Below the pieces are notes generated by a model. That model ran no database searches and was not told the DNA's origin. It worked only from the letters and a program-made list of their open reading frames with translations. Position numbers and translations under genes: made by a program. A stretch of 64,000 nt of DNA from a virus, in IMG/VR virus record IMGVR_UViG_3300042862_000066, positions 1 to 64,000 of that record; one strand, given 5' to 3'. Position 1 is the first letter of the stretch. Each line of letters begins with the position of its first letter. This document shows positions 1 through 64,000 of this stretch, piece after piece.

Positions 1-141
1 GAAAGAGAGGAGGTAGCCAAGCAAATGGAGAAGGAGCAGATTATTGATGCAAGACAAGATGGTATTGATGCTGTGTTTAAAGGATATTCAATAAGTAATG
101 AGGAATACTACAACGAAACTTACGGAGGTCAAGATGAATAA
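1..141 (+). CDS. Small hypothetical phage protein, 5' end cut by window edge
   Basis: The frame is open from base 1 and gives 46 C-terminal residues before a TAA at 139-141. The visible part is charged and probably helical, with the block AKQMEKEQI, and ends in NETYGGQDE. Both blocks recur in the next gene, so the two are tandem paralogs. The last codons contain a Shine-Dalgarno sequence (GGAGGT, 124-129) for the next gene, whose ATG at 134 overlaps this stop region by 8 bases, implying translational coupling. Short proteins with an AKQMEKEQI block are common in Bacteroidota phages, as far as I recall; no function is known to me. Confidence 0.6.
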   Translation, partial: EREEVAKQMEKEQIIDARQDGIDAVFKGYSISNEEYYNETYGGQDE

Positions 142-357
142 ACAAACTGCGGTTGAATGGTTGGAAAGTCAAATCAATCTTGGATTATCTGAAAGAGGTT
201 TAATAAGTGCTTTTAAAGAAGCCAAGCAAATGGAGAAGGAGCAGATAGAAATTGCATTTGCTAAATCATATTTAATTGGTTGTGAAGAAGTCAGTTATAA
301 TGATGCAAACAAAGCATCTGAGAACTACTTCAATGAAACTTACGGAGGTCAAGATGA
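16..357 (+). repeat. Tandem duplication of a small gene (two imperfect copies)
   Basis: A 26-base block at 16-41 recurs exactly at 221-246, and a 23-base block at 115-137 recurs exactly at 335-357. The offsets are 205 and 220 bases, so the unit is about 0.2 kb with a small indel between copies. The second block is the coupled Shine-Dalgarno/ATG junction, so the repeat carries its own translation start signal. Exact DNA identity in these blocks, against divergent sequence between them, suggests a fairly recent duplication or selection on the RNA signal. Confidence 0.7.
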
Positions 358-361
358 GTAA
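134..361 (+). CDS. Small hypothetical phage protein, tandem paralog
   Basis: This is a 75-aa acidic, helical protein starting MNKQTAVEW. An ATG at 98 in the same frame would add 12 residues that merely read the previous gene in another frame. The ATG at 134 sits 4 bases after GGAGGT (124-129), so it is preferred. It shares AKQMEKEQI and the ending NETYGGQDE with the preceding partial gene. Its own end again carries GGAGGT (344-349) followed by an ATG at 354, but that frame stops after three codons (MSK). This suggests a third copy was lost, or that the ribosome-binding segment was simply duplicated with the gene. No function is recognised. Confidence 0.7.
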   Translation: MNKQTAVEWLESQINLGLSERGLISAFKEAKQMEKEQIEIAFAKSYLIGCEEVSYNDANKASENYFNETYGGQDE

Positions 362-399
362 GTAATTATGGCTCATTCTTGTATGTATGATTATTTTGT

Positions 400-412
400 T
401 GTACATTGTACA
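400..412. promoter_or_regulatory. Possible operator: paired TGTACA palindromes
   Basis: Two copies of the self-complementary hexamer TGTACA (400-405 and 407-412) flank a single T, making an almost perfect 13-base palindrome. It lies in the short AT-rich gap between the small paralogs and the HNH endonuclease gene. A dimeric repressor could bind here, but the site is short and no matching regulator is seen, so this is only a candidate. Confidence 0.2.
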
Positions 413-437
413 TGTATTAACATATAATCATACGTAC

Positions 438-1055
438 ATGAGCTCATTTAAACAAACACTTATTTTTAAAGCGGGTGGTATCCTAAAAACCCGTAAAGGT
501 GAAGAAACAAACTGGACATACTTAGAGGATGTATCAAAAAATGGTACCACAGGTAAACGTTATATTAAAGCAAAATGTAAATGTGGTAGATTGAAAACCA
601 TATGTCTTAATAATATAAGAAATGGTAACAGTAGTTCTTGTGGATTATCTCCTTGTAGAGGAACTGAAAGAGATAAAGATCCTGATGTGGGTCATAGAGC
701 TATCCTATATGTATACAAAAAACATGCTCGCGATAGAGGGTTTAGTTTTGAGTTAGACTCTGATTATTTTAAAGAGCTTACACAAAAAAACTGTAACTAC
801 TGCGGTATTGAACCTATACAAGTTTATCAATTAAAGAATCCTAAAACTGGTAAATTAAGATCTGGTGTACCCATATTATACAATGGTATAGATAGGGTAG
901 ACTCTTCTAAAGGTTACACTAAAGAAAACGTTGTAACCTGCTGTAAAGTTTGTAACAGAGCAAAAAGTAATATGAGTCTAGAAGACTTTAAAAATTGGAT
1001 TATGAAAGTACATTTGATAACAATTAAAAAATTAACAGTATGTCCCACCCTATAG
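438..1055 (+). CDS. HNH homing-type endonuclease
   Basis: This is a 205-aa DNA endonuclease, probably a free-standing homing enzyme. The N-terminal half holds a small zinc ribbon (C47, C49, with C68 and C73). The C-terminal half is a treble-clef HNH core: CNYC at 119-122, the NGIDRVD strand near 150-156, then TCCKVCNRAK near 168-176, which carries the second zinc pair and the catalytic Asn region. The sequence supports DNA nicking or cleavage; the target is unknown. An ATG at 387 would add 17 hydrophobic residues; 438 is preferred because the domain begins shortly after it, although no clear Shine-Dalgarno marks either. The end overlaps the next gene by 16 bases. Such genes are typically mobile passengers in phage genomes. 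Confidence 0.8.
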   Translation: MSSFKQTLIFKAGGILKTRKGEETNWTYLEDVSKNGTTGKRYIKAKCKCGRLKTICLNNIRNGNSSSCGLSPCRGTERDKDPDVGHRAILYVYKKHARDRGFSFELDSDYFKELTQKNCNYCGIEPIQVYQLKNPKTGKLRSGVPILYNGIDRVDSSKGYTKENVVTCCKVCNRAKSNMSLEDFKNWIMKVHLITIKKLTVCPTL

Positions 1056-1381
1056 AGCACGCCAAATCCGCAGCAAGGCGGTGGGGAGGAACCTGGGAAG
1101 AATACATCCATATTGAGGAGTGGTTTGATGCTACTAAGGCCTGGTATGGTCACAGTATGCATAGATTATTTAGGCACCACAGTGAAGGTATCTTTGAATG
1201 TGAAAAGGTCTTCGGACCTTTTTTTGTTAACTCAGTAGGTAAAAAAGTTATGACTCGCTATGTAGGTGAGCAACATGTAAAAGAAGATTGCAATGGTTAT
1301 CTACCAAGTGCAAAGGAGTGGATTACTAATATGAATACCCCTCCGGTATGGATGTTAAAAACTTTAAAAATAGAAGACTAA
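1040..1381 (+). CDS. DUF6915-like phage protein
   Basis: This 113-aa protein has the conserved patch FRHHSEGIF followed by RYVGEQHVKED. I associate these with the DUF6915 family, which is scattered through phages and some bacteria and has no established function. The conserved His, Glu and Asp residues could bind a metal or nucleic acid, but that is inference. Its length fits a single small domain. It overlaps the HNH gene by 16 bases, and its stop shares a base with the next start (TAATG at 1379-1383), so it is part of the early transcript. Confidence 0.7.
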   Translation: MSHPIEHAKSAARRWGGTWEEYIHIEEWFDATKAWYGHSMHRLFRHHSEGIFECEKVFGPFFVNSVGKKVMTRYVGEQHVKEDCNGYLPSAKEWITNMNTPPVWMLKTLKIED

Positions 1382-1788
1382 TGGGAGAAGTATTTAAACT
1401 TGATGAGACAACGTATAAGAACTTGTTGTCAATGGCTAAGTCTGTGGATAAAGAGAACCATGTTGTTGTTAAGAATCTTATTGACTCCTCAGATATTGAG
1501 GCTAACTTGCCTTACATACTTATGTTATATAAGGAAGCTGGCTATAAGAATATAAATCTTGAACAAGATACCATAGAAAAGATAAAGAGCTTTACTGGTA
1601 TTACTTACGGTAATGCATTAACCTGGAATCATATGTATGAGATTCTTCACAAGACTGTGAATGTGAATCCTATAGCTATGGCATTCTTTATTAACAGATT
1701 TGCAGAAGAATTAGGGAGGCAATTAGAAACTGCCGGTTTTACATTCATGGAGAAATACCAACTAACATTAATACCTAAAGGTAAATGA
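1381..1788 (+). CDS. Hypothetical early protein, paralog of two later genes
   Basis: This is a 135-aa protein. I chose the ATG at 1381, which shares a base with the upstream TAA, over 1348, which lies inside the previous gene. Residues near 12-55 (YKNLLSMAKSVDKENH then YILMLYKEAG) align by eye with a segment of the proteins at 4167 and 5282: an aromatic-Leu-Met helix, a D-x-x-N turn, then a helix with S/N-x-x-Y-I/L-x-x-L. It therefore seems to be a stand-alone version of a domain used three times in this operon. The composition is all-alpha; no catalytic motif is seen. The stop overlaps the following gene start by 4 bases (ATGA), so it is coupled to the VWA gene. Confidence 0.65.
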   Translation: MGEVFKLDETTYKNLLSMAKSVDKENHVVVKNLIDSSDIEANLPYILMLYKEAGYKNINLEQDTIEKIKSFTGITYGNALTWNHMYEILHKTVNVNPIAMAFFINRFAEELGRQLETAGFTFMEKYQLTLIPKGK

Positions 1789-2972
1789 CAAAACAAGATA
1801 GTCTAGCTAAAGCTAGCAAAGAACTAATGTTGAAGGAGCCTTTCTATGGGCTCTTTCTTATTGGACTAAATAAATTATGGAGCAAGCGTGTTCCTACTGC
1901 TGGTGTATGCAGACATAATATAAACTTCCAGTTGATAATCAATGAGGAGTTTTGGGAAAGCTTAAGTCCTGAGCATCAGATAGGTCTACTGAAGCATGAG
2001 TTATTGCATATTGCATTCTTTCATCTTACTATACATAATGATTTTCCAGATAAGAAACTTGCTAACATAGCAATGGACTTGGAGATTAATCAGTATATAG
2101 ATGCACAGTATCTTCCTGACGGTGGTTGCACTATTGACAATGAGATGTTTGCACCTATGAATCTTCCTAAGAAGGCTGGCTGTAGAGAGTATTATAACTT
2201 ACTACAACAGCAGTTGAATAATGGAAACAGTGCTTTACAAGACATGCTTGATCGTGCAAAGATGGGAGAGGCCTTAGATAAAAACGGTAACCCTATTCCT
2301 AATCATGATACATGGGATGACTTCAAAGACTTGAGTGAGGCTGAACAGAAGCTTATTCAAAAGCAAGTTGAGCATCAGCTTAAAGAAATTGCAGAACAAA
2401 TAGAAAAGTCTAGAGGTCATGTACCTGGGGAACTCAAGGGTTTGCTAGACAAGCTTAACAGTAGTGAGCCAGCTAAGTTTGACTGGAAGTCTTATCTTAG
2501 AAGGTTTACTGGTGGTAGTCAGAAAGTATTTACTAAGAAGTTGAGACGTAAGTTTAATAAAAGATTTGAGGATAACCCTGGTCTTAAGATTAAATACCGT
2601 AAGCACATCTTAGTTGCTGTAGATACTAGCGGTTCCGTTAGTGATAAAGAAGTACAAGAGTTCTTCCATGAGATAGATCATATCCATAAGACAGGTGCAG
2701 AGATAACTATTGCGCAATGTGATTCAAGAATTCAACATGTTGGTCCATATAAAGCTGGAGACAAGATTGAACTTCATGGACGCGGAGGTACTGCGTTTGA
2801 TCCTATTATTGAACTGTATAATAATAACCAAGATAAATATACTTGTCTAGTATATCTAACTGATGGTGAATGTGATTGTAGTGTAAAGCCTGTTGGCAAA
2901 TTATTGTGGGTAATCTCTACCCGTGGCAGTATAAACAAAGACCTACCGGGTCCACAAATTAAATTAAACTAA
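1785..2972 (+). CDS. VWA-like metallopeptidase-type protein (DUF2201-like), MoxR partner
   Basis: This 395-aa protein has two parts. The N-terminal half holds HELLH at residues 71-75 with a further His at 80, the zinc-binding pattern of metallopeptidase-like VWA proteins. A charged middle follows. The C-terminal half is a von Willebrand A-like fold with a MIDAS-type DTSGS at 280-284 and an acidic DGECDC patch later. It is followed 4 bases on by a MoxR-type AAA ATPase. MoxR-VWA pairs are known as chaperone-like systems that load metals or remodel protein complexes. In this phage the pair may remodel a host or phage complex such as the transcription or replication machinery; the target is unknown. 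Whether the HExxH site is proteolytic cannot be told from sequence. Confidence 0.8.
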   Translation: MTKQDSLAKASKELMLKEPFYGLFLIGLNKLWSKRVPTAGVCRHNINFQLIINEEFWESLSPEHQIGLLKHELLHIAFFHLTIHNDFPDKKLANIAMDLEINQYIDAQYLPDGGCTIDNEMFAPMNLPKKAGCREYYNLLQQQLNNGNSALQDMLDRAKMGEALDKNGNPIPNHDTWDDFKDLSEAEQKLIQKQVEHQLKEIAEQIEKSRGHVPGELKGLLDKLNSSEPAKFDWKSYLRRFTGGSQKVFTKKLRRKFNKRFEDNPGLKIKYRKHILVAVDTSGSVSDKEVQEFFHEIDHIHKTGAEITIAQCDSRIQHVGPYKAGDKIELHGRGGTAFDPIIELYNNNQDKYTCLVYLTDGECDCSVKPVGKLLWVISTRGSINKDLPGPQIKLN

Positions 2973-2976
2973 GAGT

Positions 2977-4167
2977 ATGAGCGCAAATCAAGTTAACTTA
3001 AACACAGACGAGTTGAAGACCTTCATTGGTCACATTGTAAAGAATAATCAACATATTCAAACTGAAGGAAAGATTCCTGTAGCAGTAAACATTGAGGGTG
3101 AGGCAGGTATTGGTAAGACCACTACCATTTTGCAGATTGGTAAAGAGCTAGGACTAGATGTAGTTAAGTTAAACCTTGCTCAGATCGAGGAGTTAGGTGA
3201 CCTTACTGGTTTTCCTATTAAAGAATTTGAAGTAGTTAAGACTGCCGATGATGGAAAGAAGATAGCCAAGTGGGTACCTGAGAACATCATGCCTATGTAT
3301 ATTCAGAATAAGTATGTTCCTAGTGGAGATAAGCGCATGGGTTATGCAGCTCCAGAGTGGATTCAAGGTAAAGAAGAAGGTGGTATCTTAATCTTAGATG
3401 ACTACAGTCGTGCTGACCAAAGATTTACTCAAGCGGCTATGGAATTGATTGACCGTCAGAAGTATATCTCATGGGAGTTACCAAAGAACTGGCATATTGT
3501 ATTGACTAGTAATCCAGATAATGGTGACTATCAAGTAACATCTATGGATGCTGCTCAGAAGACTCGCTTTATTACAGCTTACTTGAAGTTTGATGCAGAT
3601 TGCTGGGCTCGTTGGGCAGAGCAGAATAACATTGACTCTCGTTGTATTAACTTTTTGTTGATGCATCCTGAGTTGGTTACACAGACTACTAATGCTCGTA
3701 GCATTACCACCTTCTTTAACTCTATCTCTAGTATAGAGAACTTTGAGCAGGACTTACCGCTTATCCAAATGATTGGTGAGGGTAGTGTAGGTAGCGAGTT
3801 TGCTACTCTATTTACTACGTTCATTAACAATAAGTTAGATAAGTTAATTACTCCTAAGGACATGTTGACTAACAACAGCTGGGAGTATGTTAAAGGTCAG
3901 ATGAATAACTGTGTTGGTAAGGATGATGCATACCGTGCAGACATAGCTAGTATCCTAGCGTTGCGCTTCACTAACTATGCTGTTCACTATAGCACAGATA
4001 ACAATGTAGATCAGAAGATCATTGACCGTGTTACCAACTTCATCACTGACAAGGACATCTTCACTAATGACTTGAAGTATGCTCTTATCAAGGGTATCCT
4101 TAACGGAAGTAAGAAGTTCACCAAGTTAATGTTAAATGCTAACATCGCTGCTATTGCAGTTAAGTAA
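2977..4167 (+). CDS. MoxR-family AAA+ ATPase
   Basis: This 396-aa ATPase has a Walker A motif GEAGIGKTTT at residues 41-50, a Walker B ILILDD at 137-142, and a sensor-1 region with LTSNPDNGDYQV after it. The C-terminal part is an alpha-helical lid. The layout is that of MoxR/RavA-like ATPases that work with VWA proteins, and the gene directly upstream is such a protein. It probably acts in the cytoplasm as an ATP-driven remodelling chaperone. Its stop shares a base with the next ATG (TAATG at 4165-4169). ATPase identity is secure; the biological client is unknown. Confidence 0.88.
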   Translation: MSANQVNLNTDELKTFIGHIVKNNQHIQTEGKIPVAVNIEGEAGIGKTTTILQIGKELGLDVVKLNLAQIEELGDLTGFPIKEFEVVKTADDGKKIAKWVPENIMPMYIQNKYVPSGDKRMGYAAPEWIQGKEEGGILILDDYSRADQRFTQAAMELIDRQKYISWELPKNWHIVLTSNPDNGDYQVTSMDAAQKTRFITAYLKFDADCWARWAEQNNIDSRCINFLLMHPELVTQTTNARSITTFFNSISSIENFEQDLPLIQMIGEGSVGSEFATLFTTFINNKLDKLITPKDMLTNNSWEYVKGQMNNCVGKDDAYRADIASILALRFTNYAVHYSTDNNVDQKIIDRVTNFITDKDIFTNDLKYALIKGILNGSKKFTKLMLNANIAAIAVK

Positions 4168-5279
4168 TGAAAATGGATTTGAATCTCGGTAATGTAACAG
4201 ACACCATGCTGAAGCAGTTACCATTTATTAAAGGAAAGGTAAGATATGCCAGTGTGGATAGGAAGCATAAACCACTTCCTCATACCTGGCTGTATACTGT
4301 AGATGATGATTCAGTAGATAAGATTAATGCACTCCTCAAGGGGGGTGCATTAGTTTCTCTACCTGCTAAATCTAAAGGGTACGTAATACCCGGTTGTAAA
4401 TATAGTGTTGGTCAATTGAGAGACATTGCTCGTATAAATAACTGGATCATTACTAATGATGCTTCTAAAGCAGATTTCTTTATTGGTCATAGTAATAATG
4501 TGAGCAGAGGTAATGCAGATCAGCAAGTTCCTAATGCTCTCATAGCTAGCGCTTGTCCTGTAATGAAGTATGATATTACTGATTTTTTTAGTAGGGACAA
4601 AATAAAACTAAAAGGTGGTGTCTTCAATACTATAACGGATACTGAGAGCTGGATGGTATTTTCTAAATCATACTACACTTACTATGATTCTTGGTCACCG
4701 TTGTATAATAACGAATGGACATATAACTTCTTGCATCCAAGAACTGTGGAGATGCTATACCGTATTCTATCTATGAAGACCCCTGTTATAGATGAGGACC
4801 TAGTTTTCAATTCTATAGAGCGTGTTACTATAGATGAGTCTGTATATCAAACCTTACAGAGTATGTTTAATTCTGATATGGATAATCGCAAAGTTGCTGC
4901 AGAAATGGTGTTCAATTGTAACTATGAGACCTCTATGTATTATATCTATAAACTTGTTAAGGAAGACTATTATCAAGTAGTAAATGCAATGGCTAATCCT
5001 AATGTTAATATTATGTCTAACAAGTGTGAATTTAATACTCTTAGATATACTAGTTATGCTGATGCTATAAAGATGTTTCTTAAGAAGGGTATGTTAACTG
5101 AGGAGATATATGATAATCTTATCTATGATATAATTGAAGAGCGGGTTAAAGATGCTATACCTGAGGATGTGAGGAAGTATGTAAATCTAACACCCTCCTG
5201 GACCAAGACTTACCAAGAGTTTATGGAGGAAAATAAACCTAAAGAGGAGCCTAAACCTGAGGCACCATTACCATTTTAA
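4167..5279 (+). CDS. Hypothetical early protein, paralog of the next gene
   Basis: This 370-aa protein resembles no enzyme I recognise. The N-terminal half has alternating beta/alpha character with segments such as IITNDASKADFFIG. The C-terminal half is helical and includes YQTLQSMFNSDMDNRK followed by CNYETSMYYIYKLVKE. The next gene has the equivalent CNYEKSFVYLALLLEE, and the 135-aa gene at 1381 has a shorter version, so these three share a domain. The extreme C-terminus is Pro/Glu/Lys-rich (KPKEEPKPEAPLPF) and probably disordered. It starts at the TAATG junction with the ATPase and ends 2 bases before the next ATG, so it is co-expressed with the MoxR-VWA pair. Confidence 0.7.
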   Translation: MKMDLNLGNVTDTMLKQLPFIKGKVRYASVDRKHKPLPHTWLYTVDDDSVDKINALLKGGALVSLPAKSKGYVIPGCKYSVGQLRDIARINNWIITNDASKADFFIGHSNNVSRGNADQQVPNALIASACPVMKYDITDFFSRDKIKLKGGVFNTITDTESWMVFSKSYYTYYDSWSPLYNNEWTYNFLHPRTVEMLYRILSMKTPVIDEDLVFNSIERVTIDESVYQTLQSMFNSDMDNRKVAAEMVFNCNYETSMYYIYKLVKEDYYQVVNAMANPNVNIMSNKCEFNTLRYTSYADAIKMFLKKGMLTEEIYDNLIYDIIEERVKDAIPEDVRKYVNLTPSWTKTYQEFMEENKPKEEPKPEAPLPF

Positions 5280-5281
5280 TT

Positions 5282-6406
5282 ATGATACAAGAACAACTAA
5301 CACTTACTGTAAGTAATAATCAGTTAGAGCTTATACCTAGCCGCGTACTAGTAGATGGTAAAGGAAAATACCTACATTATCGCTGGCACGAGAATGAGTA
5401 TCTAAAAGTATTCAAGCAGGCAACTGCTGATAAGAAACTAGATCTTACCAATGTAAAAACAATATACTTTGCACCTAAGTGCAGTATTCCTAGAGATAAG
5501 GCCAAGCCTTTCTTGGAGGAAAAGAAGATCAAGACTGTTAGAGATAGAGATACTGCAGATATTATTATTGCGAGTACAGATTCTATAGATGCAGGTCTAG
5601 ATACAAAGCACCTATATTATGTAGAGACTTCTGATATAATTCCATTTGCTAATGGTTTTAAAATTGGTAGTAATGTGCATAATCTTACAGAGAGGTTAGC
5701 TACTTATACAGGTAAGCATGTCATTGTAGATAGAGGTGCTGTATCTGCATTTTATATAAGTAATTATACTAACCCCCTTAAAACTCTTTATGGTCATGTC
5801 ATAAGTGGTAAATCATTTCAAAGTGGAGACTATCACGGTGAGTATATAACAACTGTTATAGATGACTTCTTACTTGATAGTTCAAATCTTAGTAATGTTT
5901 ATTCACAAGAAGTATTCAACAATCTTATTGGTGACACAGTTATTGATAGAGGTGCCTTTGAATCTTTGAGAACTATGCTGACCAGTATGGATAAAGATAA
6001 TCACTTAGTTGCTATGACCATTATGGCCGGTTGTAACTATGAGAAAAGCTTTGTTTATCTAGCATTACTCCTTGAGGAATTTGGTAGAAACGCTATCTAT
6101 AACCACAAGTATAGAAACACTGTAGGCTTTAAGTCTTTGACTAACTGGCTTGGTTATAACAAGTACCGTTGGGATAAAGATGCTATCCTGGATGTATCTA
6201 TAGAGAAGGAGTTGTTAACTCAAGAACTATTGGATACTGTTAAGGCTAGTGTATTAGATGGGTCTAGAACTTTTAGTGACAACTTTGAGGTTGTAGATAT
6301 TAGATTAACTGCAGAGATGCAAGCTAAGGTAGATAAACTTTTAAATAAACAAGATGATAGATTTCCAAGCGGAGGAGAACTTCTACAAGAAGAAGTTTCA
6401 CTTTAG
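5282..6406 (+). CDS. Hypothetical early protein, paralog of the previous gene
   Basis: This 374-aa protein has the same apparent architecture as its upstream neighbour: a beta/alpha N-terminal half (for example TIYFAPKCSIPRD and DTADIIIASTDS, comparable to SKADFFIGHS next door) and a helical C-terminal half with FESLRTMLTSMDKDNH and CNYEKSFVYLALLLEE. The two genes are probably an old tandem duplication. No catalytic motif is evident. The end overlaps the start of the nuclease gene by 53 bases, an unusually long overlap that suggests tight co-translation. A role in DNA processing is only guilt by association. Confidence 0.7.
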   Translation: MIQEQLTLTVSNNQLELIPSRVLVDGKGKYLHYRWHENEYLKVFKQATADKKLDLTNVKTIYFAPKCSIPRDKAKPFLEEKKIKTVRDRDTADIIIASTDSIDAGLDTKHLYYVETSDIIPFANGFKIGSNVHNLTERLATYTGKHVIVDRGAVSAFYISNYTNPLKTLYGHVISGKSFQSGDYHGEYITTVIDDFLLDSSNLSNVYSQEVFNNLIGDTVIDRGAFESLRTMLTSMDKDNHLVAMTIMAGCNYEKSFVYLALLLEEFGRNAIYNHKYRNTVGFKSLTNWLGYNKYRWDKDAILDVSIEKELLTQELLDTVKASVLDGSRTFSDNFEVVDIRLTAEMQAKVDKLLNKQDDRFPSGGELLQEEVSL

Positions 6407-7322
6407 TTATTCCGGGTTCAACAAGTTATTGTTTGCCCCGAGTGCGTTTTATAAACACTATATCCTGAACCAAAGAGAGGACAAGATGGAGCAGCACCTG
6501 ATTGAAGGTAGCTTGCTTCACTGTCTTCTCCTAGAGGAGGATAAGTTTCATGAGAAGTATGTAGTGTCCCCGGTAAACTTGCCGGGTGACAGCATTAAGA
6601 ATGTTGTTGATAAAGTTTTTGTAAGAGCTTTGGTAACTAACAATCTTCACTTATCTTTGGAGGAGTTAGAAGATGATATTCTGCAGATATTGCAAGATAT
6701 TAATCTGTATCAGAGTCTCAAGACTGATGCACAAAGAGTTGAGAAAGTAATAACTGACGCAAGTATAAGTTACTACAACTTCTTAGCTACAAAGGGTGAC
6801 AAAGCTGTTATAGACGAGGAAACCCTGAACAAAGTAAAAGGTTATGCTGAGATCGTAAGATCTAATGAGAAGATTACAAGCTTACTCAATATAGGGGGTC
6901 CCTTTAGTATGAGCGAGGTGCCCCTTGTAATGGACACAAAGTATGCCTTTGGTCTTAGAGGTTTTGTAGATAACGTTAACATCGATCATGACGCCAAAGT
7001 GATTTATATTAATGATCTCAAGACTAGTGGAAAACTGTTACAAGATTTCCCGGAGACTGTAGATTATTACAAGTACTGGTTACAAGCTGCAGTGTACTGT
7101 AGATTAGTAAGAGCTAACTATAGCTTAAGTAATTACCAGATTAAGTTTCATTTCATAGTGGTTGACAAGCTTACCCAGTGTTATGCATTTGAAGTTAGTC
7201 AAGTAACACTTAATAGCTGGATGGATAAGCTCGATGAGATAATGAAAATTGCAGACTATCATTATACAAATAGAAAATTTGACTTACCTTATGAGTATGA
7301 GGTAGGTAACGTAATCCTGTAA
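6354..7322 (+). CDS. RecE/Cas4-like PD-(D/E)XK exonuclease
   Basis: This 322-aa nuclease of the PD-(D/E)XK superfamily is most like phage RecE-type or DUF3799 exonucleases. The early patch HFSYSGFNKLL and H56 in LLHCLLLE are typical N-terminal features. The catalytic set appears as E188, D206 in GFVDNV, D221-L-K223 in NDLKTSG, and Q244 in YWLQAAVYC. It would resect double-stranded DNA for recombination or replication, or degrade host DNA. The ATG at 6354 is used because the conserved SYSGFNKLL segment begins only 17 residues later, although this overlaps the previous gene by 53 bases. No single-strand annealing protein is seen next to it; one of the unknown neighbours could serve. Confidence 0.82.
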   Translation: MIDFQAEENFYKKKFHFSYSGFNKLLFAPSAFYKHYILNQREDKMEQHLIEGSLLHCLLLEEDKFHEKYVVSPVNLPGDSIKNVVDKVFVRALVTNNLHLSLEELEDDILQILQDINLYQSLKTDAQRVEKVITDASISYYNFLATKGDKAVIDEETLNKVKGYAEIVRSNEKITSLLNIGGPFSMSEVPLVMDTKYAFGLRGFVDNVNIDHDAKVIYINDLKTSGKLLQDFPETVDYYKYWLQAAVYCRLVRANYSLSNYQIKFHFIVVDKLTQCYAFEVSQVTLNSWMDKLDEIMKIADYHYTNRKFDLPYEYEVGNVIL

Positions 7323-7328
7323 AAATAT

Positions 7329-7889
7329 ATGATCAAAACTCTCACAAAAGAATATATCCAAAAGTCTAGGATATTTCTTTATCCCCTACTAGAAATAAAG
7401 AGAGGCTCAGAAGCCACACCTTTAGAGAGTTACATTTCTTGGGACGGTAAGTTTGGACTAGATGATCAAAAGTTAATATGTGTATATAGTTTACGCGAGG
7501 ACGAAGAGTTCAAGCGGTTTGAAAAAACTAATCTATTAGGGCACATGTTTTTTGATTCCTACTACGAATTAGAAAACAATAAGGGAGCGTATGTATTCAA
7601 CATGAAAGAATATAAACATGACTTTAACTGTTTTATGACGGGTAAGTATTCTGAATTTATTAGTACTACAAGAGAAAAGATCATAAGCTTTTTTAAAAGC
7701 AAGCCAGGTAGTAAAGAAATCGTACTGAGTTATCTATATCCAGAAAGATTCTACGATAACTATGCGGACCTATTAGCAGTAAAGGCATCTGTATTGAAAG
7801 AGGTAGGGCAGTTATGTTCTAAACCAGATCTTGATAAAGAAACTTTACATGCAACAGTTAAAGAAGTTGAAATCTTTAATTTTATCTAG
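7329..7889 (+). CDS. Hypothetical phage protein
   Basis: This 186-aa protein has no family I can name with confidence. It is mixed alpha/beta, with aromatic-rich segments (FFDSYYELEN) and a helical end containing VLSYLYPERFYDNYADLL. It starts 6 bases after the nuclease stop and closes this part of the early operon. A candidate promoter for the next gene overlaps its last codons. Similar proteins sit beside replication genes in Bacteroidota phages, as far as I recall, so a link to DNA metabolism is possible but unproven. Confidence 0.65.
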   Translation: MIKTLTKEYIQKSRIFLYPLLEIKRGSEATPLESYISWDGKFGLDDQKLICVYSLREDEEFKRFEKTNLLGHMFFDSYYELENNKGAYVFNMKEYKHDFNCFMTGKYSEFISTTREKIISFFKSKPGSKEIVLSYLYPERFYDNYADLLAVKASVLKEVGQLCSKPDLDKETLHATVKEVEIFNFI

Positions 7890-7897
7890 TATATTTG
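7866..7897 (+). promoter_or_regulatory. Candidate Bacteroidota-type promoter
   Basis: TATATTTG at 7890-7897 fits the Bacteroidota -7 consensus TAnnTTTG. GTTG at 7866-7869 lies 20 bases upstream and partly fits the -33 TTTG box. Transcription would begin about 7 bases downstream, just before the gene at 7915. That gene is also followed by a terminator, which supports an independent transcript. The match is short, so chance is possible. Confidence 0.4.
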
Positions 7898-7914
7898 AAA
7901 CTTAAAACCAAAGT

Positions 7915-8319
7915 ATGAAAAACATGTTATTAATCCATTCCAATTGGAAGGAAGCAAAGACATTCAAAATGATGCCTGTAGCAGATAACTGCCCGTATCT
8001 TGAATGTATTTATGATGGGCAACTTAAAGTGTTGGCTATTATCAGTAAAAATAAAAAGGATACATTCCATATGTTACCGAAGATTGATCCGAATGGTGAT
8101 CCAGAAATGCGTAAGACTCCGGGAAGAGATGGTAGTCCTTATAAGCAGGAGCGTCGTAGCCAAGAGACATACCAAGAGTATTATCTTGAGGACCTTCGTG
8201 ATATTCAGGAGTTCGTTACGATGTTTGCTGTTAACCATTCTACATTTCCGATAGATACTTATTTTTCTGAGGAAACAAATGTGACGGATGCAAACGTTCC
8301 TACCGAATCTGCTGAATAA
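7915..8319 (+). CDS. Hypothetical phage protein, probably its own transcript
   Basis: This 134-aa protein has a beta-rich N-terminal half (YLECIYDGQLKVLAIIS), a basic stretch (KTPGRDGSPYKQERRS), and an acidic helical C-terminal half ending in a Ser/Thr/Glu tail. Proteins with this pattern recur in Bacteroidota phages, to my memory; no function is established. It is flanked by a candidate promoter (7866-7897) and a strong hairpin terminator (8341-8364), so it may be expressed separately and strongly from the surrounding replication genes. A small abundant regulator or DNA-binding accessory protein would fit, but this is inference. Confidence 0.65.
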   Translation: MKNMLLIHSNWKEAKTFKMMPVADNCPYLECIYDGQLKVLAIISKNKKDTFHMLPKIDPNGDPEMRKTPGRDGSPYKQERRSQETYQEYYLEDLRDIQEFVTMFAVNHSTFPIDTYFSEETNVTDANVPTESAE

Positions 8320-8340
8320 TTTCAAGCAAATCGTAAATTA

Positions 8341-8364
8341 ATGGGGGAGCAATCCCCCATTTTT
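8341..8364 (+). terminator. Intrinsic terminator with GCAA tetraloop
   Basis: An 8-bp perfect stem (ATGGGGGA at 8341-8348, TCCCCCAT at 8353-8360) closes a GCAA loop, a GNRA tetraloop, and is followed by TTTT. This is a textbook rho-independent terminator placed 21 bases after the preceding stop codon. It also contains an ATG in frame with the DNA polymerase, which explains why a longer polymerase reading frame can be drawn. Confidence 0.85.
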
Positions 8365-8370
8365 ATCCCT

Positions 8371-10362
8371 ATGAATCACTGGGTAATGGACTATGAGACA
8401 CTTATTAATTGTTTCGTAGCAGTATTTGAACATTATAAAACAGAGGAGACTAAGACATTCGTTGTACATAAACTTCGCAATGACTATGAAGAGCTTCTCA
8501 GATTTGTAAATCATAATGCTTATGATAATGAATGGCACATATCGTTTAATGGTTTAAACTTTGACTCTCAGATTACTGAATTCCTGATTAAGGAAGGCGC
8601 CGATCTTGTTGGTTTAGATCCTGAACGTATAGCGTATGCTTTATATCTTCAGGCTCAAGACGTAATTACCCGTGGTAATAACGACGAGTTTCCTAAGTAT
8701 TCTGAAAGGGAGTTAAGTGTTCGTCAGATAGACGTTTATAAACTAAATCACTGGGATAACGCGGCAAAGAGATCTAGCTTGAAATGGATTCAGTATTCTA
8801 TGGATTGGTATAACATCCAAGAGATGCCTATACACCATAGCACTATGATCTATAAGCAAGAAGAGCTTGATACTATAGTAACCTACTGTATTAATGACGT
8901 TAAGTCTACTAAGGCCATCCTTCTGTTAAGCAAAGAACAGATTGCTTTACGTAAGACATTGACTAATGAGTATGGTATTAACTTGTATAGTGCATCTGAG
9001 CCAAGGATATCCAAGGAATTGTTTCTGTACTTCTTAAGTAAGAAGACCGGGATAAAAAAGTATGATCTAAAACAATTGAGAACGAATCGTGCAGAGATAA
9101 TTGTTGGTGATATCATACTACCGTATGTTAAGTTTAAACGTAAAGAGTTTAACAATATATTTGAGAAGTTTAAATCCTTGGTTATAGATACTAAGGAGAC
9201 TAAAGGCGGATTCAAATACTCTGTTACACATAAAGGCGTTAAGACAGACTATGGTCTCGGCGGATTGCATGGTGCTACTAAGTCTGGTATCTATGAGGCT
9301 AAGGATGGTATGATTATAATGACGTCTGACGTTACTAGTTTCTATCCTAACCTAGCTATCAGAAATAAGTGGTCGCCTGCACATATCCCGCAGAAAGAAT
9401 TCTGTGAGCAGTATGAATGGTTCTTTGATGAACGTAAGAAGATTCCTAAGAAGGATCCAAAGAACTATGTATATAAAATTATTCTTAACAGTACTTATGG
9501 TTTAAGTAATGACGAGAATAGTTTCTTGTATGATCCAGAGTTTACCATGCGCATTACTATAAACGGTCAGTTAAGTTTGACTATGTTATATGAGATGCTA
9601 TCTGATGGAATCCCCGGAAGCATACCGCTTATGCAAAATACAGATGGTCTTGAGATGATGATTCCAGCAAGTTATAAAGACAAGTATCTGGAAATTTGTA
9701 GTAAGTGGGAAGAGATAACAAACCTACAGTTAGAGCATGATCAGTATCAGAAGATAATTCTAGCTGACGTTAATAACTATATTGCTGTTCATTCTGCCAA
9801 GGAGATTACAAAAGAAGAATCGGATGCTCTGAAGAAGAAGAATCCACATCATGTGTTTAAGGAGATAGGGGGTAAGTATTTGTACTCTCCTGTTAAGTGT
9901 AAAGGCAGATTCGAATTTAATGATCTAGCGTTACATAAGAATAAGAGCTTCCTAATTATACCTAAAGCTATATATAATTACTTTGTGCATGACGTATTAC
10001 CAGAAAAGACTATGATTGCAAATAGAAACATACTGGATTATTGTGCAGGTATTAAAGCAAAAGGCGATTGGAAGTTTGTTAAGACATGTTTCGAGAAAGG
10101 TAAACGTACAGATGAAATTCTACAGAAGATCGTAAGGTATTATATATCTGAGAAGGGATGTAAGATAATCAAACGTAACATAGCCGACGCTAGAGAGATT
10201 CAAGTAGAATCCGGTAAGTGGATGCAAACCGTGATGGATGAATATCAAGAAAAGAAATGGTCTGACTATAACGTTAATGAAGATTACTATCTAGAGAAAA
10301 TCTATAAAGAAATCGAGAACGTTAATAAGAACAAAGAGAAATCACAATTAAGTTTATTCTAA
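8371..10362 (+). CDS. Family B DNA polymerase with 3'-5' exonuclease
   Basis: This 663-aa replicative polymerase carries proofreading motifs Exo I MDYET (D7, E9), Exo II FNGLNFD (about 59-65) and Exo III YCIND (172-176). Polymerase motifs are A, DVTSFYPN at 320-327; B, KIILNSTYG at 369-377; and C, NTDG at 423-426, where most family B enzymes have DTD. The NTDG form and the short gap between A and B are compact features I recall from crAss-like phage polymerases. The start is set at 8371 because the in-frame ATG at 8341 lies in a terminator stem, and Exo I follows almost at once. The stop shares a base with the next ATG (TAATG), so it is coupled to the DUF932-like gene. It should copy the phage genome in the cytoplasm. 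Confidence 0.92.
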   Translation: MNHWVMDYETLINCFVAVFEHYKTEETKTFVVHKLRNDYEELLRFVNHNAYDNEWHISFNGLNFDSQITEFLIKEGADLVGLDPERIAYALYLQAQDVITRGNNDEFPKYSERELSVRQIDVYKLNHWDNAAKRSSLKWIQYSMDWYNIQEMPIHHSTMIYKQEELDTIVTYCINDVKSTKAILLLSKEQIALRKTLTNEYGINLYSASEPRISKELFLYFLSKKTGIKKYDLKQLRTNRAEIIVGDIILPYVKFKRKEFNNIFEKFKSLVIDTKETKGGFKYSVTHKGVKTDYGLGGLHGATKSGIYEAKDGMIIMTSDVTSFYPNLAIRNKWSPAHIPQKEFCEQYEWFFDERKKIPKKDPKNYVYKIILNSTYGLSNDENSFLYDPEFTMRITINGQLSLTMLYEMLSDGIPGSIPLMQNTDGLEMMIPASYKDKYLEICSKWEEITNLQLEHDQYQKIILADVNNYIAVHSAKEITKEESDALKKKNPHHVFKEIGGKYLYSPVKCKGRFEFNDLALHKNKSFLIIPKAIYNYFVHDVLPEKTMIANRNILDYCAGIKAKGDWKFVKTCFEKGKRTDEILQKIVRYYISEKGCKIIKRNIADAREIQVESGKWMQTVMDEYQEKKWSDYNVNEDYYLEKIYKEIENVNKNKEKSQLSLF

Positions 10363-11402
10363 TGAGTAAAAGAATTCCTACTGGTATAACCAGAGAATAT
10401 TTAGAGAATGTAGCCCTGCCTAACCACGGTGGGCGCTATACTCCTATCAGCCACAAGTCTATTATAGATAAAGTTCATGAAGAACTTGCTACTCGTGGCT
10501 TTAATGTAGAATCAGAATTATACCGTGCAAGTATTGGCGGTAATGTTGCAAATGGAATCTATATCCTAGATCAGGGTACAGATCCAGATATGAAGATGAT
10601 GTTTATATGGGGTAACTCGTATGACAAATCTATGAGGTTTAAATGTGGAGTTGGGGTTTACATTCCGAAGACTGGTAACTATATCTTTGCAGGTGACTTA
10701 TCTAGTTATGCTAGAAAGCATACGGGTAAAGCAGATGAAGAAGCTATTAGTATGATTCAGACACAACTAAATATGGCTAATGCTCACTATGCTGACTTAC
10801 TTGCATCAAGAGATATACTTATTAATCAGACTGCTAGCTTGCATACCTATTCACAATTGGTAGGCCAGATGTTTATTGATAAGCAATGTCTTAATAAGGA
10901 ACAAGTATCTTCGGTAAGAGATAGTCTTATAGGTAAAGTTGTCCTATTCGATAACATTGATCATACTAATGCATGGAATTTCTATAACTGTGTAGCTACT
11001 GCATTACGTATGTCGCATCCTAAGAACTGGTTCGAGGATCAATCAGAATGCCACAAAGTTATTAACAAATACTTTGCGTTAACTACTTTAACACAAATGG
11101 ATTGCCCTATGGATACTCCTATGGAGTATGGAATTGTACAAGATTCTGTACAAGAACCTACTAATCAGTTAAGTTTACTAGATGTAATCGATGAGGTTGA
11201 ACGAAAAGAAGAAGAATTGAAAGATTACAATATCTCTGAAAATGTAGATAGCGTTACTCTAGATTTAATCTATGAGGAAGGCGAGCCGGAGAATGTTGAG
11301 GAAATTGTTAGTGAAAATAAAGAAGAAGAATTGGAACATGAAGAAGAATTCTTTAACTTTGGTGTCACTGAATTACCAACATTCCAACTACCGGATCTAT
11401 GA
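10362..11402 (+). CDS. DUF932-like phage protein
   Basis: This 346-aa protein has the segment NHGGRYTPISHKSIID near the start, then GNSYDKSMRFKCGVGVYI and GDLSSYARKHTG. These resemble proteins widespread in Bacteroidota phages and related to DUF932 (phage/plasmid-associated) proteins. DUF932 members often lie beside replication or recombination genes; the biochemical role is unknown. The last 70 residues are very acidic (repeated Glu with some Lys) and probably disordered. It starts at the TAATG junction with the DNA polymerase and overlaps the next gene by 4 bases (ATGA), which places it in the replication operon. Confidence 0.75.
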   Translation: MSKRIPTGITREYLENVALPNHGGRYTPISHKSIIDKVHEELATRGFNVESELYRASIGGNVANGIYILDQGTDPDMKMMFIWGNSYDKSMRFKCGVGVYIPKTGNYIFAGDLSSYARKHTGKADEEAISMIQTQLNMANAHYADLLASRDILINQTASLHTYSQLVGQMFIDKQCLNKEQVSSVRDSLIGKVVLFDNIDHTNAWNFYNCVATALRMSHPKNWFEDQSECHKVINKYFALTTLTQMDCPMDTPMEYGIVQDSVQEPTNQLSLLDVIDEVERKEEELKDYNISENVDSVTLDLIYEEGEPENVEEIVSENKEEELEHEEEFFNFGVTELPTFQLPDL

Positions 11403-11926
11403 CAAGAGAAGAGTTTACAAAGAAAGTAGAAAAGCGTATTGATCTAATACGCCAGACATTGCTTACTAAACATAAAGAGTACGCTAAAGACGATAATGTA
11501 TTCAGAAACTTTGATGAAGCTGCGGGGGGACTATCCCTCCACGGCTCATCTTCTGAAGTATTATGGAGCTACATGACTAAGCATCTTGTATCTATTAAAG
11601 ACATAGTAGCTAACGGTAAGCCTGCTGAGGCAGAGGTAGTATCTGAAAAGATTGGAGATGTAATTAACTATCTAATCCTACTAGAGGCTATGCTGAATGA
11701 GCAAGGGTACAAGCACTGTAAACTTAAAGAAGCATATGATAAGCATAAGCTTTATAATAAAACTGATATAGATAGATTGTCTATGTGGACTAGTGACTAT
11801 ACTAAGAATACGGATATGTTAGGTCTCGTTAAGATGGCAAACAATAATCCTTTTAGTAAGGGTAGTGACCACGATGTAGATAAGGTTAGGTATCATAATA
11901 AGCCCGGCGAAGAACGCGGCTATTAA
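11399..11926 (+). CDS. MazG-like / DUF1599-type nucleotide-associated protein
   Basis: This 175-aa helical protein has the block KHKEYAKDDNVFRNF, then SSEVLWSYMTKHLVSI and EKIGDVINYLILLEAML. The arrangement suggests the DUF1599/DUF6378 type, which is related to all-alpha nucleotide pyrophosphohydrolases and is often linked to phage nucleotide metabolism. Acidic residues in the helices could bind magnesium. It overlaps the upstream gene by 4 bases and precedes a second MazG-like gene by 16 bases, so the two probably act together on the nucleotide pool. The exact substrate cannot be read from sequence. Confidence 0.65.
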   Translation: MTREEFTKKVEKRIDLIRQTLLTKHKEYAKDDNVFRNFDEAAGGLSLHGSSSEVLWSYMTKHLVSIKDIVANGKPAEAEVVSEKIGDVINYLILLEAMLNEQGYKHCKLKEAYDKHKLYNKTDIDRLSMWTSDYTKNTDMLGLVKMANNNPFSKGSDHDVDKVRYHNKPGEERGY

Positions 11927-11942
11927 TTGTAAATTATTGTAG

Positions 11943-12329
11943 ATGAAAAACTATATAGAGATGGTGGCCGAGTTCCACCACGTATTTGATCAGAAAGATG
12001 CTAAGAAACCAACTGTTGGATCCGTTAAGCAAGGCGAGCTACGCTATTCGTTACAAGCTGAAGAAAATTCAGAATACCTTGAAGCGATACGTGCTAATGA
12101 TCTTGTAGGTATCGCGGATGCTCTTGGTGACCAGCTCTACATTCTATTCGGGACTGTGCTTAAGCATGGTCTCCAAGATAAAATCGAGGATGTCTTTAAA
12201 GAAATCCAACGATCGAATATGAGTAAACTAGGTGCCGATGGCAAACCTATTTACCGGGAAGATGGAAAGATCTTAAAAGGGCCTGCATATTTCAGACCCG
12301 ATATCAAGAAGATCTTAGATCAACCCTGA
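11943..12329 (+). CDS. MazG-like nucleotide pyrophosphohydrolase
   Basis: This 128-aa all-alpha NTP pyrophosphatase-type protein has EENSEYLEA for the E-E-x-x-E metal-binding helix and ADALGDQLYILFGT for the second metal-binding helix. The C-terminal stretch NMSKLGADGKPIYREDGKI and KGPAYFRPDI is typical of the phosphoribosyl-ATP pyrophosphohydrolase-like branch found in phages. It probably hydrolyses (d)NTPs or alarmone-like nucleotides to monophosphates. It is the last plus-strand gene, and its final 10 bases overlap the end of the minus-strand 45-aa gene. A hairpin terminator follows at 12357. Confidence 0.85.
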   Translation: MKNYIEMVAEFHHVFDQKDAKKPTVGSVKQGELRYSLQAEENSEYLEAIRANDLVGIADALGDQLYILFGTVLKHGLQDKIEDVFKEIQRSNMSKLGADGKPIYREDGKILKGPAYFRPDIKKILDQP

Positions 12330-12457
12330 CCTCTATAACTTTTCTTATACAACTTGCTAGTCTTTAATCGACTAGTTTTAGTTTTTGCTATTACCCCTGG
12401 GCGGCTAACCTTAGCTCGCTTAGGGGCATTGCTTTTTATAGTTGCTACTTTAGCCAT
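12320..12457 (-). CDS. Tiny basic protein (45 aa)
   Basis: This minus-strand frame encodes 45 residues beginning MAKVATIKSNAPKRAKVS, very rich in Lys and Arg. Its ATG shares a base with the stop of the upstream gene (TAATG at 12455-12459 read on the minus strand), and the MAK start matches its neighbours MAKK. It is the last gene of the late arm and overlaps the plus-strand MazG-like gene by 10 bases. It lacks the GG motif of its relatives. A DNA-binding or virion-packaged basic peptide is a guess. Confidence 0.55.
   Translation of the reverse strand: MAKVATIKSNAPKRAKVSRPGVIAKTKTSRLKTSKLYKKSYRGQG
12357..12386 (+). terminator. Candidate intrinsic terminator of the early arm
   Basis: CTAGTC (12357-12362) pairs with GACTAG (12370-12375) around a 7-base loop and is followed by TTTTAGTTTTT on the plus strand. 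It lies 28 bases after the last plus-strand stop codon. The stem is short, so efficiency may be modest. It sits inside the minus-strand 45-aa gene, where no T-tract exists in the opposite direction. Confidence 0.55.
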
Positions 12458-12750
12458 TACTTTTTCTTTTTAATCATCCCACCTCTCTTTAACGGAGTAA
12501 GAGCTGAACCTGCAGGCTTATTCTTAGGGTTGGTCTTCTCTTTTTCTTTTTTATTCCAGTCCTCTTGAGATTTTTTTATTTCAGCAGCACTAGGTTTTGG
12601 ACCTCTATAAACTCCAGTTCTTAAAGGGTTGTTTCCAGTCGGAGGAGTATTCGAAGTAGTCGGGTTAGCTCTTTGAGGAGCAGCTACAGAGTTAGGATCA
12701 GATGTTACTCCTTTTCCAAACTTTGCCTTTTTTAAAATTTTCTTTGCCAT
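12457..12750 (-). CDS. Small Lys-rich protein with C-terminal GG motif
   Basis: This 97-aa basic, low-complexity, probably disordered protein begins MAKKILKKAKFG and ends LKRGGMIKKKK. The middle is Pro/Asn/Thr-rich. The K/R-x-GG-x-I/T-K-rich ending is shared with neighbouring small genes and echoed in the large late structural proteins, which suggests a common signal. Its ATG and the stop of the gene upstream overlap (TAATG), as does its own stop with the next gene, so these are translated as a chain. The function is unknown; a small virion component is the best guess. Confidence 0.65.
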   Translation of the reverse strand: MAKKILKKAKFGKGVTSDPNSVAAPQRANPTTSNTPPTGNNPLRTGVYRGPKPSAAEIKKSQEDWNKKEKEKTNPKNKPAGSALTPLKRGGMIKKKK

Positions 12751-13136
12751 TACTTTTTAATTTTACCTAATTTTGCTTTTTCCATTCTGTCTACTTGGTC
12801 AAGAGCTGTGATTGGTCTTGTGATAGTTCCTCCTGCTTTTTTACTAGGAGTTGTCATTGAATCTAACAGTCTTAATCTTTTCTCGTTATTAAATTTTTCT
12901 TCTAATTTTGATGGACCACTATTCATCACAGACTTTATAAATTTTTGTCTGTTTGCAGCATCTGTAGAATCGGATGTAGCTTTACTTGAAGCATACATTT
13001 CATCCATGCTAAGCTGTTTAACAGCAGGAGCTCTAACTTTTTCTAGAGCTGCTTGATTAGCCATGTTCATATTAGCTTGCTGAGAAGCAGTAATAGCGGA
13101 CGTAGAATTCTTTTCGGGTCTTTTCTTCTTTGCCAT
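12750..13136 (-). CDS. Small Lys-rich protein with GG motif
   Basis: This 128-aa protein starts MAKKKRPEKNST. It has a helical centre (MNMANQAALEKVRAPAVK and MDEMYASSKAT) and a C-terminal stretch with SKKAGGTITRPIT followed by LGKIKK. Unlike its neighbours, the GG motif lies about 34 residues before the end. Stop-start overlaps at both ends show coupling. It is co-directional with the lysis and virion genes, so late expression is likely. No known family is recognised. Confidence 0.65.
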   Translation of the reverse strand: MAKKKRPEKNSTSAITASQQANMNMANQAALEKVRAPAVKQLSMDEMYASSKATSDSTDAANRQKFIKSVMNSGPSKLEEKFNNEKRLRLLDSMTTPSKKAGGTITRPITALDQVDRMEKAKLGKIKK

Positions 13137-13417
13137 TATTTCTTCTTTTTAGTTTGTCCACCTTTTTTCATAACAGAGGTCCCTTTTATCCTATCTTTTA
13201 TAATCTCTTTATCAATTAATCGCATTTTTCTATCGTCAAGTCTATTTACCTTATCATTAAGTCTATTCACTCTATTTTGATTTGGAGAACTTGATCGAGT
13301 CTCATCCATCATTCTTTGCCACGTATTGTCAGTGCGCTTATCTAAGATATTAATTCTTTTTCTTCTGATGCTATCAGTACTTGTGCCCATTTCGGCTTTT
13401 GCTAATTTCTTTGCCAT
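13136..13417 (-). CDS. Small Lys-rich protein with C-terminal GG motif
   Basis: This 93-aa highly charged protein begins MAKKLAKAEMG and ends VMKKGGQTKKKK. The centre is an Arg/Asp-rich helix-forming repeat with NRVNRLNDKVNRLDDRK, which could form a short coiled coil. The start and the last 12 residues match the paralogous neighbours. Its stop overlaps the next ATG (TAATG). A 17-base gap separates it from the 48-aa gene upstream. The function is unknown; oligomerisation through the coiled coil is plausible. Confidence 0.65.
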   Translation of the reverse strand: MAKKLAKAEMGTSTDSIRRKRINILDKRTDNTWQRMMDETRSSSPNQNRVNRLNDKVNRLDDRKMRLIDKEIIKDRIKGTSVMKKGGQTKKKK

Positions 13418-13434
13418 TGTTTTATATTTTTAAG

Positions 13435-13581
13435 TTAAGATCCACAGTATAAACAGCCGTCATCTGCGTCCTCGCTTTTGCCGGCTAATATATTTTTGCA
13501 TTCAGCATCCACTTGTTCATCTGACCATTGAGGATGAAATGCTTTTACTTGAGCTCTAAGAAATTGGTAATCGTTATTCAT
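13435..13581 (-). CDS. Tiny acidic protein with C-terminal Cys pair (48 aa)
   Basis: This frame gives 48 residues starting MNNDYQFLRAQVKAFHPQW, then an acidic part with one Cys (ECKN) and the ending GCLYCGS. The start shares a base with the stop of the gene upstream (TAATG), which supports real translation. It differs from its basic neighbours in charge. The C-terminal CLYC could bind a metal or form disulfides. It may be the same kind of short helical accessory peptide found near holins, but no function is recognised. Confidence 0.5.
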   Translation of the reverse strand: MNNDYQFLRAQVKAFHPQWSDEQVDAECKNILAGKSEDADDGCLYCGS

Positions 13582-13856
13582 TAACGTTTTTTACTTTTTA
13601 TTGTACCACCTTTCTTACTAGGGGCTAGCAGAGTTGGCAATTTATTTTTGTGATTTTTTTGATAAAGCTCGTTCATTTTTTTTTGATGATCCAGTTTGAG
13701 TTTTTCATTTAATTTTTGCTGTTGCTCCTCTCTAAACTTGGTCTGGTCGGCCGCTTTTTTTTTCTCTGCAGCTTGTCTTACAGCAAAAGGTGTTTTATCT
13801 GGAGGTGTCGAATTAGCACCACCACCGTTATATTTCTTAATTGTTTTTTTTGCCAT
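13581..13856 (-). CDS. Small Lys-rich protein with C-terminal GG motif
   Basis: This 91-aa basic protein starts MAKKTIKKYNGGGAN and ends APSKKGGTIKSKKR. The middle is a long Lys/Gln/Glu-rich helix (KFREEQQQKLNEKLKLDHQ) that is probably coiled coil. The N- and C-terminal signatures match the neighbouring small proteins. Its stop and the start of the 48-aa gene overlap by one base. It is probably a late, possibly packaged, protein. Confidence 0.65.
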   Translation of the reverse strand: MAKKTIKKYNGGGANSTPPDKTPFAVRQAAEKKKAADQTKFREEQQQKLNEKLKLDHQKKMNELYQKNHKNKLPTLLAPSKKGGTIKSKKR

Positions 13857-13868
13857 GTCTTTATGTTA

Positions 13869-14000
13869 TTATTTCTTACCCATTTTCTTTATAGACATCT
13901 TAGGTTTAGCGTTGGTCTTTACCATTCCGCCGTGTTTAAAATTTCCGCTTTGCTTTCTTGTTATAGCGGACATTGACATAGTTTTCTTATCTTGAGCCAT
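13869..14000 (-). CDS. Tiny Lys/Met-rich protein with GG motif (43 aa)
   Basis: This frame encodes 43 residues starting MAQDKKTMSMSAITRKQSG, with FKHGGMVKTNAK in the middle and IKKMGKK at the end. It fits between the spanin-like gene (stop at 14012) and the 91-aa gene (start 13856), filling the gap neatly. The GG motif and basic composition make it a further member of the small-gene family. Reality rests on position, composition and motif only. Confidence 0.55.
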   Translation of the reverse strand: MAQDKKTMSMSAITRKQSGNFKHGGMVKTNAKPKMSIKKMGKK

Positions 14001-14011
14001 TGTATTATGTA

Positions 14012-14476
14012 TTAGTTAGTTACTATAAGTAAAGTTAACAAAAAAACCGATACTCCTCCAAATATCCAGTTATTTCTTTTTGCAATTCCTAGATATTTTT
14101 GTGAAGTATGCAGGGAATCTCGAGTTTCTACCAAGTACGACTGTAAATCTGCATTGTGATCAAGGCAATTTGTTGTTCTCTGGTTCGCGTCAGTAAGGAA
14201 ACCGCTGATCTTTTTAATCTCAAGTTCTTTATCATTAATACGGAGCTCGTAGGTTTTAATGATTTCGTCTTTTCTTCCAATGCTTTTCTGCAGGTAGTCA
14301 TAGTCCACAATAGATTTAAGCAAGATCTCCTCTTGTTTATCTGTGAAGAAGATACCTTTGGTATCATTGTACTTAATTCTTTGGGGAGTAAGCTGCCCAT
14401 ATACGGTCCCGCTGCTCATCATTTGCATTAGGGATAATAGCAATAAGAATATCCCGATCACCTTTATCTTTGTCAT
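14012..14476 (-). CDS. Spanin-like membrane protein (signal peptide plus C-terminal TM)
   Basis: This 154-aa protein has a clear signal peptide (VIGIFLLLLSLMQMM then GTVYGQ), a long helical coiled-coil-like middle (residues about 45-130) and one transmembrane helix at the C-terminus (WIFGGVSVFLLTLLIV). It lies at the end of the lysis cassette, and its start overlaps the upstream gene by 104 bases in another frame, as outer-membrane spanins often do. It lacks a lipobox Cys, so it is not a classical o-spanin; the layout is closer to a unimolecular spanin or a periplasmic tether. A role in outer membrane disruption is inferred. Confidence 0.55.
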   Translation of the reverse strand: MTKIKVIGIFLLLLSLMQMMSSGTVYGQLTPQRIKYNDTKGIFFTDKQEEILLKSIVDYDYLQKSIGRKDEIIKTYELRINDKELEIKKISGFLTDANQRTTNCLDHNADLQSYLVETRDSLHTSQKYLGIAKRNNWIFGGVSVFLLTLLIVTN

Positions 14477-14738
14477 CTTTTTTGTTTATAGTGTTTATAC
14501 TGTTAACTCGTTGAATATCAACAATATCCAAGCTGTCTTGGAGAATCTTTAGCTTTAAAGAATCTACTAAGATACTATCTCTTACATCATCAGCATAAGC
14601 TTGACGCTTAAGCTCCTCTATGTTAAGATCCTTTACCTTGTTCTTATATTGTAATATTGCGATAAAGATTACAATTGCTACAAGAGCTACTACTACAGCT
14701 ATGTCTTTATACAGTTTCTTCAGTTGGCGTGTTGTCAT
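14373..14738 (-). CDS. i-spanin-like protein
   Basis: This 121-aa protein starts MTTRQLKKL at 14738; a longer frame to 14816 only reads through the holin-like gene. A transmembrane helix follows at about 15-35 (IAVVVALVAIVIFIAIL), then a long charged coiled coil, and the end RDRIWAAYSPKN. This N-in/C-out plan is that of Rz-type inner-membrane spanins. It overlaps the holin-like gene by 32 bases and the downstream spanin-like gene by 104. It would span the periplasm from the inner membrane and help fuse it with the outer membrane after peptidoglycan is cut. Confidence 0.6.
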   Translation of the reverse strand: MTTRQLKKLYKDIAVVVALVAIVIFIAILQYKNKVKDLNIEELKRQAYADDVRDSILVDSLKLKILQDSLDIVDIQRVNSINTINKKDDKDKGDRDILIAIIPNANDEQRDRIWAAYSPKN

Positions 14739-15012
14739 AGTTGATCTCAGGTTGTGGCTCAGGAGCCGGTTGTACTGGAGCTGGTACCTCTTTCCTTTTA
14801 TCAAAAATCTTTTCAATAACCGTTAAGCCTAGTCCTCCACCTGCTATTAGACATAGAGCGTCAAACATAAACTCCGGGGTGATATGATCATCATTACGGA
14901 AAGTAGCAACGTATGCTAAGATAATGATGTTGAATAATGTAAATGCAGATAAGACTCTCTTACTTGAAAGAGAAGACTTATTGCTAAATAGGTCATAGAA
15001 AAACTTTTTCAT
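14707..15012 (-). CDS. Holin-like membrane protein
   Basis: This 101-aa protein has two transmembrane segments: FTLFNIIILAYVATF near 24-38 and DALCLIAGGGLGLTVIEKI near 51-69. A Pro/Glu-rich cytoplasmic tail follows (VPAPVQPAPEPQPE). The size and topology match class II holins or antiholins. It overlaps the upstream holin-like gene by 4 bases (ATGA) and the spanin by 32. Having two holin-like proteins suggests a holin/antiholin pair that times lysis. Confidence 0.6.
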   Translation of the reverse strand: MKKFFYDLFSNKSSLSSKRVLSAFTLFNIIILAYVATFRNDDHITPEFMFDALCLIAGGGLGLTVIEKIFDKRKEVPAPVQPAPEPQPEINYDNTPTEETV

Positions 15013-15311
15013 ACTTGTGCTTTTTCTGACTTCTGTGTACCAAAGTAGTACGAGAAGATCATTAGGGTTAGTGTTTTTATTAAGTCAAATAACTCTTGGT
15101 TCTGGTGGTCACTCAGCAATGGCATTCCAAATGCTACTACCTTATCTACTATGAATACTCCTACCAAAGATGCAAAGATTAATAAGATAAACCTTACTAA
15201 TATGTCTTTGGTATCAGCTTTAAATAGTCTATTGATGTAGTAAACAAATAATGATATAAAGGCCATACCAAATATGACCCCAAATACCATTGTATTACCG
15301 TGAGTAAACAT
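15009..15311 (-). CDS. Holin-like membrane protein
   Basis: This 100-aa protein has three likely transmembrane helices: VFGVIFGMAFISLFVYYI, then ILVRFILLIFASLVGVFIV, then a C-terminal one with TLMIFSYYFGTQKS. The ending FSYYFGTQKSEK is of a kind I associate with small phage holins. It lies directly after the endolysin gene with a one-base stop-start overlap (TAATG), the usual order of a lysis cassette. It would form inner-membrane holes that release or activate the endolysin. Confidence 0.65.
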   Translation of the reverse strand: MFTHGNTMVFGVIFGMAFISLFVYYINRLFKADTKDILVRFILLIFASLVGVFIVDKVVAFGMPLLSDHQNQELFDLIKTLTLMIFSYYFGTQKSEKAQV

Positions 15312-15856
15312 TAGAATTCTCTAAGTAAAGTGTAAGTAAATGCACTTTTAGCTGAATTTTCACAAGCTGCAATCAATGTAGCAAATTGTTTAGGATCATT
15401 AAGTACTTGACATCCTGCTGACCACTTATCTATAATACTAGAAATAGCTGATGGATTAGCACGGTGTATGTTAATACCAAATAAACCGGTATCTTCCTTG
15501 CCTTGCTCTTCTGCAGTATCATCTTTGTCACCATCGCGGTATACAGTTACAGGTTTACGCTGTACTAATGCTTTATACTTACCTTGGTGTAATCCTAATT
15601 GATAAGCATCAACATATTGTCCTGGCTTTAATACTGCTGTACCTTTTGGGTTCATCAGGTTTTTTAACCAGTGTGTACCAGGATTAGTTGTACCAGAGAA
15701 TATCTGTTGCATTGGACCATTGATCAAGTAGATAGTGTCATCAAACTTGTTCTTCTCATTTGCTTTAGACCTTACTCCTACAATATGTAGGGTTGGCCAT
15801 TGGTAACCTAGTTCAGCAAATTTTGCTTCTAGTTCTTTGTAGCTGTATTGTTTCAT
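15311..15856 (-). CDS. Endolysin candidate, YkuD / L,D-transpeptidase-like
   Basis: This 181-aa soluble protein has GINIHRAN with H131 and WSAGCQV with S146, G148 and C149. These match the His...Ser-x-Gly-Cys active-site pattern of YkuD (L,D-transpeptidase/carboxypeptidase) domains. Such a domain in a phage lysis cassette would cleave peptide cross-links or stems in peptidoglycan. There is no signal peptide, so export through the adjacent holins is expected. The upstream region (minus strand) is AT-rich, with ATTATATATATG reading into the start codon; the same string precedes the 492-aa fibre gene. Function is inferred from the motif and neighbours. Confidence 0.72.
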   Translation of the reverse strand: MKQYSYKELEAKFAELGYQWPTLHIVGVRSKANEKNKFDDTIYLINGPMQQIFSGTTNPGTHWLKNLMNPKGTAVLKPGQYVDAYQLGLHQGKYKALVQRKPVTVYRDGDKDDTAEEQGKEDTGLFGINIHRANPSAISSIIDKWSAGCQVLNDPKQFATLIAACENSAKSAFTYTLLREF

Positions 15857-15874
15857 ATATATAATATAATAAAA

Positions 15875-18800
15875 TTATCTGAAGTTTGTTGCCTTAACCA
15901 TATTAGTAACTCCCATATCAGGTGATAAAGTTTTACCGCTTAGACCCACTGATCTAAAAAAGTATGTTAATACCTTAGATCCATCTTCCTGCATCCAATC
16001 GTACGGTCCTTCTCTCTGATCAAAGTAAGCTTTAGAGTCATCTGTTCCAAATAGATAATGCGAAGCATGCGTTCCTAGTCCCGCTATAATCTTTTTATAG
16101 TTATCCCAAGTATTAGTCATTGATACTGACTCCATACTTAGCATGTCTATATAGTTATCTGCACCGTATCCCGGTATTGGTAACCATTGCATCGACTCGT
16201 TCTTTAACTGCATTGTCATATATAAGGAATGGTTAGTAAACCAACCTCCTAGATTAAATGGTTTTTCTTTATCGCTTACTCCTAAGAAGGGTAATGGTCC
16301 TGACCTAGCGCGAAGCTTAGCAAATTTATTTTTATCATCGTAATCAAATCCAAATAGCATTGAGATAGCCATCGTCATAGCGATTACTGTTGCTACGTCC
16401 ATAATAGTTTTAAGCATTGCTGATTTCTCAGTGTCGGATAAGAACTGGGTATATTCTCCTCTGGTCTTTATCATACGCCCTACAGCTCTGATTGCTTCTA
16501 AGTGAAATCCCATTGCTGTATCTCCTACTGCGGCATCAAATCTATATCTAGGATCTCTTATAGATCCACGGAACTGCCATCTGTTTAAGAACATGCGTAG
16601 GAACCAACGCTTAAATGCAATAGCAAATCGGAAGGCTACATATCTATCGGCTTCAGCATAGTCAAACTTAGCGAAGGAACCAGCAAGATTATTTACTACA
16701 CCCTGAACTCTATTCTTGAATGTTTTAAATTTAATTCCGCCTATGCCCCACTCTGGATCCACTCCTTCTTTAAGTTGGATCTGGCCATCTACTGTTTCCC
16801 ATGCATCGATATAAGCTATTCTTATTTTTTTACCATCGACTGTTCTCTCTACAGATTTTTCATGGTTCATCATGGCGCCGAAGATAGATAGAGTTGAATT
16901 CAATTCTGTCCATTTACGGAAACTTGTCATCCAGCTTAATCCTCCTAAGGCATCCTTAGTTAAAGATCTTGATCCATGCTCTACAAACTTGTCTTGGAAT
17001 CTTCCTTGATAAGCGTCAAAGATCTCAACTAACTGAGTATCATGGGACTTAGGTCCAAACTTATAGAGCTCTAAACTTATTTCCCAGCTTACTTTATTTG
17101 ACCAGGCTACACCTTTGGCATAGTTAACGTTGTTAAAGTATTTACCTCCGGCAGCTTCAATCATAGATTGGATGCGTAAACCAAAAGAGTTCTTTAAAGC
17201 TGATGGTATATCCATAGCAAAGTATCCGAAAGCTGATGCTCTCATGATATTGTCCGCCATTTTATGAATCCATACGTTATCACTATCCTGTCCAATAACT
17301 CCTTTATTAAGTCTACCTTCAAACTCCCTTTCGACAAAGTTATCAATAGCTTTTCCCCTTACCGATTTTTCTCCTTTTCCCACTAGCTTAGTACCTTTCT
17401 CCCACATGTTGCTGATGCTATAATTCTCAAGCATCGATTTATTTAAACCCTTTACTTGTCTTACTACATTCGCATCATCTGAGAGTACGCTTTGTAATGC
17501 TCTAGCCATAGGATTCATTTCTATAAGGGCTCTTTGCTTTTCAGCAGAGATCATATAGCGTAGCATACCGTTAGTTAGGTCAAGAGATACTTCCTTCTCA
17601 TCTAAATTTGATAAACCTGTAATAGGTATTCCAGCAAATTGATCATCAAACAAATCTCCTTTGAGCATTTCTTGCTGATTGTTAAACGAATAACCTCTAT
17701 CATAGTCATCCGCTGATCCGGCGAATAATGCTTTAGTACGTTTCCACCATGAGCTAATCGGGTTTTCCATTTTACCCTCTACAGTAAACATGTTAAGCTT
17801 AGCTTCATAACCGCTACGCATAAATCTAGGGATGTCTAAGAATAGCTTTGATGGATCAGGGTTACCTTCTTGGAATTCTAAATGCCATTTCATTAAAGCA
17901 ACTAATGCTCTATGTAATGGTTTATTATTTTTTGCTACATCAAAATACTTTTCGTTAACAAATCTCTTGTCCTCTGTATCAAGTTTTGGTAACCAGTTAC
18001 CCTTATTATCCATATTAGCTAGAGTAGGGTCTCCCTTCTCTAATGCTTCTAACATGGTTACAGGTGTGGTAATATAATCATCCTTAACTATACGGTCATA
18101 ATAATTCATGTTAGGTACAGAAGGAATAGTTTCAAGAACGCCGTCAGAGTTTGTAAACTCGTGGGTCTCTAGATATTCTGCAGTACGAGGCCTAGTTACG
18201 CTCCATGCCTTTACTCTTTCTACCTTAATATATTCATTGCCTTCTTTATCGACGGCCTTTTTCATGATATGGTTTTCTTTAAACCAATCAGCAAATTCTG
18301 TGTTCTCTTCCTCTAAGAAATTTAAAAATTCTTCAGTAAGAATTTCATTAGCATTTGTTTTAGTTATGCTTTTGAATTTAAACTTCTCCATCATCTTATC
18401 CATATCTACAAGACTCATATAGTTATTGATAATATCTAGGTAGTAGTCAGTAGGTAAAGATTGTTGAAGCTCTGCTAGGTCATCGTATAATTCATACAAC
18501 CTAGTTTTATCTCCCGCTGATAATCCAAATTTAGTTTTCTTAACTATAAGATCATTAGCTCTAAGTCTTTCTTCAGGAGTTATCTCTTCATCATTCTTAA
18601 GCTTAGCAAAGAAAGAACTAAGTTCTTCATGCTCCATTGAAGTTAAACCAGAAGCTTTTGCAATGTTCTGTTTAATAATTTCAATAAGAGCCTGAGTCTT
18701 TTTAATTTCATTTACGTTCTTAACATCCATCGCTGTAGCCTCAGGCTGCATGTCATCATCACGATATGGGCTCATCAATTGATTTAGCTTCTCATATTGT

Positions 18801-21601
18801 TGAGCTAAGTCAAGTTCTATATCGGGATCTTTAGGAAGTTTTCCTAATAAAGTTTTTATCTCATCAAGGATTTCTTTTTGTTTTGCATAGAACGTATCCT
18901 TGATTTTAATTCTAGTATTTTCGTTAAGCCACTTCTCTCTTAATTTTATAAAAGGAAACGTACCACGATCATATCCTTTTTCAATAAGGAACTCTTCGTG
19001 AGCTGCTAAAGAGTTTGTAAATAGATCCGGCAATAACTCCTCTCTATATAGTTCTCGTGAAATATTTCTAAACTCTCTAAGTCTTTCTGCTATAGCTTTA
19101 CCCTCTGCATCTTTAGGTTGACCAGTTGTTGTATAGTTAGAATGTAACTGACGATACTCTCTCCATAAACCTTGTAGTTCCTCCCCAGCATCTAATCGCT
19201 CAGGGGTAGTAGAAACTCCCATACCTGTAGTAAGATTTTGAATCTTAGCTAAGACTTCATTTCTAGCTGATTCAGCTTTTGATCCAATCTCATCATCCGG
19301 CCCTTTACGGAATACCTCATACCGAGCGTAGTATTCTTTAGTATAAGGGTTGTGAAAGTATTCTCTTTCAAACTTCTGAAGATCTTGCTTTAATTTTAAA
19401 ACTTCTGTAGTATCTCCAGATGCAATGGCTGCGACTTCGGCCGCACGGATGCTATCTCGCATTCTGTCTATATCAGCACGATACTCTTTAAACGGATTTA
19501 ATAAAGTATGTACTTGACGATTTTCAAATATACCAGTCTTAGGATCTTTAGATCCCTTATTATCTAGGAATGTTACCAGTTTTCCGAACGCTGCAGGGTT
19601 AGATTGATTATAACCTGCTGCCTCAAGTAGGGGTTTGACATTACTTAAGAAAGCATTACCTTTATTTTGTGCAGATGTAAATACATCCGTCATACGATTT
19701 TTTACGTAGGTAGCAAAACCAAATACCACAGGGTCTTGGTTATATATAAATCCTTCCAAGAAAGAGTTTAAAGCATGTGCATCTCCTAGACGACCTGTCA
19801 TTAAGTACTCTATCTTTTCATCTGTAAGATATGCTCCTTCTTTATAGCTGATATCTTTAAGTCTGTTATAGAGATCATCCTCTACAGCTCCTAATTTTTC
19901 ACCGGCTTCTACTCTTCCCTTTAATGCTAGGAATTGTCTTAGAGGATCTCCCGCTAATCCCCAATAATCTTTTTGGCGCATCTCAATTATATCCTGAGAC
20001 GCCCCTCTTTTTTTCAAGTCTTCCATGATGTCACTGAATCTTTGATCGATTCTTTCCCTCATTGGTCCGATAGTCTCTTTAATAACTTCTGATGTACCGG
20101 CTAGATAAATCTTGTTCGTATTGTTACGAGCAGTTTGTATCTCAGTATTGATAGAACCGATTAATTCAAATACAGGATTACCTGTCTCAACCTCTCCATT
20201 AGCAACTCCATCGTCCAATTTCTTTTGGAAGTCTCCTAGGAAATTGTCCCAGTAGTTAATGATATTATTATAATAGAATACAGTTGCTACATTGTCTTTA
20301 GAGTTCGGGTCTTTAACTAGGGTAACCAAGTTATTATTAAGACGACGGATCATATACTTTGTACGCAGTAAGCTATTAATAAAAGCCTCTGTATGTTTTC
20401 TAGCAAACTCCATATCCTTAGCCAGCTTTCCCATCTCACTAGTTAATTCTTGAGAGATGTCTTGGTAAGGTGCTAGGTTTTTATATATCTCTTGTAAGTC
20501 AGGGCGTTGGAAAGAATCTTTAAGGACCTCTTTCATTCCTGCATAATCTTTATTCTTTTCAAGAAGTCTTATTTGTTTTTTGATCATCTCAAAGAAAAGG
20601 TTTGTACTTTTCTGAAGATCGTTTTCTGAAAAAGACTTCATTGCTTTTACGTAGTCATTTACCTCAGTAAGGTATGCTGCTACGTCTTCTGATGTTACCC
20701 CTTCCAGGTTAATATCAAACTGTTCTACTACTAACATGTCAGCGAGTTCGCTAAGTGTGGTATCAGCTTTAAGGTTTTCTACCTTTAACTTTTCTTTAGT
20801 AGTACCAAATATCTTTCTGATTAATTGCTTTAATGCAAATAATAGATTGTTAATAAACTTATTAAATGCCGAGTCTTGTTTATCTACAGCTCCTTGTGTT
20901 AAAGCAATTACCAAAGCTTCTTCAAGAATAACATTGTCATTCTCATCTAGTGTAGGGTAAGCGGCTCTAGCAGTCTGAACTATATTAGCTCCTTGAGGAG
21001 TAGACATAAGTTCTTCTACCAACTTCTTGAAGAGAGCAGGGTTACTCATTTGTATAGCCCTAACAAGAGGGTGTGCAAATTCATGTAAGACAGTCTTCTC
21101 TGTCATCAATTCTGGTACAAGATAAACTTTTCCAGCAAAGAAAAATCCAGGCTGACCTGACCAAACGTTTACATTCTTAGTTATTTCTTGAGCCTCCTGT
21201 GCTGATACAAATACAGCGGGTACCCCTAAGTTAGAGCTTAACTGCATAGCCAATAAACTAGCAGTACTCTTTGCCTTAAGCGTTGCTTGTGATTTAGTAT
21301 CAAGCTTAATAGGATCTTTCATTACCCGGTATTCTGGAAACGCATTCATTACATCTTCGAAACCTGATAAAGCGTCGGTCATAACTACTTGTCGTCCCTC
21401 ATCATTCCATACATTTAGACGATCCATTAACTCCTTAAACTCTTCCTCTGTCGGAACTACGGGCTCCTGCCCCATAGGCAAGTCTTGATTCTTAATCATG
21501 AAAGCACGTAGAACTTCTGTAGAAGCGTTGATACCTAAGCCAATACTTTTAGCGTAGTCTGTTAATGAATTTAAGGAATTTGGTAAAGGGCAGGCGCTCA
21601 T
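15875..21601 (-). CDS. Giant cargo/ejection protein with HExxH motif (1908 aa)
   Basis: This 1908-aa, mostly alpha-helical protein has LHEFAH with the zinc-type H173-E-x-x-H, followed by a helix and an acidic LEEALVIAL segment that could give a third ligand: a metallopeptidase-like N-terminal domain. The long middle is charged and coiled-coil rich. One hydrophobic segment lies at about 1727-1750 (VIAMTMAISMLFGF). It follows the RNA polymerase gene by one base. In crAss-like phages very large proteins in this position are virion cargo injected with the DNA, and this one may also cut peptidoglycan-linked or host proteins. It could instead use its fold only structurally; the catalytic role is unproven. 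Confidence 0.72.
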   Translation of the reverse strand: MSACPLPNSLNSLTDYAKSIGLGINASTEVLRAFMIKNQDLPMGQEPVVPTEEEFKELMDRLNVWNDEGRQVVMTDALSGFEDVMNAFPEYRVMKDPIKLDTKSQATLKAKSTASLLAMQLSSNLGVPAVFVSAQEAQEITKNVNVWSGQPGFFFAGKVYLVPELMTEKTVLHEFAHPLVRAIQMSNPALFKKLVEELMSTPQGANIVQTARAAYPTLDENDNVILEEALVIALTQGAVDKQDSAFNKFINNLLFALKQLIRKIFGTTKEKLKVENLKADTTLSELADMLVVEQFDINLEGVTSEDVAAYLTEVNDYVKAMKSFSENDLQKSTNLFFEMIKKQIRLLEKNKDYAGMKEVLKDSFQRPDLQEIYKNLAPYQDISQELTSEMGKLAKDMEFARKHTEAFINSLLRTKYMIRRLNNNLVTLVKDPNSKDNVATVFYYNNIINYWDNFLGDFQKKLDDGVANGEVETGNPVFELIGSINTEIQTARNNTNKIYLAGTSEVIKETIGPMRERIDQRFSDIMEDLKKRGASQDIIEMRQKDYWGLAGDPLRQFLALKGRVEAGEKLGAVEDDLYNRLKDISYKEGAYLTDEKIEYLMTGRLGDAHALNSFLEGFIYNQDPVVFGFATYVKNRMTDVFTSAQNKGNAFLSNVKPLLEAAGYNQSNPAAFGKLVTFLDNKGSKDPKTGIFENRQVHTLLNPFKEYRADIDRMRDSIRAAEVAAIASGDTTEVLKLKQDLQKFEREYFHNPYTKEYYARYEVFRKGPDDEIGSKAESARNEVLAKIQNLTTGMGVSTTPERLDAGEELQGLWREYRQLHSNYTTTGQPKDAEGKAIAERLREFRNISRELYREELLPDLFTNSLAAHEEFLIEKGYDRGTFPFIKLREKWLNENTRIKIKDTFYAKQKEILDEIKTLLGKLPKDPDIELDLAQQYEKLNQLMSPYRDDDMQPEATAMDVKNVNEIKKTQALIEIIKQNIAKASGLTSMEHEELSSFFAKLKNDEEITPEERLRANDLIVKKTKFGLSAGDKTRLYELYDDLAELQQSLPTDYYLDIINNYMSLVDMDKMMEKFKFKSITKTNANEILTEEFLNFLEEENTEFADWFKENHIMKKAVDKEGNEYIKVERVKAWSVTRPRTAEYLETHEFTNSDGVLETIPSVPNMNYYDRIVKDDYITTPVTMLEALEKGDPTLANMDNKGNWLPKLDTEDKRFVNEKYFDVAKNNKPLHRALVALMKWHLEFQEGNPDPSKLFLDIPRFMRSGYEAKLNMFTVEGKMENPISSWWKRTKALFAGSADDYDRGYSFNNQQEMLKGDLFDDQFAGIPITGLSNLDEKEVSLDLTNGMLRYMISAEKQRALIEMNPMARALQSVLSDDANVVRQVKGLNKSMLENYSISNMWEKGTKLVGKGEKSVRGKAIDNFVEREFEGRLNKGVIGQDSDNVWIHKMADNIMRASAFGYFAMDIPSALKNSFGLRIQSMIEAAGGKYFNNVNYAKGVAWSNKVSWEISLELYKFGPKSHDTQLVEIFDAYQGRFQDKFVEHGSRSLTKDALGGLSWMTSFRKWTELNSTLSIFGAMMNHEKSVERTVDGKKIRIAYIDAWETVDGQIQLKEGVDPEWGIGGIKFKTFKNRVQGVVNNLAGSFAKFDYAEADRYVAFRFAIAFKRWFLRMFLNRWQFRGSIRDPRYRFDAAVGDTAMGFHLEAIRAVGRMIKTRGEYTQFLSDTEKSAMLKTIMDVATVIAMTMAISMLFGFDYDDKNKFAKLRARSGPLPFLGVSDKEKPFNLGGWFTNHSLYMTMQLKNESMQWLPIPGYGADNYIDMLSMESVSMTNTWDNYKKIIAGLGTHASHYLFGTDDSKAYFDQREGPYDWMQEDGSKVLTYFFRSVGLSGKTLSPDMGVTNMVKATNFR

Positions 21602-21602
21602 T

Positions 21603-24600
21603 TTAACATTTTTTATTTTGTTCGATTACATCGTCATCACTAATCGGTTGTTCTTTTTGTACAACTTTACGTCCTTCTGAGAACTGTAAGTAATGAGGAT
21701 TGACATAGCCAAAGTTACGGAATAATTGTTCTGAAAGATATAGGAATGTTTGTTTAGCAACAGGAGCAAACTTAGGATTTTTAGCAAGAGGTGTATTCTC
21801 TGTGTATCCCAGCATGTACTGACCATAGCCATATTGATCGAATACTATAAATCTATTTGGCTTAGCCATTTGATTTTTAATATTAGCAATTGCCTGATCA
21901 ATTATTACTTTGTTTTCAGCAAGTGTATCATCAGTAAGCGCATCAACTAAATTTATTTTATCGCTACCTACTTTAGTAGGCCTTGTTCCTTTCTTAGTTG
22001 GTAATCCTACGGCATTAGTACCTAGACCTCTCCATACAGTATTGGTCCCGGCTGTTCCGCCTTCACCAGTTGTTGTCTCATTGTATAGAACTAAAGCATT
22101 CGGGTAGTCTGTTTTAAAAGATGCCATAGTCTCGTCAGTAAGAACACCCGTCATAGGTTGTGATATTCCATCCTTCTTCTCTAATGCATATTTAAAGGTT
22201 CTGATACCAGTTCTTGGATCTTCCACAAGAGTTACTTGAGAAAGAGTTGTGATATCATCCGCTGTTCTAACCTCTGATTTAACAGGCATTTGTTTTCCAA
22301 ACTCCATATTCCAATCTAGTTCTGGAGCAACTCCTTCTGCAGCACCGGAAAGTACATAGGCAACATTAGTCGCTCTAGATAGTGCAACATATTTCATCTG
22401 GTTTCTTTCCTCGATGTCCTGAGATTTGCTTATAGAACCAAGATCAACAAAGATGTTGGTATAGGTAGCTCCTTGAGACTTATGAATGGTATGAGAATAC
22501 CCATAGTCCAAAGTCTTTTTAATTACTGTTCTACCTTGATGTTTAATCGCACGGTCTGTTCCGAATGATTCTTTAAAGGCATAGTAGTATCTCCAAAGAC
22601 TATTCTCAACCTTAGCTAAAGACGCAAGTTTTTGTGCTTGCTCCCCTAGGTTGTCATACAGAGAGTCTTCATTGTTTCTACTTAACATAAATACTTCTAC
22701 AGGTTTAGCTCTCTTGTCAGAAATATCTTGGATTACAAGTTTGTATCCTGATCCTGAGTATGGCTGTAGTCCTGCGGCTTCTACAACATTTTTTGCAATA
22801 GGCTGATCCTCAACGTATTCTGCAGAAAGTACTACATAGTCTACTGAGTTATTAATATCATACTCGCCGTTTTTATTTTTTTTGTAGTTATCGTAACCCA
22901 TCAAAATTTCTCCAGGTACATACTCTTCAGTATAGCCTAATCCTTGACGTACTGCATTGTTATATTGCGGAACTCTTTCGTTAAGATAAGTAATAACTCT
23001 AGTGAAGTTTCTATTAGCTTTAAAGTTATCCGATCTAAAAGCATTAACAGCTGACTGTATAAATGATTTACCGCTGTCGTTAAATACGATACCTTCATTA
23101 CCATTAAGCGCTGTTCTGTGAGCGAACGCATCCTTAGTAGCATGTAGATTACCTCTAAGCGCATCTAAGATTGGGCCTAACGGATTACCAGTTGCTTGTC
23201 TTTCGACCTGAGTCAATTCAGATTTATTAGAAACCTCTCGGAATACTGGGGAATTTTCTTTTAATGTTACTTCATCAGAAGTTGAATTTGGTGCGACAGG
23301 TTTAATCTGTGCAGGGTCTCCTACAAAGATTACTTGTTGACCATCCTTCTCGGCCTTGTCTTTTATAAACTCGAATAGATCAGGGCCTATAAAAGATGAC
23401 TCATCTATAATAATAACATCTGCTGGTATAACGGGCTTCTCTTTAGCAGGAGACATGTTTAATGTATCCAAGTCTACTCTTGCTGGGTCGATGTTAGGAG
23501 CTAAAGATAAAACCGTATGAATAGTTTTAGTTTTTCTACCTACCGCCTGGGCTAGTACTCCTTTTGCTTTATGTGTAGTAGCAGTAATATCTACGCTCTT
23601 ACCAGCTTTATTTAAATAGTCTAATAAGATTTTAGTGATACTTGTTTTACCAGTACCCGCATAACCCATAAGAGTATACATGTTGTCCTCAATCGCTGAG
23701 TTCTCGTCAAAACCTTTACCTATAAATTCAGCAATATTATTAAGGGCTTCTACCTGTTGAGAGTTAGGTTGGAAACTAATACCAAGAGTATCTAGGTTAA
23801 TTGGTATTCCTCCTACTTCTATAGTTCTTGAAACACCTTCTTGATCTACGTCAACCTTTTCTGTTTCAACAGCAATCTGAGCTATAGGATCAAGATTAAT
23901 AATTCTATTTTTTCCTTCTCCTAATACAAGAGCATCTTTAGAAACATCCTCAGTATAGTTTTTAACCTTCTTGCTTAGAAAGTTATCCTTAGAATACTGA
24001 TCAGTAAACAAACCGGTGTAACTAGTAACTATAGCTTGTTGCTCAGGGACTGACTTGTTTATAAAATCGTTATAAGGTTTTTCTAATAACAAGGTTGTCA
24101 TCTCTGTAGGCAATGCTCTTACCATACTATAAGTAGTCTTAAGATCTGTACCGGTTTGTATCATTGAGAACAATGCAAATCTTTGGAAGATCTTTGAGAT
24201 GTTTTCGTTATCGGTAGGGTCACTTACTTTAGATACACTTGGGTTAGCAAGGTCTTGTAAGTTATTATGATAAACGTTTAGATCGTCAGATGTAAGTAAG
24301 GTATTAGCGAACTTTACATTTGTAATTGTAGTTGTACCATAGGGTTTTGTAAATGCTTCTAGGTTTGAAAGTATCGGGTATGTTGTAAACAATTCTGGAT
24401 ACTTAGCCTTGATACCTAATACTTGTCTACCGTAAGCACGTTCCCCATAGAACATATGACCGTGGTAGTTCAAGTTATCTAAAGCCCTGTCGCGTAACAC
24501 AGCCTCGTATGCTTTTTGATTACGATACGGTTCTGATTCGTCTACGTTAAAAGATTTAAAGTACTTATTAAATTCTTCAGTAGCTTTAATAGCGTCTTCA

Positions 24601-27600
24601 GAATTCTCGGCGTAAGACCTAAGAGTTTCTCTCTCGAATAAAAACTTAGTAAATAACTTAAGGCCTGTCTTCTCATCGTAAAAATCGAATACAGTTTGAT
24701 CTACTGGGGCAGATGTTTCCCATTGCAAGGGATTACTATATGCACCAGATTCAAATAAGTTTTTAATCGTAGCATAATCTGCATAAATCTTATCGCCTTT
24801 AATAGCTACTCCTGATGTAAGACTTGTTACTTCTCTTACATCTCTGCTTACATCCTTACCTTGGTAAGTAGTAGGGTTAGTGCTAAAGTTATAGTAGTCT
24901 TGTTGGAACAAGAAGCTCATCAAGTCATTTCTGAAAGTTCTTTGGAATGTTTCATCATCCTGACCAGTCTTCTTCTTGATACCCATAATTGGTACAAGAC
25001 CATCTTTCTGTTTAGCGTATACGTAATTTAGAGTTGCGTTCATAGCCTGACTATCGCGCAGTGGGAATAGTCGGTTATACTGTTCAATAATAAAATCTTG
25101 AATCTTAAATGCACTAATAGGTGATTCATCAGCAATCTTTCTAATTGACTCTCTGCTAATACCATTACTAACTGTCTCCATTTTTTCTAACTTCATGCGA
25201 GCATCCCATAAGGTACTTGTCTTATCGTTATCAAATTTAAGAGCCTGTGTAAGTTGTGTAACCTGTCCTGCCATTTCTTGGATCTCAACAAAGTGTGCAA
25301 ATACAGCTTTGTCTGCTTCAGTATATCCTGCAAGTCTAGATGCTTTCATGTTAGTCTCTAGATTATTCTCATCAAATAAACTAGGTTGCGAAGCGTACTC
25401 TCTTAGTAAGTTAAATACTTTAGACTTGTCATAACGACCCTTATCGTTTAGATACTCGCCCGGAGTTGCTGTAAAATCTCCAGACTCAAATAAGATAGTA
25501 TTACGCGCTTCAATTCTGTAGAACATACCTACATCTTTATATCCTACTGGGACCGCAAACTGACTCTTAAGTTTTCTTTGAAGTTCAATATAGTCTCGGA
25601 TAATAGGCTGTGATACAAAGTACACAGCTTGCTTAACTGGTACGCCTGCCTGAATCATAAATAACAATGAAGGTATAACCTCCTTGTTACCTTGGATGTC
25701 AAAGATCCATGCGTCTTTAGCAACGTCTACTGCTCCATTAATCATTTGGTTAATGATATCAGCAACACGATTACTTAAGTCAGCAGAGTAAGCAGACGAT
25801 AAAGATATCTTGTTATCTATCTCATTATGAGGCAAGTATAGTTCTTGAGTCATAAATACGGGCTGACCTTTTCCGTCAGTCGTAAGAATTCTAGTAGTAT
25901 CCATTACAAGACCTGTTCTTGCAAACAAGGTATTGAATGTATTATTAACTGCAATGATACCAAGTACTGCTTTACCTACGCTATTAGCCTGATGCTTGTA
26001 CAAGTTTCGGCCTAATTCAAATATTTCAGTAGGAGACTTCTTAGATCCCGGCGCTTCTCCGCGGATCTGTTCTGCCATTGTATTAGCAATAGGCTTAAGA
26101 ATGTCTGTACCGTTAGGAGTAATAAGGTTGATAAAGTTTTCAGGCATAGATAAGATATCTACGCTGTCTGCTATTAATGCATTCTCTATACCCTTAACGT
26201 TGTCTCCTTTGGCTAAAGAAACAATAGTTTGTTCTGTACCAAAGTTCTCAATAAAATCATAGATAGTTTGTTCGTCCTCACTAAGAGGGTTCTCAAACTC
26301 CATCATCTTAAAGATATTTTTTATTTCATCTCTAGTTACTTTTCGTCCCATCTCTTCAGATAGAGACTCAAGTGTTGAATCAGATACTGTTTTTACTACA
26401 GCCTTAATGTTAGGCATCATAGTAAACATCTTATCGATGTCAAAGTCACCACCTGATTTAGCTACAATCTCTGCTGGAAGAATTACAATGTTGCCAGATT
26501 CCTCTGGTAAGAATTCAAATACCTCCATGAACTCCATAGAGTTAAGACCCTGTACTGGAATACGTGCGGCTACCATAGTAACCATTGCTCTGTTATCTCC
26601 ATCGCTTAACCAAGACTCCTGTTTGATTAAAGTATTAAGCGCTTTCAATGGTGTAGTACCATCTTGCTGAGCTTTCTTTAATACGTCATCTCTCTTAAGT
26701 AAGTTTTTAAAACTTCCCTGTAAAGAGATTTTAACTTTTATTGCTTTGGTACCGATAACATTTTTGTTCTCATCGAGTATCTCTTCGTAGAACGTTAGAC
26801 CATTTGTACCGTACTGTTTAATTTCTTTTTCAGTAGCATTACGCATGTTCTTATTAGCATCTTCAAATCCTACTCCAGATACCTGTACTAACGCCTCACC
26901 ATTAATCTTTTGATTAATTAATCGTTTCTGAATAACACCTACTAGTAGTTTTTCTATCTTATCTACCGATAAAGAAAGTTCCAAGCTGTTCTTAAGTTCT
27001 CCTGTCTGACCATCGTAGTCAATAAAGTTTAATTCATGCTCAGCAAGTTCTTGTCTAGTAAGTTCGCGTTTAACAAACGCGATAAGATCTTCCATGTTGT
27101 TACCAATCTCCTTACGCAGTTGATCTTTTTTAATCTCTACTAAACGAGCAAGGTTGGCTTCATACTTAAGAAGCTTCGTGTAATTTTTAGAATCAATTTC
27201 TTGACCGCTTTCTAAAGCTTGTTCCCAAGCTAGTACTCTTTCTGTGGCATCTTTTATGTCTGGTCTCCAGTCTGTCGGAACGCCATTCTCCATTAAGCCG
27301 TCCTCGATAAGTTTACGAAGCTGAGTAGAGAAAGTAACCTTCTCGTTAAAGTGATCGTGTACTTCCAACTGATCTTTAAAGTAATCCATAAAGATTTCGT
27401 TAGGAGTAAACTCGTAACCCTCTTCGTCAATAGCTAAAGTTTTATCTCTATTGCTACTAGCATCTTTATAAAACTTATCAGCTGTACCATTCTTAGTAAG
27501 AGTATTGATTTTAGATCCAGAGTTTAACAAAGCATAGTCTACACCTTGTTCTAACATCTTTTTCTGTAATGCCTCTAAGTTCTTACCCTGAATTAAATTA

Positions 27601-30600
27601 GGGATAAGTGGCATCAAAGAGTACTTATGAAATGCATATAGAGGAAGACCATCTGTTTTAAGCGGTCCCCAGTACTGCATCTTTTTAACTGGGAAGAATT
27701 GAAGAAGGTCTTCAGTAATTTCTTCGCCATTAATTATTTTATTATATAGAGACTCCTGGTTAGTAGTCCATTTATTTAATGACATAAGTAATGCACGATA
27801 AGCATCAAAGTTTATCCAACCTTGACCATCGGCTTCAGTCATCTTCTCGTATTCTGAGAATCTCTTTGTTATATCTTTTACAGCTCTCTCAATTTGTTCT
27901 TCAGAAGCTCCTCTGTCTTTTAAACGTTTCTTTGTATACGCTACAGCAGACTTAACATAATCAGCATGATATACAGACTTGGTTATAGGATCTTCCATAA
28001 CTGCAGATACCATTGTCTTACCAAACTTCTTCGGAGTATATCCGAACTTTGAAGCAAGACTATTAGCACTAAGTCTAGCATTGATGTAGTCTTGCATGTA
28101 TAGGTCAGTACGTGGGATTCCTCCTGTGGCACCGATACCTGCATTACGTTTAAAGAATTCATCTTTAGCGTGGTTATATAAACCAGGGTCTCCGTAAAAC
28201 ATTAATACGGTCTCAAGATTTTGTTGCCAGCTATTAGCGACGTAAGCCTCAGCAATAGAATCTATAAGTTCTTGTTTACGCTCAGCACTAATTCTGTTAC
28301 TGTATTCTTTCTCACCAAGCATCTTCTCAAGAAGAGGATCTACTAAAGCAGAGTTATTATAGAAGTCAACTTTATTTAATTCCTTGTTGAATTCAGAAAC
28401 TTGACTAGTTAGATACTTACCTATTTGTGTTTCTACTTGCTCTCTTAGCTCTACATCGTTATTCAATTCAGCTAAGAATTGTTCCTGAGTAGCAATTCCT
28501 TTCTCACTATATTTTTTAAGTGCGGTTTTAGTATTGCTGTTTAGAATCTTATCAAAGATTACAAACTCGGACCCGACTTTCTTATAAGTATCATTTCCTA
28601 CTAATGCATTACCTGCTACCTTTTCTGATTGTACTTTTTGAATACGCTCATACTCTGATCCAAGATGCTGAGTAAGATCTTTAATAAATTGTATCTTACC
28701 TAGAGACTGACCATTCTGTGTTTTTTTAGAGAAGTCAGAAAGAGTAATAAGATGTCTTATTTTATTTTCTGCATTTCCAAAGTCATTAGGGTCTCCAGTA
28801 ATTAAACGGTACAGGTAGGTAGTAGACTTATCCGCATGACGGGTACCTTCAGATACTCCGTAGAGCATCATCATATACAAATCTTGTAAAGTCTTAGTCA
28901 TAGCATCAGCACTAGCTGAAGCAACGCCGCTTCTGTCAATTATATTCTTAACTGATTTAGTTTCAAAGCTAGCACCAGACATATTTAATAATTGGATCTC
29001 AGCTTTAATCGTATCACCATAGGAGTTTCTCCAAATAGCTTTCTCACCATCCTTAGTAAATAATCTAGCCATGAACTTAGAAGACTTCATGAATGGATTA
29101 CGAGACTTAGCTAGGTGATTCATACTTAAATCAGTAGCGCCTTCTACGCCCTCTTGTGTAAGAGCAGTAATTGTATCAGCACCATTAATACTATCTATCT
29201 GGTTCATCAAAGTACCGCGTAGAGATTTCTCATATTGATTTTCTCCCTCAGCGTTAGACACTGTAGTATCAGAGAAATCGTCTGACCACTTAAGCTGGAA
29301 CTTCTGTATAGCAGTAAACTTAGGAGCGATACCACCAAGCATTGCTTTAAGTAAACGATCGTTTGTATTAACCTTATACTTAGCAAACAACTGACTAGGT
29401 CTAGTTATTACAATAGGGTTCTTAGCCCCAACAGTATTGTTGTATGTATATATACCGAACTTAAGATGTCTATGTAAGTCATAGATAGCCTTAAAGGTTT
29501 CGTCTTCCGAAGAAAGCATTGCTTTTCTAGTAGTAGCGTTATCTTCTAATGGCATACCGATATCTTCCATAAAGCTAAATAGTCCATCCAGGTTCTTCTT
29601 ACTAAGAAGATTACCATGCTTAGCCATTACAGCCTTTATGTTTAAGCTATTAACATTATCCTTAGATAGAACTATAAAGTCTCCTTCAGGTGCTATAGCA
29701 AATGCATTATCCCATTTAGAACCAACCTTGCGATATTCTCCTCCAGCACGTACTGGAGTAATACTTAATGTAGTTTTTACAGTAGAACCTGCAGTCTGAT
29801 TAATCTCATCCTGCTGAATCTCTTCTTCATCCTTATACTCGTTAGCCAATCCCATATGAAGAGACACAAGAGGAATACGCTTCATAGTCATGATCTGCGT
29901 AATCTCTGTCCATAACTCTTGGGAAGTTCTTTCCATTGTAGAAGGAGGCCCGACCTTTTGCAAGAACTGCTTTATCATAGGGTAATCCTCTGATGCAGCA
30001 GACAACATGTTATAAACATCATCTATGTTTCTAGCTCCGTCAGTAATATTATAGATACGGTTCCATGCAGCGTTGTAGTCCATCAGCATAGGGAACCCTA
30101 ACTTATTGAGTCTAACGCTACCATCTTTCTCGTAGGCATAAAGACTACGGATAGTGTATAGGAGAGTAGGAGAAGCCAATGCTTTCGCTGAACTCTCGTT
30201 ACCAGATTTAGCTTCGAACTCGTTCTTTAGAGATAGTTTACTATCATCCATACCCTCTAGTTCCGCCAACTGACGATCTTCGAACTGCATGAACTTGCTG
30301 TTCTCCATGTGGTATTTGATTACCCCTTCTGGTTTAGCTAAGTTATTTGGATCACCAAAGTGTCTTAGGGCATATGATAACATGTCTATCTCATAATCGA
30401 TATCTTGTATATCAAATCCTTCTGCCACCATGTCATTACGGTCTAGGATCGCGTTATATAATGCCTCAGTAAGTTTCTGTTCAGCATACTTATACGCTGT
30501 TGCTCTTCCGGCTACTGTACGAATTACAGATGTAGTAAACGTTTTAGTTCCAGATCCATTTAGTTTGTCAATAGCTTGAGAGAATAACGCATCTATAGTA

Positions 30601-33600
30601 GATCCTATTAATCTAGAATCCTCATATGATAACTTGCTAGGGTCGCGTAATTCTTGTGGGGTCGTAGACTGTACAGTTCTATTACTATTTAGAGTAGTAA
30701 ATACTCTATTAGCTTGGTTAAATGTGTACTGGTTAAGATCTCCTACTCGTAGCTTCTCATACATCTCGTTAACATAACTGCTGTTACCGCCGTTAGTTAG
30801 GATGTCTTCCGATCTAGTTTTACCGAATAGCTCCATCAAGAAATCAAATATCTTTTGGAAGATGTTTCTCTTTACTGGTGACTTAGCTACAGGCTTCTTA
30901 TTACCAAGCATATACTCGCGGAAGTCTTCTGCTAAGTATTCTTCTATTTCCTCTTCTGTTGCTTTTGCAAACTCTACTGTGTTACCAGAGAATGCTACAA
31001 ATTTTCCTTTCTGTTTTCTAGCCTCGCTATAAAGTTTTTCTCTTTCAACCTCGGTCAAGAACATTTGGGTAAATCCGTGCCAAGCTTCGTGGTATAGATC
31101 AGAGTAATCTGACCCTTTAAACAGTGTGATACCATTTACATCCCAACGAGCAATACCATTCTTAGTAGCAGTATTGACAGCATTAAACATTACCTTAAAT
31201 GGTATATGTTGTCTAAGTGGGCTATTCTCATACCAGGTCTTAGCGGCAGCAATTTGTTCTCTAGTTGCTGTAACGTTACCCTGGATTTTTAATTTGTTTT
31301 TATTCTTATTGATGAATTCGTCATCACCAGAAAGCTTATCTAATATATCGCTATCAGCACTTGTCTTTCTTCTACGGAAAACTTGTTGCTTAGTAGCTTC
31401 ATTTACAACCACTTCTGTAGCTGCAGGTTTTTCAACTACCGGAGCTTCTGTAACTACTTCAGTAGTAGCAGGTTGATTATCAGCTTTGATAGCAAGTTTC
31501 TTAAAAGCTCTATCATTAATGATGTCTTCGTATGCTCCTACTGTCGTTGCTCCAGATTGCTCATAAGTTAAAAGACTGTGCTGGTACTCGTGTTCCATCA
31601 CAAAATTCTCGAAGTCTTGATATGTAGCAAATGCGTCTTCAGCTAATGCTGTAGCAAATGATCCATCTTTTTGTTTACGAGATTTAGTCCAGGCTTTCTC
31701 CTCAAACTTCTTTTTAAGAAACTCTCTATTAATAATAATCTTATTATTAGTTCGATCGTATCTAGCAGCTCCCGGCTCACCCGTTGCTGCTTTAATGGAT
31801 GATCTATCTATTACTGGAATACCATTATAGGTTTCTTTTTTAATACCAAGTAATGGGCTAATAAGATCATCGTACTTTTCGTATATCTTTTCGTACGCTT
31901 CTAATTCGGCAGCAGACATTTTAGTTTTATCTATCTTACCGTCTATCTTATAGTTTTCTATATTAGGTATAGCCTTAAGAAGTTCTTTTTGTTCTTCGGC
32001 TCTATACTCTGCTACCTTAGTATCTTTAGCAGAAACTTTAGCAGACTTTGCAATTATTGCATTTATCTCACCAGTCTTACCTGTAAAGATTGCTGTCTCT
32101 CGTGGTGATAATGTCTCTTTATTAATTACTTTATTAGCAATAATATCTAAGATAATATCAGATACGATATTCTTATCTACAAATTTTGTGTAGTCTTTAT
32201 CGCTAATGATATCCTTGCTTTCAACAATAACTTTAGCAGTATCAGCATTGATTGGTGCTACCTTAAAATAAGGATTATACTGTTTAACTTTACCCTCAAC
32301 ATCTAAGTCTACTTTTACTGTAGCAAAACTTTCTAAGTACTCCGAGTAAGGAACATTTGTGATAGATGCTTTGTCACCAGTAATGGTAAACATAGATACC
32401 ATACCATTAGCGCTAGCCTTAGCAGTGTCTATTACATATTCTCTTCCACGTCCTTTTGCATTAGTCTTAAAAGCTGCCGTAAGTTCTTCTCTTGATTTTG
32501 CTGTATTAGAAAGGTTTAGTTTTTCTCCTTGGTATTTAACAAAAAACTCTCCAGTTGAACTGTCGACACCGTAGCTAATATCTTTAACAGAACTTAATAC
32601 GTAAGTACCTATTATCTTTTTCTTATCGGCATTAGTAATAATCTCCCCTGCAGTGTCAGTATCTACATCAAGAATAAGGCTTACGATATTATTAACTAGC
32701 TCGTCACTAAGACTTTTATTTATGATTGGTACGGGAGTATTAGTTTCATTAGGGGTAACGTATATACCACCAAATGAATTTTTAGAAACTGCTCCCGGAG
32801 CAAAGAAACTAAAGTTTAAGTTCTGCTTTCCAAAGTAGCTTCCGCTATAAGGAATAGGCTTAGCATCAATGTCACTTATTGCACCAAAGCTACCAAAGTC
32901 TATAGAGTTAATGATCTTGTTTCCTTTAGCGCCTCTGATATAATCATAGGCTGATTCTAGGAAATCAAAACCTTGTCTTAAATATTCTCTAGCCTCATCT
33001 ACAGACATGTTAAAGTTCTTAGCAATCTCTTGGGGATTCTGAGTATTAGTTACTCTGTCCACGTCTGCGGCGCCATCCTTAGTTTTACTAGGAAGATATC
33101 GGCTATTATAATAAACTACTTTACCGTCTTCTGCTACTTCATACTTATCATTAAGTCTAACAATATTTCCTTGTTTATCTGTAAGAGCATATACAAAAGC
33201 ATTCTTGTAATCCTCAATTATATAATCAGTATCTACTCCAGACTTAATTACTGATGCTACATGAGGATAGGTATCATTTACATCTATCTCGTTGTATCGC
33301 ATCAGAGTAAGGAATAAACCTCCGTCTACTCCTTTGTAGGGAACACCTTGCTCAGGAGTTTTAGCTTCTCCTGCCAGTAGTTTACTTAATACGTCTTTTG
33401 TAAAGTTTGTATAGAACTTCATTCTTGGGTCAGAACCATTTTCTTCTTTACCCTCAAGAAGTTCCTGTATAGAAGTACTTAACGGACTGTCCGGTTTTCT
33501 TGTTCTACCATATACAGTATTAGATGAACCTAATGCTAAAGAAGTTTGAACCTTGTCAATCTGATCTTGAATAGTAAGTTCTTCTTTAGTCTTAGCTAAT

Positions 33601-33956
33601 TCTACCGCAGGATTAGTATCTACTCCTAGGAAGGCAGCAGTTTCATCAAAGCCGTCTTTATCATCAGCTACTAGTCTAGCTAGTCCTCCCACCTCTCTTA
33701 TATCTAAACCAAGGTCTTCAAGTTCTGCAAACTTTTCTTCTACGCCCCATAGTTGTTTTATGAAAGGTATAGACATGCGAGCATAGTCGATTGCTGAGTT
33801 CTGATTATTTGTAAGACCGTATACACGGTTATACATATCATTCAGATACGTCTTTAGATCAAATGGAGTTTTATTTTCCACATAAGTCAAAAGATCCTTC
33901 GCAATTTTAGTACGAAGGATCCTTAATTGTTTATCGCTAAGAGTACAAGTAATCAT
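21603..33956 (-). CDS. Giant virion RNA polymerase - SF1 helicase fusion (4117 aa)
   Basis: This single 4117-residue chain has several enzyme modules. HEYQH (789-793) and HEAWH (956-960) are two zinc-peptidase-like motifs. DFDID at 2504-2508, preceded by ARIPVQGLNSME and LPAEIVAKSGG, mirrors the cellular beta-prime catalytic NADFDGD loop and equals the motif of the crAss-like RNA polymerase of Cellulophaga phage phi14:2 gp66. The C-terminal region is an SF1B (Dda/RecD2-like) helicase: GYAGTGKT ending at T3438, a DESS Walker B, GDPAQIKPV and TIHKSQGATY with VALSRA. By analogy it is packaged, enters the cell with the DNA and transcribes early genes. The helicase may unwind template. It is about twice the phi14:2 polymerase (about 2180 aa). 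Its start shares a base with the upstream stop. Confidence 0.88.
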   Translation of the reverse strand: MITCTLSDKQLRILRTKIAKDLLTYVENKTPFDLKTYLNDMYNRVYGLTNNQNSAIDYARMSIPFIKQLWGVEEKFAELEDLGLDIREVGGLARLVADDKDGFDETAAFLGVDTNPAVELAKTKEELTIQDQIDKVQTSLALGSSNTVYGRTRKPDSPLSTSIQELLEGKEENGSDPRMKFYTNFTKDVLSKLLAGEAKTPEQGVPYKGVDGGLFLTLMRYNEIDVNDTYPHVASVIKSGVDTDYIIEDYKNAFVYALTDKQGNIVRLNDKYEVAEDGKVVYYNSRYLPSKTKDGAADVDRVTNTQNPQEIAKNFNMSVDEAREYLRQGFDFLESAYDYIRGAKGNKIINSIDFGSFGAISDIDAKPIPYSGSYFGKQNLNFSFFAPGAVSKNSFGGIYVTPNETNTPVPIINKSLSDELVNNIVSLILDVDTDTAGEIITNADKKKIIGTYVLSSVKDISYGVDSSTGEFFVKYQGEKLNLSNTAKSREELTAAFKTNAKGRGREYVIDTAKASANGMVSMFTITGDKASITNVPYSEYLESFATVKVDLDVEGKVKQYNPYFKVAPINADTAKVIVESKDIISDKDYTKFVDKNIVSDIILDIIANKVINKETLSPRETAIFTGKTGEINAIIAKSAKVSAKDTKVAEYRAEEQKELLKAIPNIENYKIDGKIDKTKMSAAELEAYEKIYEKYDDLISPLLGIKKETYNGIPVIDRSSIKAATGEPGAARYDRTNNKIIINREFLKKKFEEKAWTKSRKQKDGSFATALAEDAFATYQDFENFVMEHEYQHSLLTYEQSGATTVGAYEDIINDRAFKKLAIKADNQPATTEVVTEAPVVEKPAATEVVVNEATKQQVFRRRKTSADSDILDKLSGDDEFINKNKNKLKIQGNVTATREQIAAAKTWYENSPLRQHIPFKVMFNAVNTATKNGIARWDVNGITLFKGSDYSDLYHEAWHGFTQMFLTEVEREKLYSEARKQKGKFVAFSGNTVEFAKATEEEIEEYLAEDFREYMLGNKKPVAKSPVKRNIFQKIFDFLMELFGKTRSEDILTNGGNSSYVNEMYEKLRVGDLNQYTFNQANRVFTTLNSNRTVQSTTPQELRDPSKLSYEDSRLIGSTIDALFSQAIDKLNGSGTKTFTTSVIRTVAGRATAYKYAEQKLTEALYNAILDRNDMVAEGFDIQDIDYEIDMLSYALRHFGDPNNLAKPEGVIKYHMENSKFMQFEDRQLAELEGMDDSKLSLKNEFEAKSGNESSAKALASPTLLYTIRSLYAYEKDGSVRLNKLGFPMLMDYNAAWNRIYNITDGARNIDDVYNMLSAASEDYPMIKQFLQKVGPPSTMERTSQELWTEITQIMTMKRIPLVSLHMGLANEYKDEEEIQQDEINQTAGSTVKTTLSITPVRAGGEYRKVGSKWDNAFAIAPEGDFIVLSKDNVNSLNIKAVMAKHGNLLSKKNLDGLFSFMEDIGMPLEDNATTRKAMLSSEDETFKAIYDLHRHLKFGIYTYNNTVGAKNPIVITRPSQLFAKYKVNTNDRLLKAMLGGIAPKFTAIQKFQLKWSDDFSDTTVSNAEGENQYEKSLRGTLMNQIDSINGADTITALTQEGVEGATDLSMNHLAKSRNPFMKSSKFMARLFTKDGEKAIWRNSYGDTIKAEIQLLNMSGASFETKSVKNIIDRSGVASASADAMTKTLQDLYMMMLYGVSEGTRHADKSTTYLYRLITGDPNDFGNAENKIRHLITLSDFSKKTQNGQSLGKIQFIKDLTQHLGSEYERIQKVQSEKVAGNALVGNDTYKKVGSEFVIFDKILNSNTKTALKKYSEKGIATQEQFLAELNNDVELREQVETQIGKYLTSQVSEFNKELNKVDFYNNSALVDPLLEKMLGEKEYSNRISAERKQELIDSIAEAYVANSWQQNLETVLMFYGDPGLYNHAKDEFFKRNAGIGATGGIPRTDLYMQDYINARLSANSLASKFGYTPKKFGKTMVSAVMEDPITKSVYHADYVKSAVAYTKKRLKDRGASEEQIERAVKDITKRFSEYEKMTEADGQGWINFDAYRALLMSLNKWTTNQESLYNKIINGEEITEDLLQFFPVKKMQYWGPLKTDGLPLYAFHKYSLMPLIPNLIQGKNLEALQKKMLEQGVDYALLNSGSKINTLTKNGTADKFYKDASSNRDKTLAIDEEGYEFTPNEIFMDYFKDQLEVHDHFNEKVTFSTQLRKLIEDGLMENGVPTDWRPDIKDATERVLAWEQALESGQEIDSKNYTKLLKYEANLARLVEIKKDQLRKEIGNNMEDLIAFVKRELTRQELAEHELNFIDYDGQTGELKNSLELSLSVDKIEKLLVGVIQKRLINQKINGEALVQVSGVGFEDANKNMRNATEKEIKQYGTNGLTFYEEILDENKNVIGTKAIKVKISLQGSFKNLLKRDDVLKKAQQDGTTPLKALNTLIKQESWLSDGDNRAMVTMVAARIPVQGLNSMEFMEVFEFLPEESGNIVILPAEIVAKSGGDFDIDKMFTMMPNIKAVVKTVSDSTLESLSEEMGRKVTRDEIKNIFKMMEFENPLSEDEQTIYDFIENFGTEQTIVSLAKGDNVKGIENALIADSVDILSMPENFINLITPNGTDILKPIANTMAEQIRGEAPGSKKSPTEIFELGRNLYKHQANSVGKAVLGIIAVNNTFNTLFARTGLVMDTTRILTTDGKGQPVFMTQELYLPHNEIDNKISLSSAYSADLSNRVADIINQMINGAVDVAKDAWIFDIQGNKEVIPSLLFMIQAGVPVKQAVYFVSQPIIRDYIELQRKLKSQFAVPVGYKDVGMFYRIEARNTILFESGDFTATPGEYLNDKGRYDKSKVFNLLREYASQPSLFDENNLETNMKASRLAGYTEADKAVFAHFVEIQEMAGQVTQLTQALKFDNDKTSTLWDARMKLEKMETVSNGISRESIRKIADESPISAFKIQDFIIEQYNRLFPLRDSQAMNATLNYVYAKQKDGLVPIMGIKKKTGQDDETFQRTFRNDLMSFLFQQDYYNFSTNPTTYQGKDVSRDVREVTSLTSGVAIKGDKIYADYATIKNLFESGAYSNPLQWETSAPVDQTVFDFYDEKTGLKLFTKFLFERETLRSYAENSEDAIKATEEFNKYFKSFNVDESEPYRNQKAYEAVLRDRALDNLNYHGHMFYGERAYGRQVLGIKAKYPELFTTYPILSNLEAFTKPYGTTTITNVKFANTLLTSDDLNVYHNNLQDLANPSVSKVSDPTDNENISKIFQRFALFSMIQTGTDLKTTYSMVRALPTEMTTLLLEKPYNDFINKSVPEQQAIVTSYTGLFTDQYSKDNFLSKKVKNYTEDVSKDALVLGEGKNRIINLDPIAQIAVETEKVDVDQEGVSRTIEVGGIPINLDTLGISFQPNSQQVEALNNIAEFIGKGFDENSAIEDNMYTLMGYAGTGKTSITKILLDYLNKAGKSVDITATTHKAKGVLAQAVGRKTKTIHTVLSLAPNIDPARVDLDTLNMSPAKEKPVIPADVIIIDESSFIGPDLFEFIKDKAEKDGQQVIFVGDPAQIKPVAPNSTSDEVTLKENSPVFREVSNKSELTQVERQATGNPLGPILDALRGNLHATKDAFAHRTALNGNEGIVFNDSGKSFIQSAVNAFRSDNFKANRNFTRVITYLNERVPQYNNAVRQGLGYTEEYVPGEILMGYDNYKKNKNGEYDINNSVDYVVLSAEYVEDQPIAKNVVEAAGLQPYSGSGYKLVIQDISDKRAKPVEVFMLSRNNEDSLYDNLGEQAQKLASLAKVENSLWRYYYAFKESFGTDRAIKHQGRTVIKKTLDYGYSHTIHKSQGATYTNIFVDLGSISKSQDIEERNQMKYVALSRATNVAYVLSGAAEGVAPELDWNMEFGKQMPVKSEVRTADDITTLSQVTLVEDPRTGIRTFKYALEKKDGISQPMTGVLTDETMASFKTDYPNALVLYNETTTGEGGTAGTNTVWRGLGTNAVGLPTKKGTRPTKVGSDKINLVDALTDDTLAENKVIIDQAIANIKNQMAKPNRFIVFDQYGYGQYMLGYTENTPLAKNPKFAPVAKQTFLYLSEQLFRNFGYVNPHYLQFSEGRKVVQKEQPISDDDVIEQNKKC

Positions 33957-36900
33957 TATTCGCAGCCTAAAGAGTTATCAAATTCGTCGTCAATTTCTTT
34001 CTGGTCAGCAGCCTTAGCTTTTTCTAAGTCTGCATTAATTGCATCGACCCCATTTACATCTACAGCGTTACTAACATTAGTATTAGAGTTCTCTACTTCA
34101 TCTGGAGTTACGGTTACCCCTGTTGGGATATTTTCCGCATTCTGTCTGTACATATACTCTACACCGTTTTTAAGATCAGTTGGGTTCAATATCATAGTTT
34201 CTTCTGAATTAAGCGGTTTAATTCTAATAGTATTGTCTGAGGTATTCTTTCCGAGTACTTGTACAATACCACTTCTACCGTATTTTTTTCTGTCTTTCAT
34301 TACCAGCAAGTCGTTCTTGCCTACTTCTTCAAAGGTAGGAATTTTTGAGGACAATTCCTGCATTTTTTTATTCATAAGTTTGGTAAAGTCCTCGATAGAT
34401 AGACCCTCATCCTCTGCCATTAAGTTGGTAGTATTGTTACGGATATCTTCAAGTTCTTCCAAAGTTGTGGCGTCCTCAATGCTTTGTTTAACCTTACCTT
34501 TTATTCTTTCTTTTACTGTATAAGTTTTGGCCTTACCTGTAAGTACATCACCAACTTGTTCAGTAATTTCAAACATCTCGATGTTTTTACTAACCTTTGC
34601 TTTCTTAGCACCTAATTCGTAAGATCTAATATTAGCTACAGCTTTTTTACCTAAGGCCTCTTCAATGACATCATCATTTTTATTTATGAGAATCATGTCA
34701 GCATTCTTGGCAAATCGTCCTGATGTTGTAATAACCGTGTTACCAGCATCAGCGGCTGCTTGCATTCTAGTAAGAGTCTCTGCGTAAACCTCAGCTGCTT
34801 TTTTACTATCTGACTTAAATAAACTAAATAGAACGTCGCCTAGATTTTTATCTCCTACAGCAATACCGTTGTCTGCTAATACCTCTTTAAAGATATCATC
34901 TGTGTTTATTACATCTTCTCCTAAAGCACTGACATCCATATTGTTATGGACGGTGGTATAGATAATCTTACCCTTAAACTTACTTTTTACTTTGCTCTTA
35001 GGCTTATTTCCTTTCTTATGTGCATCTATAGCAGCCATAGCCTGTTCTTCAGTATCAAGATATTCAGCTATGATCTCTCCGTCTTTGATAACATTATATG
35101 TATCATCGTTGTAAAGATAAACTGTGTATCCATCTACTTCTTTTTGTTCTTTTACAGCACTTGGATCAACAGTAACAGGTGCTCCAGTCAAACCATTTCT
35201 TTTATTATAGTTAGCTATAACTCTTGCTGCTCTTGGTTCACGTTTAATATAACGAGATATATCACTGTCAGGAATAATTGGTTTATTATTAGCAATCTGT
35301 TCCTGGTTAAATAGCTTAAGATCAGCTCTAAGAATTGTTTGCAAATCCTTAGGCATTTCATTCATAGGGGTATCTACTGTAATAGCTTGTCCACCTGCAG
35401 TAGTTGTAGGTGTAATTACATTAGACTCTCCTTTTGAAAGTATAGGATTACCTTGGAACTTATTAGATATGATACCAACTGCCTCATCTAAAGCACTATT
35501 ACTAGAAACTTTTTTAAATCCTAGAAGCTTACCTAAGAATTTTCTGATCTTGTCTACAAGCTCTGTCCAAAGATTCTCATTGGTTTTTTCATACGGGATA
35601 GCATTTAAAGCATTCTGTGCCAATGGGTTAGTCAGGGCCTCGGCCATAAACTTCTCAGGACTTGCGAGCATTGTATTAAATACAGCAACGTCATTAGGGT
35701 CTGTTAAAGAATCTTTGTTTGCTTCTCTAAATGTAATCGCAGCATCCATTAATCCTTTAATAGCTTTTGAGAAAGCTGGGTCTGATAACCCTTCTTCTGT
35801 CATCTTCTGGATCAACGGATTTAATACAGAGTATTCAAATGCAACTTGGATGTCTCCAAAGTCTGATGCTGAGTAACGTAAGTCTACGATTATTCCATCA
35901 TTCTTAGAATAACTAAATGCGATAGGCTGAGTTGTAGAGATTTCCATCTCCTCCTCAGGTTTAACAAACGTAAGCATTCTACGGGCTAATGCTCTTGCTG
36001 CAGGCTTACCGTATCTGTTCGCTATAATATAATCTAGTACGTCAGATGTTTTAACCATCTGAGACTTAAGCTTAGGATCTAATCCTAGGCCTTTCATTAA
36101 ATCTCGTAAAGATCGTTTGTCGTTCTTTGATTTAAAATCATATGCTCTAACAAAAGACTCGGCGCCCTCTTCTGCAATTACTTTACCCGCTAGGTTAAAT
36201 CCATTCTCTTCTTCAAAGTCTTCTAGGAAGTCAAGGATCTCTTTATATCTAGGGCTATTTGTTTCGATAGGTTTTTTAGTCGCAGCATCATAAAATGTAG
36301 ATGGTACTCTTTCGCCGCGCATCAAAGCGTCTATTTCATCAGGCATAAAGAATACGTTAAACTTTTCGTACATCTCACGGATAAGGTCATTAACCTTCAT
36401 TCTGTTTTCAAACTCGCTAAGAGACTCCTGTAATTTTTTAGCAGCAATCTGATGAGCTGCTCTAGCAGCACCACTAAACTTTTTAGCCGACTCTGAAAAA
36501 TACATAGGATCATTAAGAAGGTTAACCATCATACTAGCAGCTTTTGAATCTACATCAAGCTCTAGATAATCTTCTAGCATACCGTATACTCTGTCTATGT
36601 CTGTAGCAAGAAGAGGCTTTCCTCCTTTTGCTGAAGCAGCGGCAAGAACCTTTAAGTAGTTTTCTAAGTCACCTCGCATTTCTTTTTTAAAGTAATCTAC
36701 GTGACGAGATGCCGCGTCAGACTCCTCAAAATTTAATTCAGTTTGTCTTGTAGCTCCTATTATAGTTAAAGACTTAGAGTTAACACTTACTTCTTTTGTT
36801 TTAGTATTACCTTTTGCATCAGTATATTGAATAACAACCTTGTTATTCTTTTTGCTAATAATCTTACCATTAATAGGTTTACCAGCTTTACCTTTATAAC

Positions 36901-39619
36901 TAACTGTTGCACCTACATCTAACTTCTCAACTGTTTCAACAGTATCTCTAATCTCAGTTGCTGTCTCAGGATTAACTGCAGCTTTTCTAGCTTTCTGCAC
37001 TTCTAAAGAATGGTTAATCATACTATTCTTTAAACGATTTAAAGCATCAAAGGCTTGTTGCTTTTGCTCACCAATAGCCTGTTGTTTAGCATCACCTTGT
37101 TTGAAGATGGCTATTTCCCCCTGTAAAGATTCTAGTTCGGCGTCTAGCTGTCCTTCATTAAATATGCTACTAATTCTACCGGCTGTAACTTTTGATAAGA
37201 TTGGATCCTCAGCTATAGTATTTAAAATACCTCCCATTCTACTCTGAGATCTATCAAATGTATATTCGTTATAGATAGCTTGTTTCCTTGCTTCTTCAAA
37301 ACCAATATAATCTATTCTCTCATCTATATCATCAGCGTCAACGCTAAATGGATTATTAATGCTAGAATATTTTTCATGACGCTCTTTAATCTGAGTAGCT
37401 TTATCTAATACAGCATCTAAACGTCCTCTTACATCTTTATTAAATTCATCTTTATTTCCTGACTCGGATGTATAGTTAAATGCTTCAGCAAGTTCTTCAT
37501 CGCTCATTCCTTGGTAATCCTCAATCTGATTTGTAAACAGATCGGCGTATCCCTTATTAATAAGCATTGATACGTGAGAGAATATAGAATCTTGTACAGC
37601 GTCTCCGTGTTCTTTCTTATCTCCGTTGTCTTCAGCGCGATCCATAATCTGAGAGAAATCCTTCTGCGCTTTAATATTGGCGTAGATAGGATCAAATGTT
37701 TTAGTAGGATCTGCCGCAAGATCATTTAAGAAAGTAGTAATCTTAGTTCTTTGTTCTTCTTTTTCTTCTCTCTGTCTTTGATATTGCTCAGGATTCTTAT
37801 ACTTATCGTACATATTTTTAGCGGCCTGAGGAGCTGCCTCAAATGCTAAAGACTGAGGACCTTGTACCAATCCTCCCATTAAGAAACCAGAGAAGAAAGT
37901 CTCAGCACCTTTTGCAGATAGCTGGCTTTTAAATCCTTCATTTAATGAGTCCATGAAGAAAGCAGTTCCTGCTCTTTCTGGACTAGCATATGTATCAAGG
38001 TAGTAGTTTGTCATTGCTTCAGATACGCCTTCTTGATAACTTTCTTGAAGACCCTCTGCAAGATTAGCTGACATATATCTTAAACCATTCTTAGCAAGAT
38101 TCTGAGGTCTAAACTGATTAACGGTATGCTTTAGATATTTTTTACTAAACCAACTTCTAGGATTAGAGGTGTCAATAAATCCTGCATATTTGCCACCGGC
38201 CTTCTTAGAAAAATTCTCAACCATCTTACCTAAGTTACCAGTTGGAATATTTCTAAAAGCTTTAAATCCTCCTAATGCTTTTTCGAATACAATTTTGTTA
38301 GAGAAAAATATAGCCGGGGCATTTGCTAGAGTAGTTTGTACACCAGCAGCTTTAGCTTGTTTAGCAATATCCTCGGCATCTTGTCCTATAGGAGCTTTAC
38401 CATTTTTAGTAATGTACTCTTGAATCAATTTATCTTGAACACCGTTTTGAACCATACCGCCCTCTAATCTAGATTCAGCTAGAGTCGTGTTCATCATTCT
38501 AAGGTCTCTATAGAAGCCGCCAAATGTTTTAGATACCTTGGCAAATTCGCCCATCTTATCAAAACCGTTTGCCCCAGTAGAAATGTTTTTTAATACATCT
38601 ACTGTATTATCAAGAGGATTCAAGAAGTTTCCTACTCCTCCCCAGAATTTTCTAGCGCTACTTATATTATTAAGACTATTACTTGCTGTACTCATAGTGC
38701 GGCCAGCATCTGTAACGTTCAATCCTGCACGAGTAATATCAGCTGCATTTTCAGCAGCCTTCATTCCTCCAAATAGTCCTTTAACAGCTTTTGTAAAACG
38801 ACCAGCATTTACTGCGGTTCTCCCAGCGGCTGCAGCATCAGATACAGGATTTAATCCTCCTTGTAATGCTGCCGCTCCCCATAGAGCTATTTCTTCTGCG
38901 GCTATCTCTCCGATTACTCCAAACGTATATGCAGAGTTTGCATATAGGTTAGTAGCAAATCCTCCAAATCCTTTTCTACTAGAGTTAGCAATAGACATTG
39001 CCTCTTCCATTTCTCTAGCATACTTAGTATCGCCAGCAGTATTTAAACTAAATAAGTCATCCCAGTTACCGAAGGTTTGTTTAAAACCCATTCCTGCTAG
39101 AGTACCCCATTGACTAGAGGCCCTTTTAAAGTCGTCCCATGCTGTACTATTTTGATTATAGTAAGCCTCATTATCTATATAGGGATTCCAACCAAGTTGC
39201 TTAAACTTTGGATGGTTATAATATCTATCAAAGTTATGTTCTTTTCCTGCACCGCTTGATATACCCCATACCTTTGCTGATTCTACAGCAGTAGGTTTAG
39301 CAACAGCTCCAGGACGGTAGGTGTTAGATACTAATTGATTCATTAAATCAATAGTACCATTCCCTTTACTACTAGGACCTTTAAAAGATGCTTGACCTGA
39401 TCTATAGGGATCATAACTATTTGGCCCCAAGTTTTTAGGAATACCGTTTGGTATCATGTTCCCAATACTGGAACTTCCCATTATCTCATCTACCCCTTGT
39501 TTTATCCTAGGTAGATCCTGATCCATTCTAGCCTTAGTCTGACTAAGTAATGTTAAGTACTGATCAATAGGATCTCCCTTTGGAGGAGTTGCGGTCATCA
39601 TATCAGCGGCTGATCTCAT
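33956..39619 (-). CDS. Giant cargo protein (1887 aa)
   Basis: This 1887-aa protein is largely helical, with Ala/Gly-rich amphipathic stretches (residues about 220-300, such as GEIAAEEIALWGAAALQGG) that could contact membrane, charged coiled coils in the middle, and a beta-rich C-terminal third including a KOW/SH3-like segment (VGATVSYKGKAGKPINGKI). A late alpha/beta segment has IIYTTVHNNMDVSALGEDV and GNTVITTSGRF, reminiscent of nucleotide-handling folds but without a P-loop. It is coupled by ATGA to the 1071-aa gene and by TAATG to the RNA polymerase gene, so the three are made together and are likely co-packaged. Function beyond cargo/ejection is not recognised. Confidence 0.68.
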   Translation of the reverse strand: MRSAADMMTATPPKGDPIDQYLTLLSQTKARMDQDLPRIKQGVDEIMGSSSIGNMIPNGIPKNLGPNSYDPYRSGQASFKGPSSKGNGTIDLMNQLVSNTYRPGAVAKPTAVESAKVWGISSGAGKEHNFDRYYNHPKFKQLGWNPYIDNEAYYNQNSTAWDDFKRASSQWGTLAGMGFKQTFGNWDDLFSLNTAGDTKYAREMEEAMSIANSSRKGFGGFATNLYANSAYTFGVIGEIAAEEIALWGAAALQGGLNPVSDAAAAGRTAVNAGRFTKAVKGLFGGMKAAENAADITRAGLNVTDAGRTMSTASNSLNNISSARKFWGGVGNFLNPLDNTVDVLKNISTGANGFDKMGEFAKVSKTFGGFYRDLRMMNTTLAESRLEGGMVQNGVQDKLIQEYITKNGKAPIGQDAEDIAKQAKAAGVQTTLANAPAIFFSNKIVFEKALGGFKAFRNIPTGNLGKMVENFSKKAGGKYAGFIDTSNPRSWFSKKYLKHTVNQFRPQNLAKNGLRYMSANLAEGLQESYQEGVSEAMTNYYLDTYASPERAGTAFFMDSLNEGFKSQLSAKGAETFFSGFLMGGLVQGPQSLAFEAAPQAAKNMYDKYKNPEQYQRQREEKEEQRTKITTFLNDLAADPTKTFDPIYANIKAQKDFSQIMDRAEDNGDKKEHGDAVQDSIFSHVSMLINKGYADLFTNQIEDYQGMSDEELAEAFNYTSESGNKDEFNKDVRGRLDAVLDKATQIKERHEKYSSINNPFSVDADDIDERIDYIGFEEARKQAIYNEYTFDRSQSRMGGILNTIAEDPILSKVTAGRISSIFNEGQLDAELESLQGEIAIFKQGDAKQQAIGEQKQQAFDALNRLKNSMINHSLEVQKARKAAVNPETATEIRDTVETVEKLDVGATVSYKGKAGKPINGKIISKKNNKVVIQYTDAKGNTKTKEVSVNSKSLTIIGATRQTELNFEESDAASRHVDYFKKEMRGDLENYLKVLAAASAKGGKPLLATDIDRVYGMLEDYLELDVDSKAASMMVNLLNDPMYFSESAKKFSGAARAAHQIAAKKLQESLSEFENRMKVNDLIREMYEKFNVFFMPDEIDALMRGERVPSTFYDAATKKPIETNSPRYKEILDFLEDFEEENGFNLAGKVIAEEGAESFVRAYDFKSKNDKRSLRDLMKGLGLDPKLKSQMVKTSDVLDYIIANRYGKPAARALARRMLTFVKPEEEMEISTTQPIAFSYSKNDGIIVDLRYSASDFGDIQVAFEYSVLNPLIQKMTEEGLSDPAFSKAIKGLMDAAITFREANKDSLTDPNDVAVFNTMLASPEKFMAEALTNPLAQNALNAIPYEKTNENLWTELVDKIRKFLGKLLGFKKVSSNSALDEAVGIISNKFQGNPILSKGESNVITPTTTAGGQAITVDTPMNEMPKDLQTILRADLKLFNQEQIANNKPIIPDSDISRYIKREPRAARVIANYNKRNGLTGAPVTVDPSAVKEQKEVDGYTVYLYNDDTYNVIKDGEIIAEYLDTEEQAMAAIDAHKKGNKPKSKVKSKFKGKIIYTTVHNNMDVSALGEDVINTDDIFKEVLADNGIAVGDKNLGDVLFSLFKSDSKKAAEVYAETLTRMQAAADAGNTVITTSGRFAKNADMILINKNDDVIEEALGKKAVANIRSYELGAKKAKVSKNIEMFEITEQVGDVLTGKAKTYTVKERIKGKVKQSIEDATTLEELEDIRNNTTNLMAEDEGLSIEDFTKLMNKKMQELSSKIPTFEEVGKNDLLVMKDRKKYGRSGIVQVLGKNTSDNTIRIKPLNSEETMILNPTDLKNGVEYMYRQNAENIPTGVTVTPDEVENSNTNVSNAVDVNGVDAINADLEKAKAADQKEIDDEFDNSLGCE

Positions 39620-42600
39620 TGATTTTCAAGTAATTGATTAGCATCGTACACTTTATTACCACTGTTTGCCGAAGCAGATTGTAAGAATCTTTGGTTAGCC
39701 ATTGATAAACCTGAGAACATCTCGTTATAAGTATTACTTAATGCATTAATATCTTCATAGGTTGTTCCAAATATAGGCTGTTGTACCAGTTGACCTGCAG
39801 CATTAAATGCTTTTGCCATACCCGTATAACTATATCCACCCGTAGCATTTTTAGCAAACTGAATATTACCTCCGTACTGGTTATAGTTATTAAGCTCTAA
39901 TCCTCCATTATCTACTAAAAATTCTTCTTTAGTTTGTTGCATAGATAAGAATCCTACTGACTTAACCTTATCGGCATCCATGAAGAATGTAATCTCTGGG
40001 GACTGTCCTGCTGCTACTTTGGCTGCAAGATCCCAAGTTGCTCCATGAAGATCATCTGTACCTTTATTCTCATTGATAAAACTCCTACTTGGTTTCCAAG
40101 TCATAGCTACTTTAGTAGCATCATTTGCTGCAAGAGCATGCATGGTAAATTGGCCAGAAGGTCTATTAGGATTTTGATCAGGCTTACCCCCATAATTTAA
40201 CATTGCTGTTTGCATCATGAAGTTTAAAGCATTTTGTGCTGACCCGTCATTTTCTAAGTTAGCATAGTCACCAGCAGTAATATCAAAACCATTTCCATAT
40301 ACAAACTTACTACCTTGCTGATTTCTGAAAGATTCAGATTGCATAGCAGGTAACATATCTTTTGTATAAGCATCCATTGCAATAGAGAATGAATTTGTAT
40401 TATAAGCGGCTGGATCAAAATTATATGTAGCGGCTTCTCCAAAATACTTGTTTAGTCCTCCTAATAAGCTAGGATCGCTAAATGCCTTAATCTCTAGGCC
40501 TGATGTATTATTCTTTGACAGTGTTTCATATGCCTCAGTTAAGTCTTCATACTTATCTATAGCATCTTCTCGCATATCAGCAATACGATCTTCCTCTGAT
40601 ATACTAAAGGTGTCGGCTCTTTGATAACCACCTTGTTCAGTTCTAGGATAATACTGTTCATCGTTTTTATGAGCCTCAATGTAATCAGTAAGGTATTCAT
40701 CTTCTGTTTTTGCTCTACCGAAATCACTAGTAAAATACTGTCCAGAATGCCAAGAATCGACATTAGAAATTCCTGAAATTTGCGATGCAATTTTCTGATT
40801 ATTTTCTTTTTGAATAGCTGTATACTTATCTAGCACAGCAATGTTACTAAGCATCTCCCCGTTATTAGCATCAATTCTATTTTGAATTTGTACTAATGAC
40901 GGATTATTTTTATCTATACCATTAAATCCATTATGTAATGCTAAGTTAATTCTATCGTTTACTTTTAGATAGTAGTCATTATGGTTAGGATCTGTTGTAT
41001 TTTTTAGACCGTCTGCATAAAGTTCATACTCTCCTTTGTCATTCTTTTTAACAAGTCCTCCTTTATAAACTTTCTCTGTTTTAGGGACAACTTTTTCCAC
41101 AGTTGGTGCAAGCCAGTTTGCAAGTTGCATCATCTTCTGGTCTCTCCATGATATTCCTGACCCCTCGATTACACTTTTATTATAGGTTGTTAGATCTACA
41201 TCAGCTAAAGGATTATACCAAGCTGGTGCTTCAACATTTTCGTAAGTAGTTTTATCTTCTTCAGTATATAATCCTAGAGTAGAATTAATCTCCTGCTCTA
41301 TTAATGTTTTTTCTTCTGGAGTTGCAGCATTCTTTAATCTAGCATTTTGAATAGCCAGATACTGATCCATGTTATTCTGAGCATAAGAGGTATTGGCCGT
41401 GAATAAGTTATTTAATTTACCTGCATTCTGTTGACTAATATTTGTATCTCCCGATACATTACCCGGTCCAGGAATTTTTGTAAGAATTCCTTGGTTAAAC
41501 ATGTCTGATAACCATCCTGCTCCTGATCCAGATCCGGGTACGGTATTTCCACCGTTCTCATACATCTTACCAGCGATATCCATTATCTTTAATGTCTTAT
41601 CATTATCGAATCGTATACCTTCTTCTATTACTCTATATCTATGATTAGTAGCAGCTAAAGCGTATTGATCCACTTCTGAATCTACTTTCATTTTTGACAT
41701 AGCATAATCCCTAGCAGTAGTAGTAACTAGACCATCCATTAGGAAATAAGTCATTGCGTTATCTACTCGGTATCTTAAACCTTGGCGGTCCATAGCATCA
41801 AAGTCTATAGCATCTGTTTGGCTTAAAACCTCATCATTTTTTTCTGTTACCGCATCTATAACCTGTTCATCCTTAACTACTTGTCTATACATTTCCACAA
41901 TGTCTTTATCCAAGTCTGGATCTACTCCCTCAGTCTGAATTTTTTTCTCAAGAACTTTTTTAGTAGTCTTTGTCTTATCTTTAGTCTCAGTATCTGTTTG
42001 ATTCTGGGCTCTATAAAATGTATTAATCTCGTCAACCTTTGTTTTAAGATATTCTGTTTCTGCTGCCATTTCATCTCCACCAAACTTTTCAGCATTAGTC
42101 TTCATATAGTTCTTACGATCTACATAAGCTTGTGCGCTGTACATATCTTTTATTCTAGGATCATTTACAATAAGACTGCTAAAGACATTTTGTAATGTAG
42201 GAATAGATTGTGGACCATTGGTAGTCTTAATAATATATCCCCCTTGCTTAGATAAAGTTTCAGGATTAAGATCATTAGCCTTAGCAAACTCAAATAGATC
42301 CTTAGTAGCGTTTACGAATGGCGAATACTTAGGAGCAGCAAAGTTTAAAGAGTCCTCGTCAGATGACTTAGCAAAATCTTCCGCTTGGTAATCCAAAGCT
42401 CTATCGCCAACATCCCATGCTGTAACACCTTTATCTTTTGGATTAGGGTTATTACGTAAACGATCAGCCTTTGACTTCTCTCCTCTATATCGCTTTGTAA
42501 AAGACATGTCAGCTCTAAAGTAATCATTATCTATTAGAGGCTGAAATAACTTAGATGCCGTCTGTACGTTTTCTGGTAAAGATAAATCGACGCCTGATAG

Positions 42601-42831
42601 ACGCTTTATCTCATTATCTAACCCCGTAAAGAATTCATTACGACGTTCGATGTTAGGTTCCCGCATCAAGTCAGAATTTAACAACTTGCCATATACGGAG
42701 CTGATTTTATTATAACCAGCTTCATACTGACCTTGCTTCGTTTCCAAAGCTTTTTGAAAGAAGTTAAAGTCCGGCTGAAAAGGCTGGATCTGAGGGATGT
42801 AATCTGTTAGTCCTTGTATGTACGTTGCCAT
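39616..42831 (-). CDS. Virion cargo protein family (1071 aa)
   Basis: This 1071-aa protein starts MATYIQGLTDYIPQIQPF and continues with ETKQGQYEAGYNKISSVYG and RLSGVDLSLPENVQ. I associate this N-terminus with a conserved virion-associated family in crAss-like and other Bacteroidota phages. It is helical and Asn/Asp/Tyr-rich, with no catalytic motif seen. It begins a tightly coupled gene run (1071, 1887, 4117, 1908 aa) after the only sizeable AT-rich gap in this arm, so its upstream region may carry a promoter. A role as a scaffold or partner of the packaged RNA polymerase is plausible but inferred. Confidence 0.72.
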   Translation of the reverse strand: MATYIQGLTDYIPQIQPFQPDFNFFQKALETKQGQYEAGYNKISSVYGKLLNSDLMREPNIERRNEFFTGLDNEIKRLSGVDLSLPENVQTASKLFQPLIDNDYFRADMSFTKRYRGEKSKADRLRNNPNPKDKGVTAWDVGDRALDYQAEDFAKSSDEDSLNFAAPKYSPFVNATKDLFEFAKANDLNPETLSKQGGYIIKTTNGPQSIPTLQNVFSSLIVNDPRIKDMYSAQAYVDRKNYMKTNAEKFGGDEMAAETEYLKTKVDEINTFYRAQNQTDTETKDKTKTTKKVLEKKIQTEGVDPDLDKDIVEMYRQVVKDEQVIDAVTEKNDEVLSQTDAIDFDAMDRQGLRYRVDNAMTYFLMDGLVTTTARDYAMSKMKVDSEVDQYALAATNHRYRVIEEGIRFDNDKTLKIMDIAGKMYENGGNTVPGSGSGAGWLSDMFNQGILTKIPGPGNVSGDTNISQQNAGKLNNLFTANTSYAQNNMDQYLAIQNARLKNAATPEEKTLIEQEINSTLGLYTEEDKTTYENVEAPAWYNPLADVDLTTYNKSVIEGSGISWRDQKMMQLANWLAPTVEKVVPKTEKVYKGGLVKKNDKGEYELYADGLKNTTDPNHNDYYLKVNDRINLALHNGFNGIDKNNPSLVQIQNRIDANNGEMLSNIAVLDKYTAIQKENNQKIASQISGISNVDSWHSGQYFTSDFGRAKTEDEYLTDYIEAHKNDEQYYPRTEQGGYQRADTFSISEEDRIADMREDAIDKYEDLTEAYETLSKNNTSGLEIKAFSDPSLLGGLNKYFGEAATYNFDPAAYNTNSFSIAMDAYTKDMLPAMQSESFRNQQGSKFVYGNGFDITAGDYANLENDGSAQNALNFMMQTAMLNYGGKPDQNPNRPSGQFTMHALAANDATKVAMTWKPSRSFINENKGTDDLHGATWDLAAKVAAGQSPEITFFMDADKVKSVGFLSMQQTKEEFLVDNGGLELNNYNQYGGNIQFAKNATGGYSYTGMAKAFNAAGQLVQQPIFGTTYEDINALSNTYNEMFSGLSMANQRFLQSASANSGNKVYDANQLLENQ

Positions 42832-42892
42832 ATCTTATTGTAAAAATACGAAAAAAAATCTTTAAAGTTTAATAAACTTTTTAAGTTTAAAT
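42832..42892 (-). promoter_or_regulatory. AT-rich intergenic leader before the giant cargo genes
   Basis: This 61-base gap is almost pure A/T. It contains AAAGTTT/AAACTTT inverted repeats around 42863-42879, followed on the minus strand by a run of eight T (plus-strand A-run near 42852). This could be a weak terminator after the transcript from the right and/or a promoter region for the 1071-aa gene. No clear TAnnTTTG box is present, so a phage-polymerase promoter is possible. Confidence 0.35.
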
Positions 42893-45817
42893 TTAAAATG
42901 CTCCCACTAAGTAACTATACGGAATAGGTCCTCCCTTCTTCTGATAATAGTTAGGATTCTCTCCTGCTGCATAAGTTGCCGGATTTCCTGCCGCTGGTGC
43001 TGCCTCATTATAAGCATTAAAGTAAGCTTGGTTTTGAGGATCCAGCATTGGTTTAGATTTTCCTTTTGTCCAAACTGCAGCTGCTGCGCCTGGATCTATA
43101 TCAGGATTATCTCTCATGAATTGAGCAAATGCTTCAGCATCACTTGCCACGCTATTTGCGTTTTCGTTAGCTATAACATCTCTTCCTTTTATGAAATCCA
43201 TATCTCCTCCTGATGCAGGATCAATATGGTAATTAGGATACATAGCGTTTAGCACCTGAGTTTTTGATCTATTAGTGTAAGCATCTGAAAGAGCTTCTGT
43301 CCATTTTGCACCAGCGTCTCTCTTCGCATTATCGTAGTTTTGATTAAGTGTATTAACCTGGTCAACGTAAGTTTGAATATTTTGTTTATTCATAGCCTGT
43401 GATTTGTTCATTATATCGGCAACCTTATATGAATACTCGTTAGCAGTATTAACATTAAGACCGTTATAACGTCCCATAGTTTGACCTATAATCTCTGCAA
43501 GCTTTCCTTGAGTTTCGGAAGCTCTTGCCCCCAAAGCTTGAGTAGATCCAGATACAGCTCTTGCCACATCCATTGCTCCTCTTGCGGCAGAGACATTAGC
43601 ATAGTTTTCTTGCTCAGGATTGTAGTATGTAACATTCGGTAAAGTCGGCGACATTGTTTGCAATGACGGATAATACTTATTAATGTTAAAGTAATTCTGT
43701 GCGGCATTCGCATTACGAAGTCTGTCCTGTAACCAGAATGGTGTATACTGGTCTCCTTTAACATAGTCAGGAGATTTTGGTTGTTTTATAGTTGGATCAA
43801 GTAATCTTGACTCTTCTGTTTCCGTAGGGTTTAGCGGATCAACTTTTCTCTCAAAAGTAAAAGCATCAGCATGCTCTAATCCTAATTTTTTGTCGTCGCT
43901 TAATCCTGGACGAAATTCTCCGGGATTAAAGAAGTTTTCTACTGCGTCAACATAGTTAAGGTTAGTTACAACGTTACCGTCTTTATCTTTAATTTCTCTA
44001 GCTGTCTTAACTCTTTTATTTCCTTGAATAAAAGCTTCTGTGTATAACTGGTCAGGCTTTGAGATATTAGCTTTGATATGTGAATCATTTATATCCATGC
44101 CCAAAGAGTAGAACATATTCTTTCTATTCGCTGTTTTACCATCAACATCCCCTACGGTTACTTCAGGAAGTGCTTCCCATTGTTCAGGAGTACCATTTGG
44201 ATTGCGAGCTTTCCAGAAACGATATTCATAAAATGATGGGTCAGTATAACCAAAAAAACCGCCTCCAGATTTTTGTCGAGACACTTGATATTTAGGTTCA
44301 TCTGGTACGCCTAATACATCTGACTCTGCTCCATAAGATAAAAACTTAGTTAAGAAATCTTTCTCAGCCGTAGTCATTTTACCACGAGCTTCAGACTTTA
44401 TATCCCAACCAGGATTGTACGTATTATCATTATCTTTCCACTTCTCAGCATGATAAACAGCCGCCTTAGCATCCTCTAATTTTTTTAGTATTGCTTCAGC
44501 CTTTATTTTATCTTCTTCAAGATTTCCAGTATAGTTTGTTTTACCTGACTTAGTAGTAGAAATAGGTTTAGTTTGATCATATGATGAGACCTTGTAATAC
44601 TTACCGTCTTCCTCATAGACATCTCCAGAATTCACGGCCTTGTCTTTAGATACAATTTTAGTATTAGCATCTACCGCAGGCTTCACTACTTTCTTTACAA
44701 TATATTTTTTACCGTTCTTTACAACGATACTCTCTCCTTCTTTTAATTCTACAGTAGGCTCTGTTGTTGTAGTAGGACCGTATTGTACAAAGTCTTTAAT
44801 TTTTGTTCCATAACCATCTACATAATAAACGGCACCATTAGCATCAGTTCTTACAAATATACCAGAGTTAGGATCAGGACGATTAGGATTACTTTGATCT
44901 AAACTACTAGGTTGATTTATTACTTCACTTAAAAGTTTTTTATACACATCATCATAGTATGCTCTTTCTCCATCGCGTTGAGCTCTTCTTTCTGCTTTTC
45001 TTTGCTTTCTAGGATTATCATATACCATATCATTAGGATCTGGTTCTCCTGTAGTTCCGCCCGGGGCATATTGTCTTAGATGACTCATCTGTCCTCCTCG
45101 TCTAGCCATAGGCATTTGAGGGGGCATCATTTCTTCTTGTTGACTAGCCATAGCTCCTTGCTGCATTGCCATCATCTCTTCCTCTGGAGCAGAAGGCATA
45201 CCTTGCTGAGGTTGCTGAGGTTGTTCCGGTTGTAAATCAGTCGGCATAAATATACTAGGATCTAACTGATACTTTGCTAGATACGGCATTGCAACTGTAG
45301 GAAGTCCTCCAGGAAAACCTTTCATTGATTCTTGAATCAATGCTAATTTAGCTAACTTAACATTATAGTTCGCTATAACTTGTTCGGCCGTACTTACTTG
45401 TAAAGCATCTGAGTTAGCATCAATTAATATCTTACGGTATGTATTTATATCATACTTCTTTGCTATCTCTGCTGGAGTATATCCTCCTTTCTTCTCAGGC
45501 ATTCCGAATTCTGCAAGTTGTACAGGATCTTTAATTCTCATTGATCTAGTATCACTAAAGATAAATGATTCTGCCGGAATAGCTAAAGGTACACCTCCTT
45601 CAAAGTGACGTTTACCTTTAATATTATAGTGTGCTGGTCCACCTTGCTTATTAGGGATAAGAACGGTCTCTCCTCCTTCTGCTTCAAGGTTAGCAACTTT
45701 CCTAGGAACACCACTTAAATATTTGCGAATATCAAGGGGCTTTTTACCTAAAGTGTTTGGGATATACTGCGGAGCCATTTGGTTCCCAGTACGTATGTTA
45801 TTATTGTTACCGTACAT
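42893..45817 (-). CDS. Conserved virion protein with repeated GG motifs (974 aa)
   Basis: This 974-aa protein has a well-formed N-terminal part, LEAEGGETVLIPNK, KGKRHFEGGVPLAIPAES, FIFSDTRSM and KKGGYTPAEIAKKYD, a pattern I recall as widespread in Bacteroidota phage structural genes. A Gln/Met/Pro-rich linker follows (residues about 190-240), then ARRGGQMSHLRQYAPGG, a charged centre and a helical C-terminal part ending QKKGGPIPYSYLVGAF. Several K/R-x-GG motifs, one near the C-terminus, are shared with neighbours. It lies 2 bases from the gene upstream. It is probably a tail/cargo structural protein; no enzyme motif is seen. Confidence 0.72.
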   Translation of the reverse strand: MYGNNNNIRTGNQMAPQYIPNTLGKKPLDIRKYLSGVPRKVANLEAEGGETVLIPNKQGGPAHYNIKGKRHFEGGVPLAIPAESFIFSDTRSMRIKDPVQLAEFGMPEKKGGYTPAEIAKKYDINTYRKILIDANSDALQVSTAEQVIANYNVKLAKLALIQESMKGFPGGLPTVAMPYLAKYQLDPSIFMPTDLQPEQPQQPQQGMPSAPEEEMMAMQQGAMASQQEEMMPPQMPMARRGGQMSHLRQYAPGGTTGEPDPNDMVYDNPRKQRKAERRAQRDGERAYYDDVYKKLLSEVINQPSSLDQSNPNRPDPNSGIFVRTDANGAVYYVDGYGTKIKDFVQYGPTTTTEPTVELKEGESIVVKNGKKYIVKKVVKPAVDANTKIVSKDKAVNSGDVYEEDGKYYKVSSYDQTKPISTTKSGKTNYTGNLEEDKIKAEAILKKLEDAKAAVYHAEKWKDNDNTYNPGWDIKSEARGKMTTAEKDFLTKFLSYGAESDVLGVPDEPKYQVSRQKSGGGFFGYTDPSFYEYRFWKARNPNGTPEQWEALPEVTVGDVDGKTANRKNMFYSLGMDINDSHIKANISKPDQLYTEAFIQGNKRVKTAREIKDKDGNVVTNLNYVDAVENFFNPGEFRPGLSDDKKLGLEHADAFTFERKVDPLNPTETEESRLLDPTIKQPKSPDYVKGDQYTPFWLQDRLRNANAAQNYFNINKYYPSLQTMSPTLPNVTYYNPEQENYANVSAARGAMDVARAVSGSTQALGARASETQGKLAEIIGQTMGRYNGLNVNTANEYSYKVADIMNKSQAMNKQNIQTYVDQVNTLNQNYDNAKRDAGAKWTEALSDAYTNRSKTQVLNAMYPNYHIDPASGGDMDFIKGRDVIANENANSVASDAEAFAQFMRDNPDIDPGAAAAVWTKGKSKPMLDPQNQAYFNAYNEAAPAAGNPATYAAGENPNYYQKKGGPIPYSYLVGAF

Positions 45818-45819
45818 AT

Positions 45820-48729
45820 TTATAGATATGAAAGTTTACCGCCTCTTTTTAAAATATCGTTTATCTGTTCTTCTGTCAAATATACTTCATCTCCTTCCTT
45901 CATGCTATCTAACATACTTCCTCCCATTTGAGCATAGCCTGTATTGAATACAGGAATACCGCTTCCGTCTCCGATCATACGTTTACCACTATTAATTATG
46001 TCGTTACCATAGAATGACGGAGCTGTATTAAATACATTTGAAGCTTGGGACGCCTCGCTGAGTTTTCTTGCATTAGCCACTCTTTCATCTTGATTAAAAA
46101 AAGCAGTAGCAGCAGACATGTTTCGCATCATCTTATTAAAGCTAGGCTTTTTCTTTGTCTTTGATTTCTGCTTTACGTTAAATGGATTTTCAACAAACCA
46201 TATATTAGGATCATCTGACTTATCGTACTCTGTACCCTTATCTAAAACATCTATTCTTTGTTGATCGGTCATTGGGGCAGAACTTGGAAACTCTAATGGT
46301 TTTCCTGTAGTAGGGTCATAAATTATTCCATCTTCCTCTTCTTCAGCCATGTCTGTAAAACTAAACGGTCCCCCCGGTCCAAACATAGGTATCATAGTAC
46401 CACCGTGTTTTTTCTTAAGCTCCGTAGTCCCATACTTTTGCTCATTAATTGCAATAAGCCTATTAATATAATCATCCGTCTTACTAGGATCTGAATTATC
46501 AAAGGTATTCCAGTTATTAGTAGTATTGTCTACTCTTGCTGCCCAACCCGGATATCTTACACTAATGTTTCCATTTTTTCTCTCTAAGCGGCTATATGAT
46601 AATTTACGTTGATCTCCGTATGCTGAATTAAATGCTTCCGGGTCATCATTATATTGCTGAGTAATTAAAGCTTGTGTTGCAGGGTCATTCCAAAGTCTAT
46701 CTATCTCAGCTTTATTATCTCTTAAAGCAACTCTAAGATTTGCATTAGATTTTTGAATAGGTCTTCCATTTTTATCTACACCAGTCTTCTCCATTCCTAA
46801 AAACATCCCATCAGCTCCCTCAACTCCTGCGGCATACATTAAGTCTAGTCTTGGATCCATTGATGTATTAACTACAGCATCTTTTACATGCATCCTAAGA
46901 GCCGTCGGAAGTTTAGAAGTTTGATCTAAGATCTTTTGTTTTTCTTTTGCTTCTTCTGCAGTAACGGTCTTACTTGGAGTAGTAAACGCATCTCCTTTTT
47001 TTATATTAGCAAAGTAATCGTTTATAGTAGCATTCGTGTAACTAGGTAGTCCTGCAGGCTTATAGTTTCTCCAGTCATTAGGATCAGTTGAAGAAGTAGT
47101 ACTCTTATTATTCCCTTTAGCTGCTGATGCAGTTGCTGCGGCGCTTGCTGCAGTAGTAGATACAACAGCATTTAATGTTGGATCCCAAGTGTATCCTGGA
47201 GGTAATTGATTTCCTGAAGGATCTACATTAGGTTGTGGCTGCGGTTGTGATTGTGATTGTGATAACACAGTTGTTGGATTAGGTCCTACGTTAGCCGCAC
47301 CTGGTACACCTGGTACATTAGGATATTCAGGAGATCCAGGGATATACTGAGATTGGAAAGGAGCTTCTTGCGAATCTGTACGCCTAGGTCCGGATTGATC
47401 TATTTCCATATTACCTGGAAAATCTTGCCATCCTCCACTAGGTGGAAAATAGTCTGTATCTTGGCCAGGACGGAATGTATAGTCTTCTGCCGCTTTAACA
47501 CCTGGACTAACTATTCTTGGATCGTTAGGATCCGGTTGAGGCCCAGTAGTTTTATTTTGTGTAGTTGATCCAGGAACTGTTGTTGATCCAGGAACTGTTG
47601 TTGATCCTGGAGCAGTCCCATTATTATTGCTAGCATACGGATCACCAGATAGTTTACCGTACTGCCATGTAGTAATATTTCTCTTGAAAGGACCCCAACC
47701 TTTTTCTTCAATAATAGGTGGACCTAATAATTTAGTATCTAGGTAAGTACCTTTTTGCATAGCTTGAGCAAAGTCTTTTGTAAGTCTATTACGATTTCTG
47801 TAATCGAATCTAGTACCTTCCTCTTTCTTTGCTTCAGCAGCTTCGAACATACGGCCATCAGGCCCAATAGCATAAAGCTTACCGTTGATCATCTGTGTTC
47901 TAAAACCGTCTTTCTTATCTTCTTTATTAACACCAGTTCCTGTATTATTAGCAGTAGCATTAGCATATGCTTCTTTAGCCTCTTTTGATTTAGTAGGATC
48001 TCCGTTTAACAACATATCTGGGCCACCACCAATAGTAGTAGTGCTTGGGTTCTCATCCCCTACATATTTGTCTAGTCCTCCGCCATAGCCCATCTCTCCG
48101 TAAGTGTAGTTCTCATAGACCGGATTCTTCTGTTTAAATATATCGGCCATGCCCGTTCTGAACTTACTCTTGATATCAGTATAGGTATCAGGAATACCAT
48201 TCTTTTTATTATAGGCAGCTTCACGATCAATTAAAGATGTTCTTTGACCAAAGTCTTTAAATGCATTTTTTACGTCTCCTATTTTATTCTTAGCAAACAT
48301 TTCTAAGTTGCCGGCATCATAAAGACTACTTCCGTAATCAGGACGTTGGTTAACATTCATACCGTATCCGGCCTGAACCATTTCCTCATCTGTATATTCT
48401 CTCTCCTCGTTCTCTCCCTGTGATTCTCTCATTACCTCTTTTAACAGATTCTTCTGAGCAGTTTCCTGAATGGTCTTAATAAAAGTGTTAACCCTATTAG
48501 TATAGAAACTTTGGTCGCCTTCATCCATATCTGTGTCACCACCTTCTGCTAGGATTGGATATTTACCTCCATAATAATGTTCAAACTCCTGCATAGTTTT
48601 CATATCAACACCGTTTAAATCTGCACCGGTTTGATATTCAGGAAGTTGACCAGGCATAGCTTGGGTATAACCTACAGGGCCACCGCCATTGAATCGAAGA
48701 AAAAGTCTAGATAATTTTTCGTTTTTCAT
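45820..48729 (-). CDS. Virion protein with possible lysozyme-like module (969 aa)
   Basis: This 969-aa protein has N-terminal GG-rich segments (FNGGGPVGYT, LAEGGDTD) and a low-complexity centre with PGSTTV repeats and Ser/Gln/Pro runs. Residues about 605-735 recall the GH108/PG_binding_3 lysozyme pattern: LPTALRMHVKDAVVNTS, then AAGVEGADGMFLG, and a late YPGWAARVDNT. No clear GH108 catalytic Glu/Gly signature is visible, so it may be degenerate or a binding module. After it come KKHGGTMIPMFGPGG and the C-terminus LKRGGKLSYL. As a virion protein it could help DNA cross the peptidoglycan layer; that is inference. It lies 2 bases before the 974-aa gene. Confidence 0.62.
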   Translation of the reverse strand: MKNEKLSRLFLRFNGGGPVGYTQAMPGQLPEYQTGADLNGVDMKTMQEFEHYYGGKYPILAEGGDTDMDEGDQSFYTNRVNTFIKTIQETAQKNLLKEVMRESQGENEEREYTDEEMVQAGYGMNVNQRPDYGSSLYDAGNLEMFAKNKIGDVKNAFKDFGQRTSLIDREAAYNKKNGIPDTYTDIKSKFRTGMADIFKQKNPVYENYTYGEMGYGGGLDKYVGDENPSTTTIGGGPDMLLNGDPTKSKEAKEAYANATANNTGTGVNKEDKKDGFRTQMINGKLYAIGPDGRMFEAAEAKKEEGTRFDYRNRNRLTKDFAQAMQKGTYLDTKLLGPPIIEEKGWGPFKRNITTWQYGKLSGDPYASNNNGTAPGSTTVPGSTTVPGSTTQNKTTGPQPDPNDPRIVSPGVKAAEDYTFRPGQDTDYFPPSGGWQDFPGNMEIDQSGPRRTDSQEAPFQSQYIPGSPEYPNVPGVPGAANVGPNPTTVLSQSQSQPQPQPNVDPSGNQLPPGYTWDPTLNAVVSTTAASAAATASAAKGNNKSTTSSTDPNDWRNYKPAGLPSYTNATINDYFANIKKGDAFTTPSKTVTAEEAKEKQKILDQTSKLPTALRMHVKDAVVNTSMDPRLDLMYAAGVEGADGMFLGMEKTGVDKNGRPIQKSNANLRVALRDNKAEIDRLWNDPATQALITQQYNDDPEAFNSAYGDQRKLSYSRLERKNGNISVRYPGWAARVDNTTNNWNTFDNSDPSKTDDYINRLIAINEQKYGTTELKKKHGGTMIPMFGPGGPFSFTDMAEEEEDGIIYDPTTGKPLEFPSSAPMTDQQRIDVLDKGTEYDKSDDPNIWFVENPFNVKQKSKTKKKPSFNKMMRNMSAATAFFNQDERVANARKLSEASQASNVFNTAPSFYGNDIINSGKRMIGDGSGIPVFNTGYAQMGGSMLDSMKEGDEVYLTEEQINDILKRGGKLSYL
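47561..47615 (-). repeat. 18-bp tandem repeat encoding PGSTTV
   Basis: Two exact 18-base copies (47567-47584, 47585-47602) and partial flanking copies encode repeats of Pro-Gly-Ser-Thr-Thr-Val in the 969-aa protein. They form a flexible linker. Such repeats readily change copy number between strains. Confidence 0.75.
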
Positions 48730-48769
48730 AAGCTGCTAAGATAAGCATTATATTATAAGATACTGATTT

Positions 48770-50116
48770 TTACTTGTTTTTCCAATTGTTAGGTAGCGAG
48801 TCTATCTTTACTCGCTTTAAGGATCCTCCATATTTTTCTTGCATTAAACCTAACCTTTTTATTTGATCATAAAACTTACTGTAAGATCCAGGATCGGTCA
48901 TTGTCTTAAATCTTTCTCCAGTAAGTTCATATCTATCTGTTGCCCCTTGTGGTCCAACATATTGACCCGAAACTATCATTGGTATATCTACATCTCCTTC
49001 ATCATAACCTACAGTAGCTTTATATTCTGTAGCTCCTGTGCCCATACCTAAGTTAGGTCTTCTAGGATCAGGTAGTATTTCACCAGTCCTAGGATTTCTT
49101 GGTTGATTATACTCAGGTAAGGTATATATATTTTGTTCTTTAAGCGGTAATCCAAATGGCATATCCCCGCCTTCTTGTTTCTTTGGTTTTAAGCCAATTG
49201 CTCCTGTAAATGTATTATAAGCAGATTTAGCAAAACCCTGAGAGTCTTCTGCAGCAGCTGTGTTATATGCATTTGTACCAATACCGTAATATTTTCCAAT
49301 TTGCTTAGCGCCTGTCTGCCAAGGCCCAAAACCAGAAAATGTTTTAATTCCGGTTGATGCAATATTTCCTAAACCCGCAGCCAACTGATCTGTGTTCCCT
49401 GTTCTATTATAGTCTTTAAAACTTTTAATTGTTTCAGGAACAACTTTATTTCCAAAATCATAAGCGCCTTTTGCTCTTAGTGCTCCAGACACTTCCGGTA
49501 TTGCTTCAAAAGCTGCACTAGTTTCTCCAAGAGTAGTAGCAGCTGCCCCTAATGATGAAAGAGCTACAGGGGCCATAAAGGCCGCTTCAAAAATAGGAAC
49601 ACTAGGAAGACCTGCAGGATCCATATCTGACACGCTTCTGTTCTTGTAGTATTCTATCTCCTGCCTGTTTTTTTCTTCTCTTTGCGCTTTAAGTGCAGCG
49701 TTCTCATTTGCAATACCAGCGTTTACTTTTGTAGGACCTACGCTTGATTTCTCATAAGCAGGATTGGGTTGTCCTGCTGTAGCCCTTTGTTGTCTTACTT
49801 CCTGGGGTACAGATACGGGAGCATTAGGTTTACTAGCTGCAATATTTCTTTGAACATTCTGTAGCTGTGGGGCTGCTAGTTGTGGGCCTTGCGGTATAGA
49901 AGCGTCAGGTTGGTATCCAAAACCAGGTCTTGGATTTTTTCCCCAGTTTGATTTTTGGTAATCAGCAACAGAGTTCCATCCCATAGCTTGGGCTCTTTTA
50001 TTAAGCTCAAGGTTTTCTGCATAACTTTTACTAGTATCATAGCTAGTATCAAAATTTTGATTAAGCCCGTACTGTGCTTTAGGTAAAGATAATATCTTAA
50101 CTTTTTTATAAGCCAT
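48770..50116 (-). CDS. Conserved virion-associated protein with GG motifs (448 aa)
   Basis: This 448-aa protein starts MAYKKVKILSLPKAQYG. An ATG six codons earlier (50134) overlaps the previous gene more and is less likely. The N-terminal half is Asn/Gln/Pro-rich and probably extended; the centre is Ala/Gly-rich helix (MAPVALSSLGAAATTLGE). The C-terminal part has KKQEGGDMPFGLPL, a Pro-rich patch and EKYGGSLKRVKIDSLP. The GG motifs and MA-K-rich start resemble both its large neighbours and the tiny genes at 12.3-14 kb. The start overlaps the upstream gene by 11 bases. It is likely a minor virion component; no enzyme motif is found. Confidence 0.65.
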   Translation of the reverse strand: MAYKKVKILSLPKAQYGLNQNFDTSYDTSKSYAENLELNKRAQAMGWNSVADYQKSNWGKNPRPGFGYQPDASIPQGPQLAAPQLQNVQRNIAASKPNAPVSVPQEVRQQRATAGQPNPAYEKSSVGPTKVNAGIANENAALKAQREEKNRQEIEYYKNRSVSDMDPAGLPSVPIFEAAFMAPVALSSLGAAATTLGETSAAFEAIPEVSGALRAKGAYDFGNKVVPETIKSFKDYNRTGNTDQLAAGLGNIASTGIKTFSGFGPWQTGAKQIGKYYGIGTNAYNTAAAEDSQGFAKSAYNTFTGAIGLKPKKQEGGDMPFGLPLKEQNIYTLPEYNQPRNPRTGEILPDPRRPNLGMGTGATEYKATVGYDEGDVDIPMIVSGQYVGPQGATDRYELTGERFKTMTDPGSYSKFYDQIKRLGLMQEKYGGSLKRVKIDSLPNNWKNK

Positions 50117-53100
50117 ATGCCTTTGTATAATCAAACGGTATGTATCCTAGGAATGGTTTTTCATTGTAACTTACTTCTCCACCATATTTCTTTTTAGCAA
50201 CAACCGGAGCATCTGTTAATTTTTTAATACCCCACTGCGGAAGCATAATCTGACCATTAGCATCTATGTATGGAAACTTATCTTCAAATTGTAAGTTAAC
50301 TCCTGTTTTCTTTTGGAAGTTATTAAGTTTATTATTTATAAGCTTAAGTATTTCTTCATTATTTGCTCCAGCTTTACTCATATAACCATAACTATTCATG
50401 GGTTGAAAGCCTAAGAAAGCGGGCTCTAATTTTCCGGCATTATCTGGATTTTTAATAGTCTTCATTATATAGTCCATTTGTACAACATATGAATTATGAC
50501 TTGTACTTGTGGAACCTGTAATAACATCACCTGCCTTACCATTAGCTAAATAAGAGTCTAAGCTTCTTGTTACACTTTCTAGCATCTTTCGCTCATTAGT
50601 AAAATTCTTGGCAAAAAGAGCAGGGGTGGCTTGCTGATAGTTATTGGTAACAGCTTGTTCAGTAGATGGTCTATACTGAGGACTCGAATTAAGATCAACA
50701 ATTCCTTGTTTATTTCTTTTTACGGCGCCCTTAAATTGTGCTTCAGTTAATGGTGTAACAAACTCATCTCGTCGAGCTGCCCTTCTTCCAGCTCTAACTT
50801 CATCTGTAACTTTACCTAAAAACTTATCTAGAGTACCTTCTTTAGGAACCTCTCCATACTTACCAAAAACTTTTTCATATCGTGAAGCATCATTTGTTAA
50901 CTGATAACCATATTGATTAGCATTAATAAGCATATCAAATGGATTATCTGATTCATTTAACATGTGAGCAAAGCTGTCTATACGATCCTGCTCACTAAGG
51001 TAAGCGTCTCCCTGTATATTTGCCGTTATATCGTTATAGCCCTCTTTAAGTAATTTTGTATCTTTTTTAGATAAGTTAAAATCCTTAGCTACATTATCAA
51101 GTATAACATTTACATCTGGTGGGTTTGCTATACTACCCATGCTACCAGGAGCCTGACGAGTAGTAGGATTTCTTGACCATCCTGCTAGGGGTTTTGCTGG
51201 CATCGACCCGTCTAAAGCAGCAGCATGCGCCCTACGAAAAGCTTCTTCTTTTGATAGACCTTGATCAGCCATTAATTTTTCTGCTGCACGATCTATATTT
51301 AATTCCAAACTTTTTGTTTGAGCAGCATTATATCCATTTCTTGCTGCACTTATTTTAGCGGACTCATTTGCATTTTTTGGCATTTTAGTTATTGATTCAA
51401 AACCGGATGCCGTTCGTCTACCATCCATTCTGGTATAACCCCCTCTATCAAGAGCATTCCTTACTTCATATAATGCTTGCCTAGGATCGGCTCCGCTCAT
51501 AATAGCACTATCGTAAAGTGCCTGAATGTTATCATTTACTGCGGCTTTTTCACGAGATGATAATCCAATATTATTTGCATGGTCACCAAAAAAAGTTTTT
51601 ACCTCATCTAAATCGTTAAAGCTAGCAGGTATTGGCTTATTAGGCCTAACAGCATTGCCACTTGGACCACGTGTAAAATTTACACTTGATGGCATATCTT
51701 CTGGCGCCACGACACCAGTAAAGTCTCTAGGTCCTTCAGCTTGAAAACCAGCAGGTAAATCTCCACCAGCATAGTTTGGTAAAGTTTGTATTTCTTTTGA
51801 GGGTTGTTCTGCGATAGCGGCTACAGAACTGGGAGCACCATGTTGTGTTTCAAGTTGATTTAACACTAAAGCTCTATCTTGAGCATCTAAGTTTTTCCAG
51901 TTTGTTCCCTGATTAGTAAGTTCATCCGTTATTTGCTGACGAACAGTTTCAGGATAAGCTGCAAATCTTGCATCTTGTTCAGCTAAAGGTTTTAGATCAT
52001 TTAAAAATTCTGCTTTAGTTTTTGACGTATATCCAACATTAGCATTTGCATTATTTAATAACTGTCTTATTTGATCATCAGGTAGATTACTATTAAGTAC
52101 AGCATCGTACATATCCTGATACGTCCTACCTTTATAATCAAAGGCACCACCAATAGTATTTGTTGAAGCAGCTCTTGCTGTAACATTTGGATCAATATCA
52201 TTAAAGGCTTGATATCCTGGAACAGCATCCCTTGCAAAAATTCCTGCTTTTGATTCTAGAAAAGATCCTGTTTTGTTTAATAGTCCTGTAGCGGTTCTTG
52301 TTCCTATCTCAGTACCAGCTTGAATAAAAGGTTTTGCTGCCCGAACCCCTTTTATTGCTTGTTTGCCTATCCCCATTCCAACTAAGTTTAAAGGATCTAT
52401 TATAGCATTTCCAAATTCATCAAGAACAATATCTCTTCCCCCTGTGTAATCAATAGGGGATGCTCCAGAAAAACCTCTACCGCTACCTTCTGTGATCATG
52501 CCTTTAAGACCTTCTGCTGGAATAGTTACCATGCCTAAAGCGTCTAATATTCCAGCATTTTTTGCCTCTTCTTCAGATAGTTGTTCTGGAAAAAGATTAG
52601 GCACCTGAGGACGCATATCCTCAGGTAATGCCCGCATAGCTAGTCCCGCTGGTGAAAGTAAACCAGTTGTAGCAGAACTTAATAAACCTTGAGCACCTGC
52701 TGCCCATTTATTAGCAGCAACTTCTCCGCTAAACTTTTTTGATTGTTGTAATGTAGCTAATTCACCTGGACTAAAACTGGCTAACCACTCCTGTCTACTT
52801 CTATCTCCTTGAGGATTTTCTCCTAAAATCTTCATGGCAATATAATCAGTCTTAGCATTTTGGTAATTAGTTTTTCTATTATTATAACCCCAACCCTCTC
52901 CTGTATAAGGATTAGTAGCAGTTTTACCAATGCCTAATAAACTACCAAGAAACTTTTCCGTTACAGGTGAATTAGGATCTGTACCGTCTTCCCAGTTATT
53001 TGGATCAGGATTTTGAGTCATAAATTCTCTAGCATATTTAGTACCCCTGTTTGGGGCACCTACTGCATTTACCTGAGGCATTCGGTATGCTATGTTATTC

Positions 53101-53933
53101 ATAGGAAAGCTCGAAGATATGTTTCCGTTCTCCCTATTAAATTCATCAGGATTATAGTTTATATATCCTCTAAAATCTTGATTACGATTAGTATTACTAA
53201 TATCCGCTTGATAGGTATTTGATTCTGAAAACTCAGGTAAAGGCATCCATTGATTTGGTGCCCCTACCACAGGAGTCTGATACGCATAAGGTACTCCAGT
53301 AAGGGGGATCATAGGTGGATCAGTTGGTACTGTACTTGGATCAGTATCACCTTGAAAGATTCTAAGGCTACCACCGTTACGCATTTTTCTGTGGTTATCA
53401 ATAAGTCTTTGAATAACCGTAGGGTCTGTAATTTTTCCGTTCATTTTATTTAAGGGCATTTCTAATACATAATTTCCATCAAACTGGTGATCTTCTCCAG
53501 GTTGCATTCTTACAAGGCCACCGCCTTGATATCTAGATAAAAGTTGTTGATATGTTTTATCATCTGGTGCTGGTATTCTTTTTTCAAAAGTAGAACTCCC
53601 ATTTGATGTAAGTCTTTGCCAATCATCTAATGCTCTTTGTTCATTAGTTAATTCTGTAGGCCACTTAACTCCTGTACTTTTACCAGAGCTTGTATCAAAA
53701 CCTCTAGCCATTATATTCTGATTAGTCATTGGTATTTCATATACTGAATCACCAGGGAATTTATATTCTTGACCAGGCATCATCATTTGTTGATTACCCT
53801 GATCGTCTATACCAAATACAGGATAGGGCACATCCTGCATTGTTATACGTCCATTTGCATTAGGTATAATAGTTTCCTGACCCGGATATTTCCATTGTCC
53901 ATATTTAGACACAATAGGTTTCTTTTTAGTCAT
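50106..53933 (-). CDS. Large virion protein with repeated PG/GG modules (1275 aa)
   Basis: This 1275-aa protein has the N-terminus KYGQWKYPGQETIIP, ITMQDVPYPVFGI and MMMPGQEYKFPGDSVYEIPM. A second copy of the last pattern follows (VRMQPGEDHQFDGNYVLEMP), then MRNGGSLRIFQGD. This N-terminal plan recurs, to my memory, in crAss-like phage structural proteins. The middle is Asn/Ala-rich helix with hydrophobic patches; the C-terminal 200 residues are mixed alpha/beta (FLGFQPMNSYG) and end with KKKYGGEVSYNEKPFLGY. It starts at a TAATG junction with the muzzle-like gene, placing it in the tail/cargo module. The catalytic role is unknown. Confidence 0.68.
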   Translation of the reverse strand: MTKKKPIVSKYGQWKYPGQETIIPNANGRITMQDVPYPVFGIDDQGNQQMMMPGQEYKFPGDSVYEIPMTNQNIMARGFDTSSGKSTGVKWPTELTNEQRALDDWQRLTSNGSSTFEKRIPAPDDKTYQQLLSRYQGGGLVRMQPGEDHQFDGNYVLEMPLNKMNGKITDPTVIQRLIDNHRKMRNGGSLRIFQGDTDPSTVPTDPPMIPLTGVPYAYQTPVVGAPNQWMPLPEFSESNTYQADISNTNRNQDFRGYINYNPDEFNRENGNISSSFPMNNIAYRMPQVNAVGAPNRGTKYAREFMTQNPDPNNWEDGTDPNSPVTEKFLGSLLGIGKTATNPYTGEGWGYNNRKTNYQNAKTDYIAMKILGENPQGDRSRQEWLASFSPGELATLQQSKKFSGEVAANKWAAGAQGLLSSATTGLLSPAGLAMRALPEDMRPQVPNLFPEQLSEEEAKNAGILDALGMVTIPAEGLKGMITEGSGRGFSGASPIDYTGGRDIVLDEFGNAIIDPLNLVGMGIGKQAIKGVRAAKPFIQAGTEIGTRTATGLLNKTGSFLESKAGIFARDAVPGYQAFNDIDPNVTARAASTNTIGGAFDYKGRTYQDMYDAVLNSNLPDDQIRQLLNNANANVGYTSKTKAEFLNDLKPLAEQDARFAAYPETVRQQITDELTNQGTNWKNLDAQDRALVLNQLETQHGAPSSVAAIAEQPSKEIQTLPNYAGGDLPAGFQAEGPRDFTGVVAPEDMPSSVNFTRGPSGNAVRPNKPIPASFNDLDEVKTFFGDHANNIGLSSREKAAVNDNIQALYDSAIMSGADPRQALYEVRNALDRGGYTRMDGRRTASGFESITKMPKNANESAKISAARNGYNAAQTKSLELNIDRAAEKLMADQGLSKEEAFRRAHAAALDGSMPAKPLAGWSRNPTTRQAPGSMGSIANPPDVNVILDNVAKDFNLSKKDTKLLKEGYNDITANIQGDAYLSEQDRIDSFAHMLNESDNPFDMLINANQYGYQLTNDASRYEKVFGKYGEVPKEGTLDKFLGKVTDEVRAGRRAARRDEFVTPLTEAQFKGAVKRNKQGIVDLNSSPQYRPSTEQAVTNNYQQATPALFAKNFTNERKMLESVTRSLDSYLANGKAGDVITGSTSTSHNSYVVQMDYIMKTIKNPDNAGKLEPAFLGFQPMNSYGYMSKAGANNEEILKLINNKLNNFQKKTGVNLQFEDKFPYIDANGQIMLPQWGIKKLTDAPVVAKKKYGGEVSYNEKPFLGYIPFDYTKAYGL

Positions 53934-56900
53934 TATCTTGGTGAGCTAAGCAATTTATTATTAACCACTTTAAGAAGCATCTTTACATTATCGGATACAG
54001 TTCTTATTAACACAATGTGGTTAGCATAGTGTCTGAACTTCTTCCGTTCGAAAGGAGACTTATTTAAGTTAATGTTGTTAGTATTTAATGTACGAATATA
54101 ACCGTTAAGTTCTGTATTCCAAACAGGTTGCTGTACTAAAATTCCTCCAGTTTGAAATTCTCCACGATCTCTTGTGAAGTCCCAGAACTGATTGAATCTA
54201 TACTTCTGCTCTTCTTTAGAATAAAGGATATTAATAATTCCTGTTAAAGTATCTATCTGAGGATAGTTTACGATTACTGGTGCATTGTTTTTTGGACTAA
54301 GATTTAATCTTAGGTTACCGGAAACCTGCTCATTATTATACACGATTGCTTTATCGAAGTTATAATCTAATACTTCATAACGATCTATACCGTCTTGGTC
54401 ATATACGTAGCATTCTAATAGATACTCTATACTTCTTGTAGTTGTTACGGCTTGGCCAGTAGCTGAGATATAATCTATCTCAAATGGATAATCTGCGCCG
54501 TAGTAGTTACAGAACTTAGAAGTGTTATTATAGTGCTTCCATATCTTACCAATTCCGTTATCAGTCTTAGTAGTAAGGAATCCTTTGATATTAGAGATAC
54601 CTAATTCAGGATGCCAGTCGTGGAAAGATAACCAAGCTTTAATTTTAGGATCAAAGCTGATTGTCCAAGATAGGTTATCAAAGTATATGGGATCACCTAA
54701 TTCTATTCTAGCATTATCAAAATAGAATAGCTGATCTTTTGGAGAATAAATTACGCTATTTAACAAATGATCTTTAACCTTGTAATCAGTTTTAGAAAAA
54801 TAAAGAATCTGATTTTCGTTATCAAAAGTTGCCTGACAACCAATACCTACTACAGGGTTTCCTACAAGGTGATAAGTAGGGAATTGTTCTAGTAAGAAAT
54901 AAGTTAGGTATTTAGAAAACCACCACTTCATTCCTAAATCGGAGATCGGTTGCATTCCCTCGGATACTGTAAAGATCTTACCTTGTGAAGAGCTCATCCA
55001 GAATACCCCAGCTGGAGTATTGATTATGGATAGTCTATCTTGGCAAGAACCGTGTTGGAATTCTACATCAGCATTACTTAATGTTTGCAACGGCTGACTA
55101 AATAATCCCCCATCTCCAATAGTAATCTTTGTGCCTGATGTAGTCTGAAGAGTATCAACAGCATTAAACATTAACGGGCTATTCTTTTCTAAAAGGATAA
55201 TTGCACCATTTCGGTTAATAGATTTAAATGCCGTTACTCTACTATCGAAGTCATAATAATTGTTTATCAGGAATATTCTCCAGTAATCTTTTTTATCCTC
55301 AGCACTTGATTGTAGAGAATATATGACTCTAAATGGAAAATATTTATAGCAGCTTTCAGCAGTAAAGGGATCATACGACATGCCTTGCGCTGTTCCAAAA
55401 GATATGTAATTATTCATTGTACGAGATACCCCTAGAGAAATATCGTACTTATAATAGTTTCCGTTCTTAATAATATTCGTATCAAACAATGCTTCGGTAT
55501 CCGTGTAACCATAAGGATCGTAGATCTGTTCTTCCGGTCTATCTCCGTAATCTCTATAGTCAGCATTATATTCAGATTCAACAAAGAAGTCTCTAATACC
55601 AGATTGGAATAAATACATGTACGCACTCCTTACGCCTAATCTAAATCTACCATGTCCTTGAGAGTATCCTGTAGTATAAAAACCAGTTCCTATATTACCA
55701 CCATCTAAATTATAGAAAGCATATGCTCCGATTTTAGTCTGTGTTTGGGACGCATTAACGTTTCCTGGATTAGTAATAGTAATTTGAGAAAATGCAGCAC
55801 CAACTTGTTGGATAAAATCATCGGCTGAGAAACTTTGGAAGTTAGCCCAAAAGCGAGGATAGGTTACCATATACTTTAGAGTATAGTTTATCTCAACCCC
55901 GTCTGGTACATTATATAACCAGTCATAAAAATAAAAGAATGTGTTCTTCTCAGTATATCTGCTAATGTAAGTATCTCCACCAAATATGTCAGGGGTACTT
56001 TGAACAACAACTTGTCCAGCAAGAGATTGCGGAAGAGGCGTTTCACCAAAAAGACCGGATCTAATTAAATGAGAACATCCTGTAGTAATCTGATTGGTCG
56101 ATGCTATCTGACCATACTGGTTTCTAAATCTAACTTTTAAAGCTCCGTGATACGCAGCGCCTGTAGCATAAAACTTACCAGCACTAGGATTATCATTAGT
56201 AATACCTTTATTAACTACACCTGTCTGTGCAAGCTGTACAGATCCAATTGTTTGAACAGATCTATCTACAACTGCTGCGACATTAAGCATTGTTCGACTA
56301 GTGTGAATAGCAACACATCGTGATCTATAGAGATTATTAACACGTTTATCTCCAAGTATTTGAAACTGATTATCTAGATAAGTACTTTGTACTATTCGAC
56401 GACGCGTATTCCCTAGAAGGATTCCGCCCTTTTGAAATTTAAATAGTTTTATCTCAGAACGAGATCGCATAACGTATTCTCTAAAAGGTACAATAGCTCT
56501 AATTAATTCTATAGCTTGTTCTGTTCCTTGTGCCCAGTAGTAACCAAATGCTAAGAATCCACCAGCTGCTTTAAATCCATTAGGAGTATATCTATAATCA
56601 GATAATTCAGTACTGTTATCATACCTAGATCCTGTTCCTCCTACAACACCACTTAAAGTTACGTTTATACCTCCCCACGCCAAAGCTAATGTTGCTAATG
56701 CAGCATCCTGACCACTTACCGCAATACCAGCGTTATTAAATACGCTAGATAGAGCTTGGCTATAAGTAGCAGCTGCAGTAGCTGCTAAAGCACCATTTAT
56801 ACTAGAAGAAACAACGGTAGTCGCACCCGTACCATTTATCCCTGAGTTTTGTGCACCAGGGCTAACTGAAGTGCGAATATCTCTACCTCTCATTGCTCTA

Positions 56901-59164
56901 AAAGCAATACCTAATCCTACAACAGCTCCTATTAATAAAGCCATGTTGGTAAGTAGCTTTTCTTTAGGATGTCCTGGTACTGGCTCAAAGCGACCCTCCA
57001 TATTATAGTTAGAACCTTTTTCACCATAGAATTTTAATTCTACTGCAGATAGATAAGGGTATTCAAAATTAGTATCAGGTGAATGAAATGTATAGTAATC
57101 TCTTTTTAAATAAGTGGGAGGGCCCAGCGACGTAATATTACTACTAGTCTCATCACCTGATACAAGAGTAAAATCAACACTTTGATAGTTACTTACATAG
57201 TTAGGATATAGTATTTCAGTATCGTCTGCCTGATAATTATTAGATGGTCCGCGCTCTTTATATGAACGCATGTTATTTACAATACCTTTTGCAATAACTG
57301 ATTTATTTCCTTGACGAGAAGATCTTAATATCTCGTATCCTACAATACCTGGTATAATTTTACCATCGTTATCTACAGGTGCTTTTATGTTAGAAAACTG
57401 CGCACCTAGTATTCTAATAGCTACAGGAGTAGTTGGTGTAACACCAAGTATAGGACTATCAACTCCATCTATTGATCTAATATGCGAAAAGTTATCGTTA
57501 TTATAAAAATCACCTATGCCACTTCCATCTGAATGGAAAACGTCTGATGGCATCTTGTGATGGCGAATGTTTCTACCACATAAATCATAGGTATAATTAT
57601 TTGCATTAATTGTAAATAATGATGGATTAGATGTAGGATTCCAAACCTCCGGTTTATTGTCAGGATACTTTTCTGTAGATTCCCAGTATCCCATTTTACC
57701 TCTTGCTATTATAGTACCCTGTGTAAGAGAAACAGGATAGTTTGATACAGGTAAGGACAAGGCATTTGATGTAGGGTATGCTGTATTATATACCTCCCAA
57801 ATTTTTGTTTGATAGGTATTATCCTCTTGCCATTCTATATTATCATCTGATGCTGTACCTGCAATAGCCTCTTCCCAGGCAAATGGCGGTCTACCCGGTA
57901 TATGGTATGAGCTAGATTTTTTGCCATCGTTATATACCCATCTAATCCAAAAGGCGTATACCTCATCTCGCATGTAACCTATTATATTACCGCCTTTTTT
58001 ATAGTAGTCAAACGGTTGCTCTGTCATTATCCATTCCGTACCAATTTGATTTGCAAAAGGCTGGTAATTAAAGTCTAACCTATCTGTAGGAGCAACTCTA
58101 ATTAAATAACCGTTGACATCATACATAGCTTCTGACTTTTCATAGCCAGGTGTACGCAATGGGACAGTACCAAGAGGCACTACGTTTAATGTAGGCGCTA
58201 TAAAGTCAACACTTAAACTTGTAGTTCTAGTGCTATAATATCCAATTTCTGTAGCAACTGTTTGTTGATTTGTTGTAGATACAATAACCAATTGAAACTG
58301 CTCAAAATTATCTGTATCTAAATTTGAAAACGTAATGTCTAAAGAGCTTCTTGCGTTACCATGAACAAACAAGGATTGTATTTCTGATGGATTAAAATAA
58401 TCTGTCATTCTTTGCTCATTCAATGAATAAGCTATTACAGCATAATATGACCCGTTTAATAATTGTCCTCCGCCTAAACCCCTACTTATAGATACGCAGG
58501 GTATTGACATAAGTTGACTTAATCTTATTTTATCGCAATCTAACTGAAGAGGTAAAAGAGGTTCGCATACTACACAATATGCCCCTCCTCCTGGAGTTGT
58601 ACCATTTGGATCATTTGGAGATGTATTAGTTAACTGACATACATAGGGTACTCCGGGCCAAGGTTCATTATTAAATATATTTGGGGAGGGACCTTCTAAA
58701 GATCCTATGTTCATAACCCGACTAGGATTTAATCCATCGTCCCAATAAAGGTCATAGCTACAGTCAAACTTAGCTTTGGAATCTCCAATTATTAAATTTT
58801 GTCTATTGAATGATAAACATCTATCATTTACAATAGCCGTGTATGTGCAAGAGGGCTGGTGAAATAATCCTATTTCACAATCAGTATCATCGGTAGAGTA
58901 TATTATAAAATAATCTTGGACAACAGGGATGCTACCAATAATCGTATAAGGCGCCTGCGTACAAAATTCATTTGCCGGCTCATTACCTAGTAGACCAATG
59001 TCTCCAGACTTACTGTTATTTGCAGCATTCCTTGCATGATTCCACGTTCCTTCTGGAGCAAAACTAACATCGTAGTCTTTAACCATTCCTTTGTTAAAGG
59101 AGTTAGTCGTAGAATCAGATGATTGCTGAGAAGGGTTATTACTAGCTTGTTGTTTTTTAGCCAT
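53933..59164 (-). CDS. Tail muzzle / stabilization-type protein (1743 aa)
   Basis: This 1743-aa protein begins, after a disordered Ser/Gln-rich start, with NSFNKGMVKDYDVSFAP, a form of the FNKG-x-x-KD pattern found at the start of crAss-like tail stabilization (muzzle) proteins. The body is beta-rich with many Tyr, Asn and Gly. A hydrophobic stretch near residue 740 (LLIGAVVGLGIAFRAM) and an Ala/Ser/Gly-rich part after it interrupt it. It is encoded after the ring-type genes, in the same order as in phiCrAss001. It probably forms the distal tail opening that holds the DNA and cargo and contacts the cell. It is longer than the muzzle protein I recall for phiCrAss001 (about 1.4 kilo-residues). 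Confidence 0.78.
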   Translation of the reverse strand: MAKKQQASNNPSQQSSDSTTNSFNKGMVKDYDVSFAPEGTWNHARNAANNSKSGDIGLLGNEPANEFCTQAPYTIIGSIPVVQDYFIIYSTDDTDCEIGLFHQPSCTYTAIVNDRCLSFNRQNLIIGDSKAKFDCSYDLYWDDGLNPSRVMNIGSLEGPSPNIFNNEPWPGVPYVCQLTNTSPNDPNGTTPGGGAYCVVCEPLLPLQLDCDKIRLSQLMSIPCVSISRGLGGGQLLNGSYYAVIAYSLNEQRMTDYFNPSEIQSLFVHGNARSSLDITFSNLDTDNFEQFQLVIVSTTNQQTVATEIGYYSTRTTSLSVDFIAPTLNVVPLGTVPLRTPGYEKSEAMYDVNGYLIRVAPTDRLDFNYQPFANQIGTEWIMTEQPFDYYKKGGNIIGYMRDEVYAFWIRWVYNDGKKSSSYHIPGRPPFAWEEAIAGTASDDNIEWQEDNTYQTKIWEVYNTAYPTSNALSLPVSNYPVSLTQGTIIARGKMGYWESTEKYPDNKPEVWNPTSNPSLFTINANNYTYDLCGRNIRHHKMPSDVFHSDGSGIGDFYNNDNFSHIRSIDGVDSPILGVTPTTPVAIRILGAQFSNIKAPVDNDGKIIPGIVGYEILRSSRQGNKSVIAKGIVNNMRSYKERGPSNNYQADDTEILYPNYVSNYQSVDFTLVSGDETSSNITSLGPPTYLKRDYYTFHSPDTNFEYPYLSAVELKFYGEKGSNYNMEGRFEPVPGHPKEKLLTNMALLIGAVVGLGIAFRAMRGRDIRTSVSPGAQNSGINGTGATTVVSSSINGALAATAAATYSQALSSVFNNAGIAVSGQDAALATLALAWGGINVTLSGVVGGTGSRYDNSTELSDYRYTPNGFKAAGGFLAFGYYWAQGTEQAIELIRAIVPFREYVMRSRSEIKLFKFQKGGILLGNTRRRIVQSTYLDNQFQILGDKRVNNLYRSRCVAIHTSRTMLNVAAVVDRSVQTIGSVQLAQTGVVNKGITNDNPSAGKFYATGAAYHGALKVRFRNQYGQIASTNQITTGCSHLIRSGLFGETPLPQSLAGQVVVQSTPDIFGGDTYISRYTEKNTFFYFYDWLYNVPDGVEINYTLKYMVTYPRFWANFQSFSADDFIQQVGAAFSQITITNPGNVNASQTQTKIGAYAFYNLDGGNIGTGFYTTGYSQGHGRFRLGVRSAYMYLFQSGIRDFFVESEYNADYRDYGDRPEEQIYDPYGYTDTEALFDTNIIKNGNYYKYDISLGVSRTMNNYISFGTAQGMSYDPFTAESCYKYFPFRVIYSLQSSAEDKKDYWRIFLINNYYDFDSRVTAFKSINRNGAIILLEKNSPLMFNAVDTLQTTSGTKITIGDGGLFSQPLQTLSNADVEFQHGSCQDRLSIINTPAGVFWMSSSQGKIFTVSEGMQPISDLGMKWWFSKYLTYFLLEQFPTYHLVGNPVVGIGCQATFDNENQILYFSKTDYKVKDHLLNSVIYSPKDQLFYFDNARIELGDPIYFDNLSWTISFDPKIKAWLSFHDWHPELGISNIKGFLTTKTDNGIGKIWKHYNNTSKFCNYYGADYPFEIDYISATGQAVTTTRSIEYLLECYVYDQDGIDRYEVLDYNFDKAIVYNNEQVSGNLRLNLSPKNNAPVIVNYPQIDTLTGIINILYSKEEQKYRFNQFWDFTRDRGEFQTGGILVQQPVWNTELNGYIRTLNTNNINLNKSPFERKKFRHYANHIVLIRTVSDNVKMLLKVVNNKLLSSPR

Positions 59165-59166
59165 GA

Positions 59167-60120
59167 TTAAACACCGTTATTTACTCTTAGGTTACTCATT
59201 GGACTAGGATATGACTTAAACATATCATAGTACTTACCATACATTGCTTTACGATTCATAGTCCATACCTTTTCCATCTCAGAGAAATTAGGAGTATTAA
59301 CTACAGAGAGGGCATTATTTCTTGCTCCGCGATATTCCTGAGCAACCAATTGAATTTGATTAGCTACATTTACCCCGTCCATCATTAAGTTTTCAAGTAT
59401 ACGTTTCTTCAATCCGTATTCATAATACTCGTTAAGATAAGGATGATCAGGAACCATTAAATGTCCATCAGCATCCTCTAAAGTTCCCTGGTAGTTTATA
59501 TAAATTTTAGCTTCATCTGTACACTGATTATTACCATCAGTACTTCTACGGTCATGATGATCACGCGTATTAAGATAAAGCCAACCGTCTTTAATATAAG
59601 CTTCATCTCTTGCCATAGACTGAAGATTTGGACAATCGCAATCTATAAATTGTGAGTTTCTAAATCTAATCGGAGCAAATGTTTTATATGTTCTAGTCTG
59701 ATTATTAATTACTTGAATCAACTGATACTCCGTACCACATTGTGTTAAGCATACTGGTTGGGACGGTAAGGATACGTCTGAACAATAGTTAGCCTCTACC
59801 CAGGGTCTCCATTCTGGAGTAACATCTTGAATATTAGTACCTTGCGGCATACTTACGTTCTCTGTGTATTCTCCGCATATCAATGCGAAGTTCATTACAA
59901 AGAAATCATCCGGTAAACGAACGCGACCTTTTTCTACGTATAATAATCTTTCTTTAGTCATGTATATACGTAGACCAAGATCATAATTGATACGTGTAGC
60001 TACTTTAAGTAACTGCGAAGGATCTACGCTTCCATCGGTAACTAAACTTTTTAAATCAAGCTTGACATCTTCAAGTAGTGATTCAAAAGTTCTATATTTA
60101 AGAGTATAATTATAGTTCAT
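59167..60120 (-). CDS. Tail ring / tubular protein, P22 gp4-like position
   Basis: This 317-aa protein starts NYTLKYRTFESLLEDVKLDLK. A helical N-terminal part with KVATRINYDLGLRIYM is followed by RLPDDFFVMNFALICG, and later YLNEYYEYGLKKRILENLMMDG. This pattern is that of crAss-like ring/tail-tubular proteins that stack on the portal. It overlaps the 222-aa gene by 4 bases (ATGA) and precedes the muzzle gene by 2 bases. A central Cys-rich stretch (YCSDV, CLTQCG, DCDCP) may form a small metal site or disulfides. It would be part of the connector between capsid and muzzle. Confidence 0.75.
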   Translation of the reverse strand: MNYNYTLKYRTFESLLEDVKLDLKSLVTDGSVDPSQLLKVATRINYDLGLRIYMTKERLLYVEKGRVRLPDDFFVMNFALICGEYTENVSMPQGTNIQDVTPEWRPWVEANYCSDVSLPSQPVCLTQCGTEYQLIQVINNQTRTYKTFAPIRFRNSQFIDCDCPNLQSMARDEAYIKDGWLYLNTRDHHDRRSTDGNNQCTDEAKIYINYQGTLEDADGHLMVPDHPYLNEYYEYGLKKRILENLMMDGVNVANQIQLVAQEYRGARNNALSVVNTPNFSEMEKVWTMNRKAMYGKYYDMFKSYPSPMSNLRVNNGV

Positions 60121-60785
60121 GATCTAAGCGGGGATTGTTTATCTGAAATAAATTGATCTTGAGGTATCTGAAGAGACTTAAAGAAGTCAGCAACAACCTG
60201 TTGTTCTATCTCTGCAAAAAGCTCAGGAGGTACTCCTAGTAATTCGTCTTGACGTTGCATACAAGGATCCTCACAAGAGAATCCCATAACGCCTGCATCA
60301 AATATTCCCTCTACTGATAATCCTTCCCATTCAACATTTGGAATATAGATATAGTTATCCATAAGCCAGAAGTAAGTGTTTTTGTTATACCTAAAAGCAG
60401 ATGTCTTACTCATACTATTGTATAAGGATGGAGTTGTCCGATAAGCCTCTGTAAATCCATCCATAGATGTTACTGTACGTAATAGCGGGCCTTGGGGTCC
60501 TTCCATTACATTAGGTATTCTAGTTTGTGTACGTTTAATTGTACAGCCGGATTTAGGTTCACAGCATGCTTCTACTTTGTCTACATCAATTAGCGGTATA
60601 CACGGTAAGCGTTTAAACATACTGGAGAATTTTGTTCCCGTTCCCTGGTTACTTTGACGCTTAATGTATACGCTAGCGTACTTCATTATAAGGCTATAGA
60701 TAACACGGTCTGTAACAAAGTCATCCATGTCTACAGCCTTAATAATGTTTCTAACTCGAGATACTGCTTCTCCTACTGTTTTCAT
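60117..60785 (-). CDS. Tail ring / connector protein
   Basis: This 222-aa protein starts KTVGEAVSRVRNIIKAVDMDD and continues with FVTDRVIYSLIMKYASVYIKRQ, a helical opening I recall from crAss-like and related Bacteroidota phages in the head-tail connector region. The middle is beta-rich with WLMDNYIYIPNVEW; the end is acidic helix followed by the tail SDKQSPLRS. It lies between the 195-aa gene (2-base gap) and the 317-aa ring gene (ATGA overlap). It is probably one of the ring proteins joining portal to muzzle. Confidence 0.72.
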   Translation of the reverse strand: MKTVGEAVSRVRNIIKAVDMDDFVTDRVIYSLIMKYASVYIKRQSNQGTGTKFSSMFKRLPCIPLIDVDKVEACCEPKSGCTIKRTQTRIPNVMEGPQGPLLRTVTSMDGFTEAYRTTPSLYNSMSKTSAFRYNKNTYFWLMDNYIYIPNVEWEGLSVEGIFDAGVMGFSCEDPCMQRQDELLGVPPELFAEIEQQVVADFFKSLQIPQDQFISDKQSPLRS

Positions 60786-60787
60786 AA

Positions 60788-61375
60788 TTAATCTATTAGA
60801 TCAAATTCGTTATATTCTTTTAACTTTTCTTTTGTCTGCCTAACTATTCGATTCTTCATACTTGCCTTATCAAATAGCTTTGATACAGTAAACATCTTAT
60901 CTATTACTATAAACTTCTTCCAGTTATCTCTGAACTCTTTAGTAACAGCCCGTTTAAAATATCGGTTAGCAGTAAATCCCCACAGAACTCTATCTCTTAG
61001 TTTATATCGAGACTGGTAGTTACTATAGAATATCTTACTAATGTAACCATCTGTATCCCAGTTCTTATGGGTAACTTTAACGCCATACTTAATTGACTTA
61101 CCATAATCCACGTTTTCTTTAGTAGGTTGCTGACAAGCACCTATAAATAGATAACCTAGATTTTCTGGTAACTCTATACCATCTCTGTTTTCAATTGTTT
61201 CTCTCCAAAGCTTTTCGTTAAAAGCCTTTACTATTTTTTTAGTTAACGCGTGGTCAACATCTTTATGTTCTGGATACTTAGCTTTAAAGTCTTTAAGATA
61301 CTGTTTAGTAATTAACTTAACTTTTGGTGCTCTATATCTTGGGGCATTTAGGTCTGGTTTTTTGAAGTTCTGCAT
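60788..61375 (-). CDS. Conserved basic protein of the connector module
   Basis: This 195-aa basic protein has FNEKLWRETIENRDGIELP, then GYLFIGACQ, KYGVKVTHKNWDTDGYISKIFYS and YKLRDRVLWGFTANRYFKR. Proteins of this form are conserved next to ring genes in Bacteroidota phages, and some crAss-like versions have been compared with IHF/HU-type DNA-binding proteins; I cannot confirm the fold. It is the first gene after the terminator at 61.45 kb, so it likely starts a separate transcript of connector and cargo genes. DNA binding or assembly roles are both possible. Confidence 0.65.
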   Translation of the reverse strand: MQNFKKPDLNAPRYRAPKVKLITKQYLKDFKAKYPEHKDVDHALTKKIVKAFNEKLWRETIENRDGIELPENLGYLFIGACQQPTKENVDYGKSIKYGVKVTHKNWDTDGYISKIFYSNYQSRYKLRDRVLWGFTANRYFKRAVTKEFRDNWKKFIVIDKMFTVSKLFDKASMKNRIVRQTKEKLKEYNEFDLID

Positions 61376-61439
61376 ACGCCTTAGTACAATTTACGAAATT
61401 TATTCTAGCTTTAAAAGTAATACATCATTGAATACTAAA

Positions 61440-61447
61440 CAAATATA
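61440..61447 (-). promoter_or_regulatory. Candidate -7 box upstream of the connector operon
   Basis: On the minus strand this reads TATATTTG, matching the Bacteroidota -7 consensus TAnnTTTG, 65 bases before the start of the 195-aa gene and just after the terminator. No matching TTTG lies at the expected -33 spacing. It is weak evidence, but the position is sensible. Confidence 0.3.
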
Positions 61448-61450
61448 GTG

Positions 61451-61478
61451 AAAAACCCCCAAGCCATTGCCTGAGGGT
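61451..61478 (-). terminator. Strong intrinsic terminator after the fibre genes
   Basis: On the minus strand a 9-bp stem (ACCCTCAGG with CTTGGGGGT, two G-U pairs) closes a 6-base loop and runs into TTTTT. It lies 38 bases after the stop of the 188-aa FN3 gene. It separates the surface/fibre transcript from the connector/cargo transcript. Confidence 0.85.
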
Positions 61479-61515
61479 CTCTCTTGTTTAGTCACGCTAA
61501 ACCAACAAACGTGGA

Positions 61516-62082
61516 CTATAATGCCGGTAGTGTCTTTATAATTATAATAGCGCTGGTAGAACTTGCTCCAGCATCTATACAATTTGTTCTTACTTGAAAA
61601 TAATAATTAGTATTAGGAGTTAACAAACTAAGGGTATAACTATTAGTAGTTAGGTTAGCCGTAGATGTCCATATCCCAGGAATAGTTCCGTAATCTACAT
61701 TATAATAATCAGCTCCAGTAAGTTCCCAGGTAAGTATGATAGCTGTAGTACCTACATAACTAGGATGCACGTTGATAGGTGGCAAACAGTCAAGGTCTAC
61801 ACTTTGTACAGACATAGCCTGATAAGCATTTTCTAATGATGCTCCTGCTGGTAATGCGGGATAATTATCACCGCCTGCAAACCAATTACCAAACTGATAT
61901 ATAGAATATAGAGAACTATGTTTTACACAGGTGTCTATAATAGTCTCAAAGCACGGAGTTGGATCCGGGCAAGTTATATCAGGGGGACATGTAAAGACAG
62001 CAGCAGTTGTAAGGGGTAAATCCTTACAACTGCATTTGTTAGTTGATGATACGGTATTAGAACCGCAAGTTGTGCAAGCCAT
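61516..62082 (-). CDS. FN3-domain surface/fibre protein (188 aa)
   Basis: This 188-aa protein has a Cys-rich N-terminus (CTTCGSNTV, NKCSCKD, CPPDITCPDPTPC), a helical middle with VDLDCLPPINVHPSYVG, and a C-terminal fibronectin type III domain of about 85 residues. The FN3 signature includes ILTWELTGADYYNVDYG and LLTPNTNYYFQVRTN. FN3 domains on phage surfaces bind carbohydrate or act as spacers. It follows the 492-aa protein by 12 bases and ends before the terminator. It is likely a head-fibre or tail-fibre accessory exposed on the virion. Confidence 0.72.
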   Translation of the reverse strand: MACTTCGSNTVSSTNKCSCKDLPLTTAAVFTCPPDITCPDPTPCFETIIDTCVKHSSLYSIYQFGNWFAGGDNYPALPAGASLENAYQAMSVQSVDLDCLPPINVHPSYVGTTAIILTWELTGADYYNVDYGTIPGIWTSTANLTTNSYTLSLLTPNTNYYFQVRTNCIDAGASSTSAIIIIKTLPAL

Positions 62083-62094
62083 ATTTTTAATTTA

Positions 62095-63573
62095 TTAAGC
62101 TGTCTCTACTGATTGATAAGCGCAGTCTTTTATAAGACCGCCTATAATAACTCTTACTCTAACTTGATAAGTAGTACTTGCTATAAGTCCAGATAACGTT
62201 CCTGTTATAGCACCTACTGCTGGGTTTACAATAGTAGCTGTTGTTACTACAGCCGTTAGACCATTGTTCCAACATTCTACAATATATGTTACACCGCCTG
62301 CGATAGCATTAGCAAAGCTAAAGTCTATATAGTCAAAAGGTGCGCCTACAGCATAGCTCATAGCTGGACAAGTATCATTGTTTTCTACTCCTACTGTTAA
62401 GCACTTATTACATGTAAGGTCTCCGTCAGAAGCACATACATCTAGTTTAACTGTGTAGTCTGTGAATAAACTTAGTAGGGTAGTTGAAAGATCAATATTT
62501 TGAGTAGCTCCTCCAAGATTAGGGATTACTGAAATTTGCTCAGTATATGTTAGACCGAATGCATCAGTAATTGTAATAAACATACCGCTTGCAAAACAGT
62601 CTACAAAAGATCCGGCAGATCCAGTAAATGCTACTTCTATATTAGGGCTAGTAAATTGAGCATCCATTACTATTTGAACATCATCACAACTTGTATTACA
62701 ACAGTTTGTAACTACGCTTTGTAGAGCAGAACGCATGTCGCATAATGTAACCCATAGGTTATTTACAGCTGCTGACATAGTATTAACATCTCCTGCGTTT
62801 ATCCAACCTGGTAAGCCGGTCATTGCTATTGTAGGATTGCTTAAGGTTGGCGATGCATCAAGATTAACACATTGCTGTCCAATAGCTGATGTAATTGCTA
62901 CAGGATTCCCGGTAGCCGTTTGTAAAGCACAGAAATCTGCTTCAAGAGCTTCTACAAACTCTACTATAGGAATATTACTACTACCTGTTAGTACGCATGT
63001 CCCAGAAGCAATAATAAGTTGATCCTTAACAGATTTAACTAGACCCCCTGCTGGAAATACAACCTGCGCGATAGAGTCAATCTCTTTAGTATGCTGAGTA
63101 AGAGTTTTATTTATGGTTACTGTACCTTCTATAATTCCACAAATAGTATTTCCAATTAACGTAGCAAAGTCAGTAACTGAAAGTTGAACAACCATATCCC
63201 CTAAAGGATTAGGAAATTGCAAACATTCAGGAACTGGTACTAAGCAAGCTAATGTAGTAGCGCAATCAGCAGGAGTCATAGATGCGGGAGTACTTTGCAT
63301 AGCGCAAAGCTGATCCAAAATAAATTGGATAATATCTTTAACACTCTCCGGTCTAGGGGAAATAGGAGGAAAACAATCTACGTCAAATCCTGATACTTTT
63401 AAATCATCAAGAAGAGTACATAACTGTACAGCCATCTTATAAGTTACATCGGAAATGCTATCTCCTTTGCATAAGTTAATGCAGGAGATGTCTGGTCCTT
63501 GCCAGGTAACACAGTTACTTGATAACGGTGTACAGCCTCTCTGTGTATTTGTAGGTTCTAGTGGAAGTGCCAT
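62095..63573 (-). CDS. Fibre-type virion protein (492 aa)
   Basis: This 492-aa protein has NCVTWQGPDISCINLC near residue 20, a motif with paired Cys that I recall from surface proteins of Bacteroidota phages. It continues with ISDVTYKMAVQLCTLLDDL and repeated DVDCFPPISPRP and NLDASPTLSNP-like segments joined by helices typical of trimeric fibres. The last 90 residues form an FN3-like domain (IDFSFANAIAGGVTYIVECW, LIASTTYQVRVRVI). Many Cys residues suggest disulfides or metal. The upstream sequence contains ATTATATATATG reading into the start. It is probably a head or tail fibre; the cell receptor is unknown. Confidence 0.7.
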   Translation of the reverse strand: MALPLEPTNTQRGCTPLSSNCVTWQGPDISCINLCKGDSISDVTYKMAVQLCTLLDDLKVSGFDVDCFPPISPRPESVKDIIQFILDQLCAMQSTPASMTPADCATTLACLVPVPECLQFPNPLGDMVVQLSVTDFATLIGNTICGIIEGTVTINKTLTQHTKEIDSIAQVVFPAGGLVKSVKDQLIIASGTCVLTGSSNIPIVEFVEALEADFCALQTATGNPVAITSAIGQQCVNLDASPTLSNPTIAMTGLPGWINAGDVNTMSAAVNNLWVTLCDMRSALQSVVTNCCNTSCDDVQIVMDAQFTSPNIEVAFTGSAGSFVDCFASGMFITITDAFGLTYTEQISVIPNLGGATQNIDLSTTLLSLFTDYTVKLDVCASDGDLTCNKCLTVGVENNDTCPAMSYAVGAPFDYIDFSFANAIAGGVTYIVECWNNGLTAVVTTATIVNPAVGAITGTLSGLIASTTYQVRVRVIIGGLIKDCAYQSVETA

Positions 63574-63610
63574 ATATATAATTTACTGTTTTTTTATCTA
63601 TTATCAAAAT

Positions 63611-64000
63611 TTATCCTCCGCATAATAAGCATGGCAAAACACCATCTTCTAAAACTATACTTGTAATATTTGCTGAGGTCATAGTATATGTTTGAAAAGT
63701 AGGATCGGAACCAGCAACTATTGTAAATCCAATTGCCCATAAACAATTACCATTATAATTAAATACGTATCCAGAAAAAGGATCCAGGCTATCTAAAATA
63801 TTATAATCAAGTACCAGATTAAATTGAGGACAAAGATTAGCACCTCCGCTAGGGGCACTTCCATCTAAACATGTTGTACAACCAAATGTACCTGGAGCAT
63901 CACCGTAGGCTCCTACTGTAAATGTGTATGTTACGGGAGGAACTGGGGGTATAAAAGGATTGCCTGAAGGTTCTGGGCATACCACTGGAGTAACTGGTGT
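63611..64000 (-). CDS. Surface/fibre-module protein, 5' end outside window
   Basis: The frame is open through the right edge. A GTG at 63985 could be read as a start, but the codons beyond it (TPVTPV) continue the same Pro-rich sequence, so the gene very likely begins outside. The visible 129 residues have a Pro-rich linker (PFIPPVPPVTYTF), then a compact beta-rich Cys-containing domain (GCTTCLDGSAP, NLCPQFNLVLDYN) ending GVLPCLLCGG. Position and composition suggest a virion surface protein co-transcribed with the two FN3-type genes. No family is recognised. Confidence 0.6.
   Translation of the reverse strand, partial: TPVTPVVCPEPSGNPFIPPVPPVTYTFTVGAYGDAPGTFGCTTCLDGSAPSGGANLCPQFNLVLDYNILDSLDPFSGYVFNYNGNCLWAIGFTIVAGSDPTFQTYTMTSANITSIVLEDGVLPCLLCGG

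What the first reader, a model, noticed from the sequence alone, without database searches (positions are those of the whole stretch)
21603..33956. 4117-aa chain joining metallopeptidase-like motifs, a DFDID RNA polymerase and an SF1 helicase
The chain shows two HExxH motifs (789, 956), the RNA polymerase loop DFDID (2504-2508) with its upstream beta-prime-like context, and a complete set of SF1B helicase motifs starting at GYAGTGKT (3431-3438), without an internal stop. The phi14:2 gp66 polymerase of crAss-like phages is about 2180 aa and is delivered with the DNA. A fused helicase would give one injected protein that both opens and transcribes the phage DNA. Whether a packaged metallopeptidase matures this polyprotein or its neighbours is an open and testable idea.
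Basis: partly seen in the sequence, partly recalled or inferred. Interest (0 to 1): 0.88.

Follow-up and report, generated by a model that had tools for sequence, protein, structure and literature searches.

The report
Cysteine-ended phage RNA polymerase chain
This giant protein is the RNA polymerase that a crAss-like phage carries in its particle, here with a DNA helicase built in; it and its two giant neighbours have cysteines only where one protein's end meets the next one's start, which suggests the three are hooked end to end by chemical bonds for injection into the host.

Summary
The chain is real: window 21606-33956, minus strand, 4117 aa. It is a crassvirus virion RNA polymerase of the phi14:2 gp66 family (sequence E 3e-21; AlphaFold/Foldseek E 4e-30) with a Dda/RecD2-type SF1B helicase near its C-end. 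The helicase sits in a variable slot: present in 18 of 89 chains, with about 12 gains or losses. Two deposited phages (cr118_1, cr50_1) already carry the fusion, unremarked. The HEAWH zincin-like domain is widespread in crassvirus cargo; the HEYQH module is sporadic.

The 4117-aa chain has only two cysteines, Cys4 and Cys4117. The upstream giant (1887 aa) has one, next to its C-end; the downstream giant (1908 aa) has one, at residue 4. Across about 95 chains, wherever these proteins are separate genes, both sides of the junction carry a terminal Cys; wherever two are fused, that pair is missing. Three wholly fused chains (4730-5368 aa) have none. After four interrupted or borderline chains were re-read, 109 of 110 scored IMG/VR-set junctions plus fused cases obey.

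Most likely: a head-to-tail disulfide string, ejected as one thread and separated in the reducing cytoplasm. The pattern is shown; the bond is inferred.

The parts
21603..33956 (-). 4117-aa gp66-like virion RNA polymerase chain (stop codon included)
33945..33947 (-). N-end junction cysteine, Cys4 (MITCTLS...)
31407..31856 (-). residues 701-850, sporadic HEYQH (789-793) module; a related module sits at the C-end of L035
30765..31295 (-). residues 888-1064, HEAWH (956-960) zincin-like domain, conserved across crassvirus cargo chains
   Evidence: annotated as zincin in p-crAssphage and cr11_1
25257..28109 (-). residues 1950-2900, RNAP core, gp66/QDE-1-like fold
26433..26447 (-). DFDID catalytic motif, residues 2504-2508; the three Asp are invariant in 27 aligned chains
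22344..23786 (-). residues 3391-3871, Dda/RecD2-type SF1B helicase in a variable slot (Walker A 3431-3438)
21606..22151 (-). residues 3936-4117, conserved C-terminal tail that also follows directly where the helicase is absent (L011, L023, L025, L048)
21606..21608 (-). C-end junction cysteine, Cys4117 (...EQNKKC*)
33956..39619 (-). gp67-like upstream giant, 1887 aa; its only Cys is residue 1886 (...NSLGCE*)
33962..33964 (-). junction cysteine of the gp67-like giant
15875..21601 (-). gp65-like downstream giant, 1908 aa; its only Cys is residue 4 (MSACPLP...); also carries an HEFAH motif
21590..21592 (-). junction cysteine of the gp65-like giant
39616..53933 (-). five further large proteins of the same block (1071, 974, 969, 454, 1275 aa) with no cysteine at all

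Best explanation
The chain is the catalytic subunit of a crassvirus virion RNA polymerase, packaged in the head and ejected ahead of the DNA. It is the middle of three giant cargo proteins in the order gp67-like, gp66-like (RNAP), gp65-like. Their cysteines are confined to the facing ends: C-end of gp67, N-end and C-end of gp66, N-end of gp65. I propose that these pair as two disulfides (67C-66N and 66C-65N) in the particle, turning three proteins of 1887+4117+1908 aa into one unbranched thread of about 7,900 residues that can be pulled unfolded through the narrow tail in fixed order and 1:1:1 ratio. The reducing host cytoplasm then opens the bonds and the subunits refold into the early-gene transcription machine. 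Internal cysteines are avoided because they would cross-link the thread. In related phages the same continuity is reached by gene fusion, and the junction pair is then lost. The helicase is an optional passenger in a slot before the C-terminal tail; most likely it helps the injected enzyme open or keep moving on incoming DNA. SHOWN: domain content, homology, variable helicase, cysteine positions, correlation with gene splitting. TAKEN FROM PAPERS: homologues are virion cargo; they must partly unfold; crassvirus tails contain disulfides. INFERRED: the disulfides, threading, release, helicase role.
For: RNAP identity. Cysteines: window chain Cys4 and Cys4117 only, gp67-like Cys -2 only, gp65-like Cys4 only; the eight block proteins (12,655 aa) hold four Cys, all at these junction ends, while other proteins of the window average 1.56% Cys (chance of one Cys at each of the four ends about 2e-13). 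Isolated phages obey: phi14:2 gp67 ..TIC*, gp66 MAC..QECK*, gp65 MSC..; crAss001 gp47 one Cys at -3, gp50 Cys5 and -9 (plus one internal), gp49 Cys5 only; DAC17, although its gp67 homologue is on the other strand. Fused 66+65: p-crAssphage LMMB, cr3, cr127, cr271, cr11 keep the 67/66 pair and lack the 66/65 pair; crAss002 agrees if its start is moved to Met33. Fused 67+66: cr118, cr55, FpV21, ProJPt, cr60, cr7 lack an N-end Cys and keep the 66/65 pair. Broad set: junction 66|65, 79 split with both Cys and 7 fused with none, counting L091 with its Cys at -23 and leaving out three interrupted chains whose true ends do carry the Cys; junction 67|66, 23 split with both, 8 fused with none, 1 unexplained. 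Wholly fused chains L121, L122, L142: zero Cys in 15,044 aa. On the tree all independent pairs in which the Cys pair differs go the same way (A 3.8 vs 0 on average, B 3 vs 0). crAss001: cargo status, tail constrictions under 50 A, tail disulfides (PMC10172136).
Against: No disulfide was seen; sequences alone cannot show it. Independent evolutionary contrasts are few (4 and 3 on supported branches), so each junction alone misses p<0.05. L116 has a split without Cys (inside the catalytic region, probably a frameshift). L091 has its Cys 23 residues from the end. Many Suoliviridae, Intestiviridae and Crevaviridae chains also hold internal Cys (up to 12 in one complete chain), so Cys avoidance is not universal. 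Reduced and non-reduced crAss001 virions were compared (PMC10172136), but no cross-link of cargo was reported in the passages I could search. Helicase function is inferred from homology only.
Confidence: 0.62

Rival explanations
1. The terminal cysteines tether each cargo protein to something else (portal, core, scaffold, membrane or a metal ion) and are not joined to each other.
For: Single Cys near a flexible end could serve as an anchor; crAss001 virions use disulfides between other structural proteins (PMC10172136).
Against: Does not explain why exactly the two facing ends lack their Cys when two genes are fused while the other junction keeps its pair, nor why wholly fused chains have none. 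One Cys per end is poor for metal binding.
Confidence: 0.18
2. One reading: the chain is a polyprotein matured by its own or a neighbouring packaged zincin metallopeptidase.
For: HEAWH zincin-like domain with downstream Glu helix, conserved in this clade and in other crassviruses; Iyer et al. proposed such processing for N4-like vRNAPs (PMC5512222).
Against: phi14:2 gp66/gp67 lack HExxH; the domain changes chain between families (in crAss001 it is at the end of gp47); conserved junction Cys at both chain ends imply an intact chain. The structure model of the region is poor (pLDDT 58) and Foldseek found nothing.
Confidence: 0.12
3. The helicase slot is a polyvalent-protein cargo bay: the helicase and its alternatives (AlkB-like 2OG-Fe(II) oxygenase, ART-like, zincin) act on host or damaged nucleic acid, not on transcription. 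This concerns the helicase only and can be true together with the best explanation.
For: Slot contents differ among relatives: 2OG-Fe(II) domain in L027 (1.5e-5, below Pfam's cut-off), helicase plus 2OG-Fe(II) in L046, ART-PolyVal-like in L034 (E 0.024), ART-like plus zincin in L035; 12 changes of helicase state on the tree.
Against: Apart from the helicase the module hits are weak; no host target known.
Confidence: 0.45
4. No linkage at all: ejected proteins merely avoid cysteine, and the residual terminal Cys are inherited end sequences without function.
For: N4 vRNAP (3500 aa), gp51 and gp52 have no Cys at all, so avoidance may be a general trait of ejected giants.
Against: N4 has none at its ends either; crassvirus end sequences diverge strongly apart from the Cys; facing pairs are kept or absent together with gene splitting across several lineages.
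Confidence: 0.06

Closest known systems
phi14:2 gp66 virion RNA polymerase (PDB 6vr4) with gp65 and gp67
   Same: Same RNAP fold and DFDID context; same three-gene order; same terminal-Cys pattern.
   Different: gp66 is 2180 aa, without helicase or zincin; phi14:2 has no matching SF1 helicase anywhere in its record.
cr118_1 QOR58373.1 (4946 aa) and cr50_1 YP_010110216.1 (4774 aa), annotated 'DNA helicase'
   Same: Zincin-like HEAFH, DFDID RNAP and Dda-like helicase in one chain.
   Different: Helicase ends the chain without the CT tail; the records do not name an RNAP; in cr118_1 the gp67-like part appears fused in.
crAss001 gp47/gp50/gp49 (virion cargo by MS, PMC10172136)
   Same: Homologous subunits; single Cys at gp47 -3, gp50 Cys5 and -9 (plus one internal), gp49 Cys5.
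   Different: No helicase; zincin-like domain on gp47, which lies on the other strand.
Schitoviridae N4 vRNAP gp50 (3500 aa)
   Same: Giant ejected single-chain RNAP with an HExxH domain (PMC12633501, PMC5512222); Cys-free.
   Different: T7-like RNAP, no helicase, no terminal Cys, no partner chain rule.
Polyvalent proteins (Iyer et al. 2017, PMC5512222)
   Same: Injected multidomain chains with zincins and variable enzymatic modules.
   Different: crAss-like chains and junction cysteines are not mentioned in the passages found.
Dda / RecD2 SF1B helicases
   Same: Helicase domain by sequence.
   Different: There free-standing; here embedded in an RNAP chain.

Membership tests
Crassvirus virion RNA polymerase (phi14:2 gp66 family) | Sequence homology to gp66 across the catalytic core with DFDID | tested here: met
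   phmmer 3.3e-21, collinear stretches
Crassvirus virion RNA polymerase (phi14:2 gp66 family) | gp66-like two-barrel RNAP fold | tested here: met
   AF2 pLDDT 80.8; Foldseek 6vr4 E 4e-30, TM 0.61 over 993 columns, then QDE-1; the barrels were not inspected one by one
Crassvirus virion RNA polymerase (phi14:2 gp66 family) | Flanked by gp67-like and gp65-like giant genes | tested here: met
   Giants of 1887 and 1908 aa directly adjacent on the same strand, as in phi14:2; homology of the flanks across families was not shown by sequence, only position and Cys pattern
Crassvirus virion RNA polymerase (phi14:2 gp66 family) | Present in the virion and transcribes early genes | not testable with these tools
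   Known for homologues only (PMC10172136)
SF1B helicase, Dda/RecD2 type | Walker A and SF1 core motifs above curated cut-offs | tested here: met
   AAA_30 80 bits against cut-off 27; PHROG 325 1.9e-80; UvrD_C_2 just below its cut-off
Zincin metallopeptidase | HExxH plus downstream Glu helix, conserved | tested here: met
   HEAWH and EEYLAExFRxYM nearly invariant in 25 sequences
Zincin metallopeptidase | Zincin fold or profile match | tested here: inconclusive
   No Pfam peptidase match; model pLDDT 58 and no Foldseek match
Polyvalent proteins | Injected chain with several unrelated enzymatic domains | tested here: inconclusive
   Domains met (RNAP, helicase, zincin-like); injection itself not testable here

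The most novel reading that the evidence does not exclude
Crassviruses and their relatives load giant virion enzymes as a redox-coupled train: terminal cysteines join consecutive cargo proteins head to tail by disulfides in the particle, the train is threaded through the tail as one polypeptide-like strand, and the host's reducing cytoplasm uncouples it. Gene fusion and the cysteine pair are interchangeable ways to make the same coupling.
Probability: 0.6. Interest if true: 0.93.

Novelty: new variant of a known kind. Interest (0 to 1): 0.82.

Why it matters
How a phage pushes several proteins of 150-550 kDa through a tail narrower than they are, in order and in matched numbers, is open for crassviruses, among the most abundant viruses of the human gut. 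The terminal-cysteine rule gives a concrete and cheap test (non-reducing gel of virions) of a covalent, reversible end-to-end coupling for which I know no precedent. It also makes a practical annotation rule: the cysteines mark true starts and ends of these giant genes and expose frameshifts and wrong starts (crAss002 gp33, L102, L111, L129). The helicase slot shows that the injected polymerase is a platform onto which phages bolt enzymes.

Tried and rejected
Chance or assembly artefact for the long frame: rejected by independent contigs. Helicase as a unique fusion: rejected. Helicase relocated from a second copy: records with the fused helicase show no second full-length copy, weak extra hits only. 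Two records without a fused helicase have a standalone one (G028, G031); others have none, many being fragments. C-terminal motif as a mere by-product of translational coupling: rejected, because gp67 homologues on the opposite strand keep the C-end Cys (DAC17, cr116, crAss001) and the other Cys lies after the start codon. First description of the ends as a packaging signal ('TDDE....C') dropped once the N-end partners and the fused cases were seen. N-end zincin model and its Foldseek search gave nothing usable. A scan with the p-crAssphage RNAP found no relative. Nucleotide-level search of phage records for the chain found none; a tblastn with 500 aa around the zincins found none. Literature searches for terminal cysteines or disulfides in crassvirus cargo found no such description; the Nature 2021 gp66 paper and the 2018 crAss family paper are not held, so prior mention there cannot be excluded.

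Full report
WHAT IS THERE. The 4117-aa frame is real, on the minus strand of 21603-33956, with all motifs at the stated residues. The record is a 119,397-base virus contig of crass-like type. phmmer against the PDB finds phi14:2 gp66 (6vr4) at 3.3e-21 in collinear blocks. AlphaFold with 27 sequences gives pLDDT 80.8 for residues 1900-2900, and Foldseek places it on 6vr4 (E 4e-30, TM 0.61 over 993 columns) and next on the RNAi polymerase QDE-1. Residues 3395-3867 are a Dda/RecD2-type SF1B helicase.

ANATOMY BY COMPARISON. IMG/VR relatives share the order HEA(W/F)H domain - RNAP - C region - slot - C-terminal tail. The helicase fills the slot in the window's closest relatives and in L026, L030, L032, L046, but is absent in L011, L023, L025, L048 and others, where the tail follows sooner. 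Over 89 chains with a complete C-end, 18 have a helicase (in one, L128, it is N-terminal) and the tree needs 12 changes. Other slots hold an AlkB-type 2OG-Fe(II) domain (L027; L046 beside a helicase) or ART-like segments (L034, L035) at weak scores. RNAP-helicase chains already sit in GenBank as 'DNA helicase' in cr118_1 and cr50_1. crAss002, cr127 and Rudgehvirus carry the helicase as a free gene. HEAWH is a widespread crassvirus cargo domain; in crAss001 its counterpart is at the end of gp47. HEYQH is sporadic.

THE CYSTEINE RULE. While comparing C-ends I saw that nearly every chain ends close to a Cys. Counting showed that in the window the RNAP chain has exactly two Cys (4 and 4117), the upstream giant one (second last residue) and the downstream giant one (residue 4); the five other large proteins of the block have none. 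Together 12,655 aa contain four Cys, one at each facing end (chance about 2e-13 given four Cys), whereas other window proteins average 1.56%.

TEST ACROSS FAMILIES. The split arrangement 67|66|65 with ends (-C)(C-C)(C-) holds in phi14:2, crAss001, DAC17 and Dulem virus 41, and in cr116 whose RNAP gene is interrupted. Where 67+66 are one gene (cr118, cr55, FpV21, ProJPt, cr60, cr7) only the 66/65 pair is present. Where 66+65 are one gene (p-crAssphage LMMB, cr3, cr127, cr271, cr11) only the 67/66 pair is present. crAss002 fits if translation starts at Met33 (MSC...), not at the annotated start. About 95 distinct chains from IMG/VR and phage records gave, for 66|65, 79 split with both Cys and 7 fused with none; for 67|66, 23 split with both, 8 fused with none and one split without (L116, split inside the catalytic region). 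Four chains first looked discordant: L102, L111 and L129 are interrupted, their true ends carry the Cys, and they were left out of the final count; L091 has its Cys at -23 and was counted as obeying by a wider window of 26 residues. Wholly fused chains L121, L122, L142 (5368, 4946, 4730 aa) contain no Cys. On the RNAP tree there are 4 changes at the first junction and 6 at the second; wherever an independent pair differs in the Cys pair it goes the expected way, but such pairs are few. N4's ejected proteins have no Cys at all, so avoidance may be general among ejected giants and the end cysteines are the exception.

MECHANISM. Because fusion goes with absence of exactly the facing pair and leaves the other, the partners must be 67C-66N and 66C-65N. 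A disulfide is the simplest bond that two single Cys at flexible ends can make, that gene fusion makes superfluous, and that is undone in the cytoplasm. crAss001 virions are known to contain disulfides in the tail and to carry the three homologous proteins, which must at least partly unfold to leave (PMC10172136). I therefore propose a reversible covalent train. This step is inference.

A helicase joined to the injected polymerase could help melt or track along incoming DNA, but its frequent gain and loss makes it an accessory. Self-maturation by the zincin is unlikely to be general and would cut the train; the domain may act on other targets, as proposed for polyvalent proteins (PMC5512222).

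LIMITS. Two key papers are not in the library. Start codons were read from sequence. The gp65/gp67 equivalence between distant families rests on position and the cysteine pattern, which makes part of the family comparison less independent than it looks; the IMG/VR count used neighbour size instead. A chain was called fused when no giant neighbour was found on that side, so a missed neighbour would count as fused.

Noticed in passing
L056 (crAss002 MN917146) gp33 start: Annotated start is probably 32 codons too early; Met33 gives MSCTPSN..., matching the N-end Cys rule and p-crAssphage MSCGN.
   Followed up: partly
L027 slot 8916-11906; L046 slot 6434-12652: AlkB-type 2OG-Fe(II) oxygenase-like domain inside the virion RNAP chain, in L046 next to a helicase: possible injected nucleic-acid repair module.
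   Followed up: partly
L035 3557-6565; L034 9032-11653: ADP-ribosyltransferase-like segments (weak PARP / ART-PolyVal hits) in the same slot, in L035 followed by an HEKAH zincin-like module related to the window's HEYQH module.
   Followed up: partly
window 15875-21601: The gp65-like giant carries a conserved HEFAH motif with a downstream EEA(L/V) near its N-end; phi14:2 gp65 has HEIMH in a similar place.
   Followed up: no
window 61516-62082 and 62095-63573: Two proteins with about 5% Cys near the structural block, in sharp contrast to the nearly Cys-free cargo block.
   Followed up: no
L006 14259 / L021 15210: A near-identical contig carries a frameshift inside the helicase at about residue 3695; sequencing error or a real variant not resolved.
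   Followed up: no
L116: RNAP frame split inside the catalytic region (motif 642 aa from the start) without junction Cys; probable frameshift or intron, the only exception at the first junction.
   Followed up: partly
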